A stretch of DNA of 64,000 bases, taken from NCBI GenBank assembly GCA_903868145.1, contig CAIPTY010000087.1:1-64000 (forward strand), read 5' to 3'. A model generated the notes under the pieces. That model made no database searches. It saw nothing but the letters and a program-made list of their open reading frames with translations, and was not told the origin of the DNA. This document shows positions 1-64,000 of this stretch, in pieces (positions within the stretch are counted from its first letter, which is position 1; each line of letters starts with the position of its first letter). The stretch is from an uncultured Desulfuromonadales bacterium. GTDB lineage: Bacteria; Desulfobacterota; Desulfuromonadia; Geobacterales; Pseudopelobacteraceae. Made by a program: the position numbers and the translations under genes.

Positions 1-260
1 GCAAAGAAAAAACAGACCTACACTGAGGAGAAATGACCACCCGAATATTTTTTGAATAATTATTAACATAAAAACCACCTTCTTAAATAATTTGTGTAAG
101 TCCAGCGCTTTTATATAACATAAAATCGTATCATGTCCATAATGACAATGAAAAGTCAGAGTAGATTTGCGCCCTAAAATACATTTGCTTCCCGCACCGA
201 TGTTTCGGAAATTCGTTGTACAGCAATATTTATTGCATATCTTCAAACGCTGAACCTGCC
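1..260. other. AT-rich non-coding region upstream of the transfer block
   Basis: No convincing gene is seen here. The stretch is clearly more AT-rich than the flanking genes. A weak promoter-like pair, TTGTAC at 216-221 and TATCTT at 238-243 (16-base spacer), brackets a perfect 6-bp inverted repeat GCAATA-TT-TATTGC (223-236), which would suit a repressor site. An AT-rich spacer next to mobilisation genes could also hold an origin of transfer, but no nick-site motif is recognisable. Promoter reading is inference. Confidence 0.35.
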
Positions 261-291
261 CCCCCTATAGATTATACATGTAGGGGGAATC
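261..291 (+). promoter_or_regulatory. Hairpin enclosing the ribosome site of the transglycosylase gene
   Basis: CCCCCTA at 261-267 is perfectly complementary to TAGGGGG at 281-287, extendable to a 9-bp stem with a 9-base loop. The 3' arm is the only purine-rich ribosome site before the ATG at 292. In the folded state the site is therefore buried, which would lower translation of the lytic enzyme. Pairing is seen in the sequence; the regulatory effect is inferred. Confidence 0.5.
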
Positions 292-807
292 ATGCGGCTC
301 GCCACTCTGATACTTTTACTGGGAATGTCTGCCGTTCCAACAAGACCGGCAGACGCCTTCTGCTATGAAGAAGCCGGTAACAGGTACGGAATCTCGCCAA
401 ACCTCCTCTATGCAATCTCCAAGGGAGAGAGCAGCTTTAACCCGATTGCAATCAACTACAACACAAACGGCAGCTACGATTATGGTCTCATGCAGATCAA
501 CTCTTCATGGGAGCCGACGCTGCGTAAGCTTGGAATTCCATGGGACACCCTTGCCGATCCCTGCACCAATGTCATGATCGGTGCCTGGGTGCTGTCCCAG
601 TGCATTCGAGACTACGGCTACACCTGGCCGGCAGTCGGCTGTTACAACTCTCGCACTCCGTCCAAGCGTGACCGCTATGCCGCCAGAATCGCCCGCATTG
701 TCAGACAGGAACAGCCACATAAGAGTGTCGAGCAGATTGCCGTAATCACTGATACCTCAAAAGTGACCCCGTGGGAGGAGGCCTTTGGCATCGTCGCTTC
801 CCGCTGA
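292..807 (+). CDS. Conjugation-associated lytic transglycosylase (VirB1/IpgF-like)
   Basis: A 171-residue secreted peptidoglycan hydrolase that would open the cell wall for the mating channel. Residues 1-22 form a signal peptide. A goose-type lysozyme (SLT) domain follows, with the catalytic glutamate E46 in ISKGESSFNP and the downstream DYGLMQINSSW motif typical of the family. Cysteines (24, about 100, 105 and 121) fit a periplasmic protein. The length is usual for VirB1-like plasmid enzymes. Its start lies directly behind a hairpin that hides the ribosome site, which may limit production of a potentially harmful enzyme. Its 3' end overlaps the next gene by 23 bases, so the two are translationally linked. 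Function from family knowledge; high confidence in the family. Confidence 0.9.
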   Translation: MRLATLILLLGMSAVPTRPADAFCYEEAGNRYGISPNLLYAISKGESSFNPIAINYNTNGSYDYGLMQINSSWEPTLRKLGIPWDTLADPCTNVMIGAWVLSQCIRDYGYTWPAVGCYNSRTPSKRDRYAARIARIVRQEQPHKSVEQIAVITDTSKVTPWEEAFGIVASR

Positions 808-1516
808 AATCCTTTCTGAAAGTGGATTGCCAACTGATGAAGCGATGGATGCCGTAGAGGTTGCCATTGCCAAAACTCTTACTGGCACCCTCAGGTCAAA
901 TGTGTGTGTCAAGATTGATGCGCAATTGGAGATTGTTGCCTACCCGATTGGGAATGGAGAACCGATCAAAATATCCCTGGATGATATCAACGGGAAATTG
1001 CGGAGACATCTTCTGTATCAAATCAAATTGGAACTGCAGAAACGCAGAACCCTGAACGAGTCTGATCGGTTAAAGGAGTTGAGAGGGTATTCCGCCCCTG
1101 GTGAAATTTCCCGGATAGCCGACGATGGCGCACTGATCGTCTCGCTGGAGATTGCCGACTATTACCGACGGCTTATCCTCTGCGGAGTCTGCCCGGCTCG
1201 ATTCCAGCCGTTTCATGAAGTGGGACGTTACGGCATCGGCAGCGTGAAGGAGTTCTACATCTCAAGTGTTGTCCCGGTCATGGTCAACAAGAGGTATTCC
1301 AAAGTCAGGATTATGCTCAGTCGCACATCGAAAGAATTGCCACGCCTCCTGTTGCAGGAGCGGAGCCGCATTGCTGGAATCACGTGCATTGAGCGCGTAC
1401 CGGGAGCCTACAGTTCCGTAGTGACTCCGGCAAGAATACCGAAAGAAATCATCAACTCTGTTGGAAAGGAACTGGAGGAGCACCTGCATGTTTCCATTCA
1501 AGAAGCGCAGCGATAA
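785..1516 (+). CDS. Truncated NusA-like RNA-binding protein (NTD, S1, partial KH)
   Basis: A 243-residue protein that follows the layout of transcription factor NusA but stops early. Residues 1 to about 95 resemble the RNA-polymerase-binding N-terminal domain (helix pattern LPTDEAMDAVEVAIAK, then a VCVKIDAQ strand). About 98-175 read as an S1 domain, ending in IMLSRTSKELPRLL, the NusA hallmark between S1 and KH1. About 185-240 look like a first KH fold (RVPGAYSSVVTPARIPKE). The second KH domain and acidic repeats are absent. Start is TTG at 785, chosen for the GGGAGGAG site at 773-780 and the fit to the NusA N-terminus. It may act in antitermination or RNA control within the element. I infer homology from pattern; no search was possible. 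Confidence 0.6.
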   Translation: MASSLPAEILSESGLPTDEAMDAVEVAIAKTLTGTLRSNVCVKIDAQLEIVAYPIGNGEPIKISLDDINGKLRRHLLYQIKLELQKRRTLNESDRLKELRGYSAPGEISRIADDGALIVSLEIADYYRRLILCGVCPARFQPFHEVGRYGIGSVKEFYISSVVPVMVNKRYSKVRIMLSRTSKELPRLLLQERSRIAGITCIERVPGAYSSVVTPARIPKEIINSVGKELEEHLHVSIQEAQR

Positions 1517-2876
1517 TTCAAACATACGTGTGACCAATCTGGGAACCGGCGTCAAGATGGATCACAGGACAAGAATTGTTCCTATTGCTATTCCCGACGC
1601 CGACAGGAAGCGGCATACCTTCGTTTTCGGTACCACCGGTGTCGGTAAGACCCGCCTGTGCGAAAACCTGATTGAACAGGATATCCGCAAGGGATACTCG
1701 GTGGTCTATTTCGACCCCAAGGGGGATCAGCAGATTTTCACCAAGATCTACGAAGTCGCACGAGAGGCAGAACGCTTGGAGGAATTGATGCTTGTCACCC
1801 CCATCTTCCCCGAATATTCCGCTGTGGTCGATCCGATGGCCTTTTATTTCATGCCGGACGAACTGGTCGGGCATATAGTTTCCGGCATTCTCGGCGGCAG
1901 AGAACCGTTCTACCGCAACATCGCCAAGGAAATAACCACCGCCGTCATATCCGCTTACATCATCCTGGCCAAGAAGCATGGGAACCTGCCGATTATGAAC
2001 ATTGACACCATCAGGCAGCGCATCAGGCGGGAATCACTTGAATCAACCATGAAGTCGCTCCGCAGTATCGGCACTGCTGAAGCAGAACTGACAGCAGGCA
2101 TGATCGAGGATATCCTCAAATCGCCCATGGAGTACTACGCCAAGGTCTCCTCGACTCTCCGCACTGCATTGATGGAACTTTCGGCAGGCAATATCGGAAA
2201 GATCATCGGTCAGGCGGACTCCAACCGCTTTATCAGAAAACTGGAAGCCGGCAAGCCGGTCATTCTGGTTGTCCATACCGGTGCTATGATCACCCGCGAA
2301 GCATCTGCCACCCTTGGCAAGGTATTGCTCTCAATGATCCAGTCCTTTGTCGGCCGGGTCTACCTTTCCAATCGGCAGAAGGTCAATCCGCCGCTCTCCA
2401 TTTTCATCGACGAGGCCCAGAGCCTACTATATCAGGGGGTGGAGGAGCTTTTCGCCAAGGCAGGTTCAGCCGATGTCATGGTGACCGCCTTCGCCCAATC
2501 GGTGAACCAGATCTATGCCGTTATCGGCGAAGAGTTCGGCAAGAGCATACTCGACAACACCAACACCAAGATCTTCATGCGCTGCTCGGACGCTGAGACC
2601 AGTGATTACGTGGTCAAGCACTTCGGGGTACAGAATGTGCTGACCGGCATCTTCGGCTCGAACCAGGTAACAACCCGCGAGGTGGAACAGGATATTCTCC
2701 GGGTTCAGGACGTGTTGAGTCTTCAGCCGCGCGAATTCTATCTGATGACCTATGCCGGGCGGTTCAAGGGTACCACTCTCAATGCCAACGATCCAAAAAT
2801 GAAGATTATTTTCCCCGCTGCGCCAGCATTTATCAGCTCTATGTTTACTCAGCCGGATGAGGCTGAATCGGCATGA
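1488..2876 (+). CDS. traD: TraD-like type IV coupling ATPase lacking a membrane anchor
   Basis: A 462-residue VirD4/TraD-class motor expected to bring the relaxase-DNA complex to the secretion channel. Walker A is GTTGVGKT at 48-55 and Walker B is LSIFIDEAQ near 304-312, followed by the conserved FAQSVNQIYAVIGE helix. The start at ATG 1488 is preferred over the TTG at 1461 because GGAGGAG sits 7 bases upstream. Most coupling proteins carry two N-terminal membrane helices and about 600 residues; here the protein begins almost directly with the ATPase core and no hydrophobic segment is visible. Its stop overlaps the next start (ATGA). The next protein does carry an N-terminal membrane helix, so the pair may share one anchor (inference). 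Confidence 0.8.
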   Translation: MFPFKKRSDNSNIRVTNLGTGVKMDHRTRIVPIAIPDADRKRHTFVFGTTGVGKTRLCENLIEQDIRKGYSVVYFDPKGDQQIFTKIYEVAREAERLEELMLVTPIFPEYSAVVDPMAFYFMPDELVGHIVSGILGGREPFYRNIAKEITTAVISAYIILAKKHGNLPIMNIDTIRQRIRRESLESTMKSLRSIGTAEAELTAGMIEDILKSPMEYYAKVSSTLRTALMELSAGNIGKIIGQADSNRFIRKLEAGKPVILVVHTGAMITREASATLGKVLLSMIQSFVGRVYLSNRQKVNPPLSIFIDEAQSLLYQGVEELFAKAGSADVMVTAFAQSVNQIYAVIGEEFGKSILDNTNTKIFMRCSDAETSDYVVKHFGVQNVLTGIFGSNQVTTREVEQDILRVQDVLSLQPREFYLMTYAGRFKGTTLNANDPKMKIIFPAAPAFISSMFTQPDEAESA

Positions 2877-4300
2877 ATACTACACTGTTAGGCATTTCAG
2901 CTGCAATCGGAATCGGATTTGTTCTGTATGGATACAGGAAATGGATACCAGTTGAAACACCTGTACCAGAGAACTCCGGGCTATCAGAGGTGACCAGGCT
3001 GGAAGATCTGGAGCATCTCTGGATCGACAACGAGGTTGAAATAAAAGATGCTTCAAACCTCTGGCGGGAAAAGACCAAAAAACAGAAATCAAATGAGCCA
3101 CGCCCGCAATTTCAGCACGATGAAATTGAGAAATTTTTCAGCGAGATGATTGAAAACAGGCCATCTGTACAAGGTGTACGAAGATCCCTGATCATCAGAA
3201 TTCTCATCATGCTTGACGATGAAGGCGACTGCCCGTCCGTAGTCAGGAAGCACAAGGATGAAGCGGAACGCATCTACTCTGATGACTCTTATGCTCTCCT
3301 GGAATCAGTGCCGCTCTACCGTCACACTTTGACGGTTGCCCGCAACTTCATTGCCAAATGTGATCAGGAGGCCTTACTGGCAGACATGATCCTTATCGCT
3401 CTGGCCCATGACATCGGCAAGATACCATCCTATCACGACGGCATGTACAGTAGCGGCGACCACCCGATCATAGCTGGACTCATATTGAAAGGAATTCCGG
3501 AATTCTTGTCTCTCCCCAATATGGAGGACATAAACCGTGCTGTCACCGGTCATCATCTGATGAAGTGCGACAACATCCTTACCGACGGTCTCAAGCATAG
3601 CGACCAAGAGGCACGACAAACCGAGTTGGCAAAACTCCATGCAGATCAGCGGGAGCGAAAAAAGCTTGAACAGGAAAACGACGCTGAACAAGCTGTTACC
3701 GTTAAAGTTGCAGCAGAACATACCGGTGCGACTAAAACCCAGCCTCCGGTCGAAGAGCGTGACAACCCTCTCGGGTTTAACCCGGCCAAAGAGAAGTTCA
3801 TGCCGACAACCATCGATATTCCTGACTGGTTCAACGCGGACGCCATTATTACCTCGTTGAAAAATCGGATCAATGTTGTGGAATCCACCTCGAAGGGTGA
3901 GCAGTGGTCGGTTGTTTCCATGCCCAATGGCCTGATCTATGTCAATCCCGATGCGCTCTGGGAAACCATCAAGGAAGTTAGCAGTTATGATCCGGTGGTG
4001 TATGCATCGGAGGGATTCGAATCAGAGAAACGGAACCTGATGTACACCGTTGTTTCGGAGCTGGCCAGAACCAGGAACGCCCTTGCAACAGGTCATGTCG
4101 CAGACGGCTACTACACCTCGCAGGTTTCCATCATTACCGGGGGCGGAAAGCGGGTTCCATATCTGCTGATTCCCTTCACTGCAGAATCTTTCGGAGTGCT
4201 TCCTTCAGCATTGGAGGAGCTGAAAACCCCGCAACTGAAGCGGATGGTGAAAGAAATCAAGCCAAAAAATAAAGAGGTGGAACAATGCGTTGGCCTTTGA
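2873..4300 (+). CDS. Membrane-anchored HD-domain protein, candidate divergent MobH relaxase
   Basis: A 475-residue protein with one N-terminal membrane helix (about 4-20), a variable linker, and an HD-type metal site: H151, H179-D180 in ALAHDIGK, H197 and H227-H228. A charged, probably coiled linker (about 235-300) leads to a C-terminal domain (about 320-460) with the pattern WFNADAIITSLKNRINV then NGLIYVNPDALWETI, which recalls the C-terminal winged-helix domain of MobH/TraI_2 relaxases. Position immediately after the coupling ATPase (4-base overlap) is the usual place for a relaxase, and no other relaxase is present. However, the double-histidine and GGLxxHS motif of classical MobH proteins is not clear, so it may instead be an HD phosphohydrolase with a transfer role. 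Confidence 0.5.
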   Translation: MNTTLLGISAAIGIGFVLYGYRKWIPVETPVPENSGLSEVTRLEDLEHLWIDNEVEIKDASNLWREKTKKQKSNEPRPQFQHDEIEKFFSEMIENRPSVQGVRRSLIIRILIMLDDEGDCPSVVRKHKDEAERIYSDDSYALLESVPLYRHTLTVARNFIAKCDQEALLADMILIALAHDIGKIPSYHDGMYSSGDHPIIAGLILKGIPEFLSLPNMEDINRAVTGHHLMKCDNILTDGLKHSDQEARQTELAKLHADQRERKKLEQENDAEQAVTVKVAAEHTGATKTQPPVEERDNPLGFNPAKEKFMPTTIDIPDWFNADAIITSLKNRINVVESTSKGEQWSVVSMPNGLIYVNPDALWETIKEVSSYDPVVYASEGFESEKRNLMYTVVSELARTRNALATGHVADGYYTSQVSIITGGGKRVPYLLIPFTAESFGVLPSALEELKTPQLKRMVKEIKPKNKEVEQCVGL

Positions 4301-5118
4301 TGGTTGTGGCGCTGCTTTCACTATCTGTTACTGCATCTGCCGGTTACTACACCGACTCATCCAAAGGCTGGTGGTGGTACCAGAAAGAGCCTGAGAAACA
4401 GTCCGACAAAACGGAAAAGAAGAAGAAACCGGCCAAAAGTGCGCCGTCCCTCAAGGACTACACCTATGAACAGATCTGGGAGATGCATCCCGATCAGTTC
4501 CAGGAGTTCGCCGAGGCATTGAAGAAGAAGGCGGTCCAGAAGCCGAGTGAAGAGAATGTGAAGGAGTACTTCGAGGTCCAGGAGATTGCCCGCAAGAAGG
4601 CGCTGGCATTTTCCAACGTGGCCCAGTTCGTCTGGCAGAAGTACCCGGAGCTGACAACCAAGAAGGACTATCCGATCACGACTCCCGGCAATCTGGCCCG
4701 GATCTCCCAGATCAATGAGGAGCGGCAGCGCATCCTGCGGGACAACCGGGATGACTTTGCCCTGATTTATTTCCAGAGACCTGACTGCAGCTACTGCGAT
4801 GAGCAATCCCGCATCCTTGACTGGTTCACCAACGAGACCGGCTGGACCGTGAAGAAGGTCAACATCAGTGAGAACCCGGGACTCGCCGCCAAATTCAGCG
4901 TGGAGATCACACCGACCCTGATCCTGATCCAGAAAGGAAATCAAGATTATCTGCCGGTGTCGGCAGGCGTCATTTCCGCCGACGAAATCGAGGACAAGGC
5001 ATACCGGGCCGTGAGGCTCCTGAAGGGTGACATCTCTCCGGAGGAATATTCGCTCTACGAATTCCAAAAAGGTGGCAGTTTCGACGTGAAGAAGCGCCGT
5101 CTCCAAGAGCGGCCATGA
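4285..5118 (+). CDS. traF: TraF-like pilus assembly protein with thioredoxin fold
   Basis: A 277-residue periplasmic protein of F-type transfer systems, needed for pilus assembly or mating-pair stability. A signal peptide ends near residue 19 (TASAGYY), followed by a lysine-rich linker and a C-terminal thioredoxin-like domain (about 155-250). It has a CSYC active site (C168, C171) and the cis-proline region VEITPTL. The TraF of the F plasmid has lost its CXXC, so this version is probably redox-active and could support folding of the cysteine-rich TraN, TraU and TraH. It overlaps the HD gene by 16 bases, and traH follows after 40 bases. Confidence 0.88.
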   Translation: MRWPLMVVALLSLSVTASAGYYTDSSKGWWWYQKEPEKQSDKTEKKKKPAKSAPSLKDYTYEQIWEMHPDQFQEFAEALKKKAVQKPSEENVKEYFEVQEIARKKALAFSNVAQFVWQKYPELTTKKDYPITTPGNLARISQINEERQRILRDNRDDFALIYFQRPDCSYCDEQSRILDWFTNETGWTVKKVNISENPGLAAKFSVEITPTLILIQKGNQDYLPVSAGVISADEIEDKAYRAVRLLKGDISPEEYSLYEFQKGGSFDVKKRRLQERP

Positions 5119-5158
5119 GTCTGCTGGTACTACAGCAACAGAGAGAAGAGGTGTCCGT

Positions 5159-6643
5159 GTGAAACGAACCGTTATTACCAGAACCACCGCCGCCTGCTTG
5201 GCGGCAACCATTGCGTTGAACCCGGTACTTTCCTGGTCCGGCTGGGTCGATGACTGGGTGCAGCAGAAAAGCTCCACTTCGCCCAGCTATTATGAAGGGT
5301 CAAAGCGTGGCTACTACACTGGGGGGAGCTTTTCGGCCCGGTGGGCGAATACCGATGATCACCTTTTCACCGCTTCGCTGCCGAAACTGAAATCCGGCTG
5401 CGGCGGCATTGACATGTTTCTCGGCGGTTTCTCGTTTCTGAACGTGGATTATCTGGTGCAGAAGCTCCAGAACATCCTGTCGGCGGCTCCGGCGGCGGCC
5501 TTTGATATCGCCTTGAAGACCCTGGCGCCCCAGGTGGCCGACACTATCAAGACTCTCGAAGCGATCACCGACCGGCTAAACTCGCTGCAGTTGAACGACT
5601 GCAAGGCGGCCAAGGCGCTGGTGGCGACCGCTGCCAGTCCGTTTTCGTCGGTCATGTCCGACAGCCTGAAGGCTGAGATGAAAACAGCTCAGACCGACTT
5701 CATGGTGTCGAGCGGTGCCAAGGATCTTTACCAGGATGTCAGCAAGCTGTTCGAGAGCGAGCAGAAGACCAATGCCGGCAACAAGCCTGGCGTTCCCGGC
5801 ACGACCCAGACCTCAGCCACCAGCGCCACTGCCGGTTGCCCGACCGAAGTTCTGCAAGTCTTCGGAGATGGATCAGTCCTGGAAAATCTGGCCGGCAAAA
5901 AAGGGATGAGCAGCGAGTACGTCAAGCTGGTGCGCGGTTTCATCGGCGATGTGGTTATTCAGAACCCAGCGACGACCGGCACGACCTACCAGGCCCAGTA
6001 CATTCCTCCGTGCGATAAGAACAACAGCTTCGACTCCTTCATCAGCGGTTCCGCGCAGGGACGGGATACTGCCGGGGCCTGTGCTGACATCACCGATGCC
6101 AACAAGAACCTGATGGTCTACGTGGCCGGCAAGATGCAGTCCATCGCCACCAAGATCAAATCGAAGACGGCACTCACCGCCGACGAAGAGGCGTTTCTCA
6201 AGAGTACGCCGTTGTCGGTCGGCCTGATCCTCAAGAATGCCACGGCAACCAATACCGAAGGTGAAGTCATCGGTAAACTGGCGGAACTGACTGCCCGGGC
6301 TTACGGCTACTATATGCTGCTTGATCTTTTTGGACGGGCGGTCCAGATGCAGGAACTGGCCCGCAACATCATGTCTACCCAAAAGGGTAATAAAGCCGGG
6401 GCTTCACCGGAGACCTGCCAATTGGCGCTCCTCGGCGAAGGTATGCAGCATATCCAGACGCTTGAGGAAAAGACGCTACAACTGTTGAGTGTTGCACAGC
6501 AGAGTTACGCCAATGCAGCATCAGAGATTAATGCAGTCGAAATGATTGTCCAAAACATGAAGAAGTTCGACGACACGGTATTTGCGGAATTATCGGACCG
6601 CTTCGGCAAGGGAATCGCCATGCGGGCGACCGGTAGAATATAA
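5159..6643 (+). CDS. traH: TraH-like conjugal pilus assembly protein
   Basis: A 494-residue secreted protein of the F-type mating apparatus. Residues 1-27 form a signal peptide ending near LSWSG. The motifs SLPKLKSGCGGIDMFLGGFSF at about 73-93 and the long helical central and C-terminal parts are typical of TraH, which works with TraF and TraW in the outer-membrane and periplasmic assembly step. The length is close to the usual 450-480. The start is GTG at 5159 behind GAGAAGAG; an alternative GTG at 5151 is closed at once by a stop. Four or more cysteines suggest disulfides. The gene is followed by a small co-oriented gene with its own strong ribosome site. Confidence 0.92.
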   Translation: MKRTVITRTTAACLAATIALNPVLSWSGWVDDWVQQKSSTSPSYYEGSKRGYYTGGSFSARWANTDDHLFTASLPKLKSGCGGIDMFLGGFSFLNVDYLVQKLQNILSAAPAAAFDIALKTLAPQVADTIKTLEAITDRLNSLQLNDCKAAKALVATAASPFSSVMSDSLKAEMKTAQTDFMVSSGAKDLYQDVSKLFESEQKTNAGNKPGVPGTTQTSATSATAGCPTEVLQVFGDGSVLENLAGKKGMSSEYVKLVRGFIGDVVIQNPATTGTTYQAQYIPPCDKNNSFDSFISGSAQGRDTAGACADITDANKNLMVYVAGKMQSIATKIKSKTALTADEEAFLKSTPLSVGLILKNATATNTEGEVIGKLAELTARAYGYYMLLDLFGRAVQMQELARNIMSTQKGNKAGASPETCQLALLGEGMQHIQTLEEKTLQLLSVAQQSYANAASEINAVEMIVQNMKKFDDTVFAELSDRFGKGIAMRATGRI

Positions 6644-6665
6644 CCACGATAACAAGGGAGGACTT

Positions 6666-7067
6666 ATGGCTGAAAACAAGAATGAATCAATCGTGAAGAA
6701 ACCATCGGGAAAAGAGTCATGGCAGGACCGGAAACTAAAAAAGGTAGTCCGGGATGATATTGATGTCATCTCCAGAAAAACTCTGGACCAAAGCGACTTC
6801 ATCACCATGCTCAATACTCATGACAATGTGCTGCACCGCCTTCGCATGACCATGGGGCGTAATAGCAATATTACCTTTGAAAAAGCCCAGGAGTTTATCG
6901 AGAGGAGTCAGCAGATTCGAGAGGAAATAAATCTGCTGAATGCCGAGATGTGCGAACTGATGGAGTGGGACTACACGCCGCCACGCGGTTTTACCAACCC
7001 TCTTGAAAAGAGTGCCGGTGGAGAGAAAAAGGAAAGTAAGAAAACAGCTATAAAAGCTTCTTCTTAA
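6666..7067 (+). CDS. Small charged protein of unknown function after traH
   Basis: A 133-residue hydrophilic protein that I do not recognise. The start at ATG 6666 is chosen for the GGGAGG site 4 bases away; an upstream extension into traH is possible but has no ribosome site. The N-terminal 40 residues are very lysine-rich, the centre (about 70-105) is likely helical or coiled-coil (EKAQEFIERSQQIREEINL), and the tail is again basic. There is no signal peptide or membrane helix, so it is probably cytoplasmic and may bind nucleic acid or an ATPase. It is the last gene before a strong hairpin and so probably ends the transfer operon. Confidence 0.65.
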   Translation: MAENKNESIVKKPSGKESWQDRKLKKVVRDDIDVISRKTLDQSDFITMLNTHDNVLHRLRMTMGRNSNITFEKAQEFIERSQQIREEINLLNAEMCELMEWDYTPPRGFTNPLEKSAGGEKKESKKTAIKASS

Positions 7068-7079
7068 TGCAGTTACAGG

Positions 7080-7118
7080 CACGAATGTAAACCATTAGTT
7101 TACATTCGTGCACTTTAT
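7080..7118 (+). terminator. Terminator-like hairpin closing the first transfer block
   Basis: A perfect 13-bp inverted repeat (7080-7092 and 7098-7110, 5-base loop) lies 12 bases after the stop of the preceding gene and is followed by a T-rich run (ACTTTATTAATTTTT). The stem is only moderately GC-rich, so termination may be partial and could act in both directions. Pairing is directly visible. Confidence 0.7.
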
Positions 7119-7475
7119 TAATTTTTACGAGTATTTTAGACTCTTTCATAGAAAGAGACTCCGCTAGCTTATGCTACCGGACAAACTTCTTCGGAAAGCC
7201 CGAGGAAGAATCGCCCCGGCAGGGATGAACTCTCCGGAAAGATCAGGCCGCAGTTGCCCCTTTTCGGATGAACATCGGAAGATTTTTTTCTTGTCTTTCG
7301 AACAGTCGCTTGGGTAAAGCGACTTAAATACGAGGTACAGGTGCGTCCTTTTCCGGACTCTGCCTATAAACCAATTATCTCTGAAGAATAACGACCCGTT
7401 CCGGCATAGCCAGAGTGGGTTTTTTATTACCAATTCCGCGACAAGCCTTGTAAGCGGCGGATACTTTCACCACAT
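7119..7475 (+). ncRNA. Structured intergenic stretch, possible small RNA
   Basis: No plausible protein gene is seen over about 360 bases. A perfect 8-bp hairpin AGTCGCTT/AAGCGACT lies around 7306-7326. A terminator-like element, ACCC ... GGC-ATA-GCC ... GGGT followed by TTTTT, lies at 7394-7426, upstream of the ssb leader, so some transcript probably ends here. GGA triplets, several in CGGAAAG or CGGATG contexts, are more frequent than expected, as in CsrA-binding RNAs. That interpretation is speculative; an untranslated leader of the ssb operon is the simpler alternative. Confidence 0.3.
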
Positions 7476-7556
7476 CCCGACCGGGAGACACTTTGTTCTC
7501 TCCCTACGGGACAGACATCTGTCTCTTTGCTTCGGGAAAACCAACAAGGAGGCAGT
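7476..7556 (+). promoter_or_regulatory. Leader 1: A/B/C switch-like RNA before ssb
   Basis: A short CCCG-AC-CGGG hairpin runs into GAGACA (A, 7485-7490). A TCCC-TAC-GGGA hairpin follows, then CTGTCTC (B, 7519-7525), which can pair with A or with GAGGCAG (C, 7549-7555, one G-U pair) overlapping the AAGGAGG ribosome site. A:B and B:C are mutually exclusive. The same plan recurs before other genes in this block. Confidence 0.6.
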
Positions 7557-7976
7557 ATGGCAAGTTTGAACCGTGTAGAACTCATCGGCAATCTGGGTCG
7601 TGATCCTGAAATCAGGTACACACCAGGAGGCACCGCTGTCGCAAGTTTTTCACTCGCGACCAGTGAGAAGGTAAAAACCAAAAGTGGCGAATGGGAGATC
7701 CGGACCGAGTGGCACAACATCGTCCTCTACGCACGTCTCGCAGAAGTAGCTGGCGAGTACCTGTCGAAAGGAAAAAGTGTCTACCTCGACGGTAAACTCA
7801 AGACCCGCAAATGGCAAGATCGGGACGGTAAAGATCGCTACACAACCGAGATCATCGGCGACAAGCTTCTTATGCTTGGCAGTAAAAATGGCAGCATTCC
7901 TGACGGGAGTGACGACCAGCCATCAAACAGCCAGGCACATGAGGACATTCCGCACGATGACACCGATCCGTTCTAA
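7557..7976 (+). CDS. ssb: Single-stranded DNA-binding protein
   Basis: A 139-residue SSB with a complete OB fold: [18 protein letters not shown] at the start, then [20 protein letters not shown] and [21 protein letters not shown], all standard. A short disordered acidic tail ends in DDTDPF, a slight variant of the usual DDDIPF tip that recruits repair and replication partners. The start at ATG 7557 follows AAGGAGG and gives the canonical N-terminus. Mobile elements carry their own SSB to protect the incoming strand. Here it opens a recombination module with the next two enzymatic genes, and it is preceded by a switch-like leader. Confidence 0.96.
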
Positions 7977-7995
7977 CAACCAGTAACCACAACTC

Positions 7996-8085
7996 AACAG
8001 TCCTACGGGGAGACATTACCAAATCCCCAAAGGGATTGGTCTGTCTTCTCTGTCGGACACAACCCACAGAAAAGGAGACAGACAG
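7996..8085 (+). promoter_or_regulatory. Leader 2: A/B/C switch-like RNA
   Basis: A is GGGGAGACA (8007-8015). A hairpin of CCAAATCCC with GGGATTGG (8019-8039) follows. B is GTCTGTCTTCTC (8039-8050), and C is GGAGACAGAC (8074-8083), containing the ribosome site. AGACA in A and AGACAGAC in C compete for the same B segment. A second small hairpin, TCTGT ... ACAGA, lies between B and C. Confidence 0.6.
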
Positions 8086-9042
8086 ATGAACGCACCAGCT
8101 CAAATCATTCCCATCAACCCCGCAGCATCATCCCTCACTCACCACGCCGTCAACATCAGTGAACTGAAGGCCCAGGTAAACCTGATCCAGTACGTCATGC
8201 GTGACGTCATGAAATCAGGCGAGCACTACGGCACCATTCCCGGCTGCGGAGACAAAGCTGTTCTCCTCAAACCGGGCGCCGAAAAGCTCATGCTTACCTT
8301 CAGACTGGCAAACGACGTGGATGTGGAAACCATCGACCTGCATCTCGGCCATCGCGAGTATCGCATCAAGGTGACGCTCTACTCACCGGCAGGCCAGCGT
8401 CTCGGTACAGGTGTCGGTTCATGTTCGACTATGGAAAGCAAGTATCGTTTCCGTGTCGGGCCAGTTGAACTGACGAATAAGCCGGTACCGAGGGAGTACT
8501 GGGATCTTCGCAAGGAGAACCCGGCATTGGCTCAGGAGATCATTGGTGGACGCGGCTTCAGCGCAAAAAAGGATGACAGCGGCAACTGGAAAATCGCCAG
8601 GCAGGGAGAAAAGGTGGAGCACGATAATCCGGCAGATTTTTATAACACGTGTCTCAAGATGGCTAAGAAACGCGGCTTGGTAGATGCAGTACTCACCTCG
8701 ACCGCCGCCTCGGACATATTCACCCAGGACATCGAGGAAGATCCTGACCTTTACGGACAGACGGAACACAACGGAGGAAACAGTGCCGGCAACACCAGCA
8801 CTACTTCCGGTAATTCGCAGTCTGCCAGACCGGACAGCACCCCATCATCACACGGAGCCGAACCAGTTTCGACTTCCGAGATCATCGGGTATCTGACGGC
8901 TAAGGGAATCAGGATGGAACTCTCCGCAGATGAATCGGAGATATCAGCCTTCCCGGACTTCAACGACACCTCAGCCCGCCAATGGTTGAAAGACCACGGC
9001 TTCAAATGGGACGGCAAAGGCAAATGCTGGCAGTACCGGTAG
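8086..9042 (+). CDS. Phage/plasmid-type DNA recombination protein, possibly ssDNA annealing
   Basis: A 318-residue cytoplasmic protein of a type common on phages and conjugative elements. The core (about 25-215) has the motifs KSGEHYGTIPG, LLKPGAEKLMLTF and YNTCLKMAKKRGLVDAVL followed by ASDIFTQDIEE. I recall these from uncharacterised proteins near ssb and exonuclease genes, in the place where RecT/Rad52-like annealing proteins usually lie. A serine/asparagine-rich linker (about 226-260) joins a small C-terminal domain (about 262-318) ending in HGFKWDGKGKCWQYR. Placement between ssb and a Cas4-like nuclease supports a role in homologous recombination, as in the bet/exo/ssb set of SXT-type elements. 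The annealing function is inferred, not shown. Confidence 0.55.
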   Translation: MNAPAQIIPINPAASSLTHHAVNISELKAQVNLIQYVMRDVMKSGEHYGTIPGCGDKAVLLKPGAEKLMLTFRLANDVDVETIDLHLGHREYRIKVTLYSPAGQRLGTGVGSCSTMESKYRFRVGPVELTNKPVPREYWDLRKENPALAQEIIGGRGFSAKKDDSGNWKIARQGEKVEHDNPADFYNTCLKMAKKRGLVDAVLTSTAASDIFTQDIEEDPDLYGQTEHNGGNSAGNTSTTSGNSQSARPDSTPSSHGAEPVSTSEIIGYLTAKGIRMELSADESEISAFPDFNDTSARQWLKDHGFKWDGKGKCWQYR

Positions 9043-9072
9043 CGCCTGACGTTCCAGACTGAACCTCACTAA

Positions 9073-9166
9073 CAACCTACCTCTGCAGGGAGACAACGAC
9101 TTTCTCCCTACCGGGGGTGTCTTGTCTCCTCTGTCGAGTACAACCCACAGAAAAGGAGACAAGAAC
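9073..9166 (+). promoter_or_regulatory. Leader 3: A/B/C switch-like RNA
   Basis: A is GGGAGACAA (9088-9096), B is TTGTCTCC (9122-9129) and C is GGAGACAA (9155-9162), which covers the ribosome site. B matches both A and C over 8 bases without mismatch, so the two pairings exclude each other. A CTCCCTACCGGGGG hairpin lies between A and B, and TCTGT ... ACAGA between B and C. Confidence 0.65.
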
Positions 9167-9334
9167 ATGAATACTCAGATCATCAAACACGTAACTATCA
9201 AAGGCTATCAGGTGCCGGTCTATGCTCCCACCAAGAAGGAATTCCAGGTCAGCATCAACGTCACCCGGATCATTACCGGCGTCATCTTCGGCTCGCTGCT
9301 TACCGCAGTCGGAGCAATACCATTTCTGATCTGA
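9167..9334 (+). CDS. Small single-pass membrane protein
   Basis: A 55-residue protein starting at ATG 9167 behind AAAAGGAGACAAGAAC; the ribosome site and leader decide this start over an upstream in-frame codon. The first 30 residues are soluble (MNTQIIKHVTIKGYQVPVY) and the last about 22 form one hydrophobic helix (TRIITGVIFGSLLTAVGAIP). I do not recognise a family. It is the first gene of a unit with the Cas4-like nuclease 12 bases downstream, which is an odd partner for a membrane peptide. It might be mainly a leader cistron for the nuclease. Confidence 0.6.
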   Translation: MNTQIIKHVTIKGYQVPVYAPTKKEFQVSINVTRIITGVIFGSLLTAVGAIPFLI

Positions 9335-9346
9335 AAGGAGATAGCC

Positions 9347-10321
9347 ATGAGCAAACTCGCTGCATTTCTGGGACGGGCTATTCCGACCCATCAAAAGAAA
9401 CAATCATCACATCTTGGTGACCGAACTGTGTATGTCGGAGCCTCCGATATCGCCGGTTGTCCGCGTAAAGCGGCTCTTGGCAAACAGTCCCCGGAACATC
9501 ATGACATCACGACACTCCTGCGCTTTTCCCGTGGCCACGCTGCACAAGCCATGTATGCCGAGTTCTTCAAAACTGGCGGTGCCGTCTTCAATGAAGAAGT
9601 CGAAGTGAAGCATCCGCAGTTCCCAGAGATCAGGTGTCATATCGACTTCCTGTTCTATGCGAACCGACAGACCAAGCGGCTGCATATTGTGGAGTTGAAG
9701 TCAACCGACGGCATCCCTGATGAACCTTACGCATCCTGGGTGGATCAGCTGCATGTCCAGATGGGCCTGCTGCAACTCACCCTCGATCCTGAAGTGGAAA
9801 TCGGCGGATCGATCCTGGTGGTAGACCTCAATGCGGGAACATACCGGGAATTCAACAGCTATGCGCCTAACAAGCTGGTGTTCAATCAGCTAATGGAAAA
9901 AGGTCAGCACATCCTTGCAGCAACACGAGGCGAGTGTGCACCTCGAACTGAGCCGGGCGTACTCTGCGGCTACTGTCCGTTTCGTACCGGTTGTCCTTCC
10001 CATGACATCGGCCTGAATCTCCCCCGGGAGATTTTGGAAGCCGGCAGAAAATACCTGGTGCTGAATGAACAGAAAAAAGCTCTCGAATCACGTTTGGACA
10101 TTCTGAAGAATGACATCCTCACCTTTGCGGATGGCGCATTCAAAGGTGCGTCGGATGGAATACTGATCAACGTCACCTCAGTGGCGGAGTCGGTAATGAT
10201 CGACAGCAGCAAACTCAAGAGAAACTACCCTGACATCTATGACCAGGTCACGAAGCCGAAAGCCGGTTTCGTCAAACTCGAAATCAAACCATTCATACCG
10301 CCCGTAGCACAAGCGGCCTGA
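9347..10321 (+). CDS. Cas4/AddB-like Fe-S PD-(D/E)XK exonuclease
   Basis: A 324-residue nuclease of the RecB/Cas4 superfamily. The catalytic core shows HIDF (D100) and VELKS (E117, K119). Four cysteines are placed as in Cas4 and AddB for a 4Fe-4S cluster: C38 in DIAGCPRKAAL, then C207, C210 and C216 in LCGYCPFRTGC. The C-terminal 100 residues (about 225-324) add a helical extension with a lysine-rich end. There are no cas1/cas2 genes or repeats nearby, so a CRISPR role is unlikely. Next to SSB and the probable annealing protein it most likely resects DNA ends for recombination, as lambda Exo or AddB do. Translated in one unit with the 55-residue membrane protein. Confidence 0.8.
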   Translation: MSKLAAFLGRAIPTHQKKQSSHLGDRTVYVGASDIAGCPRKAALGKQSPEHHDITTLLRFSRGHAAQAMYAEFFKTGGAVFNEEVEVKHPQFPEIRCHIDFLFYANRQTKRLHIVELKSTDGIPDEPYASWVDQLHVQMGLLQLTLDPEVEIGGSILVVDLNAGTYREFNSYAPNKLVFNQLMEKGQHILAATRGECAPRTEPGVLCGYCPFRTGCPSHDIGLNLPREILEAGRKYLVLNEQKKALESRLDILKNDILTFADGAFKGASDGILINVTSVAESVMIDSSKLKRNYPDIYDQVTKPKAGFVKLEIKPFIPPVAQAA

Positions 10322-10405
10322 ACCAACCCCACCAGGGGGCATCACGCTCCCCATGGGAAATCTCCATTCATGGAGGCGTGTTGCCCCCAGAAAAGGAGAT
10401 TACCG
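10322..10405 (+). promoter_or_regulatory. Leader 4: variant hairpin leader masking the ribosome site
   Basis: GGGGGCATCACGC (10335-10347) pairs with GCGTGTTGCCCCC (10376-10388) with one mismatch and encloses a perfect CTCCAT-TC-ATGGAG hairpin (10362-10375). The segment AAATCTCC (10358-10365) can instead pair with GGAGATT (10395-10401), the ribosome site. The topology differs from the other leaders but the logic (sequestered versus free site) is the same. Confidence 0.55.
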
Positions 10406-10609
10406 ATGAAAACCTACCGCACCGGTACGTTACCGCCTGACCTCAAGTCCTTTACCCGCGAGAACAGATTCGAAGATCTGAAGGAGGCTCTTCAGACCAT
10501 AGCGTCGCTGATCCTCATAGCTGCAATGCTCTTCGTGTTCATGTTTGTCGCTGCAGCTCCACCGGAGCCCCAGGTTTATCCGAAAGGCTGGGAGGAGGTG
10601 CGGGGATGA
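10406..10609 (+). CDS. Small single-pass membrane protein
   Basis: A 67-residue protein starting at ATG 10406 after AAAAGGAGATTACCG. A soluble, charged N-terminal half (about 1-33, rich in K, R, E) is followed by one membrane helix (about 34-54, SLILIAAMLFVFMFVAAA) and a short proline-rich tail. No family recognised. Like the 55-residue gene upstream, it is the first cistron behind a structured leader and overlaps the next gene by 4 bases, so translation of the two is coupled. Confidence 0.6.
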   Translation: MKTYRTGTLPPDLKSFTRENRFEDLKEALQTIASLILIAAMLFVFMFVAAAPPEPQVYPKGWEEVRG

Positions 10610-10875
10610 ATGGACCGGTCAACATTATCTGCTCGGGAGATGAAATACATCTTCCTGATATCGCCATGGAAGAGGTCAACCTGTCACTGCATGGGGCAAA
10701 CCGCTTCCTGGAGCGCGATATTCCGCTGGAGGCTGTCGAAGGTGTCCGTCACCTTCTGCCGCTCCTCAACGATAAGCCACTAAAGTTCAGGTACAAAGGG
10801 GTGCAGGTCGTTGCCCGACTGGTCAACGGTTCGCCCAGGATCATCACTGCCTGGAAAGTACCTCCCGCAGCATAG
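10606..10875 (+). CDS. Small protein, weakly DUF4258-like
   Basis: An 89-residue protein whose start overlaps the stop of the upstream membrane protein (ATGA). The pattern LHGANRFLERDIPLEAVEGV, then strands around KFRYKGVQVVARLV and RIITAWKV, recalls the small alpha/beta fold of DUF4258 or RelE-like proteins, where an H..R..ER..P...V helix is followed by a sheet. The resemblance is weak and there is no partner antitoxin, so I do not call it a toxin. No signal peptide or membrane helix. Confidence 0.55.
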   Translation: MNGPVNIICSGDEIHLPDIAMEEVNLSLHGANRFLERDIPLEAVEGVRHLLPLLNDKPLKFRYKGVQVVARLVNGSPRIITAWKVPPAA

Positions 10876-10884
10876 CAATCACAC

Positions 10885-10915
10885 GGCAGCACACTGCCAT
10901 CACAAGGAGGCCATC
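10885..10915 (+). promoter_or_regulatory. Short hairpin before the TSCPD gene
   Basis: GGCAG-CACA-CTGCC (10885-10898) lies 4 bases before the ACAAGGAGG ribosome site. It is much shorter than the A/B/C leaders and has no upstream copy of the ribosome-site sequence, so it may be a degenerate or separate element. Confidence 0.4.
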
Positions 10916-11317
10916 ATGAGCCCGAAAATACCACGGCCCAAGGCTGTCACCGGTTTCACCATCGAACGCCGGTCGTCATGCGGCAAGATCTACACCACGG
11001 TAACACTCACCCCGGGCACCGCTGTTCCCATGGAAATATTCGTGCGCTTCGGCAAAGCCGGAGGGTGCGGTTCCGCCATGGCTGACGGCATTGCCCGGTT
11101 GGTCTCGTACGGTCTCCGTTCGGGACTGGAAGCAACCGATGCCGTAAAAGCATTGAGCGGTATCGGCTGTCATCTGGGGAGCAATACCTGTCTCAACTGC
11201 GTTGCCGAATCAATCCGTCTGGTACTCGCACATCTTGAAACCGGACGAGACCTGAACGACCTGATTGAGGAAGCGGCTCTGGCTGAAGCAAATGCCAGCT
11301 CTCACGAATTTGACTGA
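10916..11317 (+). CDS. Free-standing TSCPD-domain protein
   Basis: A 133-residue protein corresponding to the small C-terminal TSCPD domain of class II (B12-dependent) ribonucleotide reductases, without the catalytic barrel. The characteristic stretches are SSCGKIYTTVTL, FVRFGKAGGCGSAMADGIARL, LRSGLEATDAVKALSGIGC and a closing NTCLNCVAESI, giving six cysteines that could bind zinc. In reductases this region is thought to help redox exchange or regulation. Stand-alone copies occur but have no settled role. On a mobile element with many DNA enzymes it might bind nucleotides or tune the host reductase (speculative). The start at ATG 10916 follows CAAGGAGG. Confidence 0.75.
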   Translation: MSPKIPRPKAVTGFTIERRSSCGKIYTTVTLTPGTAVPMEIFVRFGKAGGCGSAMADGIARLVSYGLRSGLEATDAVKALSGIGCHLGSNTCLNCVAESIRLVLAHLETGRDLNDLIEEAALAEANASSHEFD

Positions 11318-11331
11318 TACACATTATCCAT

Positions 11332-11415
11332 CGACACCTGGCAGGGAGAGCATGACATCCCTGCGGGGGAGTCTGTCTCCCTGTCCGGTTACCACACACT
11401 GCACAGGAGGCAGAC
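11332..11415 (+). promoter_or_regulatory. Leader 5: A/B/C switch-like RNA before the CobS-like operon
   Basis: A is CAGGGAGA (11342-11349), perfectly complementary to TCTCCCTG inside B (TCTGTCTCCCTG, 11372-11383). C is GGAGGCAGA (11406-11414), which pairs with TCTGTCTCC of B with a single G-U pair. C contains the ribosome site for the ATG at 11416. Confidence 0.65.
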
Positions 11416-12357
11416 ATGAACTACGAAATCAGAAGCACGTTCAATATTGACGCGCCGAAATCAGTTACCATCAAGGGGAGAACACCGGGAAATCCGGCGG
11501 TTCCCCAACAGGACATCCAGTACATTTTCCGGCAGTCAACCCTGTCGGATCTGTTCACCTGGTATCTCCTCGGCGAACGCTCGCTTTATCTCACCGGCCC
11601 GACCGGCTGCGGCAAATCCTCCGTCATCATCGAGGTGGCCGCCCGGCTCAACATCCCCCTCTGGAATGTTGTCGCCCACTCCCGGCTGGAAACACCGGAA
11701 CTGATCGGCGGCTACCGGCTCAATGCCGGCGGCGGTATGGATTTCGTGCATGGGCCGCTCATCATTGCCATGAAGGAAGGTGGCTGGTTTCTGATCGATG
11801 AAATTGATCTGCTCGATCCTTCCACTGCTGCGGGATTGAACGGTATTGCCGAAGGCCGCCCCATCACCATTCCGGAAACGGGAGAAGTGGTAGCGGCTCA
11901 TCCGGACTTCCGTTTCATCGCCACCGCCAACTCCAACGGAGCCGGTGACGCCACAGGTCTCTACCAGGGGATACTGCGGCAAAATCTGGCTTTTCTCGAC
12001 CGTTTCTACATGATCGAGGTCGGTTATCCCGACCCGGACATCGAAAAGAAAATCCTGACCGAAGTGGCGCCATCTGTCGGTAGCGACATCAGAGACCGCA
12101 TGGTAGCCATCGCAAACGAGATCAGAGCCCTGTTTGTCAAAGGGGAGACTGAAGTCACCCTCTCGACCCGCACCTTGACCCGGTGGGCACGAATCACCGC
12201 CTTCCAGGGACGGGCCGCGGCAAGTCAGGGCATGTCCAACGGCGAAACACTGACCAAGGCCTTCGACCGGGCACTCGGCTTCCGGGCTGAACCCGATACC
12301 CGCAACGCCCTGCACGCAGTATTGCAGCGCCACTTCGGGGACCGGAGGTCGCCATGA
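11416..12357 (+). CDS. CobS/MoxR-like AAA+ ATPase
   Basis: A 313-residue AAA+ ATPase of the MoxR/CobS branch. Walker A is GPTGCGKSS at about 61-69, Walker B is FLIDEIDLL near 126-134, and the family insert VAHSRLETPELIGGYRL lies between. ATANSNG (sensor 1) and STRTLTRWAR (sensor 2 region) follow. Such ATPases work with VWA partners as chelatases or remodelling chaperones; here the VWA partner is the gene starting at 13757. No cobalamin genes are nearby, so it is not a cobaltochelatase. SXT/R391-type elements carry a similar cobS-like gene beside their recombination genes, matching this layout. The four-gene unit is tightly spaced behind one leader. Confidence 0.85.
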   Translation: MNYEIRSTFNIDAPKSVTIKGRTPGNPAVPQQDIQYIFRQSTLSDLFTWYLLGERSLYLTGPTGCGKSSVIIEVAARLNIPLWNVVAHSRLETPELIGGYRLNAGGGMDFVHGPLIIAMKEGGWFLIDEIDLLDPSTAAGLNGIAEGRPITIPETGEVVAAHPDFRFIATANSNGAGDATGLYQGILRQNLAFLDRFYMIEVGYPDPDIEKKILTEVAPSVGSDIRDRMVAIANEIRALFVKGETEVTLSTRTLTRWARITAFQGRAAASQGMSNGETLTKAFDRALGFRAEPDTRNALHAVLQRHFGDRRSP

Positions 12358-12761
12358 CCCGCTACAGGAGCATCAAATCATCACTTGATCTGCATCTGCT
12401 GGACCGGGTCAGGAATCACGACAAGGTTTATCACCTGGCGGTATTCGAACGGGACGACGGCTGTTATGACGTCCTGTACCGCTATGGCCGTCGCGGCTCG
12501 ACATTGCGCCTCGGCATCCTGAAAGGTGGGGAAAATCTCCGTGATTATCAGACCGCCAGCAGACTCATGAACCGAAAGGAAGCGGAACAGGTCAGAGGCG
12601 ACGGTTATCAGTATGCCGACGGCATTACTCCCGGCGTCTGGAATGACCTGCTTGCCGCATCCACCCCCACACAAAATATCCAACAGCCACCCGCATCACC
12701 TGAACCAGAGGCTCCCTCACCGGCAATTGGCGGTAACGGACCGAAGTCATGGTTCTGGTAA
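12354..12761 (+). CDS. WGR-like domain protein with C-terminal WFW tail
   Basis: A 135-residue protein overlapping the ATPase gene by 4 bases. Residues about 20-90 show the WGR-domain pattern: KVYHLAVFERDDGCYDVLYR, then YGRRGST in the place of the W-G-R turn, and a helix containing MNRKEAEQVRGDGYQ. WGR domains bind nucleic-acid ends or protein partners. A proline-rich linker (about 103-128) leads to the tip PKSWFW. The next gene product also ends in WFW after a proline-rich linker, which suggests a common docking peptide for the AAA+ or VWA protein. The identification as WGR is by eye. Confidence 0.65.
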   Translation: MTRYRSIKSSLDLHLLDRVRNHDKVYHLAVFERDDGCYDVLYRYGRRGSTLRLGILKGGENLRDYQTASRLMNRKEAEQVRGDGYQYADGITPGVWNDLLAASTPTQNIQQPPASPEPEAPSPAIGGNGPKSWFW

Positions 12762-12790
12762 CTAACTACAGACCTACGAAAGGAGACATC

Positions 12791-13747
12791 ATGAACAACT
12801 CTACTATCAGCAAAGTACTCCAGGGCCTGGTCCTGGTTCATCTCAGCTTCTCCGTATGGTCCGGCAAGAAGAAACTCCGGCCGGAAGATTTGAAGGGTGC
12901 GAATCTGCCACCCGACAAACTCGCCTCTCTCGGGTCCAAGCGCATTTTTGATCCTGATGCCCTCAAGGTGTTCGCCACCCTGAAGCGTCAGGCTGAACGC
13001 GCCTGCGAAGAGGTGGGAGTCAGATTCCTTGGCGGCTATGCCATTCCCGATGAAAAACTGACTCCCCTTATGGAGAAGATGGAACAGGTCGAACAGAGCT
13101 TTGCCACGGCAAAGACCAACTTTCTGTCGGCATACGACGACAATCTCAAGGACTGGCTCGCTGAAGCCGGTGAGTGGTCTGAGATCGTCGCCCGTGCCGT
13201 TGAACCTGCCAACCGTGTCGCAGAACGGCTCTCCTGCGGCTTCACCGCCTTCAAGGTGGAAGCACCCGGAGAAACTGCTTCAGCGGTACAACCTCTGGAA
13301 CGTCAGGTTGACAGTCTCGCGGATCAACTGATCCACGAGATCGGCGCCCTGGCAAAATCAACCTGGGAGGAATCGTACCGGGGACGAACTTCCGTGACCC
13401 GGAAGGCTCTTCGCCCCCTGAAGGCGATCCTCGACAAACTATCAAGTCTGACTTTCGTTGGCCCTGACAAAATCAGCGGCCTCGTTGCCAACGTACATGC
13501 GGCGCTCGCCACCGTACCCAGATCCGGGCCGGTCACCGGGGCAACCCTGATGGGCCTGGTCGGAGTATTGTGCGAGCTGTCCGACATTGCCGGTTTCATC
13601 ACGACCGAGGAACGGGAAGAGATGCTGCAACCGCTCCCCGAACCTGAAGTCGAACCGGTACTATCTGCACCTCTTCCACCAAAGACCGTAACCATCATGC
13701 CACAGCCGGTACAGCAGATTGAAGCGCCGGCTGTCTGGTTCTGGTAA
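12791..13747 (+). CDS. DUF3150-like protein with C-terminal WFW tail
   Basis: A 318-residue, largely helical protein of the type usually annotated DUF3150 and found with CobS/CobT-like pairs on mobile elements. It opens with LQGLVLVHLSFSVWSGKKKL, typical of the family, followed by long helices (about 55-290) that could form a rod or coiled coil. A proline-rich segment (about 285-312) ends in EAPAVWFW, the same last three residues as its upstream neighbour. The start at ATG 12791 follows AAAGGAGACATC. Probably a scaffold or adaptor in the AAA+/VWA machine; the biochemical role is unknown. Confidence 0.75.
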   Translation: MNNSTISKVLQGLVLVHLSFSVWSGKKKLRPEDLKGANLPPDKLASLGSKRIFDPDALKVFATLKRQAERACEEVGVRFLGGYAIPDEKLTPLMEKMEQVEQSFATAKTNFLSAYDDNLKDWLAEAGEWSEIVARAVEPANRVAERLSCGFTAFKVEAPGETASAVQPLERQVDSLADQLIHEIGALAKSTWEESYRGRTSVTRKALRPLKAILDKLSSLTFVGPDKISGLVANVHAALATVPRSGPVTGATLMGLVGVLCELSDIAGFITTEEREEMLQPLPEPEVEPVLSAPLPPKTVTIMPQPVQQIEAPAVWFW

Positions 13748-13756
13748 GGAGTCGCC

Positions 13757-15484
13757 ATGAAAACACGACCTCTTGCCCTGATCGCCAAAGTCCTTGGCCG
13801 GAAATACGATGTCACCGTAACCATTGCCGGACAGGTTGCCTGCACCAGCGGGAAGGAAATCACTATCCCGGTCGTGTCAGGCCACCATGCTGAAGCGCTT
13901 GCCCATGGCTATATTGATCATGAAGCGGCGCATGTCCGGTATACCGATTTTTCCGTTCGTCTTACGAACGATTTCGCGGGGGATCTGCTCAACATCCTGG
14001 AGGATGTGAGAATTGAACTGGCAATCGGCCTGGAATATCCCGGCTGTATCGCCAATCTCCGCGAGCTGACCCGTCTTCTGGTCGAACAGGAAGGCGTGTT
14101 CAGACCAGACCCGTCCCATCCATCCCAAAGCATTCTCGCCTGGGTCATGGCCGTGATCTACATGGCAGTACTTGGTCATGACTCGTTGCGGCAAACCAGA
14201 GACAGCGCCGAACCATTGGTCCGGCAGGCTCTGGGGAGAAACTTCGATCAGGCATTGTTGCTATTGGATCGGGTCGGGGCACTTACATCGACCCGAGAAG
14301 CAGCGGCGCTCCGGGATGAACTGATGAAGCTCATCCGCGACTCCGCACACCAACAACCGAAAAACGGGCAACCCCGGCCTTCCCAAAGTCAATCCGGCAG
14401 TCACGGAGATAAAAACGACGGGACAGGCAGCGATCATTCCCGGCAACAGAATGGAACTGGAAGTAACGGTAGTCAAAAGGCACAGAACGGGGAAAAGCAG
14501 CAAATTTCCTCACAGCCTGCCGGGTCCGGACAGGATACATCATCCGGGCACTCTTCACAGGGGCAATCCGGGATATCTGATTCACCTTCCCTTGAATCTG
14601 CCCGCCAGGCAATAGCGGAAGCTTTGTCCGGCAAGAATGTCGGCTCATACGGAAACGTAGGTGAAAAACTGGCCGAACTGCTCTGTCAGAACTCTACCGA
14701 AAGTTCATTCAACGGGACAGCCGCAGCAGCACCACGGCTGCCAACTGCCCAACCACTGAACCAAACCGGCGGATACGATGATCTTTCCGCGCTTCGTGTC
14801 CACACGGCAGCCTTGCGAGCCCGGCTTCAGGGGCTTGTCCAGGCATCGAAACAGAAACGATCCACCCCGGTCAGCATAGGGCACCGACTGGATTCCCGTG
14901 TACTGACCCGTCTTCGTATCTGCGATACTCGGGTTTTTACCAGGAAAGAGGAAAAACGGGCAGTCAATACGGCTGTCTGCATGCTTCTGGACAGTTCCGG
15001 CAGCATGGGCAACACCACCATCCTCAACAAGATGGGCATCGCCTCCCGCGCCTGTTTCGTGGCGGCAGAGGCGCTCTTCTCCATTCCCGGTGTCCGTACG
15101 GCAATTGCTACCTTCAAGGGGCATGACAATCACGTCTTCCCCATGGTCAACTTCGGGGAAAAACCGGATCACAGCAGATTCAACATTACCGGTTCCGGTG
15201 GCACCAGACTCGGCCATGCCCTTTGGTGGGCGTGGGGCGAGCTCTGTATGCGCCGGGAAACACGCAAGATCTGTATCGCCTTCTCCGATGGCGACACCGG
15301 CGATGGCCCTGTAACTCAAGCCGCTATCAAGCGGATGAGGGAAGCGGGAATCGAGGTGATCGGGATTGGTATTCAGGACAACAGCATCAAGCAATACCTG
15401 CCCGACAACCATCGGATCATCAAGAACCTTGATCAGTTCACCCCGGCGCTGCTGGAACTGTTGCGGGAAAAACTGGTCGCATAA
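13757..15484 (+). CDS. CobT-like VWA protein with HExxH metallopeptidase-like domain
   Basis: A 575-residue protein joining two parts. The N-terminal part (about 1-190) has HEAAH (H55, E56, H59) followed by ILEDVRIE about 20 residues later, the spacing of a gluzincin-type zinc site. A long low-complexity linker rich in S, G, Q and N (about 197-275) separates it from a C-terminal von Willebrand A domain. That domain has an intact metal-dependent adhesion site: DSSGS near 411, the TGSGGTRLG threonine, and FSDGD. In CobT-type proteins the VWA domain works with the AAA+ subunit encoded at 11416. Together with WGR- and DUF3150-like proteins this may be an ATP-driven remodelling or proteolytic machine on DNA. 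Catalytic peptidase activity is inference. Confidence 0.8.
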   Translation: MKTRPLALIAKVLGRKYDVTVTIAGQVACTSGKEITIPVVSGHHAEALAHGYIDHEAAHVRYTDFSVRLTNDFAGDLLNILEDVRIELAIGLEYPGCIANLRELTRLLVEQEGVFRPDPSHPSQSILAWVMAVIYMAVLGHDSLRQTRDSAEPLVRQALGRNFDQALLLLDRVGALTSTREAAALRDELMKLIRDSAHQQPKNGQPRPSQSQSGSHGDKNDGTGSDHSRQQNGTGSNGSQKAQNGEKQQISSQPAGSGQDTSSGHSSQGQSGISDSPSLESARQAIAEALSGKNVGSYGNVGEKLAELLCQNSTESSFNGTAAAAPRLPTAQPLNQTGGYDDLSALRVHTAALRARLQGLVQASKQKRSTPVSIGHRLDSRVLTRLRICDTRVFTRKEEKRAVNTAVCMLLDSSGSMGNTTILNKMGIASRACFVAAEALFSIPGVRTAIATFKGHDNHVFPMVNFGEKPDHSRFNITGSGGTRLGHALWWAWGELCMRRETRKICIAFSDGDTGDGPVTQAAIKRMREAGIEVIGIGIQDNSIKQYLPDNHRIIKNLDQFTPALLELLREKLVA

Positions 15485-15496
15485 CACTTACAACTG

Positions 15497-15569
15497 CCAA
15501 CCCGTCGGGGATGCGGATATTCCCCGTCAGGGGGATATCCACCTTCTCCACGAGACAAGGAGGACATCA
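15497..15569 (+). promoter_or_regulatory. Leader 6: A/B/C switch-like RNA
   Basis: CCCG-T-CGGGG starts the element. GGATATTCCCC (15515-15525) pairs with GGGGGATATCC (15530-15540) around a GTCA loop. The 3' arm GATATCC can also pair with GGACATC (15562-15568, one mismatch) next to the AAGGAGG ribosome site. This is a weaker case than the other leaders. Confidence 0.5.
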
Positions 15570-16220
15570 ATGGCAAAACCACGATCACGTAAGGAGATCA
15601 TCGCGTTTCTCACAACCCATCAGCGCTACGACACCAGGTCGAGCTGGAACAGGGGAACGTCATTCTCCCGCAACATCAAACTCCACCGCATTCAGTTTCC
15701 TGACAACGATACCCGCAACCGGGCCTGGGAACTGCTGGACGTAGAAGATGCGTTCGAGGAATTCGACGACATTCTTGCCGAGTTCAACGCACGCCATGGC
15801 TACGGCTATCAGATTCACCGCAACGGTCGCAGCGGGGGCTACCTCGTTCTGTATCGCGGTAGCAGGAAGGACACCGGCTACAAGTCGTACTGTCCAGCCT
15901 GCGGCCAGAGAAACTACCGGGTAGCTGAAGTAGGGAAAGATCTGTGCGGAGTCTGCAAACACCCCCGCAGCAACTACACCCATCCGGTCATGACACAGTA
16001 CACCACCGGCGAAACCATTGGTGAGCCTTCCGGCGACTACGATGACTGGGACACCTCAAGCCTCAAGGAGTTGGTTGATATCGTCTGGGACTTCGACAGA
16101 ACTGTCGATGCCGCAATCAGGACGTTCATCGACTTCACTCTGCACAACGAGGCAACGGAGAAAACCATCATGGTCCCTCGCACGGTCAAGGTAAGTCGGC
16201 CACTCGGGGGTGTGTCATGA
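15570..16220 (+). CDS. Zinc-ribbon protein of unknown function
   Basis: A 216-residue soluble protein. A basic N-terminus and an alpha/beta region (about 30-105) lead to a zinc ribbon YCPACGQRNY ... LCGVCKH (four cysteines, about 109-132), then an acidic helical part. The zinc ribbon is the only recognisable feature and suggests contact with nucleic acid or protein. The start at ATG 15570 is fixed by AAGGAGG 6 bases upstream. It overlaps the next gene by 4 bases and heads a three-gene unit behind leader 6. Confidence 0.65.
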   Translation: MAKPRSRKEIIAFLTTHQRYDTRSSWNRGTSFSRNIKLHRIQFPDNDTRNRAWELLDVEDAFEEFDDILAEFNARHGYGYQIHRNGRSGGYLVLYRGSRKDTGYKSYCPACGQRNYRVAEVGKDLCGVCKHPRSNYTHPVMTQYTTGETIGEPSGDYDDWDTSSLKELVDIVWDFDRTVDAAIRTFIDFTLHNEATEKTIMVPRTVKVSRPLGGVS

Positions 16221-16792
16221 AAATTACCATTTCCAACGACAAGGCGTCGGCAACGGTCATCTGCCGGGATCTGATCCTGGACGATTCTGTGCATGGCGCC
16301 CGCAATCTCTTCTATCTCACCGCCTACGGCCCCACTCAGGAGATCCGGGCTTTCGCTCAGATTCTTGCCATGAAAGGGTTGCTTGAATGCCACGGTAAAG
16401 AAGACAGATCAATCAACATCTGGAGCAACCATCCTCTGCGGGTCATACCGAAGATGGGCGAAGGGTATTCGGGGGTGTACATAACGCCATCGTCCGACTC
16501 GTCGTTTCTGATCGGTGCCTCGAAGGCTGATTGCTACCAGGTCTTTACCAGGATTCTCGATCAGCGGGAGTTCGTCCATCGTGACTGGTATGAGGCGCTG
16601 TTTAACGAAGTATCCACGGAAATAGAGCCCCTTGTGGGAAACAAGCGGTGCTGTAAATTCCGGGCCCACGAACTCAAGTCGGAGATAGTCAACCGACTCA
16701 AGTATGGTGGACTCAAGATGCCTCCCGCGACAGCGCATTTCACCATCGAGAAGGAGGAACACCATGAGCACACTCGCCAACAGGACCGATAA
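16217..16792 (+). CDS. Unknown protein, 191 residues
   Basis: I do not recognise this family. The protein starts within the stop of the upstream gene (ATGA) and appears globular, alpha/beta and cytoplasmic. Features are a run of strands around LFYLTAYGPTQEIRAFAQ, a YSGVYITPSSDSSFLIGAS segment and a basic, histidine-rich end (HHEHTRQQ). Its last 29 bases overlap the next gene, whose ribosome site lies inside this reading frame, so the three genes are translationally coupled. Confidence 0.6.
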   Translation: MKITISNDKASATVICRDLILDDSVHGARNLFYLTAYGPTQEIRAFAQILAMKGLLECHGKEDRSINIWSNHPLRVIPKMGEGYSGVYITPSSDSSFLIGASKADCYQVFTRILDQREFVHRDWYEALFNEVSTEIEPLVGNKRCCKFRAHELKSEIVNRLKYGGLKMPPATAHFTIEKEEHHEHTRQQDR

Positions 16793-16970
16793 GAAGTTCC
16801 TGCTCGCCGCTCTCCGGGCTATCCGGGAGCTGGACCGGGCGAATATCGGTGACATCACCAAGGAAGACGACGCCGACATGTGTGCCGCCAGGAATCATCT
16901 GCTATCGGTCATACAGTCAAACGGCTATGAGATCAACTATGACTCGTACCGTTTGAACAAAGCGTCCTAA
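16764..16970 (+). CDS. Small unknown protein, 68 residues
   Basis: A small helical, hydrophilic protein with no recognised family. The start at ATG 16764 follows AAGGAGGAACACC, a strong ribosome site inside the preceding gene, so it is preferred to the longer upstream reading. The sequence DKKFLLAALRAIRELDRANI suggests an amphipathic helix. It is the last gene before the leader of the large methyltransferase-helicase gene. Confidence 0.55.
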   Translation: MSTLANRTDKKFLLAALRAIRELDRANIGDITKEDDADMCAARNHLLSVIQSNGYEINYDSYRLNKAS

Positions 16971-16985
16971 ACCGACGGTACTCTA

Positions 16986-17070
16986 TCCCTCTGCGGGTAG
17001 GCGGTTTTAACCTCCTCCCCGAACGGCGAGGGTGTTATCTCCGCCTGCCCCTGTTACCAAGGAGACAGGC
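16986..17070 (+). promoter_or_regulatory. Leader 7: A/B/C switch-like RNA before the methyltransferase-helicase
   Basis: A is GGGTAGGCGG (16995-17004), complementary to B CCGCCTGCCC (17041-17050) with one G-U pair. GCCTGCC within B can instead pair with GACAGGC (C, 17064-17070, one mismatch) beside the ribosome site. A local CCTGT/ACAGG hairpin would also place AAGGAG in its loop. An inner CCTC/GAGG hairpin lies between A and B. Confidence 0.6.
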
Positions 17071-20000
17071 ATGGAACTTACCACTACCATCAACAGCTCG
17101 TTTTCCCGCACCCGGGGGAATGAACTTAACAAGGGGTACTACCCGACTTTTCCATCAGACGTTCAGACGGTACTCCGTATTCTGGAACCGTCATTCGGTT
17201 GGAAAAGCCGGCGCTACAATGCCCTGAAAACCATTTCAGTCCTTGACCCCTGTGCGGGTTCAGGCGAATTCCTGACCACAGTGATCCGCTGGCTCAAGCG
17301 ACGCTATGCCGCCTCCAACGGTTCACCTCACGAAATCCTTTCATATGCCGTTGAACTGGACGCCGGCAGGTTTGACAGGATTCACGGGACAACCCAGAAG
17401 CTCAACTCGTCGTTCTTCGACGTAGAGCTTTCCGGCAAGTTCAACCTGATCCTGCTGAATCCACCCTACAACAAGGCCGCCGGCAACGAACTGGTCACCT
17501 GGATGGAAAAGACAGCACCTCTGCTGGCCTATGAAGGAGTGATGGTTCTCATCATTCCCGAGTACGGGCTGAAAGGGAGGCTGCTGGACATCATTCAGGG
17601 AACGTTTCCGTTTGCCTACGCCTTCCAGAGCGAGGAATACGCCCGCTTCAAGCAGGTGGTCGTGTTTCTGGCAAAGAACCAGGACAACAGCAGCGAAATC
17701 TATCATCAGTATGTCCGCTATCAAAGTTGGCCCGCTGCCAACCTGGGGGATGGAGCGGTACGGGGGAAGTACACCGTGCCGGGCAAACGCCAGACTCTTT
17801 CACTTAGCGGCAGTAATGGCAGCAACCGCCCGCTCATGACGGCCCGCGACCTCACGGAGTTCTACCGGGAGTGCGAGGACCGGCTCGACAAGTCGGCAGT
17901 CATGGTGCTGGACCGACAATATCCGTCGTCCTACGACACCAGCATCCAGCCTGTATCAACTCTGCGAACGGCACACGCCGTCCAACTTGCAGCCATGAAC
18001 AGCCAGATAGAATCCGTCACCATCAACGGCGACTTCTTCCTGGCCAAATTCATGGTCATCACCAAAACCGAGACCTTCAAAGATCCGGAGAACAACTGCG
18101 AGACGATGGTCTGCAAGCCCACCGTCGAAGCATTTCTGATGGACCGCCATGGGAACGTGAAACCGGCCCGGGAACACGGGTTCGACTACTATGAACTCAA
18201 CAGCCGTCTCTCATCCGTGCTTCTGCAGAAACTCTCGCGGCTCTACCAGCCCCTCCATGAAATCGGCCAGGACGAAACATTCCTGGTTGATGAACTTCAG
18301 GGGATCGGTCTGCTCCCCCCACAACGGGAAGCAGTCAAGGCAGTCATCAAGGCTTACCGCTCAGGACGCCGGGGTATTGGCATTCGTGCCAACACCGGCA
18401 CCGGGAAAACATGGATGGCGAAAGCGGTCAAGTATCTCACTGAGGCCAAACGCACGGTGATGGTATCGGAACCGCAGCTCATCCCCCAGTTGGCAAAGGA
18501 ATACGCCAATGAGGGATTCAATGTGCATGTCATCGACTCCTGGGAAGCCCTGAAGGAACTCGCCGCAACCAGGCCGCACGGTCTCTACCTGATCGCCTAC
18601 ACGCGACTCCGGATGCACCCGAAATACCGGCTCTGCATCAAGAGTCGCAAAACCATCGTCAAGAAGGATGGGCACAGCTCCGTTGAATACACGGAAGTCT
18701 GCCCATCATGCCGTTCGCCTCTATCCGAGAAAATCCGCAAAGGTGACAAACCCAAGTGCTCGTACTGCGGCGAACCGCTCTTTACCTATATTCCTGAAAA
18801 TGACCGACCTGTCATGACCTACCGTCGCTGGATCAGCGAGATCGAAAGCAACGGTACCGCCACGGAAGCAAGGACGCACAACAAGCAGCTTCCGTACATC
18901 CGGCTCTTGAAGCGGATACCGTTCGACCTTGCCATCTTCGACGAAGCCCACAACGCGGCCAACTTGATGAGTAACCAGGGGACCGCGTTCATCCGGCTTG
19001 CGGCAACCTCCAAAAAGATTCTCGCCCTCACCGCCACCGTGACCAACGGCATGGCAAAATCCATCTACAACATCCTGTGGGGCTTGAATCCAATGCAGAT
19101 GCGGAGTGCCGGCTGGGAGATGAAGTCGGCCACTGATTTTCAGACCAAGTACGGAGCGTTCAAGACCGTCAGGAAAACCGATGAGAAAAACCGTCACCGT
19201 GAATCGGAGCGTGTCACCACCTACGATACGGCTGGTATCTCACCGGCAGCCCTGATCTTTACGATTCCCAACTTCGTCAACGTGGACAGTGACGACTTCG
19301 ATGATCTCCCTCCTGTGGAACGGGAAGTCATCAAGTGCCAATCACACGCTCTGGTGGAAATCTGTCACCGGAGCATCGAAAACATCATCGAGAAGGCAGA
19401 CCTGCCGCCGGAAGATCTCCTGGCAGCTGCAGCCGTCCGCAATGCCGCGTTCCTGCGCGTCAGCGACACGTTCCGGCATTACGATGACGAACTGAAACTG
19501 CGGGATATTCCGCTCGGCACGCTGCACCGGCTGTCGCTTCCCGACGGGGAGCTGCTGCTGGAAAAAGAAGAAAAACTGATCGGTATCGCCCAGGGGGTGA
19601 TAGACAGGGGAGAGCGTCTGCTGGTCTATACCGGCAACACGCAAAAGATCGACATGCGCCCCGTCCTGAAACGAATCCTTCGGGATAACGTCCAGGGCGC
19701 CAGCATTGAGATCTTGCCCGACTCGGTTGCTCCTGAAAAGCTGGTCGGATGGTTCGAGCAGGTAACGGCCCAGGTCGTTGTCGTCTCGTTCCACCGCGTC
19801 GCCACGGGTCTCAACCTATCCCAGTTCAATAACCTGGTCTGGTACGACTACACGTCCAACACCAGACTGGCCGAACAGGGGGACGGAAGAATCCGTCGCG
19901 TCAATACTGCTGACATCCACCGGGCACAGTTCGGGGAAGTTCGTCCCGTCCGTTACTGGTATCTCACCTCTTCGGAAGTCCAGGCGCTGCAGCTTGCCTA

Positions 20001-20427
20001 CACCCTGGAGAAGAGGATGGTCGCCAAGCTCGCGGAAGGGGAAACACCAGACATCGACCCGGCTGAATGCAGCAGCAGCCAGTCGTTTTCGTCCCTGATG
20101 ACAAAGGCGCTCAAGGAGGGGAACTTCAACTACGCGGACCCGTCGTCCCTGTTGAAGAAGATGACCCAGCACGAGAACGCCAAAGTCAGGGGAGACAACA
20201 AAGCGGAAGCACCAATCAAAAGCAACATCATCCATCTTCCTATCACCAGACCGGAACCTGCTCCAACTCCATCATCCATTGCCGTCATCCATCGTGAAGG
20301 CGGTAAAGAGGTCATACGGGATCTGCCGTTCGGCATGTACCAGACCTTGCTGGATGCGGGAGCTCTGGAGTTCACCCTGTTTGGTGTCTATGTGCGTAAT
20401 CCTGCTCTCGGGCGGAAATACGCCTGA
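17071..20427 (+). CDS. DNA methyltransferase - zinc ribbon - SF2 helicase fusion
   Basis: An 1118-residue multidomain protein. The N-terminal part (about 1-400) is a class I amino-methyltransferase: AdoMet motif VLDPCAGSGEF at about 56-66 and catalytic NPPYN at about 130-134. The second half is a superfamily 2 helicase with RANTGTGKTW (about 437-446), FDEAHN (about 623), a DEAH box, and motif VI QGDGRIRRVN (about 936). A four-cysteine zinc ribbon (CPSC ... CSYC, about 545-566) is inserted between helicase motifs I and II. No nuclease domain is visible, unlike type I or type ISP restriction enzymes, so modification during transfer or an anti-restriction role is more likely than cutting. It is preceded by its own leader and forms a single-gene unit. 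Confidence 0.82.
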   Translation: MELTTTINSSFSRTRGNELNKGYYPTFPSDVQTVLRILEPSFGWKSRRYNALKTISVLDPCAGSGEFLTTVIRWLKRRYAASNGSPHEILSYAVELDAGRFDRIHGTTQKLNSSFFDVELSGKFNLILLNPPYNKAAGNELVTWMEKTAPLLAYEGVMVLIIPEYGLKGRLLDIIQGTFPFAYAFQSEEYARFKQVVVFLAKNQDNSSEIYHQYVRYQSWPAANLGDGAVRGKYTVPGKRQTLSLSGSNGSNRPLMTARDLTEFYRECEDRLDKSAVMVLDRQYPSSYDTSIQPVSTLRTAHAVQLAAMNSQIESVTINGDFFLAKFMVITKTETFKDPENNCETMVCKPTVEAFLMDRHGNVKPAREHGFDYYELNSRLSSVLLQKLSRLYQPLHEIGQDETFLVDELQGIGLLPPQREAVKAVIKAYRSGRRGIGIRANTGTGKTWMAKAVKYLTEAKRTVMVSEPQLIPQLAKEYANEGFNVHVIDSWEALKELAATRPHGLYLIAYTRLRMHPKYRLCIKSRKTIVKKDGHSSVEYTEVCPSCRSPLSEKIRKGDKPKCSYCGEPLFTYIPENDRPVMTYRRWISEIESNGTATEARTHNKQLPYIRLLKRIPFDLAIFDEAHNAANLMSNQGTAFIRLAATSKKILALTATVTNGMAKSIYNILWGLNPMQMRSAGWEMKSATDFQTKYGAFKTVRKTDEKNRHRESERVTTYDTAGISPAALIFTIPNFVNVDSDDFDDLPPVEREVIKCQSHALVEICHRSIENIIEKADLPPEDLLAAAAVRNAAFLRVSDTFRHYDDELKLRDIPLGTLHRLSLPDGELLLEKEEKLIGIAQGVIDRGERLLVYTGNTQKIDMRPVLKRILRDNVQGASIEILPDSVAPEKLVGWFEQVTAQVVVVSFHRVATGLNLSQFNNLVWYDYTSNTRLAEQGDGRIRRVNTADIHRAQFGEVRPVRYWYLTSSEVQALQLAYTLEKRMVAKLAEGETPDIDPAECSSSQSFSSLMTKALKEGNFNYADPSSLLKKMTQHENAKVRGDNKAEAPIKSNIIHLPITRPEPAPTPSSIAVIHREGGKEVIRDLPFGMYQTLLDAGALEFTLFGVYVRNPALGRKYA

Positions 20428-20442
20428 CGAAACCTCAACCTA

Positions 20443-20511
20443 TTAACCCGTGCGGGGACAGAAACCCCCGTAAGGGTCGGTCTGTCCCCGCGCATTACAA
20501 GGAGACAGTCC
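20443..20511 (+). promoter_or_regulatory. Leader 8: A/B/C switch-like RNA
   Basis: A is GCGGGGACAG (20452-20461) and B is CTGTCCCCGC (20482-20491), a perfect 10-bp stem around an ACCC/GGGT inner hairpin. B can alternatively pair with C, GGAGACAG (20501-20508), in seven of eight positions. C is the ribosome site for the ATG at 20512. Confidence 0.65.
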
Positions 20512-20946
20512 ATGACAGACACCATATCAGCAAAACGCCTCATCATTCCCGTTCACGACAACAGCGAGTTCTTCTCTGACAACGCTGACTACGCCGTCAT
20601 CGATCTTGATGCCACGCTTATCGAGCGGATCAAGAAACTTGCGGTGGTTGTAAGGCAGATGAAAGCCTACAAAATCAGCGAATTCAACCATGCCTGTGAC
20701 TTCATGGCGGCTGACTGGGATGCCGAGCCGGACAACGGCAAGGTAGCCCTGAAGGAATTTGAGGGACGAATGGAGTGTAATACTCTGAACGTCACCGACA
20801 GTGATTTCTTCTGGTCGGGCTATTACAAACATACTGATGTTCGGTGGGAAACCGACACGGTGCTGCTTGTAGTGCTCGACGAGCCAGGCATCCATGATGA
20901 ACGGGAAACTTGCACAGATGTGACCGGTCAAGGTGAATCACCATGA
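20512..20946 (+). CDS. Unknown protein, 144 residues
   Basis: No family recognised. A soluble, acidic protein with a clear globular core (DYAVIDLDATLIERIKKLAV, then a helix with NHACDFMAADW) and a strand-rich end (WETDTVLLVVLDEPG). It begins right behind leader 8 with GGAGACAG as ribosome site and overlaps the next gene by 4 bases, so the two are made together. Proteins of this sort are common in accessory parts of mobile elements. Confidence 0.6.
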   Translation: MTDTISAKRLIIPVHDNSEFFSDNADYAVIDLDATLIERIKKLAVVVRQMKAYKISEFNHACDFMAADWDAEPDNGKVALKEFEGRMECNTLNVTDSDFFWSGYYKHTDVRWETDTVLLVVLDEPGIHDERETCTDVTGQGESP

Positions 20947-21155
20947 GAGGGAAAGATCTGAGTTCTCTTGAGTGGCAACCCGTCAATGACCCCAATGGCA
21001 TGACCGCCTATGAAGCCTTTGATGCAAAAGGCCGCGGTTACTACCTGGTACGGAACAAGCACAAACCGGAGATGATGTTCGTCATCAGCGACGGTTTCAC
21101 GGTTCCTCCCGGGTGGTACACCGACAAGGGCGGCTCTATCCGAAGAGTTTCCTGA
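20943..21155 (+). CDS. Small unknown protein, 70 residues
   Basis: Starts within the stop of the upstream gene (ATGA). A compact, aromatic-rich sequence with probable beta strands (GRGYYLVRN, MMFVISDGF) and a glycine/proline-rich end. No family recognised; the coupling to the 144-residue gene suggests they work together. There is no own ribosome site other than what the upstream gene provides. Confidence 0.55.
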   Translation: MRGKDLSSLEWQPVNDPNGMTAYEAFDAKGRGYYLVRNKHKPEMMFVISDGFTVPPGWYTDKGGSIRRVS

Positions 21156-21166
21156 CAATTAACCGC

Positions 21167-21239
21167 CAACCCCATCGGGGAGATACGTCTCCCTCCGGGG
21201 TTTCTGTCTCCCCGCACCATCAATCAAAGGAGACAGACC
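21167..21239 (+). promoter_or_regulatory. Leader 9: A/B/C switch-like RNA, clearest example
   Basis: A is CGGGGAGA (21176-21183), B is TCTGTCTCCCCG (21203-21214) and C is GGAGACAGA (21229-21237). A:B is a perfect 8-bp match and B:C a perfect 9-bp match that hides the ribosome site. A can also form a local GGGAGA-TACG-TCTCCC hairpin (21178-21193), which would free B to bind C. Confidence 0.7.
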
Positions 21240-21938
21240 ATGGCAGACTACATGAATCAATCAATATTCCAACCTTCCATTCCCAAACACCTGATCAACG
21301 ACGAGGACCGACGCATTATCGAGGCGTTCAGCATCACCTTTGAATCCGACGGCGAGGACAAGTTCTACCTCTACGCGGATGAATGGTGTTGTAACGGCTA
21401 CCTCGATTCCGAGGAACCCGATGGTGAGGAGATCGAACTCAGTGAGGACGATCTTTTCAGCAGATTCCAGGAGATCATTCGCCGTTCCAACGGCGAACTT
21501 CCCTGGATCTCCAAGGAAAGCGCCTATACCTGTTCGCGGATGCGACCGGATGGCTTCGGCGGTGGAGCAGTATTCATCACCGCTGATGACATTCAGTACA
21601 GCTTTACCGGCCAATGGCTGGAACAGCGGATCAGCGAAACAGAAACCGGCGATATCGGCCCCCAGACGGAAGATCCACCTCCGTCCAAACCGATTGTCGG
21701 AGTGATCCTCGAAGGCGGTCTGGTCCAGAGCATTGTCAGCAATGCACCGGAGCAGATTTCGGAAATGGACGTGATTATTCTCGACTACGATGTCGAGGGG
21801 TTCGAGGAGGAATGTCTTCTCAAAGTTCCCCAGAGCAGCGGCGAAATCGCTCGTGCTGTTGGACACATCGAGAAGATTACCGAGTCCGGAATCGATCTGG
21901 GAATGGTTCTCAATCAAATGAACGCAAGGGGGTGGTGA
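21240..21938 (+). CDS. Acidic protein of unknown function, 232 residues
   Basis: A strongly acidic protein (many D and E, few K) with two parts: an N-terminal segment (about 20-135) and, after a proline-rich linker (about 140-152), a C-terminal segment starting PIVGVILEGGLVQSIVSN. That second motif, V-x-EGG-x-V-Q-x-I-x-S, followed by a D-rich strand, is common in small proteins of conjugative elements, but its function is not known to me. The high acidity could reflect DNA mimicry or simply element-type composition; no decision is possible by eye. Confidence 0.6.
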   Translation: MADYMNQSIFQPSIPKHLINDEDRRIIEAFSITFESDGEDKFYLYADEWCCNGYLDSEEPDGEEIELSEDDLFSRFQEIIRRSNGELPWISKESAYTCSRMRPDGFGGGAVFITADDIQYSFTGQWLEQRISETETGDIGPQTEDPPPSKPIVGVILEGGLVQSIVSNAPEQISEMDVIILDYDVEGFEEECLLKVPQSSGEIARAVGHIEKITESGIDLGMVLNQMNARGW

Positions 21939-21939
21939 C

Positions 21940-22461
21940 ATGAGCCCTCTTGAGCGAACAACAGACGAACCGACCAACGAGGAGCGTGCCGACCGGATCG
22001 ACACAGTTATGCAGGCCTACTGTCTGACACTCGAAGGCCGGGATTTCGATGGCGACGAAGATGACGTCAAAGACATGCTCACGGATCTGATGCACTTCTG
22101 TAAGCGGATGGAGATTGACTTTGAGGAGAATCTCCGCGTCGCCCGCAACAACTACAACCATGAACGGCTCGCGGAACAGGGCGATACCGGTCAGCTCGGC
22201 TGCCCGGTGTGCGGCTGTTTTCTGGAAGTCACCCGTACCGACACCCTGTTGGGGATCGACCGGGAACTGTACGACTGCCAGGAATGCGATGAGACCTTCA
22301 TCCGGGAGCTGAATGCCCCGGACAGCCCACTCGAACGGGCCGTTAAATGTGTCGGCTGCGGCAACATGATTCCGCAGGCCTCAGCACGCATCCTGTACCA
22401 GCGGGACGACTACGCCCACTTCATCGGCGAGTGCTGCTGGGATGAACGGCTGCGAGACTGA
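21940..22461 (+). CDS. Double zinc-ribbon protein
   Basis: A 173-residue cytoplasmic protein one base after the previous stop. An acidic, helical N-terminal half (about 1-85) is followed by two zinc ribbons: CPVCGCF ... CQECDE (about 87-112) and CVGCG ... ECCWDE (about 130-170). The layout suggests a nucleic-acid- or protein-binding adaptor. The start ATG at 21940 follows AAGGGGGTGG, a fair ribosome site. No named family recognised. Confidence 0.6.
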   Translation: MSPLERTTDEPTNEERADRIDTVMQAYCLTLEGRDFDGDEDDVKDMLTDLMHFCKRMEIDFEENLRVARNNYNHERLAEQGDTGQLGCPVCGCFLEVTRTDTLLGIDRELYDCQECDETFIRELNAPDSPLERAVKCVGCGNMIPQASARILYQRDDYAHFIGECCWDERLRD

Positions 22462-22474
22462 AAGGAGACTGACA

Positions 22475-22987
22475 ATGACCCTTAACGCGACGTTACAGGC
22501 GGCACGGGATATGGGAGTGCCAGTGCGTTACGCAGTAATGCGCCGGCTTGCCTTCCTGCAACCGCAAATCAAACATCTGGAGCGTGAAATCTGGGGAGCC
22601 CAACGGCGGATCGAGCGAAGTTCTGATCCGCTGGTCAAGGCCCTGACTGAATCCTTTATCAGAGACCAGGAAAAGGAGCTGCGCCCTCTGAAACGTGAGG
22701 CGACGGCGCTCCTCAACCATGTCAACGGCAAGGAGACGGTGCAGACGCCCGGCGGGATCACCCCGGCGATGATCGACCAAGCCCGACAGTATCCTATCAC
22801 CAGCATCATCGACTTCCCCAAGGGAAGGCACCGGTGCTGTCCGTTTCATGAGGACAGCAATCCATCAATGGCTCTTTATGACAACCATGTCCACTGTTTC
22901 GTCTGTAATCGGTCATGGGATTCCATCAGCGCTGTTATGGAGCTGGATGTGGTGAGCTTCAGGGAAGCCGTGTTGGCGCTCCAGTAA
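22475..22987 (+). CDS. CHC2 zinc-finger protein (primase-type, no catalytic domain)
   Basis: A 170-residue protein with the zinc-binding domain of DnaG-type primases: C122-P-F-H125 (CPFHEDSNPSMALY) and C141-F-V-C144, followed by SWDSI as in CHC2 fingers. The TOPRIM catalytic core is missing. The N-terminal 100 residues are helical and basic (KHLEREIWGAQRRIERSSDP). It may help start synthesis on the transferred strand together with another primase, or only bind single-stranded DNA. The start at ATG 22475 follows AAAGGAG and is preferred over an upstream in-frame codon. Third gene of the leader 9 unit. Confidence 0.72.
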   Translation: MTLNATLQAARDMGVPVRYAVMRRLAFLQPQIKHLEREIWGAQRRIERSSDPLVKALTESFIRDQEKELRPLKREATALLNHVNGKETVQTPGGITPAMIDQARQYPITSIIDFPKGRHRCCPFHEDSNPSMALYDNHVHCFVCNRSWDSISAVMELDVVSFREAVLALQ

Positions 22988-23003
22988 TCTGAATCAATAA
23001 CTT

Positions 23004-23067
23004 TCAACCCTATGGGGGCGGACACTGCCCTCGGGGTGGTCCGCCCTCAACATTTCAGGAGGCGGAC
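23004..23067 (+). promoter_or_regulatory. Leader 10: A/B/C switch-like RNA before radC
   Basis: A is GGGCGGAC (23016-23023) and B is GTCCGCCC (23039-23046), a perfect 8-bp stem around CCC-TCG-GGG. C is GGCGGAC (23061-23067), overlapping AGGAGG, and pairs perfectly with GTCCGCC of B over 7 bases. The core sequence (GGCGGAC) differs completely from the GGAGACA core of other leaders, yet all three parts agree. Confidence 0.7.
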
Positions 23068-23559
23068 ATGAATCTCGATCTCTTCGGAGAACCAGTAGCA
23101 CCCACAACAAAAAGAATCTTCATAAAATCAATTGAAGCCCGTTACCGCAACGAGGTTGTCAGAGATGACGCCCCACAGTGGGTATCAATGCGGTTTACGC
23201 AGCCTCAACAGGTATTCGAAATGTTCCAGGATCTCCGTTTGGAGACGAAGGAGCACTTCATCGTTCTGCATTTGGACGGGAAGAACCGGATCGTATGCTT
23301 TGACCGAGTATCGATTGGCTCGCTTAATCAGGCCATCGTCCATAGTCGCGAAGTCTACAAAACGGCATGCATCTCGAATGCAGCGGCAATCATTCTGATG
23401 CATAACCACCCTACAGGTGACCCGACACCCAGCCAGGAAGATATCGCCATTACCAGACGTCTCAAGGAAAGTGGCGAAATTCTCGGCATCAAGGTTTTGG
23501 ATCACATCATCATTGGTGATGGCGAGTTTCTGAGTTTTGTCGAACGGGGACTCTTGTAA
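23068..23559 (+). CDS. radC: RadC-family JAB/MPN protein
   Basis: A 163-residue RadC without the N-terminal helix-hairpin-helix domain of chromosomal versions. The JAB/MPN metal site is intact: HNHPTGDPTPSQED at about 112-125, and an upstream glutamate in the region KEHFIVLHLDGKNRI. Its end, HIIIGDGEFLSFVERGLL, is canonical. RadC proteins are frequent on mobile elements. The early link to radiation repair was later questioned, and the biochemical role is open. The start at ATG 23068 follows AGGAGG. A switch-like leader precedes it and a terminator follows 8 bases after the stop. Confidence 0.93.
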   Translation: MNLDLFGEPVAPTTKRIFIKSIEARYRNEVVRDDAPQWVSMRFTQPQQVFEMFQDLRLETKEHFIVLHLDGKNRIVCFDRVSIGSLNQAIVHSREVYKTACISNAAAIILMHNHPTGDPTPSQEDIAITRRLKESGEILGIKVLDHIIIGDGEFLSFVERGLL

Positions 23560-23567
23560 ATAATATT

Positions 23568-23602
23568 GAGGGAGCGGCGATCAACGCCCTCCCTCGACTT
23601 TT
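23568..23602 (+). terminator. Intrinsic terminator after radC
   Basis: GAGGGAG (23568-23574) pairs with CTCCCTC (23589-23595), extended by GGCG/CGCC, with loop ATCAA, followed by GACTTTTC. The stem is strong and the T-run short. It probably ends the DNA-metabolism transcript. Confidence 0.7.
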
Positions 23603-23608
23603 CCCCCA

Positions 23609-23668
23609 GCCCAAAAGGGTTCCTTAGAGCCACCGTCCGAGCGGTGGTTGTAGGGAGCCCTTTTGGGC
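23609..23668 (+). promoter_or_regulatory. Long GC-rich hairpin before a 45-residue ORF
   Basis: GCCCAAAAGGG (23609-23619) is perfectly complementary to CCCTTTTGGGC (23658-23668), and the pairing can continue inward through wobble pairs. A second perfect stem, CCACCG/CGGTGG (23630-23647), sits inside. It has no T-run, so it is more likely a leader or stability element than a terminator. Confidence 0.5.
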
Positions 23669-23698
23669 CACCATCACAACGATAAGGGGGATAGAGTC

Positions 23699-23836
23699 AT
23701 GTCAGTTCGAGCACGCATTAACGGTAGGGAATTTACGCTTTCGTGGGAAGAATTCGAAAAAGCACTGATGCGGAGTAATCTGTCAGGAGGTGAATTCGAG
23801 ATTCTTACAATATTTACGGGAGTGAAACCCTACTAA
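23699..23836 (+). CDS. Putative 45-residue protein
   Basis: A short open frame starting at ATG 23699 behind ATAAGGGGGATAGAGTC and ending at TAA 23836. The peptide (MSVRARINGREFTLSWEEF ... TGVKPY) is charged, with a plausible strand-turn-helix pattern, and no family is recognised. Support comes from the ribosome site, a structured leader upstream and a terminator 38 bases downstream, which together frame a small transcription unit. It lies at the border between the DNA-metabolism block and the defence island. Confidence 0.5.
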   Translation: MSVRARINGREFTLSWEEFEKALMRSNLSGGEFEILTIFTGVKPY

Positions 23837-23873
23837 AGTCTTCAGATCGGACATACCCGTCCGGCTGGATAGA

Positions 23874-23898
23874 GGCGGCCCTTGTGGTCGCCTTTTTT
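23874..23898 (+). terminator. Intrinsic terminator at the end of region 2
   Basis: GGCGGCC (23874-23880), loop CTTGT, GGTCGCC (23886-23892, one G-U pair), then TTTTTT. A textbook terminator for plus-strand transcripts, which meet the minus-strand defence genes here. Confidence 0.85.
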
Positions 23899-25315
23899 AT
23901 TTTGTAGTTGGTAGCGTAATTTCAGGAAATAAGAGCGCAAATAGTTTGTCGAAACTTCGATTCTGTTTGAAATCTGGATCGTTGGCATCGATCTTCTGTT
24001 TGATAATTTTCCCTTTTTCTTTCCAGCTTTCATGCTTTTTGCCAGTCATTTTCTTTCGTTGCTCAGCGTTTTTATCTTGGGTGAGCAACTTATCCCAAGT
24101 TCCGTAATGCTGCAAAACACGCCCAAAGTACCACAAGAATGGTTTCCCGTAGAGATATGAGTTGTTGGCTACTTCAAGAAGAGTTTTGAGGCCGGTCAAA
24201 TAACCTTCACCAGCTTTAGCGCTGTAGACCATTTGTGTGAATCGTTCCAGTTCCCGACCATGATGTTCCGGAACGTCAATGTCATGCATCGACAATTGAT
24301 GTCTAAGCCGTCTGTATGTTGTTTCCGGGTCTGCGCATTTCCCAAGATGGACGCTATTCCAAAAGTCCTCATATCGAGTCCGTAGCTCTTCTTCCTCACG
24401 TGCCCATAGTATTTCCCGAGCTGTTTCGAGTAACTTTGATTTTTCAGCTTTGTAATCGAACCAATAAACCCTCTGATGTTCAGTGTCGATGGTCAATTCA
24501 TCAAAAGGCACAACCCGTTCTCGCCAGATATCATTGACAGTTGTTCCTGCCAGTAACGGTTCATAATAGCAGCACCTGAAAAAGAGTTTGCCTTGCTCAT
24601 GTGAATTACGGACTGTTTCCTCATCAACGACAAAGAGATTTGAATTGTTGTTGTAGAAAAGATCGTCTTGATACTGTAGGGGATTAACTCCGGAGGCATC
24701 TTTGAAAATCCAGAAAAGAAGGGCATTTTCCTTCAGGTAGAATTCTCTTCGAGCGGCAATTACTTTCAGGTAAGTCGACGAAAGCTGGATTTCAAAAGCG
24801 ATTCGTAGGTTGCTGAGAGTGTCAAGCAACCGTGTTGCCGCAATATCAGGCCGTCGCCACTTATTTTCATCAGTAGCTCCATACCAGTTTTTCTCTTCTC
24901 GTGTTTGAATCGGGTCGAACAAAGGGTCGGAGTCGATACTTGCCCGAAGAAGTCTCTTAAGCAGTTTATGGTCCGGCCCTTCCTTTTGGCCGTTGTAGCG
25001 CATACTGTCGATACGTGATGTATCAAGCCGTTTTTTATCGTTATAAGGACAATCCTGATTGTCACTCTCTGAAACGTGTGCAAAGTGAAACTTACCAGTT
25101 TTGACATTTTTTCGAGGATAAGCTGGTCGATGACATGCTGCACAGATAATATTCGGTTCATTTCTTTGCCTCGCGTCATAAACCCGCACGCGAATTTCAG
25201 AAATTTCTCTCGCAGACGCGGCTATATATTCACCAGCGCCGTATTCCTTACCGTCGGTTTGGTCTATTACATATTCAATGAGAGGCTCGTCAACAAGGGT
25301 GAAGACGTTACTCAT
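23897..25315 (-). CDS. CoiA-like PD-(D/E)XK nuclease (DUF6035-like)
   Basis: A 472-residue protein. Residues about 55-85 resemble the zinc-containing N-terminus of competence protein CoiA (ICAACHRPAYP ... GKFHFAH). A nuclease core follows, with RRPDIAATR (D) and RIAFEIQLSS (E-x-Q) in place of the usual E-x-K, as in CoiA, then the IAARREFYLKE helix. The C-terminal half (about 290-470) is helical and without known motifs. Start ATG at 25315 follows AGGAGG. It is the last gene of the AbiE operon, separated from the 58-residue gene by 11 bases. This location in a defence island suggests an anti-phage or anti-plasmid nuclease rather than a competence role (inference). Confidence 0.65.
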   Translation of the reverse strand: MSNVFTLVDEPLIEYVIDQTDGKEYGAGEYIAASAREISEIRVRVYDARQRNEPNIICAACHRPAYPRKNVKTGKFHFAHVSESDNQDCPYNDKKRLDTSRIDSMRYNGQKEGPDHKLLKRLLRASIDSDPLFDPIQTREEKNWYGATDENKWRRPDIAATRLLDTLSNLRIAFEIQLSSTYLKVIAARREFYLKENALLFWIFKDASGVNPLQYQDDLFYNNNSNLFVVDEETVRNSHEQGKLFFRCCYYEPLLAGTTVNDIWRERVVPFDELTIDTEHQRVYWFDYKAEKSKLLETAREILWAREEEELRTRYEDFWNSVHLGKCADPETTYRRLRHQLSMHDIDVPEHHGRELERFTQMVYSAKAGEGYLTGLKTLLEVANNSYLYGKPFLWYFGRVLQHYGTWDKLLTQDKNAEQRKKMTGKKHESWKEKGKIIKQKIDANDPDFKQNRSFDKLFALLFPEITLPTTK

Positions 25316-25326
25316 TTCAACTCCTC

Positions 25327-25503
25327 CTAAGGTGACAAACGAGAACTTTTTACCTTGTTTTCACGATCAAGGAGTCGTTGTGCCCATTCGCGAGCACGAT
25401 GATATCGTTCCAGCTCGGTCGCACTGGGAAGTTGGCCGCTGGTCATGGCACTGGATGCCTCCAGTAATTCCTGGAGCGATGCCAGCAGATCCTCATTACT
25501 CAT
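25327..25503 (-). CDS. Small unknown protein in the AbiE operon, 58 residues
   Basis: A helical, charged protein (MSNEDLLASLQELLEASSAM, then a long helix ending in LLDRENKVKSS). I choose the ATG at 25503, with GGAGG 8 bases upstream, over the ATG at 25518, which overlaps that ribosome site. It lies 21 bases after the AbiEii gene and 11 before the CoiA-like gene. Length and helical content resemble small antitoxin or adaptor proteins, but no family is recognised. Confidence 0.6.
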   Translation of the reverse strand: MSNEDLLASLQELLEASSAMTSGQLPSATELERYHRAREWAQRLLDRENKVKSSRLSP

Positions 25504-25524
25504 TACAGAAACCTCCATTTGTTG

Positions 25525-26394
25525 TTATCCTTCGGTCTTAATCCGGCTTGCCACATCTTGAAAGAAATCGTGCGACCAGAGGGCAAGCATCTTCTGATCC
25601 TTGACGAAGGGCGCCACATCCTTGCGAGCCTGATTCACATCCAGCCGGTCGATTGCCTCGAACAGTAAATCGGTAAAAACTACCGGTGAAAGGTTTATAT
25701 CACCGCTCCAATGACCGGTTTGGCGCATCCGCTGCTCAAGGTGATCGAGATTCAGCTGTGGATGGTTGGCGGCATACCAGACCAAATCATACCAATCACG
25801 ACCCTTGACCCGGTTCTTCCACTTGCGAAAAAGGATTGCGTGCATCTTGCCGGCAAAGAGATCCGGGAGCGAATAGCTCCGGACGGCAAACGGTATGGGT
25901 TGCAACAGATACCGAGTCTGGGTGCTGAAACCAGGTGGAGGGTCAGTGTCTACCTCGATCTTCACCTTCAGCACCTGTCCGGCTGCAACCTGACCAGTAA
26001 GTTCCTCACCTGCTTCAATGACCAGAAGTTCATTACGAGTGTTCGCCTTGAGGAAAGCAGACTGAACCGCCGATTCCACCGCCTTGTCAACCATCTCCAC
26101 GCGGACATTGAAACCGAATGCCTGCAGTTCCTCTTCAAGTGATGCCGTGTACCGCGCCAAGTTAAAGTCGGGGGATGGTGTCAGCAGCGAGAAATCCAGA
26201 TCCTCGGAGAATCGGTCGAGTCCGTACAGGATGCGAAGTGCCGTACCGCCGTAGAATGCAGCATGCTCGAAAAACTTTGCACGCCAGAGCCCGAGCAGCG
26301 CCACTTCCTGAATAATCTCCCGTAGTGCTCTGACTGAATCGTCAACGCTCTTCGGTTCATACTTGGCCAGCATGCGGGTTACCACCTCATGCAT
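25525..26394 (-). CDS. abiEii: AbiEii-type nucleotidyltransferase toxin
   Basis: A 289-residue protein of the type IV toxin-antitoxin family. The nucleotidyltransferase signature is FYGGTALRILYGLDRFSEDLDFSL at about 48-70, with GG at 49-50 and the metal-binding D65 and D67. The conserved downstream lysine region FAGKMHAILFRKWKNRVKGRD lies at about 190-210. AbiEii toxins transfer nucleotides and arrest growth, thereby aborting phage infection. The start overlaps the last base of the antitoxin gene, as usual for the pair. Length is usual for the family. Confidence 0.92.
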   Translation of the reverse strand: MHEVVTRMLAKYEPKSVDDSVRALREIIQEVALLGLWRAKFFEHAAFYGGTALRILYGLDRFSEDLDFSLLTPSPDFNLARYTASLEEELQAFGFNVRVEMVDKAVESAVQSAFLKANTRNELLVIEAGEELTGQVAAGQVLKVKIEVDTDPPPGFSTQTRYLLQPIPFAVRSYSLPDLFAGKMHAILFRKWKNRVKGRDWYDLVWYAANHPQLNLDHLEQRMRQTGHWSGDINLSPVVFTDLLFEAIDRLDVNQARKDVAPFVKDQKMLALWSHDFFQDVASRIKTEG

Positions 26395-27044
26395 TATCGT
26401 GCTCCTTTACTCAGGCGGGTAATCAGGTCGGCCAGCAGCTTCACCCTGCGGGATCGATAGTGCCGGGCGATTTCAATAAGTCTGGCCGGATCGAGTCCAC
26501 GGAGATTGGCAGGGTCGATACGGAGATCTTCCAGCAAATATTCGCGTAACTCCTTCTGCGTTGAAATGCCGGCACCACGGTCGGCAACGATCCGATCCGC
26601 CAGGGCCTTTTCCGGAATGGCGATCAGAAAAGAACGGCCATCATCCAGTTCAACTTGGTCCATACCGGTACGGAATGCTTCCATTGGAATCATGCGATAG
26701 GAGAAAGTACCAACCGGCGAATCGAAAGTCCGCGAGCGGCCACAGGTTACCGAAGTTACTGTCTCAACCCGTTCGGGTGTCAGGCCGTGATAATGCAACG
26801 CATATTCGAGGGAAACATAGGACGGGCCGTAGATCAGATTGGCGAGAAGTTCCCGACAGAAGGGCCTACGACGCAATGACTCACCGAGGATATAGAGCCC
26901 CTTTTTGACGCGGACTATATCCCCTTTGGCCAGCATGCCGGATATCTTCATCCGTGGCTGTGCATATCCGTGGACAGAGTCCAGCAGAGTCTGGTAGTCA
27001 AACTCCTCGTAGGGAATGCTTTTTATCAGCAGGCTGTTCGTCAT
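26394..27044 (-). CDS. abiEi: AbiEi-type antitoxin and autorepressor
   Basis: A 216-residue antitoxin. The N-terminal winged helix (about 10-60: YEEFDYQTLLDSVHGYAQPR, then ISGMLAKGDIVRVKKGLYIL) binds the operator; the rest (about 65-215), with SLEYALHYHGLTPE and ALADRI, is the AbiEi antitoxin domain. The ATG at 27044 is preferred over GTG at 27050, which lies only three bases from the GGAGATA ribosome site. AbiEi proteins are known to repress their own promoter by binding inverted repeats, and a 16-bp-arm palindrome lies upstream at 27086-27124. Confidence 0.9.
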   Translation of the reverse strand: MTNSLLIKSIPYEEFDYQTLLDSVHGYAQPRMKISGMLAKGDIVRVKKGLYILGESLRRRPFCRELLANLIYGPSYVSLEYALHYHGLTPERVETVTSVTCGRSRTFDSPVGTFSYRMIPMEAFRTGMDQVELDDGRSFLIAIPEKALADRIVADRGAGISTQKELREYLLEDLRIDPANLRGLDPARLIEIARHYRSRRVKLLADLITRLSKGAR

Positions 27045-27085
27045 GATCACTATCTCCTGTGCAATAGTGATAATTTAGCAGATAG

Positions 27086-27124
27086 CAACATAGTATGTCT
27101 ACAATAATTAGACATACTATGTTG
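27086..27124 (-). promoter_or_regulatory. Operator palindrome of the AbiE operon
   Basis: A perfect 16-bp inverted repeat (27086-27101 and 27109-27124, 7-base spacer) lies 42 bases upstream of the antitoxin start in AT-rich sequence, where the promoter must be. AbiEi-family antitoxins bind such repeats. As DNA it is an operator; as RNA it could also fold. Confidence 0.75.
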
Positions 27125-27179
27125 TAATATGGATAGTGAGTAATGGAAGGATTCGTATAAGTTTGTTCTCTGTGCTAAT

Positions 27180-27191
27180 CAGATTGCGCCA
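27180..27191. repeat. 12-bp direct repeat, left copy
   Basis: CAGATTGCGCCA is found here and again at 33671-33682. The two copies bracket the three-gene Azaca-like module with short margins (22 bases beyond the helicase stop and 138 bases before the first start). Could be a recombination or target-duplication scar, or coincidence. Confidence 0.45.
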
Positions 27192-27212
27192 GCGTTGGCG
27201 GTTCTACTATTG

Positions 27213-30200
27213 CTAGATGTCAAATGGCGGCTCAAGATTGATACTCAACTCTTGAGTAATTCGAGAAACCTCAGATTCTGGAAACCTTGACAGGAGGTAT
27301 TCGACAAGATCCTCTTGCCGTGCCTGACCAAAAACCATCCGATATACGACAAGCGATTTTCGCAAGGCAAACAAGCGCTCACGATCCCGGCTTAGTGGCA
27401 GAGTCGGAACGTGACGCTCAATTTTAGCACCCCCCTCCAAAGGATAAATCCAGAATGGAACAAGATCCGTTGCATCAATTGCACGATCTTGCCGACCATG
27501 GGCAAAAAGCGCTTCCCATGGGTCGTTGTTTTCAGCTTCCTTGGTCTTATTCATTCCATAAAAACTCGCAAGATTTTTACGAACGGCATGTCCTTTGTAA
27601 CGGTGAACACGTCCTTCCCGCTGCTCCATATCAACTGGATTCGAAGGTAGGTTCCAGTGTACAACTGCATGGCAATAGGTGTGGAAATCGAGTCCTTCCT
27701 GTCCTACTGAAGTCGTAGCTAAAACAAACGGCCAGAATGGAGAATTGAAAGCATCCCTTACCTGCCCCGCCCGGGTAATAACAGCGCCTTCATCGTTTTT
27801 TTCCTCACCAAAGCGGAGAGCGAAATGCCCACGCATTCTTCTTCCTTCCACCCTGACGGTTTTGTTTTCCGCATCGACGGCTACTTCATCTACCCCTAGC
27901 GTTGACGTCCGCAAGCTGAGCGATTCCCCCATAACACTGGCAACCTGACGGGCGATCTCCTCTGGAGCATGATCTACAAGTCCCAGTGACTCTCGCAGGG
28001 TATGTGCATATTCATCAAGTGCCGACTGTAGTCCCCCTGCTGCTGAGTATTCGACTACTCTTCGCCAGTAAGGTTCTTCACGGTTCAGGCTTCTAATAAA
28101 GGCCGTCACTTCGGGGAGATTGAACAGGGATCGAAAACACCATGCAACCTGTCCGGCATACCCTTTAATGACCGAGGTAATGCCATTGATCCCTCCGGTA
28201 ACTCTGGCTAACGACCGGAGAGCGGTGACACCCGGTCCTGCAAGCGCGATTTGCGCAAGGACACGGGATAAATCAGCTGGCTTTCGGCCTAAAGCAAGCT
28301 CGCCATTTGCCAGCTTCAGGGCATATTCCACATGAGCAGACCAGGCAGACTCGTCCTCGCCGCCTTCCTGCTGGTCATGGGTGCCGTCTGACCAACTACC
28401 CGCGAGGTTAGGAGAACGCAACCATTCTCTTGATAAGTCGGCATCAAATTGGAGATCAAGAAGGATCGGTGCTGCCCAGTACCATGTTTCGTCTTCGGGA
28501 CCGGCAACTTCGACCCCAGACTTAATATTTACCAGCAATTGTTCAATTGTTTGTTCTGCCCATTGAAGGACATCCGCCAGAGACGGCAAGTCATCGCTTG
28601 TTTCATAAAGGAGAGGGTCGCAATACTTCGTAAGGGTTGTACACGGATAGAGAAGGCCGAGCAATGGCATGCCGGTTAATCGTTCGTCAGTGCGGGCAAA
28701 GCGAAGGAGGGGGCGTCGCCGTTTTCTGGCGTCCAGCGAATTCTCAGGATGTTCTTCGAACGAGGAAATCATCCTTCTCTCAACAGCATAACTGAGCATC
28801 GTGGCCACGACCTTGGGAACCATCCGCCAAGAGGAAAAAACCAGTCGCTTGGTGAATTTACGTAAGGCCGGATCTGCAAAAGGTCCCTCAAGCCGGTAAT
28901 ACGGAAGAGCCGGCGGAATCCAAAGTAACTTCCAAGCACCGGTCTCTATAACATCTGCATGCAATCCGCGCAGGCGAGAATTGTTAGGATCAATTTCGTG
29001 ATATTTGACAATGTCACCCCAAGGAATGAGAAGGTTTTCAGAGACAGTAATGGCATCGGCAAGTTCTTCATTCTTATTAGAAATGCTGATTGCGTCTACG
29101 AAAACCTGTTTCAGCTTGTAGTCATCCATGAAATTGAGCAGATACGGAGCTGACTTCCAGTATTCTAGAGCATTCCCCTGATCCAGAACTTTCGTTATTC
29201 TCTGCATCCCCAGGTAAGCATCCAAATCCTGAGCTTCGAGAGTTACCTTGACAGGGGGTATTTCCGTAAGCATGCCATCACGGTCTACAGTTGCTGCGAG
29301 CCGCTCAGTTCGAACCATGATTCGGCGAAGTTGTGCTTCCAGACCAAGTTTGGAATCTTCGAGCATTTCGCTGCCGCCGTTCCCAAGGCGATAAAGTTCC
29401 CGACGGTAATTCCCTACCAGCTTTTCGAAGAGAGGAGTGTTTCCCGGCTCCAGAAAACGCATTGTACGCATGAAATCCTCATAATGGTCATCGTCGCCTG
29501 ATTCCTCGGAAAGCGTGTACATCTTGTAAGGAGTCGCAGAAAGAAGAAGAACACGAGCACGGGAGTTTTCATCTGCATAATCAAACAGTCCATGGGCAAG
29601 CCGGCTCGTTTCGCTTTCTGCGTCCAGAAGATGTTTGAAACGCTGGAACTCGTCCAGAATGATAAGATCCGGCTCCAAAGCGGCCAGACACGTTTCTGCA
29701 AGCAGAGATCGCATTTCCCCGATGAAATTCAGACGTTCTCGTTTCTCTATATCAGGAATGTTTTCATATTTGCGCGCCCGAGCAAAACTGCTACAGAGAC
29801 TATCAAAGCGAGACCTGAAATCAGTGCGACCTGCTTCCTTGTCATTCTTAACATGCTTGGTCAGTACATCAGCGAACTTCTGTGCCAGGGACGGATCAAT
29901 ATGGTTTCTCTCGCGGTAGCCATTAACAAGTGCGCGAAAACGATCCTTGTCGGCGTATCCTTGCAGAACGTTGAAAGGACCGGTACTCCCTTCTATCCGC
30001 CACGCCCTATTCAGAAGCCAATAGAGCAAAGCACGCTCGTCGGCTGTTCCCATACTCGATTTGAGGTCAAAAGATGTGCTCGGTGTAAACGAGATGAAAT
30101 TCAGTTTATTTTCCTGAAGGGACTTGATCTCGATCGGCAGGAGAGTTATCCGTGACGAAAGGGCAAACTCACTCTGCCCACTTGGTTTGAGCCTGTTGAT

Positions 30201-30470
30201 ATTCTGACGTGCGATGTCAGCATTGGAGCAGATGTAGACGATATCTATTCGTGGTACTTTGTCCCACAGATGCTCGATTGCCTTGGCAATGACCCCCCTT
30301 GCGACCATTGTCTTGCCAAGGCCGACTTCATCGGCTACGAGAAACCTGTGCGAGGGATCATCATTGCCATAAAGTCGAGAGAAAATGTAATCAACAGTTC
30401 TGCGTTGGAAGTCCTTCAACCCAGCGAGAATGGCTATTGTATTCGGCCGCACTGCATTCTTTACCGACAT
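27213..30470 (-). CDS. Defence helicase of the Azaca-like module (ZacC-like)
   Basis: A 1085-residue superfamily 2 helicase. Walker A is DEVGLGKT at about 47-54, motif II is DEFQ rather than DEAH (LIILDEFQRF, about 271), motif III is SATPYKM, and the C-terminal lobe has TTSVGQEGLDFHTYC and QREGRVHRYKG (motifs V-VI, around 960). A large middle part (about 430-880) is unassigned. The ATG at 30470 shares one base with the stop of the phospholipase-D-like gene (TAATG), which decides the start over an upstream in-frame codon. As I recall, the Azaca system combines such a helicase with a PLD nuclease and a DUF6361-like protein. Confidence 0.72.
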   Translation of the reverse strand: MSVKNAVRPNTIAILAGLKDFQRRTVDYIFSRLYGNDDPSHRFLVADEVGLGKTMVARGVIAKAIEHLWDKVPRIDIVYICSNADIARQNINRLKPSGQSEFALSSRITLLPIEIKSLQENKLNFISFTPSTSFDLKSSMGTADERALLYWLLNRAWRIEGSTGPFNVLQGYADKDRFRALVNGYRERNHIDPSLAQKFADVLTKHVKNDKEAGRTDFRSRFDSLCSSFARARKYENIPDIEKRERLNFIGEMRSLLAETCLAALEPDLIILDEFQRFKHLLDAESETSRLAHGLFDYADENSRARVLLLSATPYKMYTLSEESGDDDHYEDFMRTMRFLEPGNTPLFEKLVGNYRRELYRLGNGGSEMLEDSKLGLEAQLRRIMVRTERLAATVDRDGMLTEIPPVKVTLEAQDLDAYLGMQRITKVLDQGNALEYWKSAPYLLNFMDDYKLKQVFVDAISISNKNEELADAITVSENLLIPWGDIVKYHEIDPNNSRLRGLHADVIETGAWKLLWIPPALPYYRLEGPFADPALRKFTKRLVFSSWRMVPKVVATMLSYAVERRMISSFEEHPENSLDARKRRRPLLRFARTDERLTGMPLLGLLYPCTTLTKYCDPLLYETSDDLPSLADVLQWAEQTIEQLLVNIKSGVEVAGPEDETWYWAAPILLDLQFDADLSREWLRSPNLAGSWSDGTHDQQEGGEDESAWSAHVEYALKLANGELALGRKPADLSRVLAQIALAGPGVTALRSLARVTGGINGITSVIKGYAGQVAWCFRSLFNLPEVTAFIRSLNREEPYWRRVVEYSAAGGLQSALDEYAHTLRESLGLVDHAPEEIARQVASVMGESLSLRTSTLGVDEVAVDAENKTVRVEGRRMRGHFALRFGEEKNDEGAVITRAGQVRDAFNSPFWPFVLATTSVGQEGLDFHTYCHAVVHWNLPSNPVDMEQREGRVHRYKGHAVRKNLASFYGMNKTKEAENNDPWEALFAHGRQDRAIDATDLVPFWIYPLEGGAKIERHVPTLPLSRDRERLFALRKSLVVYRMVFGQARQEDLVEYLLSRFPESEVSRITQELSINLEPPFDI

Positions 30471-32317
30471 TATCGGTTCCTTTCCCGTGCAGCCCAGATC
30501 GGTTTCCATATAGCATCAAAACCCTCAGGAAGAAGCAGTTGCCCATCCTCGGTTTTTCTTAGGTCAGCTACAAGGCGTTCTATCTGATCCAGTTTAGCAG
30601 GATTGCGCTCCAGCGTGCGGACCATTGTTTCAAACAGGGGAATACCGGCGCCAGCGGAACCATTGCCTGCGCCCCCCGATAGCAATGCCCGACCGTTGAG
30701 AATCGCCTGATAGACGTCGCCTCCTCCTTCCGCCAACAGCATAAGAATGAATTTGATCACTTGGTCACGTGTCTTGAGCAGCGACTTCATGATTCGTTCT
30801 GCACGATCCTCGGGCGCCCCATTGAGCGGTAGATTAAGAACAAATCGACAACCGAACTTTTTCTCGTTCCTGCTTGCCGTTACCTCAAAGGCAAAAAATG
30901 ATGTCAAAGCCTCAAAAGAAACTTGGCTAAACTCAACAAAATTTCCCGGGTACTTCTTCACTTCAATCCCCATGGCATCACTAAGGGTAATCGGCCAGCA
31001 ACGTATCGAGACCCCGACAGGAAGATGGAGAATTTTATCTCCTAGATAAACAAGCTGCAGCCGATAAAGGTCTTGACCCTCAAGATCCTTTACGTTTACC
31101 GATATTCCGATGGCGGCGAGGCTTCGGCGTACATCAGTTGCTGTATCTTCCAGCGCTTTCATTTCCAGATCGACGGGAGCTGAATCAGGATTTGGGGAGT
31201 ACTCCTGCAGCAGTTTCATGAACCCAGTTCTCTCGCCTGTCTGGGGAGTCAGGGTATTGATCCCCCAGCGACTTTTCTTACCAGTCAATTGGACTAGAAA
31301 TTCCACATTGTTTTTGAAAGCTGCATTGGTGGCATTTGCGGAACCGGTCCATACATTTGCATTCCAACCGGCATCGGCAACGAAGAGCTTTGCATGCAAG
31401 CCTGACAGTGAATTCCCCGTTTCTTTTCCAGGCTCCGCTCCCCCATCATCATCCGGATCAGCTGCAGGACTCAGCAGATAAACCCGTTCAAAGCAGTTCA
31501 AGGTTGCAGATGATAGAGTGTCGAGTTCCTCAGCGCGTGATACCAGAACATGCCCCTGGCCAACCTTGGCAATGCGAGAAAGAAGGCCATCAGAAACAAA
31601 GGGAGAGACGATCAGCATCCGATCGATACGCGTTTCAAACGGCCAACGGCGGGCTTTCTTGAAACCGAGTGGCCAGAAGGAGATTTCATCAAATCCTTCC
31701 GGCAACTCGAAAATTACGCGGCGCAGTTCATGCTGAATAATATCAACGGTTGTCTTAATTTGGTCAGGAATCTGGCGGATCGCCATTTCGGGGAGTGCCT
31801 CAATGAAATCTCCAAGAGGGTGGTTGGTACTGAACGCCCGCTGCCTGTCGGCTAACACTCCCTCAAGAACAAGTGCGGTGTCCCAGGATCGGTCAAATGT
31901 GAGATTGCGGCTCAGACATAAGAGCCGATAGCGGGTCTGAGCATCTGGAGCAGTGAACCGAAGCACCCAGATTTTGGGGTGGAAAACTCCTTGATCATTT
32001 GGTGACATGACTTCGAAAATAGAATTTTCCAAATAGCCGTAAAGCTGATGACTTCCCCGCGGCACAGAAATCTGGCCAGCCTGGCAGAATATACTAACGC
32101 GCCCGGCATAACGTCGTAACGTCTCAAGCAAGGCCAGTGGGTCTGCATTCAGGTTACCTTCCTCATCTTCCCAATCAAAGAGTGTGAACGCCAGCGGAGC
32201 AATGAGAAGTGCCAGCAAATCAAGTGAAAAGGTCGTGCCGATTGCATGGTCGAGTTCGTAACCTGGGGGTGGGCGCAGTGACTCCAGAAGGTGCCGACGG
32301 TCGTCTGGATCAAGCAT
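30470..32317 (-). CDS. Phospholipase-D-like nuclease of the Azaca-like module (ZacB-like)
   Basis: A 615-residue protein with two HKD-type half-sites: VFHPKIWVLRF (H113, K115) followed by CLSRNLTFDRSWD, and GLHAKLFVADAG (about 305-315) followed by WTGSANATNAAFKNN. Paired HxK and S/N motifs are characteristic of PLD-superfamily nucleases. The C-terminal third (about 400-615) is not recognised. It overlaps the upstream DUF6361-like gene by 8 bases and the helicase by 1, so the three are produced from one mRNA in a coordinated way. Probably the DNA- or RNA-cleaving part of the module. Confidence 0.72.
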   Translation of the reverse strand: MLDPDDRRHLLESLRPPPGYELDHAIGTTFSLDLLALLIAPLAFTLFDWEDEEGNLNADPLALLETLRRYAGRVSIFCQAGQISVPRGSHQLYGYLENSIFEVMSPNDQGVFHPKIWVLRFTAPDAQTRYRLLCLSRNLTFDRSWDTALVLEGVLADRQRAFSTNHPLGDFIEALPEMAIRQIPDQIKTTVDIIQHELRRVIFELPEGFDEISFWPLGFKKARRWPFETRIDRMLIVSPFVSDGLLSRIAKVGQGHVLVSRAEELDTLSSATLNCFERVYLLSPAADPDDDGGAEPGKETGNSLSGLHAKLFVADAGWNANVWTGSANATNAAFKNNVEFLVQLTGKKSRWGINTLTPQTGERTGFMKLLQEYSPNPDSAPVDLEMKALEDTATDVRRSLAAIGISVNVKDLEGQDLYRLQLVYLGDKILHLPVGVSIRCWPITLSDAMGIEVKKYPGNFVEFSQVSFEALTSFFAFEVTASRNEKKFGCRFVLNLPLNGAPEDRAERIMKSLLKTRDQVIKFILMLLAEGGGDVYQAILNGRALLSGGAGNGSAGAGIPLFETMVRTLERNPAKLDQIERLVADLRKTEDGQLLLPEGFDAIWKPIWAARERNR

Positions 32318-33533
32318 CTGCCCCTCCTTTTGCCAATCCTTTCAAAATATCCGAAACAATTCTCTGAGTCACCGGCCACCGGTAGTTGAGCTGGGTGGAA
32401 CCGGCGGAACCTGTCCATAGCTCAAGTGCCCGAGTATTGTCCAGCCTAGCGAGACTTGATTTGAGCGCCCTTTCTCGCTCATGAATCAGACGGCGTATCT
32501 GCTCATTGCCGGTAACGGCATCTCCCTTAGCTGAATTTAGTGTAATATCCAGCCAGGAATTTATGAAAAGTTTGGTCGGATAAGCGACCAGTTGCCCTGA
32601 CGACTCGACTATCGACCAGAATTTTTGCCTATCCCAAGAGATAAAAGCAGTTTTCCTGTCTTTGATTCTGACATCCCATTCATCGAGCTCTTCTCTGTAT
32701 TCGTCAGTCCATTTAATATTCTCCGCTTTTTCTGCCAGCATAAGGTTATAAAGCAGTGAAGCACCATGGATTGCTTCAGAAAAATTACGGGCATGTTCCA
32801 GTTGTTCCTTTATTTGGTTTGGAAAGGCGCCGTACTGGCTATGCTCCCAGGGGTATTCAACCGACTCGGTCATCACTCCTCTATCCACCAGAAACGCCAA
32901 CAATGAATGAGTTGCGCGGCTACAGATGCGCTCCCGCAGGTAATGCGCTTCATCAAAATTCAGCACAAAGGTTGCAATCTTGGGAAAATCTTTCGGAGTG
33001 GGTGGGATAGTGGCATGCCAGTTTCGTGCAGCATGGCCTTCGGCGAGATCCCCATCATCTGTCCGCAAGGTCCGGGCAGATGATTGATAAAAGGAATCAA
33101 TGGAGCGGTGATACTGATCCTGAGAACCTGGGAATAGTCTTATGCCCCAGGCTCCCATCCCTTGCCAGTAAACATTGCTGGGAAGCCTCTTCAATGAAGC
33201 CCGCGCATCTATACCAATGGTTCCTTCCTTGTCATCAGATTTCGCAAGAGCGTCAATGAGGGCAACCTCTAGCGATCTGGCCTGCGCGGCAAACTGGTTC
33301 GACGGAATCTTTCGTTTTTCTAAATCACGATGTATCCAGGGAATAAAGAGGAAATATTTCGCACGAGTCTGGATGGTCGTTGTTCCAGGAAAAAAGAGGT
33401 CGGCAAAGGAGTCACGTACTGCACCGATGCCAAGTTCATCACGCGTCCCTTTTTCATCGAATAAGTGGATAACATCAAGCATCTTCCGGCGCTCTCGCTC
33501 GGAATAGTCGAGCCAAGTGAATGTTGACGACAT
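32310..33533 (-). CDS. DUF6361-like protein, first gene of the Azaca-like module (ZacA-like)
   Basis: A 407-residue protein. Its N-terminus, FTWLDYSERERRKMLDVIHLF then ELGIGAVRDSFADLFFPGTTTIQTRAKYF, matches my memory of the DUF6361 family, which occurs in defence islands beside PLD and helicase genes. The remainder is helical with many conserved-looking aromatic residues, and no enzymatic motif is evident. Start ATG at 33533 has AGGAGA about 10 bases upstream. Role in the system is unknown; sensing or regulation is possible. Confidence 0.65.
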   Translation of the reverse strand: MSSTFTWLDYSERERRKMLDVIHLFDEKGTRDELGIGAVRDSFADLFFPGTTTIQTRAKYFLFIPWIHRDLEKRKIPSNQFAAQARSLEVALIDALAKSDDKEGTIGIDARASLKRLPSNVYWQGMGAWGIRLFPGSQDQYHRSIDSFYQSSARTLRTDDGDLAEGHAARNWHATIPPTPKDFPKIATFVLNFDEAHYLRERICSRATHSLLAFLVDRGVMTESVEYPWEHSQYGAFPNQIKEQLEHARNFSEAIHGASLLYNLMLAEKAENIKWTDEYREELDEWDVRIKDRKTAFISWDRQKFWSIVESSGQLVAYPTKLFINSWLDITLNSAKGDAVTGNEQIRRLIHERERALKSSLARLDNTRALELWTGSAGSTQLNYRWPVTQRIVSDILKGLAKGGADA

Positions 33534-33670
33534 GGAAATAGTCTCCTGTCAAACTTAGACCATCAATCTTCAGAATGCTCACACTGACATCAGGAACGAT
33601 ACTCTTCTCCTGAATCGTCGGAATGCCTCCGAACCATGGCGAGAATTGTTGTTCTTTCTATGCAATCAAG

Positions 33671-33682
33671 CAGATTGCGCCA
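33671..33682. repeat. 12-bp direct repeat, right copy
   Basis: Second copy of CAGATTGCGCCA, identical to 27180-27191. It lies between the start of the Azaca-like module and a decayed helicase gene. Confidence 0.45.
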
Positions 33683-33694
33683 TTTGTCCGAAGT

Positions 33695-34200
33695 CTATGC
33701 AACCGGCAATCCCTGGAAGTTGCATAAGACAATGTTGTCGCCCTTCAGCACAGCAATCAGCGAGTCACCCGCATGAAGTTTGCTGAGATGCTTGTGAATC
33801 TGATCCTCAGCCGTTTTGTATCCGGCAAAATCCAGGAACAAATCTTACATACCCAGAATGTCATACTTGCGACGCAACACATGCTCTTCAGGACGCTGTT
33901 CACATGGAGGTTCGCGTGACCATTCATAAGGCAGGTATGCGAATTGGGTACGTCAGCTCGCTCAAAGAGGCAGAGTGTTTCCTTCGCACGGCTCAAGGCT
34001 ACATAATAAACCCGCCGCTCCTCCTGTTCTTGCCGGTTCTTTCCTCGGGTCCATCCACCTCCAGGGACTAACACATGGCAATACTCCATACCCTTGGCGG
34101 AGTGAACCGTACTCAGGAATACACCCTCACCGACCGACTGTTCGCGACGCTGTTCAGCAAGCGCTTCATACACAAACTGGGTTATCGATCCTGATTTATC
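33695..34200 (-). pseudogene. Remnant of a UvrD/RecQ-type helicase gene (C-terminal end)
   Basis: The first open stretch (34173-33930) encodes helicase motifs V and VI, FLSTVHSAKGMEYCHVLV and RRVYYVALSRAKE. Near 33930 the frame is lost; in another frame the protein continues (EHVLRRKYDILGM), meets a TAA at 33845-33847, then resumes DLFLDFAGYKTAEDQIHKHL to a stop at 33695-33697. These pieces match the end of RecQ-like helicases with a UvrD-type C-terminus. A stop near 34202 and the absence of the N-terminal two thirds show a deletion. So there is a truncation, a frameshift and an internal stop: not functional. Confidence 0.8.
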
Positions 34201-34373
34201 TCAAACCTCGTGCTGCATGATTTACAATCGTATGTATGGGTATGATCAGAAACAGTACCATCTCTTCTTGTATAACCTTTTGATCTCATTTTGCTGCGAG
34301 GTACGTTCTCGACCTCACCCTTGCAAATCGGACAAAATTTGATATCGGGTTGAGGACCAGGTAGATTTGCCAT
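34182..34373 (-). CDS. Small zinc-ribbon protein, 63 residues
   Basis: A 63-residue protein with two CxxC knuckles: KFCPICKGE and YDCKSCSTR, about 36 residues apart, with a basic stretch between. The ATG at 34373 has AAAGGAG about 7 bases upstream. It lies 27 bases after the hsdR stop in the same direction and so could be read as the last gene of the restriction operon. It overlaps the remnant helicase end by about 20 bases. No named family; the zinc ribbon suggests nucleic acid binding. Confidence 0.65.
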   Translation of the reverse strand: MANLPGPQPDIKFCPICKGEVENVPRSKMRSKGYTRRDGTVSDHTHTYDCKSCSTRFEINQDR

Positions 34374-34400
34374 GTAATTCTCCTTTAGCCGGATCTTGCC

Positions 34401-37400
34401 CTATTGCACCATTGTCTCAAAAACCACTTTCGATATTTCCTTGTTCGCCAACATTCTCATAATGCTCGAATCAAAGGCCAGCTTGAACTCCGGGTCCTGT
34501 GCGTAGCGTTTGTACAAGTCCAACTCTCGCTTTCGCTCCTGGCTGACCGCCAGACTGATCAGTTTTTCCAGGGCAATCCGGCTATTCTGCTCATCCTGAT
34601 TATCGACAACCTGCGTCTGATAGTTGGGGTTATTGAAGACATTCTGGGCAATATTGATAAACTTGATTCGCTGCTCCTCGGGAGTTGCTTCCCACCCGGC
34701 GAACCACCTCTGATTGAAGGCTTTGATAATTTCGTCAAGCGGGTCTACTGGGCCATCCGGCCCAACTCCACGAACATTCGGATTCTGCGGATCAAGCTCG
34801 GAATCACTGTCATCAAGGCCGATACTCTCTTTCAGCTTGACCCGCTCAAGGCCATAGGTTGAAAGGTCAACACTTTCCAGCAGTTCATCCAGAGTGTCCT
34901 TGTCTTTATCCTTGATCTTCAGCTTTGGAATGAGAAACTTGAGGAACCAGTGCAGTTTTTCCCATTCGATATTGTCGAACGGCATGATGCACGCAAGCTG
35001 GGCATAGATTTTAACAAACTGCTTCGCCTTGATCTTGAAGTCGATCTTGTCGTCGTCATCAAGTTCCAGCTCGCGATTGAATCGGTCAGCACAAAGATCA
35101 ATGATCGGACTGAGGTATTCCGCCTCGGCATCGGAGAAATAGAGGGTGCAAAATGCCTCGACATCCTTCCACTCGTAGACGCCGACCTCGTCAAGCTTCT
35201 CTTTAGTGTCATGAAGAACATTGACGTCAGTTGCCTTGGAAAGCGCGGTTGAAGTGTAGAAAGGATCAAATGCATCCTTGATATCATCGGTGGAATTGAA
35301 GAAGTCGAGGACAAAGGTATCTTCCTTGCGCTTATTCAGTGAGTGTGAGCAACGATTCAAGCGAGAGAGAGCCTGCACCGCCAATACACCTTGCAGTTTT
35401 TTATCTACATACATGGTGGAAAGCTTGGGCTGATCGAAGCCGGTCAGATACTTGTTGGCCACCACCAGCAGGCGGTATTCTCCGGAATCGAATTTCTCCT
35501 CGATATCTTTTGACGGGAAACCGTTGATGGACTCTTCGGTGTACTCGACGCCATCGACAGTCTTCTTGCCGGAGAAGGCGATCATTGCCTTGAAAGGTTG
35601 CCCTTTGAGTGCGTCGCGGATAGTATGGAAATAATGAACCGCTGATTCGATATTGCGCGTGATCACCATTGCCTTGGCCTGCCCCTTGAGCTTCTTCGGC
35701 CCCACTACCTGCTCCAGAAAATGGCCAACCATGACATCGGCCTTGACGGCGATGGTTTCCTTATCCCCCTCCACATAGGCCCGCAGCTTTTTCTGTGCCT
35801 TGGCACTGTCGAACAGGGGGTTCTCCATAATGGATTTTTCAATCTGGTAGTAACTTCTGTACGTGGTGTAGTTGGCCAGCACGTCGAGGATAAACCCCTC
35901 TTCAATGGCCTGTTTCATAGAGTAGAGGTGGAACGGGATAAACTTCCCCTCCGCCGTTTTCTCCCCGAATCGTTCCAGGGTAGCGTTCTTGGGGGTGGCG
36001 GTGAAGGCAAAGTACGAGGCATTGTCCCGCATCTTGCGTTTCTTCATTATTTCCAGAATGGCATCCTGTACTTCATCCTCATCAGCCCCCAGGGTTCGGT
36101 TGAGGTTATCGGCAGCCGATCCGCTTTGCGAGCTGTGTGCTTCATCAATGATGACGGCAAAGCGTTTGTCAGACATGTCTGCGATGCCATCGACGATGTA
36201 TGGAAACTTCTGAATGGTAGTGATGATGATTTTCTTGCCACTTTCCAGCGACTGTTTCAATTCCTGAGAACTGGTGGCATGGGCGATAATGTTTTTGACT
36301 TCGGAAAACTGCTTGATGGTGTTTTGAAGCTGCTTGTCCAGCACTCGGCGGTCAGTGACCACAATAACTGAATCAAAAACCGGATGACTACCATCTTTGG
36401 TATAGACTTCAATCAACTGATAGGCGGTCCAGGTGATAGAATTTGACTTGCCCGATCCGGCGGAATGCTGGATCAGGTAGGTCTGGCCGACACCCCGCGA
36501 GCGGACATCGGCAAGCAGGTTTCGCACGACCTCCAACTGATGATAGCGGGGGAAGATAAGGTTCTTCTTCTTGAGCGGGTCGTTATCCTTCTCACCAACA
36601 AGCTTGGCAAAATGTTCGATAATTGCTGTGAGGCTCTGTCGAGAGAGAACATCCTGCCAGAGGTAATTGGTTTTATGCCCGGTAGCGTTCGGCGGGTTCC
36701 CTTTGCCGTAATTGTATCCCTTGTTGAATGGCAGAAAGTTGGTCTTATCGCCGTCTAGGCGGGTCGTCATATAGACATCATCGGTATCCACGGCAAAGTG
36801 AACCAGGCAGCGGCCAAACTGCAGCAGCGTCTCGCTTGGATCACGATCCTTACGATATTGTTTCATGGCGTGATAGGTGCTCTGTCCGGTCCAGGCATTT
36901 TTCAGTTCAAAGGTAGCCACGGCAATTCCGTTGATGAAAATAACCATATCGATGGATTTGAGAGGTTCAGCCTGGGAGTAATACATCTGCCGTGTGACCG
37001 AAAAGATGTTCTGATCAAAGAGTTTTTCGACTTCGGGATTAATTGCATTGTAGGGCTGGCTGTAGAGAAGGGTGAAGTGGGCGTCATCAATGCGAAGGCC
37101 GCCCTTTAGTACCTTGAGGATGCCATCTTTCTGGATTTTACGGTTCAGCCGTTCCAGAATCAACCGCTGCCAGTTGGGCCGGTCTTTGACCTTAGCCAGT
37201 TCTTCCGCCTGGGTTGACTCAAGGAATTTCCAGAGTAGATGCCGATCTATCGCAAGCTCGCGATCAAAATCCGACGACTCACCCAACCAGTAGAGGTGAC
37301 CACTGCGATATTGTTCATTGGCTTCGGCGACACCAACACCTTCAAGCTTTAGCTGTTCGCGGCAAGTCCCTGTCAGGGCTTTCTCTATACAGGCTTCCAG

Positions 37401-37427
37401 TGCTTGTTCGTTGGTTTTGGTGACCAT
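34401..37427 (-). CDS. hsdR: Type I restriction enzyme, endonuclease/translocase subunit
   Basis: A 1008-residue HsdR. The N-terminal nuclease core has IDMVIFINGIAVATFELKN (about 158-176), giving the D ... E-x-K site. A DEAD-type translocase follows with HSAGSGKSNS (Walker A, about 321-330) and VIIDEAHSSQSG (motif II, about 430), and TGFDQPKLSTMYVDKKL and QALSRLNR further on. The C-terminal helical part binds the methylase core. It follows hsdS after 11 bases. HsdR uses ATP to pump DNA past the bound complex and cuts at a distance when the target is unmethylated. Full length; no damage seen. Confidence 0.95.
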   Translation of the reverse strand: MVTKTNEQALEACIEKALTGTCREQLKLEGVGVAEANEQYRSGHLYWLGESSDFDRELAIDRHLLWKFLESTQAEELAKVKDRPNWQRLILERLNRKIQKDGILKVLKGGLRIDDAHFTLLYSQPYNAINPEVEKLFDQNIFSVTRQMYYSQAEPLKSIDMVIFINGIAVATFELKNAWTGQSTYHAMKQYRKDRDPSETLLQFGRCLVHFAVDTDDVYMTTRLDGDKTNFLPFNKGYNYGKGNPPNATGHKTNYLWQDVLSRQSLTAIIEHFAKLVGEKDNDPLKKKNLIFPRYHQLEVVRNLLADVRSRGVGQTYLIQHSAGSGKSNSITWTAYQLIEVYTKDGSHPVFDSVIVVTDRRVLDKQLQNTIKQFSEVKNIIAHATSSQELKQSLESGKKIIITTIQKFPYIVDGIADMSDKRFAVIIDEAHSSQSGSAADNLNRTLGADEDEVQDAILEIMKKRKMRDNASYFAFTATPKNATLERFGEKTAEGKFIPFHLYSMKQAIEEGFILDVLANYTTYRSYYQIEKSIMENPLFDSAKAQKKLRAYVEGDKETIAVKADVMVGHFLEQVVGPKKLKGQAKAMVITRNIESAVHYFHTIRDALKGQPFKAMIAFSGKKTVDGVEYTEESINGFPSKDIEEKFDSGEYRLLVVANKYLTGFDQPKLSTMYVDKKLQGVLAVQALSRLNRCSHSLNKRKEDTFVLDFFNSTDDIKDAFDPFYTSTALSKATDVNVLHDTKEKLDEVGVYEWKDVEAFCTLYFSDAEAEYLSPIIDLCADRFNRELELDDDDKIDFKIKAKQFVKIYAQLACIMPFDNIEWEKLHWFLKFLIPKLKIKDKDKDTLDELLESVDLSTYGLERVKLKESIGLDDSDSELDPQNPNVRGVGPDGPVDPLDEIIKAFNQRWFAGWEATPEEQRIKFINIAQNVFNNPNYQTQVVDNQDEQNSRIALEKLISLAVSQERKRELDLYKRYAQDPEFKLAFDSSIMRMLANKEISKVVFETMVQ

Positions 37428-37438
37428 AGCCGATGTCC

Positions 37439-38731
37439 TTATATTTTGATTTTTCCTGTGACTGCTTCAGCTATCAACACAGAACGAAGTTCTTTGAGCT
37501 GCTCGATTTCTCTGACAACTGATTCCACAACTTGGTCGGTAGCTTTCGAGATATCCCTAATCGTCTCAACAATTTTCTTTTGCTCGTCAAGTGGCGGAAC
37601 GATAGTAGATAGCTGCTTAAACTCTGCCCAATAAAGCCGTTTTCTGAAATCGGTAATCCCTTTTGAGCTGCGGTCCATTTGACCGATAAATTTGGAAGTG
37701 CGGTACTGATATTCGAAATACTCTCCATCAATGAGGCTGCAAGTGGATGCAATAATGTATGCAGGGCTGACTTGGCCGTCTGTTTTCACAACACCAATGG
37801 CACCCTGCCATGCCCGCATCATATTAAAAGCAATGTCTCCTGGGTAGACGCGGCGATAGCAAGTTTTGTCTTCTATCCGAATTTTTGAACGTATATTTTC
37901 TGTCTCGTCCTGTTCATTGTCCGAGACACCTGTGTGAAGAGAAACAGTCAATATGGGTAATGACTCAGATCCTGATTCCTTGCGTTCTGTGAAAAGTTCG
38001 CGGTTTTTCTTGATTTCCCAATGCTCCGGCACATGCCCAATCCACTCAACACCACTATCGCGCATTGGAACATCAGGATTCAGTCCCTTAGTTACAGCCT
38101 GATTGATCAATATTGCTTTCTGCTCTTTGAGCAAATCAATCAAGCGCTGCTTCTTGGCAATGGCATCGTCGATCTCAGCGGTTTTTTGATCAAGGAAGTT
38201 GGCGATTCGGTCTTGCTCGTCGCGTGGCGGAATAGGTAGAATCAGCTTGGCAAAATCATTGAACCGAAAATCGGTAGAACGTTCACGAATACCTTTTGCT
38301 AATGATTCGATGTAACCTGCATTGGACATGTAACGTAATAGGTACGCATAGTAATAACTGTTGGTGTAATACTCTCCACGGTTTACACAGGCGGCATAAA
38401 CTGGCGTCGCTTTGCCATCAGAATCTGAAACGCCTATGGCTCCTGCAAAAGCATCCATTGCGTGAATAACCAAATCTCCCTTTCGGATGCCCTGATACCC
38501 ATGTTCTTGGAGTGCAATAGTAAAGCCTTCAGTTCGACGATTACTTCTAAGTGTTACAGTACCATCTCTAAAGGCTGTAACTATGTCATCACCTGGCCTA
38601 ACAGGCCTCTCTAGTCTTACAAATAGCCATTTTGCTCTTTCAAAGTCCCAGTGTGTGGGAATATCGCCGATCCAAGCAACAGAGCTATTCTTATATGATC
38701 CGTATCTTTGGAAAACCATCGCCTTATCCAT
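37439..38731 (-). CDS. hsdS: Type I restriction enzyme, specificity subunit
   Basis: A 430-residue HsdS with two target-recognition domains, each opened by a similar start (WIGDIPTHWDFERAKWLF, about 16-33, and WIGHVPEHWEIKKNRELF, about 228-245). Each is closed by a conserved helix (LPIPPRDEQDRIANFLDQK and TIVPPLDEQKKIVETIRDI) that sets the spacing between half-sites. Together they read a split DNA target. It overlaps hsdM by one base (TGATG). The two halves are full length, so the system has a defined but unreadable specificity. Confidence 0.95.
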   Translation of the reverse strand: MDKAMVFQRYGSYKNSSVAWIGDIPTHWDFERAKWLFVRLERPVRPGDDIVTAFRDGTVTLRSNRRTEGFTIALQEHGYQGIRKGDLVIHAMDAFAGAIGVSDSDGKATPVYAACVNRGEYYTNSYYYAYLLRYMSNAGYIESLAKGIRERSTDFRFNDFAKLILPIPPRDEQDRIANFLDQKTAEIDDAIAKKQRLIDLLKEQKAILINQAVTKGLNPDVPMRDSGVEWIGHVPEHWEIKKNRELFTERKESGSESLPILTVSLHTGVSDNEQDETENIRSKIRIEDKTCYRRVYPGDIAFNMMRAWQGAIGVVKTDGQVSPAYIIASTCSLIDGEYFEYQYRTSKFIGQMDRSSKGITDFRKRLYWAEFKQLSTIVPPLDEQKKIVETIRDISKATDQVVESVVREIEQLKELRSVLIAEAVTGKIKI

Positions 38732-41067
38732 CAGCGAGCCTCACCAAAATTCACCAATTGCTTCAATAGTCCTTCAGTCTCCGCTTCCAACGCCAGAATA
38801 TCCCGGGACACATCTGCCAACGACCGAAGTGGCTTGTGTTGATAGAAGTATTTGTTGAAGCTGACTTCGTAGCCGATCTTGGTCTGATCCAGATTGATCC
38901 AGGCTTCATCAACGTGGGGGCGCACTTCACGCCGGAAATATTCGTGGATATTGTCCTTCAGCGGTACATTCTCAGTATCGCGCAGGTCTGAATCGCTCTC
39001 ATACTCGACATACTCGTCTTTTGTGGCTGTTGGCCAGTACCCGAAATCGTGTAACTGTTCCCGTTTGCATGAGAGTTCGGCCAGCAGTTCATCCATCTTC
39101 TTGCCGCTGATTTTATGAATCTTCTTGATCACCCGTTCAGCCTTCTCATCACGCCAACTCACGGCGTTGAGGATCTGATTCTTCTCACTTGCCGAAATCT
39201 GTATTTTAGTGGCCTTGAGGCAGGCATCGACCTTTTCCGAGAAGATGTTGAAATCCATGAACAGTTCCTGGCCGATAACATCCATCAACTGCTTGGCTAC
39301 TCCCAGCAGGGCTCGTTGACTCTCCCACATATGCGGATTGAGGAGCACCTTACTGTTCTTTGCCGTCAGATTGATATCTTCCTTCTCTAAGTGGGCCTCA
39401 ATGGTCTTGCGATGATCAGAAAGTTTCGAATAAATCTCATCTCCCCATTTTTCGTAGGCCCACTCCATGACTTCAGCTAGCGCCGGTATAAAACGGAGGG
39501 TAGCAATCCTTTCCGGCGTAAACTGGGCAGCTTTACGACTGGGACGTTCGATGGTGACCTTGAAATAACCAAAATCACTATTTTCAAAAATCTTGGAGAC
39601 GCCGTCATTCGGCATGTCGAGATAGAACTGGGTGATCTCGCGAATATGCTCTGGAGCAAATTCGCAGTTTTTGGCCCCCAGGTTCTTGCGAAGCTTTCGA
39701 AACATCTGGCTGGCGTCTATCAGCTGCACCTTGCCGCATCGCTTTTCAGCCTTCTTGTTGGAGAGCACCCAGATGTAGGTCGTAATGCCGGTGTTGTAGA
39801 AGAGGTTGTTGGGTAGTTGGATAATCGCCTCAAGATAGTCGTTTTCGATGATATGACGGCGGATGTTGCTCTCCCCACCGCCTGCGTCACCAGTGAAGAG
39901 CGAAGAGCCGTTATGTACCGAGGCGATACGCGACCCAGCGGGCCCCTTGTCCAGATCCTTCATCTTGTTGACCATCTCCATCAGAAAGAGAAGCTGGCCG
40001 TCTGAGGAACGGGGAGTGGCGGCAACGGTTTCGTCAACACCACTGTAATCTTTCAACGGCACTTCAAAACGGCGATCCAACACCTGTTTCCCATCGAGAA
40101 TATATTTTTGATCACCGGCCCAGGATTTACCGTAGGGGGGATTGGAGAGCATGAAGTCGAAACGCAAACCGGCAAACTCATCTTCAGCCAAGGTTGATCC
40201 ACAGCGGATATTTTCAGGATTGTTTCCTTTAATCATCATGTCTGACTTACAGATAGCGTAAGTCTCGTCGTTGATCTCCTTGCCGTAGAGGTACACCTCA
40301 GCTTTTGCTCTGATCTGTCCTTCTGGGTGAATGATGAAATCCTGCGCCTCAGTGAGCATCCCCCCAGAACCACATGCCGGATCGTACACCGTGATGACCG
40401 GCGGCAGTATTTCCTTCACCGGCTCAAAGAGAATGTGGGTCATCAGGTCGATTACCTCACGAGGAGTGAAGTGTTCACCGGCCTCTTCGTTGTTCTCTTC
40501 ATTGAACTTTCGGATCAACTCCTCGAAAACATAACCCATGCCCAGGTTGGTCAACTCGGGCAGCTTGCGCCCATCCGGGTCCCTGGCTTCGTTGGGAGTG
40601 AGGTTGATGTTAGGAGAAGTGAATTTCTCCAACACCTCAAGCAGCACATCCTTATCAGCCATGTGGCTGACTTGAGAGCGCAGCTTGAACTTATCGACGA
40701 TTTCCTTGACGTTCTCGCTGAAACCGTCGAGATACGCCTTGAAATTGGCTTCAAGGATCTGGCGATTGTTAGATGCAGTTTCGACAAGTTTTTTCAGAGT
40801 CCAGGGGGATGTGTTGTAGAAGACGTAACCGGAAGCCTCTTTGAGACCTTCCGGGTCAAGATCCGAGAATCCAGCATCGTCACGCTGAAACTTGACCTCC
40901 TCCATGACAGCATCCTTACTCGGTTCCAAAAGGCAGTCGAGACGCCGCAGCACGAACATGGGGAGAATGACATCACGGTATTTACCACGCACATAAACGT
41001 CGCGCAGGCAGTCGTCAGCGATGGACCAGATGAAGGAGACTATTTTATTGTGAGCGGAATGATCCAA
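38731..41067 (-). CDS. hsdM: Type I restriction enzyme, methyltransferase subunit
   Basis: A 778-residue HsdM. AdoMet motif I is VYDPACGSGGML (about 246-257), and the catalytic NPPYG follows about 75 residues later, as in N6-adenine methylases. The N-terminal region has the canonical opening HNKIVSFIWSIADDCLRDVY. I place the start at TTG 41067 because AGGAGG lies 8 bases upstream and homologues begin at this point; an upstream ATG at 41139 would add 24 unrelated residues without a ribosome site. The C-terminal part (about 520-778) is longer than in the EcoKI type. TTG initiation and a hairpin upstream suggest limited expression. Confidence 0.93.
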   Translation of the reverse strand: MDHSAHNKIVSFIWSIADDCLRDVYVRGKYRDVILPMFVLRRLDCLLEPSKDAVMEEVKFQRDDAGFSDLDPEGLKEASGYVFYNTSPWTLKKLVETASNNRQILEANFKAYLDGFSENVKEIVDKFKLRSQVSHMADKDVLLEVLEKFTSPNINLTPNEARDPDGRKLPELTNLGMGYVFEELIRKFNEENNEEAGEHFTPREVIDLMTHILFEPVKEILPPVITVYDPACGSGGMLTEAQDFIIHPEGQIRAKAEVYLYGKEINDETYAICKSDMMIKGNNPENIRCGSTLAEDEFAGLRFDFMLSNPPYGKSWAGDQKYILDGKQVLDRRFEVPLKDYSGVDETVAATPRSSDGQLLFLMEMVNKMKDLDKGPAGSRIASVHNGSSLFTGDAGGGESNIRRHIIENDYLEAIIQLPNNLFYNTGITTYIWVLSNKKAEKRCGKVQLIDASQMFRKLRKNLGAKNCEFAPEHIREITQFYLDMPNDGVSKIFENSDFGYFKVTIERPSRKAAQFTPERIATLRFIPALAEVMEWAYEKWGDEIYSKLSDHRKTIEAHLEKEDINLTAKNSKVLLNPHMWESQRALLGVAKQLMDVIGQELFMDFNIFSEKVDACLKATKIQISASEKNQILNAVSWRDEKAERVIKKIHKISGKKMDELLAELSCKREQLHDFGYWPTATKDEYVEYESDSDLRDTENVPLKDNIHEYFRREVRPHVDEAWINLDQTKIGYEVSFNKYFYQHKPLRSLADVSRDILALEAETEGLLKQLVNFGEAR

Positions 41068-41119
41068 CTGGTATGCCTCCTGAAAATTGCAGTTCAAAGG
41101 GTTTGCTGAATAATTAACG

Positions 41120-41157
41120 AAAAAGCCGCCTGTCAGCACTTAGGAGACAATGCGGCT
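41120..41157 (-). terminator. Terminator-like attenuator in the hsdM leader
   Basis: On the minus strand AGCCGC (41157-41152) pairs with GCGGCT (41129-41124), with an inner TGTC/GACA stem, followed at once by TTTTTCG. It ends 53 bases before the hsdM start, so it cannot be the end of an upstream gene and may act as an attenuator. Confidence 0.6.
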
Positions 41158-41446
41158 TCAGTTCGAGCAATATGTCCTGAAGGGCACAGAGCCCATCTCC
41201 TTACCCTCCATAAATGCATGAAATTACGCAATGTTAATACCTCTTTTTGCCTCGAAAGTCAATTTGATACAAGTATTGGCGAGAGGCACACCAAGGAATC
41301 TCCCTGTCCGAACAGGACGGAGTGCGCAACATACTGATATATTTACATATACAATGCGATTTTGGATTGACAATTCATTTCAGGCTGGTCAAAATTAACC
41401 TGAAATACTGATGGATATTGACCGTCGAGAAAGGAGGGAGGATGTG
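41158..41446. promoter_or_regulatory. Intergenic region with divergent promoters
   Basis: No gene is visible. It must carry the minus-strand promoter for hsdMSR. For the plus-strand gene a perfect TTGACA lies at 41367-41372, but the best -10 candidate 18 bases on (AAAATT) is poor. The region is AT-rich around 41330-41370. Confidence 0.35.
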
Positions 41447-41752
41447 ATGGAAATAAAAATGAAGGCTTTCGTAATATCGATTTTCTGGAGCATTCTTCCC
41501 TGTTTTCTTGCTGGTGTAATTGTTGGTGCATTTTTTTTATCGGCATTCTGGTACTGCTTGATCGGCATAGCGGTATTGGCATTTTTCTACTGCTGCTTGG
41601 ACCGTATCCCGGTTCGTCTGTTTGCCGGTACAATGAGAGGGTTGTCGCTCTGGCCACTTCTGAAATACGGATATGCAAGTACCGATAAAAGGCCTGTTAA
41701 TTGTTGCTGCAATAATTGGTGGTTATGGCGACACTGGTTCTACAACCGATGA
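41447..41752 (+). CDS. Putative small membrane protein, 101 residues
   Basis: Starts at ATG 41447 with AAGGAGGGAGG upstream, a very strong ribosome site. Two hydrophobic helices follow (VISIFWSILPCFLAGVIVGA and FWYCLIGIAVLAFFYCC, together about 8-48), then a short soluble tail. The last 20 residues (cysteine- and tryptophan-rich) look unlike normal protein and overlap the convergent gene by 30 bases, so a frameshift near 41690 or an elongated C-terminus is possible. No family recognised. It could be an exclusion or immunity-type membrane protein, but nothing in the sequence proves this. Confidence 0.4.
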   Translation: MEIKMKAFVISIFWSILPCFLAGVIVGAFFLSAFWYCLIGIAVLAFFYCCLDRIPVRLFAGTMRGLSLWPLLKYGYASTDKRPVNCCCNNWWLWRHWFYNR

Positions 41753-42064
41753 TGTCATATATTCCCATGCACCCTTCAATTTAAGAATTTCGTCTCTATC
41801 AATTGGTATACAGCCTTGGTATTCAGCAATCAGCTCATATGGAGACGACACATAGAAATAGATATTCGCTCCATCTGATGTTTCCAAGTGGCTCAAAATA
41901 TCGGCTGGCAATGAAAATTGATGACCATCCACGGTCATTGTAGCTCCGTATTCCGCAACAGCTAGTTCAATCCCTGTATCGCCAACATTTTCTCTCAATT
42001 TAAAATCTTCAGTGACGAGTGCAATCAGCCCATCATTGACTAACAGAATTTTCTTACCTGTCAT
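41723..42064 (-). CDS. Unknown protein downstream of traG, 113 residues
   Basis: A soluble protein starting at ATG 42064, three bases after the traG stop, with GAGGAGAGGG upstream inside traG. It is strand-rich (KKILLVNDGLIALVTEDF, YGATMTVDGHQFSLPAD), ends in an acidic helix and has no signal peptide. I do not recognise it. As the last gene of the transfer operon its position is similar to that of surface or entry exclusion genes in other systems, but the lack of a signal peptide or membrane helix argues against a direct analogue. Confidence 0.6.
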   Translation of the reverse strand: MTGKKILLVNDGLIALVTEDFKLRENVGDTGIELAVAEYGATMTVDGHQFSLPADILSHLETSDGANIYFYVSSPYELIAEYQGCIPIDRDEILKLKGAWEYMTSSVVEPVSP

Positions 42065-42067
42065 TGT

Positions 42068-45000
42068 CTATTTCCCTCTCCTCAGTGGCGCAGGCCCCGG
42101 GCCTTTTGGTAAATTTGATGTTCTGCTCTGTTGCTGTAGTATCTTGCCGGTTCTTTGCACTTGCTGCTGAACATCTCGTGATTTTTGCTCCAATACTCTA
42201 GCTGCATCCCTTGTGGCAACTTCTGCCGATCTATTGACAGCCGTTTCTTTTGCAGCTCGGTTTGTGGCCATCGTACGATTAGGTGCTGTGACAGAAGCAA
42301 TATCTCCAACGGTCATTGCCGTTTCATGCAGAGCTCCCTGACCAACGGCAATCGTAGTAGCGGCAGTACCTGCATCAATTGAACGGCCATCCCTGAAATC
42401 CTGTGATGCAGCACTACCAGCCAGATTCTGTTTTGATTCAACCCTTGTCCCAACCACCTGTGAACTCGAATAATCCGCCTTGACCCCTCCATCAGCACGA
42501 ATACTCCCAGTAATTCCACCACCGGACCTGGTACTGACAACCGCCGCCCCCTGTTGTGAAGACTGAACAAACTGGTCTTCGGTGATTTCGGAACGCTGGC
42601 CAGCAATAAGATTACCGCTCTTGTCCATTTTTCCCTGCACCTGAGAGTAGTGCAGGTTGCCATCCTTGTCCTTGGCGTACATGAGGACATTTCCGTCAAG
42701 CCCATTGGAGAACGATCCACCAACTACTTCCATCTTGCCCGTCTTGTCGTTCTTGGCGTAATACCAGTCGCCATTGACCATCATCTGCTTGCCGCCGGCC
42801 TGGATCATGTACGAGCCTGACTTCCGTGACACATTCAGAGACTGGTTCTCGTAGCCAGTCTTGATAAAATCACCAACTGTCTTACGAAGCCCCTTGTCAG
42901 TGGTCGACACGTTCCGATCCAGACGCTCAATATCAGTCCCGGTCTTGCTCTGACCCAGATCAAACTTCTGCACCCGGCCACCCTGGTCAACTGCAAACGA
43001 CGCGAGGTTGCCGTTCCGGTCGTAATCTGCCTTGTAGTCGAAGGCCTGGCCAGACAACTTGGCTACATGGGCAGCAGCACTCTGGAATCCGGAAGCACGA
43101 AGTTGCTTCTGCAGTTCAAGAGCCTGCCCCTTGTCACCCTTGGCAACGGTACGAGAATCAGACGAATTGACGATCCCGCCATCCATGCCGACATTGACAC
43201 CGCTCTTGCCGTCGGCTGTCGTGAAGTTGATGTTCTGACCCTCCATCGCCTTCTGCATCTCGGCAAAGCCCCGTTCGGTCAGGTGGCCGTTCTGGTACAT
43301 CTCCGGATCGTTTTTGAGTTGGGGAGCAATACGTCCAACCATCTGATCCGCTGCAGCATGAACAAGCTGGTTGCGGGCAATCCTCCCGGAAACATCATTG
43401 CTGGTGAGCTGTTGGTAGTTGCCGTAACCGCCACCTGCATAGATTCCCTGGATCTTGCCTCCGGTTTCCGTTGCTACGACATTGCCAGCCTCTGTACCGG
43501 CAGCAACCGGGCCACCCATTTGATTCGAGAGTCCGGTAACCTCTGAAGCATGTTTACTCTGCTGAAACTGGGCGTTCATCTGCATGAGCTGCCCGGAAGA
43601 GATCCCGTAGTTATCGGCAATCTTGTTCACCGCATCAGCGTTGGCAAAATCCCCCAGGGCGGTAACCTCCGACCGCATGGCGTTGAACTCGCGCCAGTTC
43701 CCATTAAACCCGAGAGACCTGGCTGCGGCATATGCTCCCATTTCACCCTGTAGTTGTCCGACACTCTTGTCCATGTTGGCAGTCAGGAAGTCAGAGTAGT
43801 TTTCACCGGAGCCAAAGACATTTGCCAAGGCACGGTCATTTGAAACTCCCATCTTGGCAAAAGCCAGTGTGTCACCGCCATAGCTGCCAGAAACCACATC
43901 CTTGGTTGCAGCCGACTTGTCGAGTCCCAGCCGGCCATCAAATGATTTCAACTCATAGGCTGATGACAGACCACCTTCACGCATGGCCCTGCCGCTACCA
44001 CCGAAACCGATTGATCTTCCAATCTCGCTGTCAGCAGATATCCGACTCGAAAACTCCATCCCGAAATCCCTGATCATGTCGCTGGAAGCAGTGGTCTTAC
44101 CGGACATACCAACCAATGACTGCGCCTGCCTGGCCTGGAAGCTATGCTCATTGCTCCAGGCCTGAGTCGGCATAGCGGTGACATTACGCTGCATGGCCGA
44201 AGCTCTGCCGGCAGGATCTTCAACCTCATGAGTAGCTCGGTTGCCAGCAGACTGAACCTGGCTGACCATACCGCCAGCCATCATTGCCATGGCATGACCG
44301 CCGAACTTGATCAGCATACCGGTAATAACCGTCGCCAGCATCATTCCGCTCATCCTCAGTGTGCCGAACATACCGAGGATCTTTACCGTCTGGTCAGGGA
44401 AGAAGTAGAGGGCATCCATACCCAGCTTGTTCTGCCTGACCATTTCATAGGCCCGATTGGCATAGTCCACGGCAAACTGGTGAACGATGGCATCGGTGAC
44501 ACCCCAGGCGGTCAACCAGATGAAGAACCCGGCGATAATTCCCACGGCCTTGCCGATCAGCGGAGTGGGGATAAACAGCGCCAGGAACGGCAGCAATCCA
44601 ACAGCGATAGCAGTAAGTGCCGCCTTCATGATCGGCAGCCACTCGTTTGCCGACTTCATGGCGCCTGAAGCGCTCAGCAGAAATTGGTAGTTGGTGGCAC
44701 CGGCGGCATTGCCGCTGCGGAAGATCTCCTCCAACCGCTGGGAGACGTATGCCTGCTTCAGGAAATCGTCAATGCTCGCCGCTCCAAGGCCGGTCCCGGA
44801 ATTGACATTATTCAGCACTGTCTTGCACTGGATCATGGCGGCAGCATCGGTCACGTCATAACCGAGATTGGCGCAGACCGACTGAATGTTCTTTTCGAGA
44901 TTGGCCGGGGTGAGTGCCGCTTTGATGCTCGTCCACGAATCGGTACAGGTGAGAGCCTGGCCCTGCGGATTGGCAGCATCATAATAGACTGTCCATATGG

Positions 45001-45685
45001 CAGGGTTAATCGCCTTGTCCAGGGAACCGACAAAATTGGTGGTAGTTTTGCGCAGTTCATCCACCGTGAGGTTGGCATTTGGGTTCATCAGCGCATAGGA
45101 GACGCAATCCTTGACGTAACGTCGCATAGAAGCGTCCAGATTGCTGTCCACCGCCGACAGTGGAATGCTGGTAAGTTGGGCAAGCCCCAGAAACCCTTTG
45201 CCGCCAGCCTGGGTCTGGTAATTCAGGGGATCTCCGGCAGTAGTGACGATATCCACCAGGCCCCTTTCGATCTTGTTCAGGATACCGGCCACCGCAACCA
45301 CACCATCGGGGATGCCGCCGACCGCCTGGTTCTTGTTGAAGACCGGATCATAGACATGAATGGTACCCTTGGGGACAACCAGGGCCAGATAAACCATGAT
45401 GCCGATCATGGTCGGCACGATCCAGGTCATGACCGAACCGTTGGCGGTACCCAGCGACTTGGCAAAAACTGTAACACCTCCGAAAAAGAGCCCGGCGGTG
45501 ATAACCACGAAGTAGAGCGACTTGTAGGCGTTGTCACCGAAAATCAGCGCCAGCTTGCCGAAGGCGTTCACTACCGCGTCATGGCCTCCCCAGACATAGA
45601 ATTCCATATCCAGGGCTAGAGCCATGGTGGGTATGAGCACCAATAATGCCGTAAGGGCGAGTCTAGTTGAGATGCGCTTTGACAT
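42068..45685 (-). CDS. traG: TraG-like mating-pair stabilisation protein
   Basis: A 1205-residue inner-membrane protein. A signal-like helix (1-24) is followed by FYVWGGHDAVVNAFGKLALIF, the TraG hallmark, and several membrane helices up to about 480 (for example FVVITAGLFFGGVTVFA and WIVPTMIGIMVYLALVV). The long periplasmic or translocated C-terminal part (about 490-1205) is glycine-, serine- and glutamine-rich with few cysteines. In F, TraG takes part in pilus assembly through its N-terminus and in mating-pair stabilisation and exclusion through its C-terminus. It overlaps the upstream membrane gene by 23 bases. F TraG is 938 residues, so this version is longer. Confidence 0.9.
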   Translation of the reverse strand: MSKRISTRLALTALLVLIPTMALALDMEFYVWGGHDAVVNAFGKLALIFGDNAYKSLYFVVITAGLFFGGVTVFAKSLGTANGSVMTWIVPTMIGIMVYLALVVPKGTIHVYDPVFNKNQAVGGIPDGVVAVAGILNKIERGLVDIVTTAGDPLNYQTQAGGKGFLGLAQLTSIPLSAVDSNLDASMRRYVKDCVSYALMNPNANLTVDELRKTTTNFVGSLDKAINPAIWTVYYDAANPQGQALTCTDSWTSIKAALTPANLEKNIQSVCANLGYDVTDAAAMIQCKTVLNNVNSGTGLGAASIDDFLKQAYVSQRLEEIFRSGNAAGATNYQFLLSASGAMKSANEWLPIMKAALTAIAVGLLPFLALFIPTPLIGKAVGIIAGFFIWLTAWGVTDAIVHQFAVDYANRAYEMVRQNKLGMDALYFFPDQTVKILGMFGTLRMSGMMLATVITGMLIKFGGHAMAMMAGGMVSQVQSAGNRATHEVEDPAGRASAMQRNVTAMPTQAWSNEHSFQARQAQSLVGMSGKTTASSDMIRDFGMEFSSRISADSEIGRSIGFGGSGRAMREGGLSSAYELKSFDGRLGLDKSAATKDVVSGSYGGDTLAFAKMGVSNDRALANVFGSGENYSDFLTANMDKSVGQLQGEMGAYAAARSLGFNGNWREFNAMRSEVTALGDFANADAVNKIADNYGISSGQLMQMNAQFQQSKHASEVTGLSNQMGGPVAAGTEAGNVVATETGGKIQGIYAGGGYGNYQQLTSNDVSGRIARNQLVHAAADQMVGRIAPQLKNDPEMYQNGHLTERGFAEMQKAMEGQNINFTTADGKSGVNVGMDGGIVNSSDSRTVAKGDKGQALELQKQLRASGFQSAAAHVAKLSGQAFDYKADYDRNGNLASFAVDQGGRVQKFDLGQSKTGTDIERLDRNVSTTDKGLRKTVGDFIKTGYENQSLNVSRKSGSYMIQAGGKQMMVNGDWYYAKNDKTGKMEVVGGSFSNGLDGNVLMYAKDKDGNLHYSQVQGKMDKSGNLIAGQRSEITEDQFVQSSQQGAAVVSTRSGGGITGSIRADGGVKADYSSSQVVGTRVESKQNLAGSAASQDFRDGRSIDAGTAATTIAVGQGALHETAMTVGDIASVTAPNRTMATNRAAKETAVNRSAEVATRDAARVLEQKSRDVQQQVQRTGKILQQQSRTSNLPKGPGPAPLRRGK

Positions 45686-46400
45686 TTACAATCCCTGCTT
45701 TAATCAGCTTTTTGTTGCGGAAATAGGTGTACGTCAAGACAACGGACGGGATGAAAATGAATATTGCCGTGCCAACTTGAATGAAGTACGCGGATGACAG
45801 AAGTACCCCCTTGAATCCCATTGCTATGTAGTACAGTTCGGCTAACGTGCCCGGTTTAATTTTTGCGGCATGAAGCTTGAGAATCGCCCAGACCATAGTG
45901 CTGTCGGTGAGCACGATGTAGCGGAGAAAATGGTATGCCAGCATGGCAAATATTGCCTTGCCGATTGCTCCGACGAACGTGCCACCGATCAGATTTACGA
46001 CCATGCCACGGGTATAGGGCCCGATAAATTTTATTGCCACTTTTGCCATAAGGAACGCGTACCCGAGAGCGAAACTCATTGCCAGCAACCAGGCGCAGAT
46101 TATATCGAACCATGTTGGGTCTGGATCACCGAAGATAGGAATGTAGTGCTCGAACACACCGATAGCCACTGGCGCCAATATCGCCATGACCATACCGGAG
46201 GCAAACGAACTTTTGATTCCCACCTCCATGAATTCGAGACGGAGTTTGGTTGTCAGAAATCGTGGGTCGATCTGGCAGCCACCACATTCATTGGCGTAAC
46301 TCTGCTCGATATAGGCCATCGCCTCAAGCAGCCCGCGTGGCTTTATCTCGTTTCCCTGGGATATGGGTAATATGTCCGGACTGCTGCTCTCTTTTGCCAC
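45663..46400 (-). CDS. Multi-pass membrane protein of the transfer operon
   Basis: A 245-residue protein with four or five membrane helices (about 72-90, 102-125, 128-165 and 195-225), for example SFASGMVMAILAPVAIGVF and IFIFIPSVVLTYTYF. The N-terminal 60 residues are soluble, with a CGGC motif. No clear F-plasmid counterpart. It sits between traG and a small membrane protein, all in the same orientation and nearly touching, and so is likely part of the inner-membrane platform or an accessory of TraG. Confidence 0.65.
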   Translation of the reverse strand: MAKESSSPDILPISQGNEIKPRGLLEAMAYIEQSYANECGGCQIDPRFLTTKLRLEFMEVGIKSSFASGMVMAILAPVAIGVFEHYIPIFGDPDPTWFDIICAWLLAMSFALGYAFLMAKVAIKFIGPYTRGMVVNLIGGTFVGAIGKAIFAMLAYHFLRYIVLTDSTMVWAILKLHAAKIKPGTLAELYYIAMGFKGVLLSSAYFIQVGTAIFIFIPSVVLTYTYFRNKKLIKAGIVNVKAHLN

Positions 46401-46409
46401 AAGGTACTC

Positions 46410-46661
46410 CTATCCTGATAAATGCCTGAACATGTCCATCATCCCGCCTCCGTAGGCGATGAGCGCCGCCAGTACGAGGCATATGACCGCAAATGTCGGA
46501 TTTCGCTGCCTCACTCCGAACCAGAAACCGGAAATGATCAATATGATGAAGAAAAAACGGCTCCAGAATCCGTAGAGAAGCGTATTGAAGAGGTTTGTCC
46601 AGAACTTTTCATACTTGTCCTGATTCATGTAACGCAGAGGGTTGAATATGTCGATTGGCAT
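46410..46661 (-). CDS. Small membrane protein, 83 residues
   Basis: Two predicted membrane helices (about 32-50, SRFFFIILIISGFWFGV, and 54-73, TFAVICLVLAALIAYGGG) after an aromatic N-terminal segment, FNPLRYMNQDKYEKFWTNLF. Nine bases separate it from the downstream membrane gene and nine from the peptidase. It resembles short helper proteins of the pilus machinery in size and topology, but I cannot assign it to TraQ, TraX or any named family. Confidence 0.6.
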   Translation of the reverse strand: MPIDIFNPLRYMNQDKYEKFWTNLFNTLLYGFWSRFFFIILIISGFWFGVRQRNPTFAVICLVLAALIAYGGGMMDMFRHLSG

Positions 46662-46670
46662 ACGTTCCTC

Positions 46671-47165
46671 TCAGAAAATCGGGTAGGCTTTCGCCAGGAT
46701 GCGATTCTTGTCCACAAAACCGAAATAACGGGAGTCGTAACTGTCTTTATGCTGTCCCATGACGAACATGACCCCTTTGGGCACAGGCCCGTTGTAAACG
46801 AAGTGCTGCAGCGGTTCCCCCTTCAGAGAGGTATCCTTTGCGCGAACAAGATATTCTCCGTTGCAGTAGAACTTCTTCTCCGCATCGACGGTAAGCAGCT
46901 CCCCTTCGTTGCAGCCGAGAATTTTCATGACGTCCTCGGACTTTTTCATCCCCATACGGTCGGAGAGTTCCCTGTGCCGGAACAGGACGTAATCACCCCG
47001 CACCACCTTGTCCGGATTTCGGGTGAGCCAGTAGATCCGGTGCTTGAGCGAAGGCGTGAGCGTGACGCTGATCTTGTAGGGGAGAAGCGTTCCCGCAACG
47101 AGCAAAACCGTGATCGCCAGCCAGAGCCGCCAGTTGCGGAAATCAAGGTTTAACTGTTTCGGCAT
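46671..47165 (-). CDS. S26-type conjugative signal peptidase (TraF/TrhF-like)
   Basis: A 164-residue membrane-bound serine peptidase of the type that processes pilin in RP4- and R27-like systems. One N-terminal helix (about 15-30, LWLAITVLLVAGTLLP) is followed by the catalytic serine in LTPSLKHRIYWL, GDYVLFRHRE, and the lysine in DVMKILGCNEGE. A PVPKGVMFVMGQHKDSYDSRYFG stretch near the end is conserved in S26 enzymes. I use ATG 47165; GTG 47183 is also possible, and neither has a strong ribosome site. It would mature the TraA pilin made from the promoter-proximal part of the same operon. Overlaps trbI by 23 bases. Confidence 0.82.
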   Translation of the reverse strand: MPKQLNLDFRNWRLWLAITVLLVAGTLLPYKISVTLTPSLKHRIYWLTRNPDKVVRGDYVLFRHRELSDRMGMKKSEDVMKILGCNEGELLTVDAEKKFYCNGEYLVRAKDTSLKGEPLQHFVYNGPVPKGVMFVMGQHKDSYDSRYFGFVDKNRILAKAYPIF

Positions 47166-47694
47166 TGCGCACCACCGCGTCACCCATGATGATCACCCGG
47201 TTTTTGGGAATGGCTGTTATGACGCTCTCAAGGCGGTCAAAGCTCCTTTTCAGCTCGTCATCATTCAGTTTGCCGGCCAGGTAATTGTCACGCTGCTGGG
47301 CGATGTACCCCTTGATGTCAACGGCCACGACCTTTTGGGCGAACCAGCGGTCATAACCGGCAACGGTGGCCAGCGAAACTGATGCCGATACGAGCGCATA
47401 CAAGAACACTGTAGAAATGAAATTTGCCCATTCGTAAAAATTCACCTTGAACATGTCGGCTTGCTGTTCACGGGGGTTTTCCGCTCTTCGTCTGATAGTT
47501 GAGTTATTCTCGGACTCGATTTCTCTTGGATCTTCGTTGTCACTGAAAGATTCATCGCTTATGCGATATGTATCACTACCATTGTGTAGTGCATGTCGCT
47601 CACTGTTTGTTTTCGGTCTTCGCCATAAATCCGAGACGCTCCCGAAGTCGATCTCCCGTGGATCGGGGTTTTTACCAAATGATTCATCTTTCAT
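47143..47694 (-). CDS. trbI: TrbI-like F-type transfer protein with duplicated N-terminus
   Basis: A 183-residue inner-membrane protein. The C-terminal part (about 80-183) has one membrane helix (FISTVFLYALVSASVSLATV) and the TrbI domain VVAVDIKGYIAQQRDN, ending with PKNRVIIMGDAVVRNAE. The N-terminal 75 residues are an unusual hydrophilic extension made of two imperfect repeats, each starting DESF..N.DPREI and ending in an R-rich segment (about 3-32 and 47-76). F TrbI is 128 residues and lacks it. TrbI affects pilus outgrowth and retraction. Start ATG at 47694, ten bases after trbC. Confidence 0.78.
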   Translation of the reverse strand: MKDESFGKNPDPREIDFGSVSDLWRRPKTNSERHALHNGSDTYRISDESFSDNEDPREIESENNSTIRRRAENPREQQADMFKVNFYEWANFISTVFLYALVSASVSLATVAGYDRWFAQKVVAVDIKGYIAQQRDNYLAGKLNDDELKRSFDRLESVITAIPKNRVIIMGDAVVRNAETVKP

Positions 47695-47704
47695 GCGGCA
47701 TGCC

Positions 47705-48520
47705 TCACTTCCTCTGTTCAGTTTTTGTAGCAGGAGCAGTAAGCAGGGCAGTCAGAGAATGTGCCCCGGTTTCTCTCTGGATCTGCTCGATCAAATATTC
47801 GAGACTGGCATCACCGTAAACCGTATGGTGCGCCTTAATGGTGGCGTTCCTGGAGTCGCCTTCACTGAGAGCCGCATCATCTGCTTTTAGTCCCTTGGCA
47901 TAAACGACAGCGGGAACACGGTCAATTCCGTACCGCCTGAACAGCAGTGGATCTACGGCGAATCCTGCCGGCAACATTTCGCACTCTCCCTCACCAGGAT
48001 TACAGGCAGGATCGCGTTGCAACACAGATCCGATGAACCTGATTGTCGGCTGAATCTTCGACATGCCATCCACGAATCCGCGCATCACCAGAGTGACATT
48101 GGGATCACCAAGACGTGCCACCGAAGCTGCGTAATTCCTGACCGTCTGAAGCGGCATGGCTGATGAGATGAACAGGTAGATCCGTTCGTCGCTGCCGAGT
48201 TTTCCACGTGCTGCAGGTGCATTGCTGTCTGGATAGAACTTGACCGAAGCATCGCCGAAGAGTTCGCCTTTTATCCGTTCCGTCTCGCTCTTCAATTTTC
48301 CCTGGAATTCGAGGGATCGGTAGTAGGTGTTCATCTTTTCAGCAATCTTTGACATTTCCACTTCGGACTTGTTTGCCGGGATGGTGAGTGTTTCCGCCAT
48401 CTTGTTTGCCTTGTCCAAGCTGACTTCCACTTCCGGGATACCAATCCGGGGATTGTCCCCACGTACAACTGCGGGGATGACCAGAATGGCCAGAATCAAT
48501 TGAGCGCATAGCCGACGCAA
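47705..48520 (-). CDS. trbC: TrbC-like periplasmic pilus assembly protein
   Basis: A 271-residue exported protein. A signal peptide (1-21) precedes a helical region, then the TrbC core of thioredoxin-like type: IYLFISSAMPLQTVRNYAAS, VTLVMRGFVDGMSKI and RYGIDRVPAVVYAKG. Cysteines at about 172 and 178 (DPACNPGEGECEM) may form a disulfide. TrbC interacts with TraW in F; here TraW is close by in the operon. The start overlaps the end of traU by 25 bases. Confidence 0.88.
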   Translation of the reverse strand: MRRLCAQLILAILVIPAVVRGDNPRIGIPEVEVSLDKANKMAETLTIPANKSEVEMSKIAEKMNTYYRSLEFQGKLKSETERIKGELFGDASVKFYPDSNAPAARGKLGSDERIYLFISSAMPLQTVRNYAASVARLGDPNVTLVMRGFVDGMSKIQPTIRFIGSVLQRDPACNPGEGECEMLPAGFAVDPLLFRRYGIDRVPAVVYAKGLKADDAALSEGDSRNATIKAHHTVYGDASLEYLIEQIQRETGAHSLTALLTAPATKTEQRK

Positions 48521-49524
48521 CAGACCCTCCTTCGTGTCAGTGACCAGAGAAAATTGTCAGGTGACGTGTTGGTAGTCCCGAAAGGCGGATTCTTTGCAGT
48601 CCCCCAGATGAGAGACGGTCTGCCGATGGGGATGCAGTCGTTACCGCGCACCGGCCTTGCAATCTGGAGACGGTAGTTGCTCTTAACGAGAATTGGCGTC
48701 ACGACACCGGCACTGGCGCACTGATTGATGCCGGTATCATAGAGGAGTGTTTCTCGACCGAGCTTGAACAGCATCCGGGCCGCCAGCCCGGCATTGACGT
48801 TGAGGGGATTATTCTCGATCATGCTCCCTGACAGCGGGTAGAAAGACCCCCAACTCCCCATACACCAGAACAGGGGATCGATAGGATACGTCACGGTTGC
48901 CGCCACGCTGTCGGCAACGCACGCCAACTGCGAGACCGGATTGCCGAACAGCAGCGCTTCCGGGTTGATGATGAATGACAGGCTGTCGTCGTTCCACATG
49001 GGATCGACTTCCGTCATGTATGCCAGGTCAAACGCCCGGTTCTCAGCACAGGGAAAATCCATGAACAGCTTCAGGATCGACCAGGCCGGGAAGTAGAAGT
49101 AATGGGACTGTTGGAAGGCAAAGTCCGAATCGCCATACTCCTTGCTGCGGATCTCTCCGGAAGAAAAGCCCGGTTTGGGGTTGGTCATGCCGGTACCCAT
49201 GACCGGGAAGCAGAACGGGTCCTTGACCGTTTCGATCAGACGGGCATGTTCCCAGAATGCCGTAGAGACCCCAAGGATCAATATCCCTTTGCTGTCCGGA
49301 CAAGCGCAGACGGGCGACGTGACATTGCCGGGAGATGGCTCGGCGCCATTGCCGAAAGATACGCTCCCCATCTTCACCGGAAACATGCACTGCCAGCAGA
49401 TGTCAGTCACCGGGTTGAGCACCTTACCCTTGCAAGCACCGCCTGCACCGTAGGCAACCGGTACTGTCAGAAAAAGCGTGACCATAGTGATGATCGAGAT
49501 GTTACGCCTCAAGTTCATCCTCAT
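48496..49524 (-). CDS. traU: TraU-like periplasmic protein
   Basis: A 342-residue, cysteine-rich exported protein. The ATG at 49524 is chosen because it directly precedes a signal peptide (about 6-26, ISIITMVTLFLTVPVAYG). The upstream in-frame part would overlap the 251-residue gene by 170 bases. Conserved TraU motifs are CWQCMFPVKMGSVSFG (about 43-58), YFYFPAWSILKLFMDFPC and DPLFWCMGSWGSFYPLSG. F TraU is 330 residues. In F it is needed for DNA transfer more than pilus formation. At least ten cysteines indicate reliance on disulfide catalysis. Confidence 0.93.
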   Translation of the reverse strand: MRMNLRRNISIITMVTLFLTVPVAYGAGGACKGKVLNPVTDICWQCMFPVKMGSVSFGNGAEPSPGNVTSPVCACPDSKGILILGVSTAFWEHARLIETVKDPFCFPVMGTGMTNPKPGFSSGEIRSKEYGDSDFAFQQSHYFYFPAWSILKLFMDFPCAENRAFDLAYMTEVDPMWNDDSLSFIINPEALLFGNPVSQLACVADSVAATVTYPIDPLFWCMGSWGSFYPLSGSMIENNPLNVNAGLAARMLFKLGRETLLYDTGINQCASAGVVTPILVKSNYRLQIARPVRGNDCIPIGRPSLIWGTAKNPPFGTTNTSPDNFLWSLTRRRVCCVGYALN

Positions 49525-50257
49525 ATCGCACCGTGAATTCGGACCCCTTGTCCGTAATGATGATTGCTGGCTCCTTGCTTCCGTGTGGATACCGACCGGC
49601 AGTGCCTTTGCCTGACTTGAGCGCACTATTGATGGCAAATTGCATATTTGAAACGTCGCCCCAGTCACCATTACAAAAGCGTTCCTGGCTTAACAGGACA
49701 TGATCCATAAGGGCTCTGTCCGAATGAAACCTATCTGCTATTTTCAGGGAAAAAATAATTGGTGTGCTGACGTCCATCTCTGAGGTTTCAGTCGGATTCC
49801 TGGTTGGCATCGCGTCTCCGAGCGCAGATTCAATTCCATCATCGCGTTTCTTATCCTCCTGCAAACAGGCATGATATGATTTCAGCCCAAACAAGACGAC
49901 ATCCCACGTATCAATGACGGTCTTATTTCCGTCAAGTTTACCCCTCAGCTCAGTCATGATCATGTTCAACAACCATTTGTATTCGTCAGCATCCTCTGTA
50001 GCCTCGTTTATGGCCTGATGAGTCATCTCATCCAGATCAACTTCAGCTATGAGATCGATCTGTTGACGAGTTGCTATGGGAAAATATCTCTCCGTATTTC
50101 TGGAGAACAGTTCCACGTATATTCCGGACTCTGTGATTTCGTTATCACCAAGCGTTGTGGCATCAGCATCGGGATAAATGACCACCTTGTGAATTGATGC
50201 AATACTGCGTAGATTCAGCATGATCCTGTTGTCATAGGTGACGAGAAATTTGTCCAT
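49502..50257 (-). CDS. Unknown protein inserted between traW and traU
   Basis: A 251-residue cytoplasmic protein with no signal peptide, in an operon where nearly all neighbours are exported. The first 120 residues are alpha/beta and acidic. Near the end CNGDWGDVSNMQFAINSAL, then an IIITDKGSEFTVRYEDE strand, recall the GDWG-containing core of DUF3768-like plasmid proteins. It is 2 bases from traW and overlaps traU by 23, so it is well integrated into translation. It may be an acquired accessory gene. Low confidence in any family name; high confidence that it is translated. Confidence 0.6.
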   Translation of the reverse strand: MDKFLVTYDNRIMLNLRSIASIHKVVIYPDADATTLGDNEITESGIYVELFSRNTERYFPIATRQQIDLIAEVDLDEMTHQAINEATEDADEYKWLLNMIMTELRGKLDGNKTVIDTWDVVLFGLKSYHACLQEDKKRDDGIESALGDAMPTRNPTETSEMDVSTPIIFSLKIADRFHSDRALMDHVLLSQERFCNGDWGDVSNMQFAINSALKSGKGTAGRYPHGSKEPAIIITDKGSEFTVRYEDELEA

Positions 50258-50259
50258 TC

Positions 50260-50946
50260 TTACTGCTCCTTCTGATTGTGTTGATGCTTCTTGTGTTCAT
50301 CAGTTCTTGATTCAGGCTCACGAGAAGATTTCTTCAGGCTACTTCTTGGGAGATACACCTCCGTTACCACCATCAGCCGACCTGATTGCTTGATGACCGA
50401 CGGTGCAGCCTTCAATTTGAAACGTTCAACGATCCTCCTGTCGGCATAGAACAGCGGGCGGCTGATCCTCTTTGATATGGCCCCGAAACTCCCCTCAGTC
50501 AGAAGTAGCGTTACATCGAGCCGCTTGTCATACTCGGAGGCGGCAAACCACTTCACTTGCTCCGGATCGGTGCCGTCGATGACCACCAGCGTTTTCGGGT
50601 AGGTCACATAGTCGAGCGGGTTAAAGGTGTAACCTTTGGGGTAGAGAATGCCTCCCTTGCCGTCTGGTACGTCGATCTCGGTGGTATAGGTCATGTCAAC
50701 CGGGAAGCTCCGGTTCCGCTTCGCTCGGGGCAGGCTCGCCTTTTCCGGCGGTCCCTTGTAGTTCTCGACCTTGCGTTTGTCCAGCACCTTGTTCCAGTCC
50801 ACCTGCCGGGCACGTTCTTCGATCTCGGCCAGGGCATCCCGTTCCGTGATTCGGTACGTGGTTCCGTAAGTACCAATCACCTTGGCTTGCACCGAGGAAA
50901 CCCCAAGAACCAGAGCTATCACTGCCAATCCTGTGCGCCTGATCAT
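50260..50946 (-). CDS. traW: TraW-like periplasmic pilus assembly protein
   Basis: A 228-residue protein. A signal peptide (1-21) is followed by KVIGTYGTTYRITERDALAE, the usual TraW opening, then YPKGYTFNPLDYVTYPKTLVVIDG and a C-terminal RPLFYADRRIVERFKLKAAPSV motif also conserved in the family. The last 25 residues are a basic, histidine-rich tail not normally present (HKKHQHNQKEQ). TraW acts with TrbC in pilus assembly. The start overlaps traN by 4 bases. Confidence 0.92.
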   Translation of the reverse strand: MIRRTGLAVIALVLGVSSVQAKVIGTYGTTYRITERDALAEIEERARQVDWNKVLDKRKVENYKGPPEKASLPRAKRNRSFPVDMTYTTEIDVPDGKGGILYPKGYTFNPLDYVTYPKTLVVIDGTDPEQVKWFAASEYDKRLDVTLLLTEGSFGAISKRISRPLFYADRRIVERFKLKAAPSVIKQSGRLMVVTEVYLPRSSLKKSSREPESRTDEHKKHQHNQKEQ

Positions 50947-53900
50947 TTCGGTGTCGCCTGGTACTTGTTCTGGATGTTTTGCATGATGGTCTGTTGTGAA
51001 CCATCAATCTTGGTAGCAAGATCCTTCTGTACATCTTCGAAGTATTCTGAAAGATCGATCCTCGAAAAATCCAGTGCCTGGAATTCGTCTGGCGTAAAGC
51101 CGCGGCAGTTGGGTGCTTCGGGCACACCCCAGCCGCCGTTCGGCTGAAACGATTGAAGTTGCGGTCTTCCCTGTTCATGTATGATCCTCGCCATTTTCGA
51201 GTTGAAGCAGCAGAAACTCTTGGCCTTCTGCACACATCCCACCAGCGGCCATTTTTTATAACAATAGTCCCCCACGTAATGACAATCCTTGGCGGCATTC
51301 TGCATCCCGGTCTGAATGTCACCCTGATCGCAGCCGCTCCCCATCAGCACCTTCATTACTACCAGGACGACTACCGCGATGATGATGGTGGCCGGGTTGA
51401 ACAGGGCAGCGGCATACGCCTGAAGACCGGCACCGATGGCCGATGCTCCTGTAGCACCACTGGCCATGGTTGCGTATGCACCCGTTGCTGCCGCTCCCGA
51501 AAGAGTTGTCGTAGTTCCGGCAGCGGAAACAACTGTCATGGAGGTAACTGCGCCGGTAGCGGTGGTAGATATGGCCGAAATCTGTGCTGCTCCGGTTACC
51601 AGTGCGTTGCCGTAATAGGCGACCTGACCGATTTCATAGGCCATCTGGATACCCTGAACCGCTGTCGAGATACTGGTGCCGGTATCCTCCGAAGCCACCT
51701 TGTCGCTCTCACAGCAGTTGTTGAGGTACCCGACCGTCAAGCCTGGGGGACGGCAACGCGACGCCTTGCCGTTGAAAATGTAGATTTGGCCGAGGCAGTT
51801 GCCATTCGCATCTTTCGGCCCGTCATTCTGAAGCATGGACTCGTCAAGCGTGGTCGTTACCTCAGATCCGGGCGCTCCGGGATTGAAACAGGGGTTCGGG
51901 GAGCACTGCATCTTGCCCTGGTATTCCATGCAAGCGTACTGAGTGCCGAGCGGACAGGTATTGAACCCCTCAAAGCAGCTGTCCTTCTGCGGATTGTAGA
52001 TGCCGGCGCCACTGCAGATCGGCACCGCCTCGCATTTGCCGATGGGAAGTGGCGTATAGGTCGTTCCTGCCGGGCAGTCGTGCTGGACTTCTGATACGCA
52101 CTTGTCGAGCGTGATTGAAAACGTTGTGGTAGCTGCTTGAGAAAAGGCGGCATCCTTGGGACAGGCAACCGGTTGAAGGCACTTGAAGTCAGCCTGGCTC
52201 CAACTGTAAGTGCCACAATTACGGGTCAGCGTAGCCTGGCAGACGTTGAGTGCTGCATCGTAAGCACCATTGGCGCATACCGGTGACGAGAAACAGAGAT
52301 TTGCGGCAGCATCAAAGGAGTAGGTGCCGCAGTCCCTGGTGATGGTTGCCTCACAGAGGTCAGTTGTGGTGTTCAGGGTGCCGTTCGGACAGGAAGGCGC
52401 AAGAATGCATAGCCCGCTGGCGCTGTCATACGTCCCCTGGGTGCAGGTTGGCGTATAAGCAGCCCAACAGACATCCATGTTCGGATCAAAGTTTCCCCCT
52501 GAACAGGTCGGGTTGGTGGCGGAAAGGCACTGATTACCGTTGATGAGAGCCTGACCGGCTGGACAGACCATCTGTGTTGATGACATCGTGAATGAACCGG
52601 ACAACATCCAGGCACTGGCCGGTGAACCGTCTGAGCAATAGCGGTCCATAAAATAGTAACTGCAGTTGCCGACGCTGTCGCATTGTAATGCCGACAGGGC
52701 ATAGCCGGTACTGGTCAGCTCGGTTCTAGTCAAAAGGTTGAGGGGAGACTGAATCGTAATGGCATCAGAGCCAAGACAACAGTAATTGGCAGCAACACTC
52801 ACCTGCCCCTGGGGACCATTCGGGCAGGAAATGCTCACATTGCAGCAGGGGTCGGCATACGACGCGCAGAGAAATGACTTCGGACTGCAGGCGAGCACCT
52901 GTTGCGAGCTGGCATTGGAGATGGCGTCACACTTGTTCGTGACCACGTTGTACGTGGTGCCTGCCGGGCATTCGGGAGCTTTTTCGCAGCGCCCCCGGGA
53001 ACTGTTATAGCTGTAGCCGCTTGGACATGATGGCACGAAGGTTTGAACGCAGAGATTGTAGGTAGCGCTATAGCTGCCATAGGTACAGATCGGCGACCGT
53101 TCGCACTTGCCTGTCGCGCCATTGTAGACATAACCATTGGCAGTGTCGCAGACCGGCATCCAGGCTTTTTCGCACCGATCCTTGGCAGCTATGAACGCTC
53201 CTCCGTCGGTGCATGCCGCCGACTTGACGCACCGGTCATAGGTCGGACTGGCCGGGTTGGCGTCGTAGCTGTAGGTGGCGGGGCAATCGTTCTGGACCAG
53301 CTTTTCGCAGCGGTCGTTATTTGCCGAAAAAGTCCCGTTTTCCGGGCAGACCACGCTCTTGGTACACTTGTCGATAGCGGAGTCCCAGGTGTAGCCGCTG
53401 CCGCAGACGTTCTGGGCCGTGGCCTGGCACATGTCACGGGTTGTCTCCAGAGTAGAGCCAGCCGGACAGACTGGTGCCGTATAGGTTTCGACGCATTCCG
53501 TGGAACCGACCGGGCAGAATTGTCCTTGAGTCGTCTGAATGCAGTTGGCTGTTTCTCCCGGGTCACCGGCATAGCCGTTGTTATTCAGATCCTGACCGCA
53601 CATGATGTTATTGATGGCATTGGGATCAGGTGGTGGCGGAGGTGGTGGTGGCGGTGGAGGGGTGATCGTGCCCGGATCGATGTACGACAGGGCACAGTCG
53701 AGCTTGCCGGGAAACTCTACGATCTGTGAGCTTCTTGTCCCATCGAGACCGCTGGCCCAGATCCCGTCACTCCCCATGACGACTGCCTGCGGGTCCTGAC
53801 CGGAATAGGTGCCGGCAGCCGGCCATTTTGTGAATGAAAGTCCCGATCCGTCAATGGCGTTGAAGCCGACAGGCCCGAACTCTTTCCAGGCGTCGATGTA

Positions 53901-54317
53901 GGTGCTCTTATCCGAGGTTGCTGTCCCCAGATATGCGCCATAGCGCTTGATCAGGAAATCCAGTGTCTGCTGGCTGTCCACGCTGACCGGTTTGGCCGCC
54001 CCGAACTGTCCGAGAGAAAGCATCCTCTTGAGCGAGGCCGTGTCGGTGCCGGTCATCAGATACTCCCGGCTGATGTTCGCCGAGAAGTCGAAATAGATGT
54101 CGGGAAGCGACTGGCTGCCACTGACGGCTGATTTGGCAATGGCGTAGGTCTTGCCGTTGAATTCGGTGAAGAACGCCAGGGCATCGCTATAATGATAGGT
54201 GGTACCGATCGTGATGGTGTCCTGGCAACTGACAACTGCCTGCGCCGTGTTGGTTACCCCGGAGAGGGAGAGCAGGAGAACGGCATAAAGAACTGAATAG
54301 GCGATACGGAATAGCAT
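50943..54317 (-). CDS. traN: TraN-like cysteine-rich mating-pair adhesin
   Basis: An 1124-residue outer-membrane or surface protein. A signal peptide (1-28) precedes a soluble domain (about 29-215), a run of eleven prolines (about 222-232), and two arrays of a roughly 22-25-residue cysteine repeat (about 280-475 and 585-800), with units ending like CP.G..Y......C. A hydrophobic Ala/Gly-rich segment (about 940-1040) and the conserved TraN end FCCFNSKMARIIHEQGRPQL then GFTPDEFQALDFSRIDLSEY follow. F TraN is 602 residues, so this is nearly twice as long, mainly through the repeats. TraN contacts recipient outer-membrane proteins, so repeat changes could shift host choice (inference). Confidence 0.85.
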   Translation of the reverse strand: MLFRIAYSVLYAVLLLSLSGVTNTAQAVVSCQDTITIGTTYHYSDALAFFTEFNGKTYAIAKSAVSGSQSLPDIYFDFSANISREYLMTGTDTASLKRMLSLGQFGAAKPVSVDSQQTLDFLIKRYGAYLGTATSDKSTYIDAWKEFGPVGFNAIDGSGLSFTKWPAAGTYSGQDPQAVVMGSDGIWASGLDGTRSSQIVEFPGKLDCALSYIDPGTITPPPPPPPPPPPDPNAINNIMCGQDLNNNGYAGDPGETANCIQTTQGQFCPVGSTECVETYTAPVCPAGSTLETTRDMCQATAQNVCGSGYTWDSAIDKCTKSVVCPENGTFSANNDRCEKLVQNDCPATYSYDANPASPTYDRCVKSAACTDGGAFIAAKDRCEKAWMPVCDTANGYVYNGATGKCERSPICTYGSYSATYNLCVQTFVPSCPSGYSYNSSRGRCEKAPECPAGTTYNVVTNKCDAISNASSQQVLACSPKSFLCASYADPCCNVSISCPNGPQGQVSVAANYCCLGSDAITIQSPLNLLTRTELTSTGYALSALQCDSVGNCSYYFMDRYCSDGSPASAWMLSGSFTMSSTQMVCPAGQALINGNQCLSATNPTCSGGNFDPNMDVCWAAYTPTCTQGTYDSASGLCILAPSCPNGTLNTTTDLCEATITRDCGTYSFDAAANLCFSSPVCANGAYDAALNVCQATLTRNCGTYSWSQADFKCLQPVACPKDAAFSQAATTTFSITLDKCVSEVQHDCPAGTTYTPLPIGKCEAVPICSGAGIYNPQKDSCFEGFNTCPLGTQYACMEYQGKMQCSPNPCFNPGAPGSEVTTTLDESMLQNDGPKDANGNCLGQIYIFNGKASRCRPPGLTVGYLNNCCESDKVASEDTGTSISTAVQGIQMAYEIGQVAYYGNALVTGAAQISAISTTATGAVTSMTVVSAAGTTTTLSGAAATGAYATMASGATGASAIGAGLQAYAAALFNPATIIIAVVVLVVMKVLMGSGCDQGDIQTGMQNAAKDCHYVGDYCYKKWPLVGCVQKAKSFCCFNSKMARIIHEQGRPQLQSFQPNGGWGVPEAPNCRGFTPDEFQALDFSRIDLSEYFEDVQKDLATKIDGSQQTIMQNIQNKYQATPK

Positions 54318-54322
54318 CTTGT

Positions 54323-56326
54323 TTACCTCGACTGCATCGGCTGCTTCTGGCCGCTCGAACAGATATTGTCCTTACCTGCCAGCCTGAGCGTCTGGATGAC
54401 CGTGGCAGCCTCGGCAAACTCGTTGATGCACTGGCAATCAATGACGATTTCTTCGCCCGGGTCGGCAGGACAGCTGTTGTTGATGCAGGTCTTGTAGAAA
54501 ATGTCGTATGACTGGGCGGGAACACGCATGTCGGTGACATTTCCGGTCGTCGTCACTTGGGTGTCAGTCTTGGCAATGCGTGTTTTGCAGGCCACTTCGC
54601 ATTCCGAAGCAGGGTCCCGTTGCGGAAGATTGATGCTGCCATTGGCAATGTTCCAGCCCGTGGGGCCGAGACGTGGGTCCTGGAAGATCAGATTCGCTGT
54701 GTTGTCGCTGGCAGAGGAGACCACCTTCCCGAAACGGGTTGCCACATCAGAGAAGTCGTATTGCTGACTGCCGCAGACATAGGTACGCTTCTTATGCCAC
54801 CAGTCCCGGCAGATCTTGTTGGTGCCCACCTGGCCGGTGAAATTCTTACAGGAAGGAAGTGGGTTAAAGCCGGTCGGATTGAAGTTCTGGTAGGTCACGA
54901 CACCATCGATATCCTCTTCCTTCAGGCGGCAGTCCGGGTCGTTGGCCAGGGTGGCGCACTTGTCTTCAACGCCTTCGGTGTAGGTATCCTCCTTGAAGTC
55001 GAAGAAATAGCTCCAGTCGAACGAGACACCTTGAGCACCCTTGGCCGGGCAGACAATGCCGGTCTGGACAGAGGTATCAAAACCATTAATGACTCCGTCC
55101 ACCGAAGCCGAAGCGGAATTGCAGCCACCGCCACTCATGTTGTTCATGTTGAACGTGGCGGACATGAGTTGGCCGAGCTTAGCCGGGTCCGGAGTCGAAA
55201 CGGTGACGGTTTTAACGGTATGCCAGCCATCGCCTCCCGGACTGCCGCCGCAGTTGTTGTGGGCTGCTCCCGGTCCTCCCGGGCCTGTATCCAGGTATTC
55301 CAGCTGATAGGTCAGGTCATCGACCTTGTGAACCCGTATGTAAACCAGGTGATCGGTACAGAGTGCGCTGTTCCCTGAGTCGTTGAAGGACTTGGTGGTG
55401 GTATCAACACGACCAGCCCGGTCGACAGTGCAGACGCTTGATTTGCCTTGGGCCTCTCGGGCCGCACCTGAGTTGGAGATCATGTAGTAGAAACTGCTCG
55501 GATCGGATGACTGGGAAATGGCAGCGGAATCCCTGGCTGCGGTCAGTTGCGGCCAGTTGGTGTAGTAACCGGACAGGGTGGATACGGTTGGCGAAGATGA
55601 AAATGCTGAGACACTGGATGCGGCGTTATTGGTCTGGGTGGTAACCTGACCGTAATAGGTGATAGTGGTAATGTCGGTATTGACGTTTGTGATGGTGAAG
55701 GATGTATTGCTGGTATGAACGGCATTGACGATGCCACCGCCGATGTCTTTCAGCACAATGGCGCTGTTGACCCAGACCAGGTTGCTCCCGCAACTGCTGT
55801 TGATGCAATAGCAGCCGCCGAGATCGGTAATGGAAGCCGGAGCCTCAGTGACCCGGCCATCAACATCGGCGGCCCACGTGTAGTATTTGCAGTTGGTCCA
55901 GCTACCAGCATTGCAGGAGATGAAGCCGTTGGCGCAGACCCCTGATACAAGCGACGGTACGGCGTGGACATTGTCGATGGTGCCATCAGTATTGAGATCC
56001 TGACTGACAATGACCTGCTGCAGATCGCCGGTACCTGACGGCTGTATCATCACCTCCAGGAACTTTGCCGAAGATGGAGCATTCAAAGTCGCCGGGAAGC
56101 TGGTAGCGCCGTTCACCGTCTGCATGAGGTTCGAGGAATTGGTCATTGGCAACGAAATGTTGCTGTTGACGGTACTCTTGCTGCCGAATCTGGAGAGCGC
56201 CGTCTGACCGGCATTCTGCCCAGCGGTCTTCCCGTCTACTGCAAAGGCAGACGTGCTACCCAATGACACAGACATCATCAGACTAACTGCGGTATTTCTT
56301 GACCATCTCACGGATTGCATCCTCAT
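54323..56326 (-). CDS. Secreted TraN-related protein
   Basis: A 667-residue exported protein. The start at ATG 56326 gives a signal peptide (about 10-31) and a 44-base overlap with traC. Motifs SWTNCKYYTWAADVDGRV, LGGCYCINSSCGSNLVW and VLKDIGGGIVNAV resemble, as I recall, the N-terminal half of the long TraN of SXT/IncA/C-type systems; the C-terminal half has CEVACKTR and a closing CINNSCPADPGEE motif. The following gene holds the canonical TraN C-terminus. The adhesin function may therefore be divided over two adjacent genes. About 25 cysteines suggest many disulfides. Confidence 0.65.
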   Translation of the reverse strand: MRMQSVRWSRNTAVSLMMSVSLGSTSAFAVDGKTAGQNAGQTALSRFGSKSTVNSNISLPMTNSSNLMQTVNGATSFPATLNAPSSAKFLEVMIQPSGTGDLQQVIVSQDLNTDGTIDNVHAVPSLVSGVCANGFISCNAGSWTNCKYYTWAADVDGRVTEAPASITDLGGCYCINSSCGSNLVWVNSAIVLKDIGGGIVNAVHTSNTSFTITNVNTDITTITYYGQVTTQTNNAASSVSAFSSSPTVSTLSGYYTNWPQLTAARDSAAISQSSDPSSFYYMISNSGAAREAQGKSSVCTVDRAGRVDTTTKSFNDSGNSALCTDHLVYIRVHKVDDLTYQLEYLDTGPGGPGAAHNNCGGSPGGDGWHTVKTVTVSTPDPAKLGQLMSATFNMNNMSGGGCNSASASVDGVINGFDTSVQTGIVCPAKGAQGVSFDWSYFFDFKEDTYTEGVEDKCATLANDPDCRLKEEDIDGVVTYQNFNPTGFNPLPSCKNFTGQVGTNKICRDWWHKKRTYVCGSQQYDFSDVATRFGKVVSSASDNTANLIFQDPRLGPTGWNIANGSINLPQRDPASECEVACKTRIAKTDTQVTTTGNVTDMRVPAQSYDIFYKTCINNSCPADPGEEIVIDCQCINEFAEAATVIQTLRLAGKDNICSSGQKQPMQSR

Positions 56327-58730
56327 AACTCACTCCGCCGTCCACTATTGCCTCGATTTCAGCGATCTCGCTCGCATCAGATGTGAATACGTAATAGGAG
56401 AAGGGATCTACCGCCAGTCTGCCGACGCCGGCACCGAACGGGGTATCCATGAAAATCTCCGAATACTTGGGCTTGTTGCTCTTGGTTGACTTCAGAATCC
56501 GCATGGTGAACTCGTCGTAATCCAGGAGCTTCTCATCCAGTGCCTTCTCGAAGTCAGATGATTCCAGAAAGAACTTGAAGGCCGAGTTATTCCGGATAAC
56601 GTCGCCGACCCCGCCAAACAGTTTCATGTCGAGCACCGACTGGGTGATTATGGTGAAGCTGCCACCATATTTGCGGGCACGGCGGTAACCTTCCTCTATG
56701 ACCTCTTTCAAAGTCGAACTCTCACCGAGGAACTGCCAGGCTTCGTCAAAGACGATCAGCCGTTGATCCGACTTGTCAGAGAGATAGAGATCCTGGGTGA
56801 CAGCATTGATCACCTGAAGGGTAACGACCCGGAATAGTTCCTTGCGGGACTTTAGGTGCTCCAGTTCCAAAACCACAAACTCGTCATTGGAGATGTCAAG
56901 ACTGCTCTTGCCGTTAAAGAAACGCCCAAAGGCCCCGTCACTGCGGAAATCGGCCAGGTTGAAGGCGAGCCGGGAAGCGGCCTCCTTGATCTCGCCACCC
57001 TCCGAGGAGTATTTGTCGAAATTGAACAGGTACTCGTAGACGGTGTCGATTCCGGCATCATTCCCTTCCTGCTGCCAGGCCCAGCGAACCGCTCCCTTGA
57101 TGAGCGTCATCTCTGTCTCGCTGGGAATGGTCTTACCGCTGGAAAAGACCATCTGGGCAACGATGGGAGCGATAACCGGGATGTCGTACTCGGGATCGAT
57201 GATGTTGGTGAATGGGTTCAGACAGACCTGGGAGTCTTCGCTGAAGTCCAGATAGCGTGCGCCGAACAGTTTGGTCATCTTCTTGTAGGAACCGCCGATG
57301 TCAATAATCCGGATCTTCGATTTCATAGCGAAGTAGTTGTAGACCAGATAGTTGATGAAGAAGCTCTTGCCGGCGCCGCTGGAGGCGCAAACCATTGCGT
57401 TGTGGTTGTTTACACCCTTGTTGAAGATGTCGAGGCCGAACAGGTTTCCCTTGCGCCCGGCGAAAAGCATGACCGGCTTGCCCAGCCCGGAGAAATCACC
57501 CTGTACCGGCAGGGTAACGGCGATACTGTCCACGGGAAGGATGTGGTCCCGGTCGAGGGTGTCGATATTGCTGCCGGTGTCGTAGAGACCGAACGGCAAG
57601 GAAGAGATGAACAGGATGGGAAGAATCCCCTTATCCTCCTGCATGACATACCCCTGACCCTCCCAGACCCGTTTGGCCCTGGTCACTGATTCGTTCACCA
57701 GCCACTCGTCGCTGCCGTAGACCCACATGATCGGAATAATCCGGTAGAACTTGGTACCCCGTTCCAGTTCGTCGACCGCCCAGAGGTATTCGTCTTTCTT
57801 CCGAGCCAGCGAGGGGGCGAAACTGCCGACTCCCTGCTGCTGCAGGACCATGTTGCATTTGGTGTGGAGTTTGTTCTTCTGGTTCCGAAGGAGGATATTC
57901 AGGGTAAAGAAGAACGGCGTCCGGATCTGGTCGGAGTCGGTCGCCATGCCCATGATCCCGCCGAAGAGCTGATTGGTCTGGATCGGATTGCCATTCAGAG
58001 GAAAAGCTTTGGGTGTCACACAGCGGAAGTGCCGGTTGTCAAACTTGAGCGAAGTGAAACGTTTCTCAATCTTCGTGGCGAGCAAGACCTGTTTGCGGAT
58101 GACGTTCCGTTCGTCGTAGTGACTGGCATTGTTGGAAGGGTCTTCATTCAGCATGCGCCGCAACCATTCCAGCAGTCGTCCCGGTTCGACTACGACCGGA
58201 GAAAGTCCGGCACCGCGCAAGACCTCCTGGATCGTTCCGAATACCTCTTCCAGGTTTACATGAGCGATCTCTTTCACCGGGAACTTGACCGTGAAAAACA
58301 TCCTGAAGTTACGGATCGGGATGCCGCTCAGGCAGCCAAGACCTTCCACTCCTTCCTGAAAAAAACGGGACACGTTGTCAGAAACATCGCGTACCAACTT
58401 GCTCTCGCGGGCCTTCAGTGAACCATAAGCATCGACCACCGGTTGTACATACGGATCAGCAAACAGGATAAACTGCATGACCGACCCCTCCGGAAGATTG
58501 ACGCGGAAAAGTCCTTCCAGAGTCCTGATGCTGGTTTCCGAGGCAAAAGCCAGGGGAGCGCACTCCCACATCATGCCGAAGGTGTTGTCAGTGTTAAGGT
58601 AGATCTGTTTTTTGGGTTCATAGGCGATCCAGGGGAAGTGGTCGGAAAACTTCTCCCGCTGAGACAGGCGCCGTAATTCGCCCCGGGTAATGCCACCATC
58701 CTTGCCAAAAAGTGCCGACAAAATGCCCAT
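56283..58730 (-). CDS. traC: TraC-like (VirB4-class) pilus assembly ATPase
   Basis: An 815-residue cytoplasmic ATPase that powers pilus assembly. The N-terminal TraC region (about 20-300) includes FPWIAYEPKKQIYLNTDNTFG. Walker A is CASSGAGKSFF at about 446-456, Walker B is LIVFDEAWQFLG near 655, and GSFTIITQSVLDMKL follows, as in VirB4 proteins. The length is close to F TraC (875). It follows traV with three bases between. No defects are visible. Confidence 0.95.
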   Translation of the reverse strand: MGILSALFGKDGGITRGELRRLSQREKFSDHFPWIAYEPKKQIYLNTDNTFGMMWECAPLAFASETSIRTLEGLFRVNLPEGSVMQFILFADPYVQPVVDAYGSLKARESKLVRDVSDNVSRFFQEGVEGLGCLSGIPIRNFRMFFTVKFPVKEIAHVNLEEVFGTIQEVLRGAGLSPVVVEPGRLLEWLRRMLNEDPSNNASHYDERNVIRKQVLLATKIEKRFTSLKFDNRHFRCVTPKAFPLNGNPIQTNQLFGGIMGMATDSDQIRTPFFFTLNILLRNQKNKLHTKCNMVLQQQGVGSFAPSLARKKDEYLWAVDELERGTKFYRIIPIMWVYGSDEWLVNESVTRAKRVWEGQGYVMQEDKGILPILFISSLPFGLYDTGSNIDTLDRDHILPVDSIAVTLPVQGDFSGLGKPVMLFAGRKGNLFGLDIFNKGVNNHNAMVCASSGAGKSFFINYLVYNYFAMKSKIRIIDIGGSYKKMTKLFGARYLDFSEDSQVCLNPFTNIIDPEYDIPVIAPIVAQMVFSSGKTIPSETEMTLIKGAVRWAWQQEGNDAGIDTVYEYLFNFDKYSSEGGEIKEAASRLAFNLADFRSDGAFGRFFNGKSSLDISNDEFVVLELEHLKSRKELFRVVTLQVINAVTQDLYLSDKSDQRLIVFDEAWQFLGESSTLKEVIEEGYRRARKYGGSFTIITQSVLDMKLFGGVGDVIRNNSAFKFFLESSDFEKALDEKLLDYDEFTMRILKSTKSNKPKYSEIFMDTPFGAGVGRLAVDPFSYYVFTSDASEIAEIEAIVDGGVSYEDAIREMVKKYRS

Positions 58731-58733
58731 GCG

Positions 58734-59228
58734 CTATTCCTCCTCGCCGGACGACACCGTGTCGCCCAGCAGCCAGCGCGGCTCATCAACAAAGAAGTAG
58801 ACATAGCGCAGCATGTAAAATTCGTTATCCTGACCGGTGTAGGGCAGAAGCAAGACTCTCATGGTTTTGGGTGGTGCTACGACAGGCGATACAGGCTCCT
58901 TCAACAGCCCGCTGAACTTGTCGAAAAGCGCGGTACGGTACCGGTTGTAGGTACTGTTCTCTTTCGACACAGGATTTAGCGTCCCTTCCTTCTTTGCGTC
59001 GCTGCAGGCACCAGCGGTACTATCCTCAGAGGTGCATTCCTCAGTTGCATGATCCGTTTGAGTTTCTTTGACCGGAAGCACTCCAGAGGCTGATTCGCTG
59101 TACGCTGTCTGGACGGAGACGCATTTCCCTTTACTACTCTCTGGACAACTGAAACTGCTTTCGTAGGGATTGAGCAGGGCGCAACCGCTCATACTCAGCA
59201 TTCCTATGGCTATCAGGATATTCTTCAC
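58734..59228 (-). CDS. traV: TraV-like outer-membrane lipoprotein
   Basis: A 164-residue lipoprotein. The lipobox SMSGC places the lipidated cysteine at 16, followed by the TraV motif NPYESSFSCPESSKGKCVSV. A variable cysteine-containing linker (about 45-85) and a helical end with MRVLLLPYTGQDNEFYMLRY complete it. TraV builds the outer-membrane core with TraK and TraB. It overlaps traB by 4 bases and is followed by traC after 3. Confidence 0.93.
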   Translation of the reverse strand: MKNILIAIGMLSMSGCALLNPYESSFSCPESSKGKCVSVQTAYSESASGVLPVKETQTDHATEECTSEDSTAGACSDAKKEGTLNPVSKENSTYNRYRTALFDKFSGLLKEPVSPVVAPPKTMRVLLLPYTGQDNEFYMLRYVYFFVDEPRWLLGDTVSSGEEE

Positions 59229-60502
59229 TTTCCGCCTCCCTTGACGATCTTCTTGATTTCCAGGTTGATTCCCTCGCTGATGACGAGCGTCACCGGTTTC
59301 GTGGCGCCAACCTCGATGACCGGCATGGTCTGTCGGGCCAATTCCATGTAGAACTTCTGGATCTCCTTGAACCCGCTTGAAAGTCCTGACCCGACTCCAG
59401 ACATGGCAATATCTTTCGGGTCAACGGTTTGGGTGGTACCGAGAGGGCTCACCGACATGGTTGTGGCTGAGGCTTTGATGGCATCGCCAACGCCACCAAA
59501 GAAGCCAGCCAGCATACTTCTGGCGATCATGGAGCCCATCTTCGCCACGACCCGTCCCCGCAGGCCGATCTTGCCATCCTCATCCACGACGAATCCCTTG
59601 ATCTTCTGGTCGACAACCGCCTGCCCCTTTCGGTCGAGGCAGGACAGTGAGACCAGCAGCAGTTCCGCCCGCTCGGTGGCTAGGTTTCCCTTGCCATCGG
59701 CAATCACGAAACACCCTTTGAGGTTCGCCTTGACGCTGTTGGGCAGAACCGCCGGGGTTTTGACTCTGAGCAGAACCGGCACCGGATTACCTTTGGCTTC
59801 CGATGTTGTGGGAGCGTCCAAGCCACTCAACAGGGTCGCCTCCATAAAGGAAGGAGGCAGATAGACCGAACCGATTGCCGTGTCTTTTTTTTTATCATCC
59901 GCTTCAACCTTGGCTGATTTTCCAGATCCGGAGTGGGATACAATAGTGATGTCGCCGATCTCGGTTTCGGGTGGCGATGGCAGCTGGCCAGCAGGCATTC
60001 CTTGCGTTGTGACTGGCAGTGGGGGCAGCGATATATTGCCTTGCGGAATCGGCGGGGGTGGCGGCAATGGTTGCTTGGGCATTACTGTCCGTCCAGAACC
60101 GGCTTTTTGTGATTGGCTCTGTTGTAGTGCCGTGGCGGCAATGCGAGTGTCACCCGGCAGAGAAGGTGATGCACCGGTCTGCATCTGTGGCGGCACCACT
60201 ACGTCACCTTTTTTCTCACGGGTGATCTCATCAAGCTTCTGCTGGAGTTCGGCAAGCTTGTCGTCACGCTTGGCAATCTCTTTCTGGCTTTCAAGGAACT
60301 GTGATTTCTCCAGAAGTTTTGGTTCGATATCCAAAGTAGTATGCTTGGCACTCTTCACCGGTAGCGTAGACTTCCCCCGGTTCATAACCATGCTCCCCAA
60401 TAAATAAACCGCGATAAAAGCACACACGGCACCGCCCCAAACAACATAACGACGCTGGTTTCCACTCAGATTGTTCCAGAAGGAGAGCAGTTTATTTTTC
60501 AT
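59225..60502 (-). CDS. traB: TraB-like (VirB10-class) channel scaffold
   Basis: A 425-residue protein spanning the envelope. One N-terminal membrane helix (about 20-38, VVWGGAVCAFIAVYLLGSMV) is followed by a coiled coil (about 62-95), a proline-rich segment (PKQPLPPPPPIPQG, about 142-155) and the conserved C-terminal domain with GSVYLPPSFMEATLLSGLDAP and LKGCFVIADGKGNL. The two-helix antenna region with Ala/Gly residues is at about 325-350. Usual for TraB in length and order. Neighbours traK and traV form the core complex with it. Confidence 0.95.
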   Translation of the reverse strand: MKNKLLSFWNNLSGNQRRYVVWGGAVCAFIAVYLLGSMVMNRGKSTLPVKSAKHTTLDIEPKLLEKSQFLESQKEIAKRDDKLAELQQKLDEITREKKGDVVVPPQMQTGASPSLPGDTRIAATALQQSQSQKAGSGRTVMPKQPLPPPPPIPQGNISLPPLPVTTQGMPAGQLPSPPETEIGDITIVSHSGSGKSAKVEADDKKKDTAIGSVYLPPSFMEATLLSGLDAPTTSEAKGNPVPVLLRVKTPAVLPNSVKANLKGCFVIADGKGNLATERAELLLVSLSCLDRKGQAVVDQKIKGFVVDEDGKIGLRGRVVAKMGSMIARSMLAGFFGGVGDAIKASATTMSVSPLGTTQTVDPKDIAMSGVGSGLSSGFKEIQKFYMELARQTMPVIEVGATKPVTLVISEGINLEIKKIVKGGGK

Positions 60503-61427
60503 CGTCTGCCTCCTGCTCCGCTTCTTGTGCCTTTGGCTTGGCCTTTATCGTCTGTTTTTCCGGCTGCCCGGTTTTGGTGCCGTCCATCACGGGCAACTCC
60601 CCGGCCAGCTTCCGGGATTCAAGCTTCTCGGCCCGCTGCTCCACGACGAATACGCGTGAGGTATCGCCTGTCCGCAGGATGTGACGCTCAAGTGAGATTG
60701 CCACCGGGTTCTCGGCGAGTTCTGTTTTCAGGAACATCTTCTCGTTCATCTTGAACTCGGTGGTCTCTCCGCGCAGGGATGCTTCATACTCCTTGATTCG
60801 GAGACCTTCGCCCTCAATATCCACCGTACGCTTGAGAGTCAGGAGGATTTCCCGGAACGAGAAGAAACGCTTCTCCCTTCTGCTAACACTGTAGGAATCG
60901 GGTATGTTTTCGGTGTAGACATCTTTAATGGCTTTAAGAGCCTTCTTCTCGAACGGCAGTCCCGAGTAGAGAGAAAGGTTCTCCTTAATCTTCCGCTCCT
61001 TTCCTGACGTCAGGCGGATGGTTTGGGAGGGGACTCTTTGCGGAAAGATAACCATGCTGAACGTCTCATCGCCGCAGACCACATAGAGTTCGGTTGGTGT
61101 TGTCGAATAGGCAAATTTGTCACCTTTCTTGGTTACCTTGAACTTCACAAAGGCATCCTTGCCGGTGATCTTGATGGTGAGACCTTTTTCGGTGGATGTC
61201 AGCGCTTCACGGATATCAGTCGGACAGGAAATGCGATTCATGTCCGAACTGGACAGCCTGACACTTGTGGTCGCTTCCGGGAGAACAACAGTGGGAAATT
61301 CTCCCTCGGCTGGTTGTTCAGCTACCTGCTCAATCGCGATTTTCTGTTTCTGTCCACCACCATGCTCTGCCGCCTGTGCTAACACCGGCACCAGCAATGC
61401 GGCCAATAAAGCAACCTTGCGCATCAT
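60492..61427 (-). CDS. traK: TraK-like (VirB9-class) secretin-like core protein
   Basis: A 311-residue periplasmic protein. A signal peptide (1-19) is followed by VVLPEATTSVRLSSSDMNRI, the standard TraK start, and FSMVIFPQRVPSQTIRL. The C-terminal half includes VVEQRAEKLESRKLAGE. Start ATG at 61427 overlaps the traE stop. Interacts with TraV and TraB. The C-terminal 25 residues are a charged low-complexity tail. Confidence 0.93.
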   Translation of the reverse strand: MMRKVALLAALLVPVLAQAAEHGGGQKQKIAIEQVAEQPAEGEFPTVVLPEATTSVRLSSSDMNRISCPTDIREALTSTEKGLTIKITGKDAFVKFKVTKKGDKFAYSTTPTELYVVCGDETFSMVIFPQRVPSQTIRLTSGKERKIKENLSLYSGLPFEKKALKAIKDVYTENIPDSYSVSRREKRFFSFREILLTLKRTVDIEGEGLRIKEYEASLRGETTEFKMNEKMFLKTELAENPVAISLERHILRTGDTSRVFVVEQRAEKLESRKLAGELPVMDGTKTGQPEKQTIKAKPKAQEAEQEADDEK

Positions 61428-62002
61428 GCCCCCTTCTTTTCGCCCAATGCCGGCTTCTCATACAACCGGATCAGGATGAATTTTCCGTTATCGAATCGGT
61501 ATTCAATGATGTAGACCTTCAGGACGTCTTCAGCCTTCTGGTCCACCATGTAGGTTTTCTTGGTGCCGGTGACTTCCAGCCTGCGTTTCTCGCTGTCATT
61601 GTTGATGGCATGGATGTAAAAGGCGCTGGACGCCTTGGTGTTTTCAATTTTATCCGCCAGCTCGTATAGCTCTTTCCGTGAAGCCTGAAACTCGGCGGGA
61701 TCGTAGACGGCCAGCAGTTCACTGAACTGCGACCTGGCATTGACAGGGTTGTAGGTGAGAGCCAGGCTCAGGATGTAGCGAGTAAATTCCTTGAGATACT
61801 CATCAGAGGCCTTGTCGCCTGAGACCGATATCTTTGAATTGATGGTCGGAGGTACGAGGATTACCCGCTGGCTGTTCAGTGCCATGAACAACCCGGCGGT
61901 GTTTATAACAACGGCAATGCCCAGCGCCACGACGACGAATTTGAGCAGCCGGTTTTCGGCGAATATGTTGGAACTTTTCTGTAAAAATATGTCGAGGTTC
62001 AC
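61424..62002 (-). CDS. traE: TraE-like (VirB8-class) inner-membrane protein
   Basis: A 192-residue protein with one N-terminal membrane helix (about 20-42, LLKFVVVALGIAVVINTAGL) and a VirB8-like periplasmic domain containing SGDKASDEYLKEFTRYILSL and RRLEVTGTKKTYM. I choose GTG at 62002, which follows GAGGGAG at a good distance and lies after the traL stop. The GTG at 62041 would overlap traL and lacks a ribosome site. Needed for pilus assembly. Confidence 0.93.
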   Translation of the reverse strand: MNLDIFLQKSSNIFAENRLLKFVVVALGIAVVINTAGLFMALNSQRVILVPPTINSKISVSGDKASDEYLKEFTRYILSLALTYNPVNARSQFSELLAVYDPAEFQASRKELYELADKIENTKASSAFYIHAINNDSEKRRLEVTGTKKTYMVDQKAEDVLKVYIIEYRFDNGKFILIRLYEKPALGEKKGA

Positions 62003-62024
62003 TTCAATGCTCCCTCTGTAGTAG

Positions 62025-62297
62025 TCATTCCTGGAAATCACTTTCGAAGAACTGCGGGTATCCGGTCATTGGAGCCAGACCGATGAAATACAGCACATGG
62101 CGCAGGAAGCCACGCGGGTACTGCCGTTTGAAGCGGCTGTATGCCCATGGAATGATGATCATCGTCAGCCAGAGATATCCCCCGAATTGTTGGGCGAGGA
62201 TAAAGCTCGCCGTCATGATTGCCAGATCGTCCGGTTCGAACCAGAGAACCTGGAATGGCTGAGTCAGGTATTGGGGAAACTTGCGAATCACTTTCAA
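62025..62297 (-). CDS. traL: TraL-like (VirB3-class) pilus assembly protein
   Basis: A 90-residue membrane protein. The opening IRKFPQYLTQPFQVLWFEPD and the two hydrophobic segments (DLAIMTASFILAQQFGGYLW and LTMIIIPWAYSRFKR) are typical of TraL. Close to F TraL (91 residues) in length. It follows the pilin gene after a strong hairpin and is followed by traE after 22 bases. Confidence 0.93.
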   Translation of the reverse strand: MKVIRKFPQYLTQPFQVLWFEPDDLAIMTASFILAQQFGGYLWLTMIIIPWAYSRFKRQYPRGFLRHVLYFIGLAPMTGYPQFFESDFQE

Positions 62298-62322
62298 CTC
62301 CGTTCAGGGTTACCCGCTGGTT

Positions 62323-62342
62323 AGGGGGGCTTTCGCCCCCCT
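62323..62342 (-). promoter_or_regulatory. Strong GC hairpin between traA and traL
   Basis: AGGGGGGC-GAAA-GCCCCCCT on the minus strand: an 8-bp, nearly all-GC stem capped by a stable GAAA tetraloop, 8 bases after the pilin stop. No T-run follows, so it is more likely to block 3' decay and keep pilin mRNA abundant than to terminate. Interpretation inferred. Confidence 0.65.
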
Positions 62343-62350
62343 GGTTGTGG

Positions 62351-62650
62351 TTAGATGATCATCCCGAGTGAGGTGACGATCTTGTCCGAGTTGATGACGA
62401 GCACCCCTCCAAGAATACAGAGGACTGCCGGAACCATTTTTTGCTGGATCATGACGACGACGCCGGCAATGATCGACAGGACACCGGCGATGGCGCCGAA
62501 AGGTCCCTTGAGAATGTTGTTGATGAAGAAGTCGTAGGCCTCGAATCCGAACGAACCGGCTACCGGGGCAACGAGGGCCATGGCCTGGGATGCCACCAGG
62601 GTTACGATCATCGCAACGGCGGTCATCAGAAGTAGTTTACGTTTGTGCAT
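62351..62650 (-). CDS. traA: TraA-like prepilin
   Basis: A 99-residue precursor. A long leader with a basic start (MHKRKLLLMTAVAM) ends near ALA/LVAP (about 25-27), and the mature part has two hydrophobic stretches (IAGVLSIIAGVVVMI and AVLCILGGVLVINSD) separated by a QQKM turn, as in F/VirB2-type pilins. The leader would be cut by signal peptidase. The gene is early in the operon and followed by a stable hairpin, which fits high expression of a structural subunit. Confidence 0.88.
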   Translation of the reverse strand: MHKRKLLLMTAVAMIVTLVASQAMALVAPVAGSFGFEAYDFFINNILKGPFGAIAGVLSIIAGVVVMIQQKMVPAVLCILGGVLVINSDKIVTSLGMII

Positions 62651-62704
62651 TCATTTCTCCTTTAAGCTGTTGGTGTGATGGTCAGACAGAGTTGCCAAAT
62701 AGAT

Positions 62705-63457
62705 TCAGTGCGATTGCGGCTTGCTCACCTCCTTTCCCTTGTCCAGCAACCCGGTTATCCGTTGGATGTCTGCACCATTCACGTGAGCACCTTCGATCCA
62801 GAGTGCCGGAGTTCCGCGTACGCCAAGACCAGTCGCAACCTTCTCCATCTCCTCCAGTTGCTGTTGCTGTGCGCCATCGGCAATGGATATCGGCTTCCCG
62901 TCCAGCACTCCCTCGAATACGTCATGGAATGCCTTGTCCCTGTCTGGCTGCGACAGGATGTAGCGGGCCTTTTTCTCGGCGTCGGGATGTATTTTGCGTA
63001 ACGGGACGAAATAGACGTAACGGGTCACGTCAGACCGCTTCGAGAGGAATTTGTCAACTTGACGACAGTAGGGGCAGTCCGGGTCGGTAAATTCGATGAC
63101 CTTCTTGGGGCCGTTACCTATTTTCAGGGCTTTATCCAGGGGAAGGTCCTTTATCCGTTCTGCCGCTACCTTCTCTCGCATTTCTGCAGTAAGGTTCTTG
63201 CCGTCCTTGGTCCAGATTTCACCAAAGAAGAGGTAACCTTCGGGGCTGAAGTAAAATACCTGCTCTCCGGCGGTGATCTCATACAGGCCTTTGAGCGGTG
63301 ATTCTCTAAAGCCGTCAACTCTCAGATTTGGAAAACTTTTCATCAGATTCTCTTTCTCGGTTCTCACATCGTCATTTGCCATTGAGAACCCCGCCGCAGT
63401 CACGATAAGCAGCATCAAACCGCCAATCGTCATTCTCTTGTTGTTAATCAGCTTCAC
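62705..63457 (-). CDS. dsbC: DsbC-like disulfide isomerase
   Basis: A 250-residue periplasmic thiol-disulfide enzyme. A signal-type helix (about 9-27) is followed by a DsbC dimerisation-like domain and a thioredoxin domain with CPYC (C128, C131) and the cis-proline motif RGTPALWIEG. Such genes lie in type-F operons of R27/SXT type. Its likely clients are TraN, the TraN-related protein, TraU, TraV and TraH, all with many cysteines. It overlaps the OmpA-like gene by 4 bases. Confidence 0.92.
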   Translation of the reverse strand: MKLINNKRMTIGGLMLLIVTAAGFSMANDDVRTEKENLMKSFPNLRVDGFRESPLKGLYEITAGEQVFYFSPEGYLFFGEIWTKDGKNLTAEMREKVAAERIKDLPLDKALKIGNGPKKVIEFTDPDCPYCRQVDKFLSKRSDVTRYVYFVPLRKIHPDAEKKARYILSQPDRDKAFHDVFEGVLDGKPISIADGAQQQQLEEMEKVATGLGVRGTPALWIEGAHVNGADIQRITGLLDKGKEVSKPQSH

Positions 63458-64000
63458 AACTCCTCCTTTCGATGTTCCTGAATTTCCACGCGCCTGTTCA
63501 GGCGCTTGTCAGGCGAAACTGGGCAACACTTGCCTTTTCCCGCCACGGTGAACACATTAAAACCATTAGCTTTCATTATCCCGGCTACGTGATTCGCCCT
63601 CCTGATCGACAGTTCCTCGTTGTAGTCACTTCTGCCAATCGTGCAGGTAAATCCCGTCACATCGAATGCGCTGTTTCTCGGCAAATCAGCCAGTAGCCCA
63701 TTGAGCTTCTCGCGCTCGTAGAGAGACAACTTTGCACTGTCGAAATCAAACTGAATGGGAACAAGTCGAACCTGTTTAACTGCGGTCTGACCTTTAGTGC
63801 TCAGAACTTGTTGAACTTCAGGCGTAGCAGGAATCTCAGGCTTGAGAGGCGTGTATATTCGCAAAGCCAGTTTTGGAGCCATCGGCATCATGGAGAGTTG
63901 ATTATCCGGACAGTCTGAGCAGACCACGAATTGGTCACCCTCCTTTGCAACCACTGCTTCGAGTGAATAGCTAAATGGTCTCTGGCGAATATCCGTGGCA
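63454..64000 (-). CDS. OmpA-like peptidoglycan-binding protein, 5' end outside the window
   Basis: The frame is open from the stop at 63454 to the window edge, so the N-terminus (presumably a signal peptide) is missing. At least 182 residues are visible. The C-terminal part is an OmpA/MotB domain with FDFDSAKLSLYEREKLNGLL, FTCTIGRSDYNEELSIRRAN and KRLNRRVEIQ, where the D and R residues bind diaminopimelate. An extra pair KCCPV lies before the last helix. It would tie the transfer machine to the cell wall. First visible gene of the main transfer operon. Confidence 0.82.
   Translation of the reverse strand, partial: ATDIRQRPFSYSLEAVVAKEGDQFVVCSDCPDNQLSMMPMAPKLALRIYTPLKPEIPATPEVQQVLSTKGQTAVKQVRLVPIQFDFDSAKLSLYEREKLNGLLADLPRNSAFDVTGFTCTIGRSDYNEELSIRRANHVAGIMKANGFNVFTVAGKGKCCPVSPDKRLNRRVEIQEHRKEEL

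Follow-up and report, generated by a model that had tools for sequence, protein, structure and literature searches.

The protein encoded at positions 785-1516 (+) of the window, i.e., the whole 64,000-nucleotide stretch from an uncultured Desulfuromonadales bacterium that was analysed, almost certainly descends from NusA, a universal factor that travels with RNA polymerase. It represents a conserved family found in at least two phyla rather than debris, it keeps the N-terminal body and the S1 domain of NusA in their order and reaches into the first KH domain, and its gene is tied to the gene for the TraD-like coupling protein, the DNA-transfer motor of a type-F conjugation system.

The gene and its operon

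The gene is an intact open frame with a TTG start, which is conserved in close relatives (L007-L012) along with an upstream GGAGG or GGGAGG. It overlaps both the end of the preceding lytic transglycosylase gene and the start of the following TraD gene, and the block to which it belongs comprises the following features:

292-807, + strand: lytic transglycosylase (SLT), operon gene upstream of the NusA-like gene (Pfam SLT, 2e-20; conserved gene order)
774-778, + strand: ribosome-binding site GGAGG, 6 nt 5' of the TTG start (sequence)
785-1516, + strand: NusA-like protein gene, 243 amino acids plus stop (open frame; NusA homology)
1488-2876, + strand: coupling protein, TraD/VirD4-like (Pfam TrwB_AAD_bind and TraG-D_C)
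2873-4300, + strand: HD-domain protein of the conserved operon (Pfam HD, 7e-6; position conserved)
4285-5118, + strand: TraF-like pilus assembly protein (Pfam TraF, 1e-70)
5159-6643, + strand: TraH (Pfam TraH, 3e-102)
6666-7067, + strand: orf7, small, conserved, last gene of the block (open frame; position conserved)
7079-7111, + strand: intrinsic-terminator-like hairpin 3' of orf7, 14 bp stem (consensus match only)

This last hairpin is not generally conserved among the relatives. Further type-F genes, namely TraE, TraK, TraB, TraC, TraU, TrbC, TraN and TraG, lie on the opposite strand of the contig.

Several other features of the region may be recorded in passing. The operon's opening gene, SLT, has its ribosome-binding site covered by a hairpin at 258-285 (+), CCCCCCTA...TAGGGGG. 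The coupling protein at 1488-2876 (+) is only 462 amino acids long and, judged by eye, appears to begin directly at the ATPase domain and to lack an N-terminal membrane segment. Between the transfer blocks, an HsdR-like protein, a large helicase and a PLD-domain protein are clustered at 27213-37427 (-) as a possible defence island.

Descent from NusA and domain architecture

Taken alone, the window protein is uninformative: it had no Pfam match and only a chance match in NCBIfam, phmmer against the PDB returned only chance matches to allophycocyanin, and the matches in PHROGs were likewise at the level of chance. The relationship emerges from its family, for which relatives were collected from species genomes, plasmids and IMG/VR; 51 open reading frames among the collected loci match the NusA-like gene, some loci containing one place twice. 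A profile of 26 family sequences searched against the PDB recovered NusA at E 4.9e-6, with 11 of the 12 matches being NusA, and a profile of 25 sequences that included distant members, a Campylobacter plasmid protein among them, recovered it at E 5e-8 with NusA in all of the top ten places. These distant members were reached by iteration from the window protein, so that profile drift is a consideration; it is countered by the NCBIfam NusA model (TIGR01953), which was built independently and yet is matched directly by 11 of the 25 members, at best with 2e-14 over the first 200 positions. When two distant members were used singly as tblastn queries against all plasmids, the weak next matches were NusA genes. 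The scans of IMG/VR yielded a single relative (L123), and no relative of the gene was found in the phage records scanned.

Profile-profile comparison leads to the same result. HHalign of the family against a profile of 60 NusA sequences gave a probability of 95.5%, and later of 97.2%, with E 3.3e-11; in the first comparison the real score was 65.1, whereas none of 30 column-shuffled alignments exceeded 23.8 and a reversed one scored 16.1. For the genome's other S1 proteins the HHalign probability was no higher than 13.5%, compared with 44.7% for a single-sequence NusA. The family-invariant residues G106, G152, R180 and R204 are identical to G140, G175, R198 and R227 of the host NusA, against a background of large divergence (approximately 14-18% identity).

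The predicted structure was obtained from AlphaFold2 (AF2), run template-free on seven sequences with no NusA among them. One of five models was usable, with a mean pLDDT of 65.4 (about 60-90 across residues 12-180), while the other seeds reached 34-50; eight close sequences gave a pLDDT of 43.7, and the addition of one divergent IMG/VR sequence raised it to 65.4. The modelled fold runs helix-helix-beta-beta-beta-long helix and then into a five-strand OB barrel, and the protein can accordingly be divided as follows:

785-1081, + strand: NTD-like part, residues 1-99, globular head absent (AF2 helices 7-11 and 17-36, strands 40-44, 50-54 and 61-63, helix 70-99)
1082-1330, + strand: S1 (OB-fold) domain, residues 100-182 (AF2 strands 103-111, 117-124, 129-136, 154-167 and 171-179)
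1331-1513, + strand: degenerate KH1 remnant, residues 183-243, without alpha-1/GxxG (HHalign)

A Foldseek search with this model placed NusA in all of the first 13 ranks, at E 2.2e-8 to 1.5e-4 and spanning both the N-terminal domain (NTD) and S1. VIA-align gave a Z of about 11 for several NusA chains, with 162 residues superposed at 3.6 Å on 5lm7, and the S1 part alone fitted the NusA S1 of 2atw/2asb with an rmsd of 2.0 Å over 77-78 residues; the structure alignment carries residues 3-184 onto the NusA NTD and S1. The Pfam cut-off for S1 is exceeded by one family member (L049). The preliminary description of this DNA had read the protein as a NusA paralogue running from the N-terminal domain through S1 into the first KH domain, and had proposed HHpred or AlphaFold comparisons, in which a predicted structure without the S1 and KH folds, or top matches from some other family, would count against it. 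That reading is borne out by the family profile, NCBIfam, HHalign and Foldseek: the S1 fold is modelled and NusA comes first.

The C-terminal and NTD details call for some refinement. In the KH1 part, the family retains the LSRT helix, the R-PG strand and the final helix and strand, but the alpha-1/GxxG segment is absent from its alignment, the HHalign path skipping 12 NusA residues around DPVGACVG. Thus the protein does extend into KH1, as described earlier, but lacks the segment carrying the GxxG. It stops after this remnant, so that KH2 is absent, as are the acidic repeats; the C-terminal 60 residues have no confident AF2 model (pLDDT < 50). In E. coli NusA, the NTD consists of a helical body (alpha-1, alpha-2, beta-1, beta-2, alpha-4) and a globular head (alpha-3, beta-3, beta-4) (PMC4642336). 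The body is present in the model and matched to that of NusA, and the head is missing. A head-less NTD occurs naturally in the NusA of Mycobacterium tuberculosis (1K0R) and Planctomyces limnophilus (4MTN), for which the corresponding residue ranges have been given (PMC4642336). Both of these structures are among the best matches by profile and by fold, which speaks for an NTD-type reading of the family. The NusA proteins of these two organisms are otherwise full ones, with S1, KH1 and KH2.

Since the protein fails the defining features of NusA, i.e., the KH1 GxxG, KH2 and the curated score (the best family member attains 53.3 bits on the NCBIfam model, below the curated cut-off of 253.4), the family should be called a NusA-derived paralogue family and not NusA proper. 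It shares with NusA the succession of NTD body, S1 and beginning of KH1, along with the two glycines and two arginines; it differs in being only 243 amino acids long, without the NTD head, KH1 GxxG, KH2 and acidic repeats, and in being borne on elements and tied to a coupling-protein gene.

Two other origins for this likeness may be weighed here. A generic S1/OB-fold protein that converged on NusA would account for the absence of direct database matches to the window protein, and for the Campylobacter member matching ribosomal S1 models rather than NusA. This is very improbable, given that the match extends in sequence order from the NTD through S1 to the beginning of KH1, that NusA comes first in four kinds of search (PDB profile, HHalign, NCBIfam and Foldseek), and that the invariant residues are those of NusA. 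A functionless, decaying copy of a captured chromosomal nusA, to which the several missing parts and the large divergence might point, is even harder to credit, for the frame is open in nearly all homologues found, the length and neighbours are unchanged across two phyla, and the invariant residues are kept. The earlier label "truncated" holds in the sense of a shortened protein lacking KH2 and the NTD head, but not in that of a broken gene, as the architecture is stable and conserved in both phyla.

Distribution and linkage to the coupling-protein gene

The NusA-like gene occurs in 37 of the 277 genomes of the class Desulfuromonadia. The 277 genomes hold 40 copies of a window-type TraD, 38 of which are immediately preceded by the gene in the same orientation, with a gap between the matched parts of -26 to +302 nt; the two remaining copies stand at the very edge of their contigs, starting at bases 8 and 3, which places the upstream region outside the view, so that the pairing holds in 38 of 38 testable cases. 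It persists to distant TraD homologues (L126, L128). The order SLT, NusA-like, TraD, HD, TraF, TraH, orf7 recurs on the plasmids pSD and pPRO1 and in other copies. On pSD and pPRO1 a CI-like helix-turn-helix (HTH) gene lies just upstream of SLT, giving HTH-SLT-NusA-like-TraD-HD-TraF-TraH as the order in Desulfuromonadia. With TraF, TraH, TraU and TrbC as neighbours of the NusA-like genes, and with pSD and pPRO1 typed as MPF_F, the association with type-F transfer genes is conserved and specific, in agreement with the earlier placement of the gene inside a conjugation operon.

In the other phylum, three Campylobacterota plasmids (of C. iguaniorum, Nitrosophilus labii and C. upsaliensis) carry a homologue at or near the start of an operon for an HD-domain and a coupling protein: on the C. 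upsaliensis plasmid it opens the operon, and on the other two it comes second, after a small open reading frame. A divergent helix-turn-helix gene adjoins the operon in all three. As a separate observation, genes for an HD-domain phosphohydrolase, an HD-domain protein and a diguanylate cyclase flank the coupling protein on Campylobacterota plasmids (L144, 9158-13506; L171, 7529-11739; L172, 8838-10457), hinting at nucleotide signalling tied to transfer. On a Desulfosarcina plasmid, a gene annotated as sigma-70 (L145, 10781-11341 (-)) lies approximately 1.3 kb from the NusA-like gene and has a relative in L125; an argument from this association was dropped because Pfam does not confirm the annotation.

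Putative role in transcription and rival readings

There is about an even chance that the protein is a conjugation-dedicated, fast-evolving NusA paralogue that binds RNA polymerase and alters pausing or termination in the tra genes, possibly by displacing the host NusA. E. coli NusA contacts the beta-flap tip with the concave side of its NTD body, by way of residues that include Leu27, Leu31, Ile43 and Val45 (PMC4642336). These map to V24, I28, V40 and V42 of the window protein in an LP-anchored ungapped segment alignment, the last position being shifted on the HHalign path, and the columns are mostly hydrophobic. This makes RNA polymerase binding plausible, and on balance somewhat probable, even if hydrophobic columns would also be compatible with simple core packing. 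The N-terminal helical body would thus probably bind the flap tip in the manner of NusA, and we infer that the protein contacts RNA, the S1 domain touching the nascent transcript. As the protein has no NTD head, no GxxG segment in KH1, no KH2 and no acidic repeats, most of the sequence-specific RNA reading of NusA is expected to have been lost.

Such a protein might occupy the NusA site on polymerases transcribing the tra genes and so change their pausing or termination. Host NusA stimulates hairpin pausing and intrinsic termination; in the simplest form of this mechanism, its displacement would lessen NusA-stimulated termination in the long tra operons, the displacing factor having its own gene near the start of the very operon on which it would act. 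The early position and the repressor-like neighbouring genes fit a regulator. For LoaP, antagonising NusA suffices for antitermination (PMC12691694). Antitermination by the NusA-like protein is a more tentative proposition: a scan of the tra blocks found no clear excess of strong intrinsic terminators inside them, and a need for antitermination is therefore not evident.

Among rival readings, the most substantial is that the transfer machine has recruited the NusA-derived protein, whose S1/OB fold would bind single-stranded nucleic acid or the coupling protein and serve in substrate handling rather than transcription. The strict pairing with TraD, often with overlapping genes and holding as far as distant TraD homologues, would fit a role at the coupling protein; the SLT, HD and TraD neighbours are parts of the machine, and OB folds such as SSB appear in the Foldseek list. 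Nevertheless, this is rather unlikely, as one or two genes separate the homologue from the coupling protein on the three Campylobacterota plasmids, one copy (L124) lies on the opposite strand about 1 kb from the coupling-protein gene, and an NTD of the type that binds RNA polymerase, unnecessary for a nucleic-acid binder, has been kept.

The preliminary description had also suggested that the protein is a candidate partner of structured leaders further along the window, which would make it an RNA-binding translation regulator of the downstream accessory genes by way of leaders that mask the Shine-Dalgarno sequence. The leaders, each comprising two hairpins, are as follows:

7474-7560, 7999-8087, 9079-9168 and 10326-10408, + strand: two-hairpin leaders
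11335-11419, 20446-20514, 21169-21242 and 23006-23071, + strand: further two-hairpin leaders

They stand in front of eight or more genes lying between 7.5 and 23 kb; in most copies, the second hairpin masks the Shine-Dalgarno sequence by pairing with it. A covariance model found them in 42 of the 277 genomes of the class. Thirty of these have the NusA-like gene and pSD carries both, but 12 (many of them fragmentary) lack it, 11 of the 12 also lacking the window-type TraD. Two contigs of 75 and 143 kb (G504:C16 and G511:C15), from genomes without the window-type TraD, carry the leaders and SSB, yet the approximately 16 and 13 kb read upstream contain no tra genes. The gene follows TraD, not the leaders; with a KH1 devoid of GxxG besides, a partnership with them is improbable, and the suggestion is not upheld. 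As leaders and SSB occur without tra genes nearby and without the gene, the leaders belong to an SSB/accessory module independent of the NusA-like protein. A conserved structured RNA of about 300 nt at 7140-7435 (+), before the SSB gene, has a folding z-score of -5.3, a terminator-like hairpin at its end and no Rfam match; it too occurs in elements without tra genes and without the NusA-like gene.

The transcriptional reading, i.e., a NusA paralogue acting on tra expression, may be set beside known systems. Specialised NusG paralogues, such as RfaH, LoaP and ActX, are well known, and their working parallel is that of a specialised paralogue of a general elongation factor devoted to particular operons; target signals are known for RfaH and LoaP. 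They are built on NusG (NGN-KOW), whereas the present family is built on NusA: the Pfam and NCBIfam scans of the family gave no NusG-family match, and the alignment of residues 3-184 to the NusA NTD and S1 leaves no room for an NGN domain, in keeping with the earlier contrast to NusG/RfaH-type factors of mobile elements. LoaP itself acts by antagonising NusA (PMC12691694). A Gram-positive system in which antitermination serves a conjugation operon is bipartite, and is comparable by function (PMC8955417). Most of the NusA genes in phage and plasmid records are full-length, and many are on megaplasmids or in misfiled host sequence, as judged by record sizes and annotation; a search of open-access papers yielded no NusA paralogue devoted to a conjugative element. 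It is conceivable, if still doubtful, that the family defines a class of NusA-derived mobile-element factors spanning two phyla, in which a minimal NusA (NTD body and S1) takes the NusA site and renders tra transcription termination-resistant.

Conjugative plasmids may thus supply a transcription factor of their own for regulating DNA transfer. Should the protein bind RNA polymerase, it would be a natural minimal NusA revealing which parts of NusA suffice for the control of pausing or termination, as well as a handle on the regulation of type-F transfer among environmental bacteria. Were its site of action the coupling protein, it would instead exemplify the rare conversion of a transcription factor into a component of a secretion system. 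Either way, a conserved gene annotated as hypothetical gains a testable identity.
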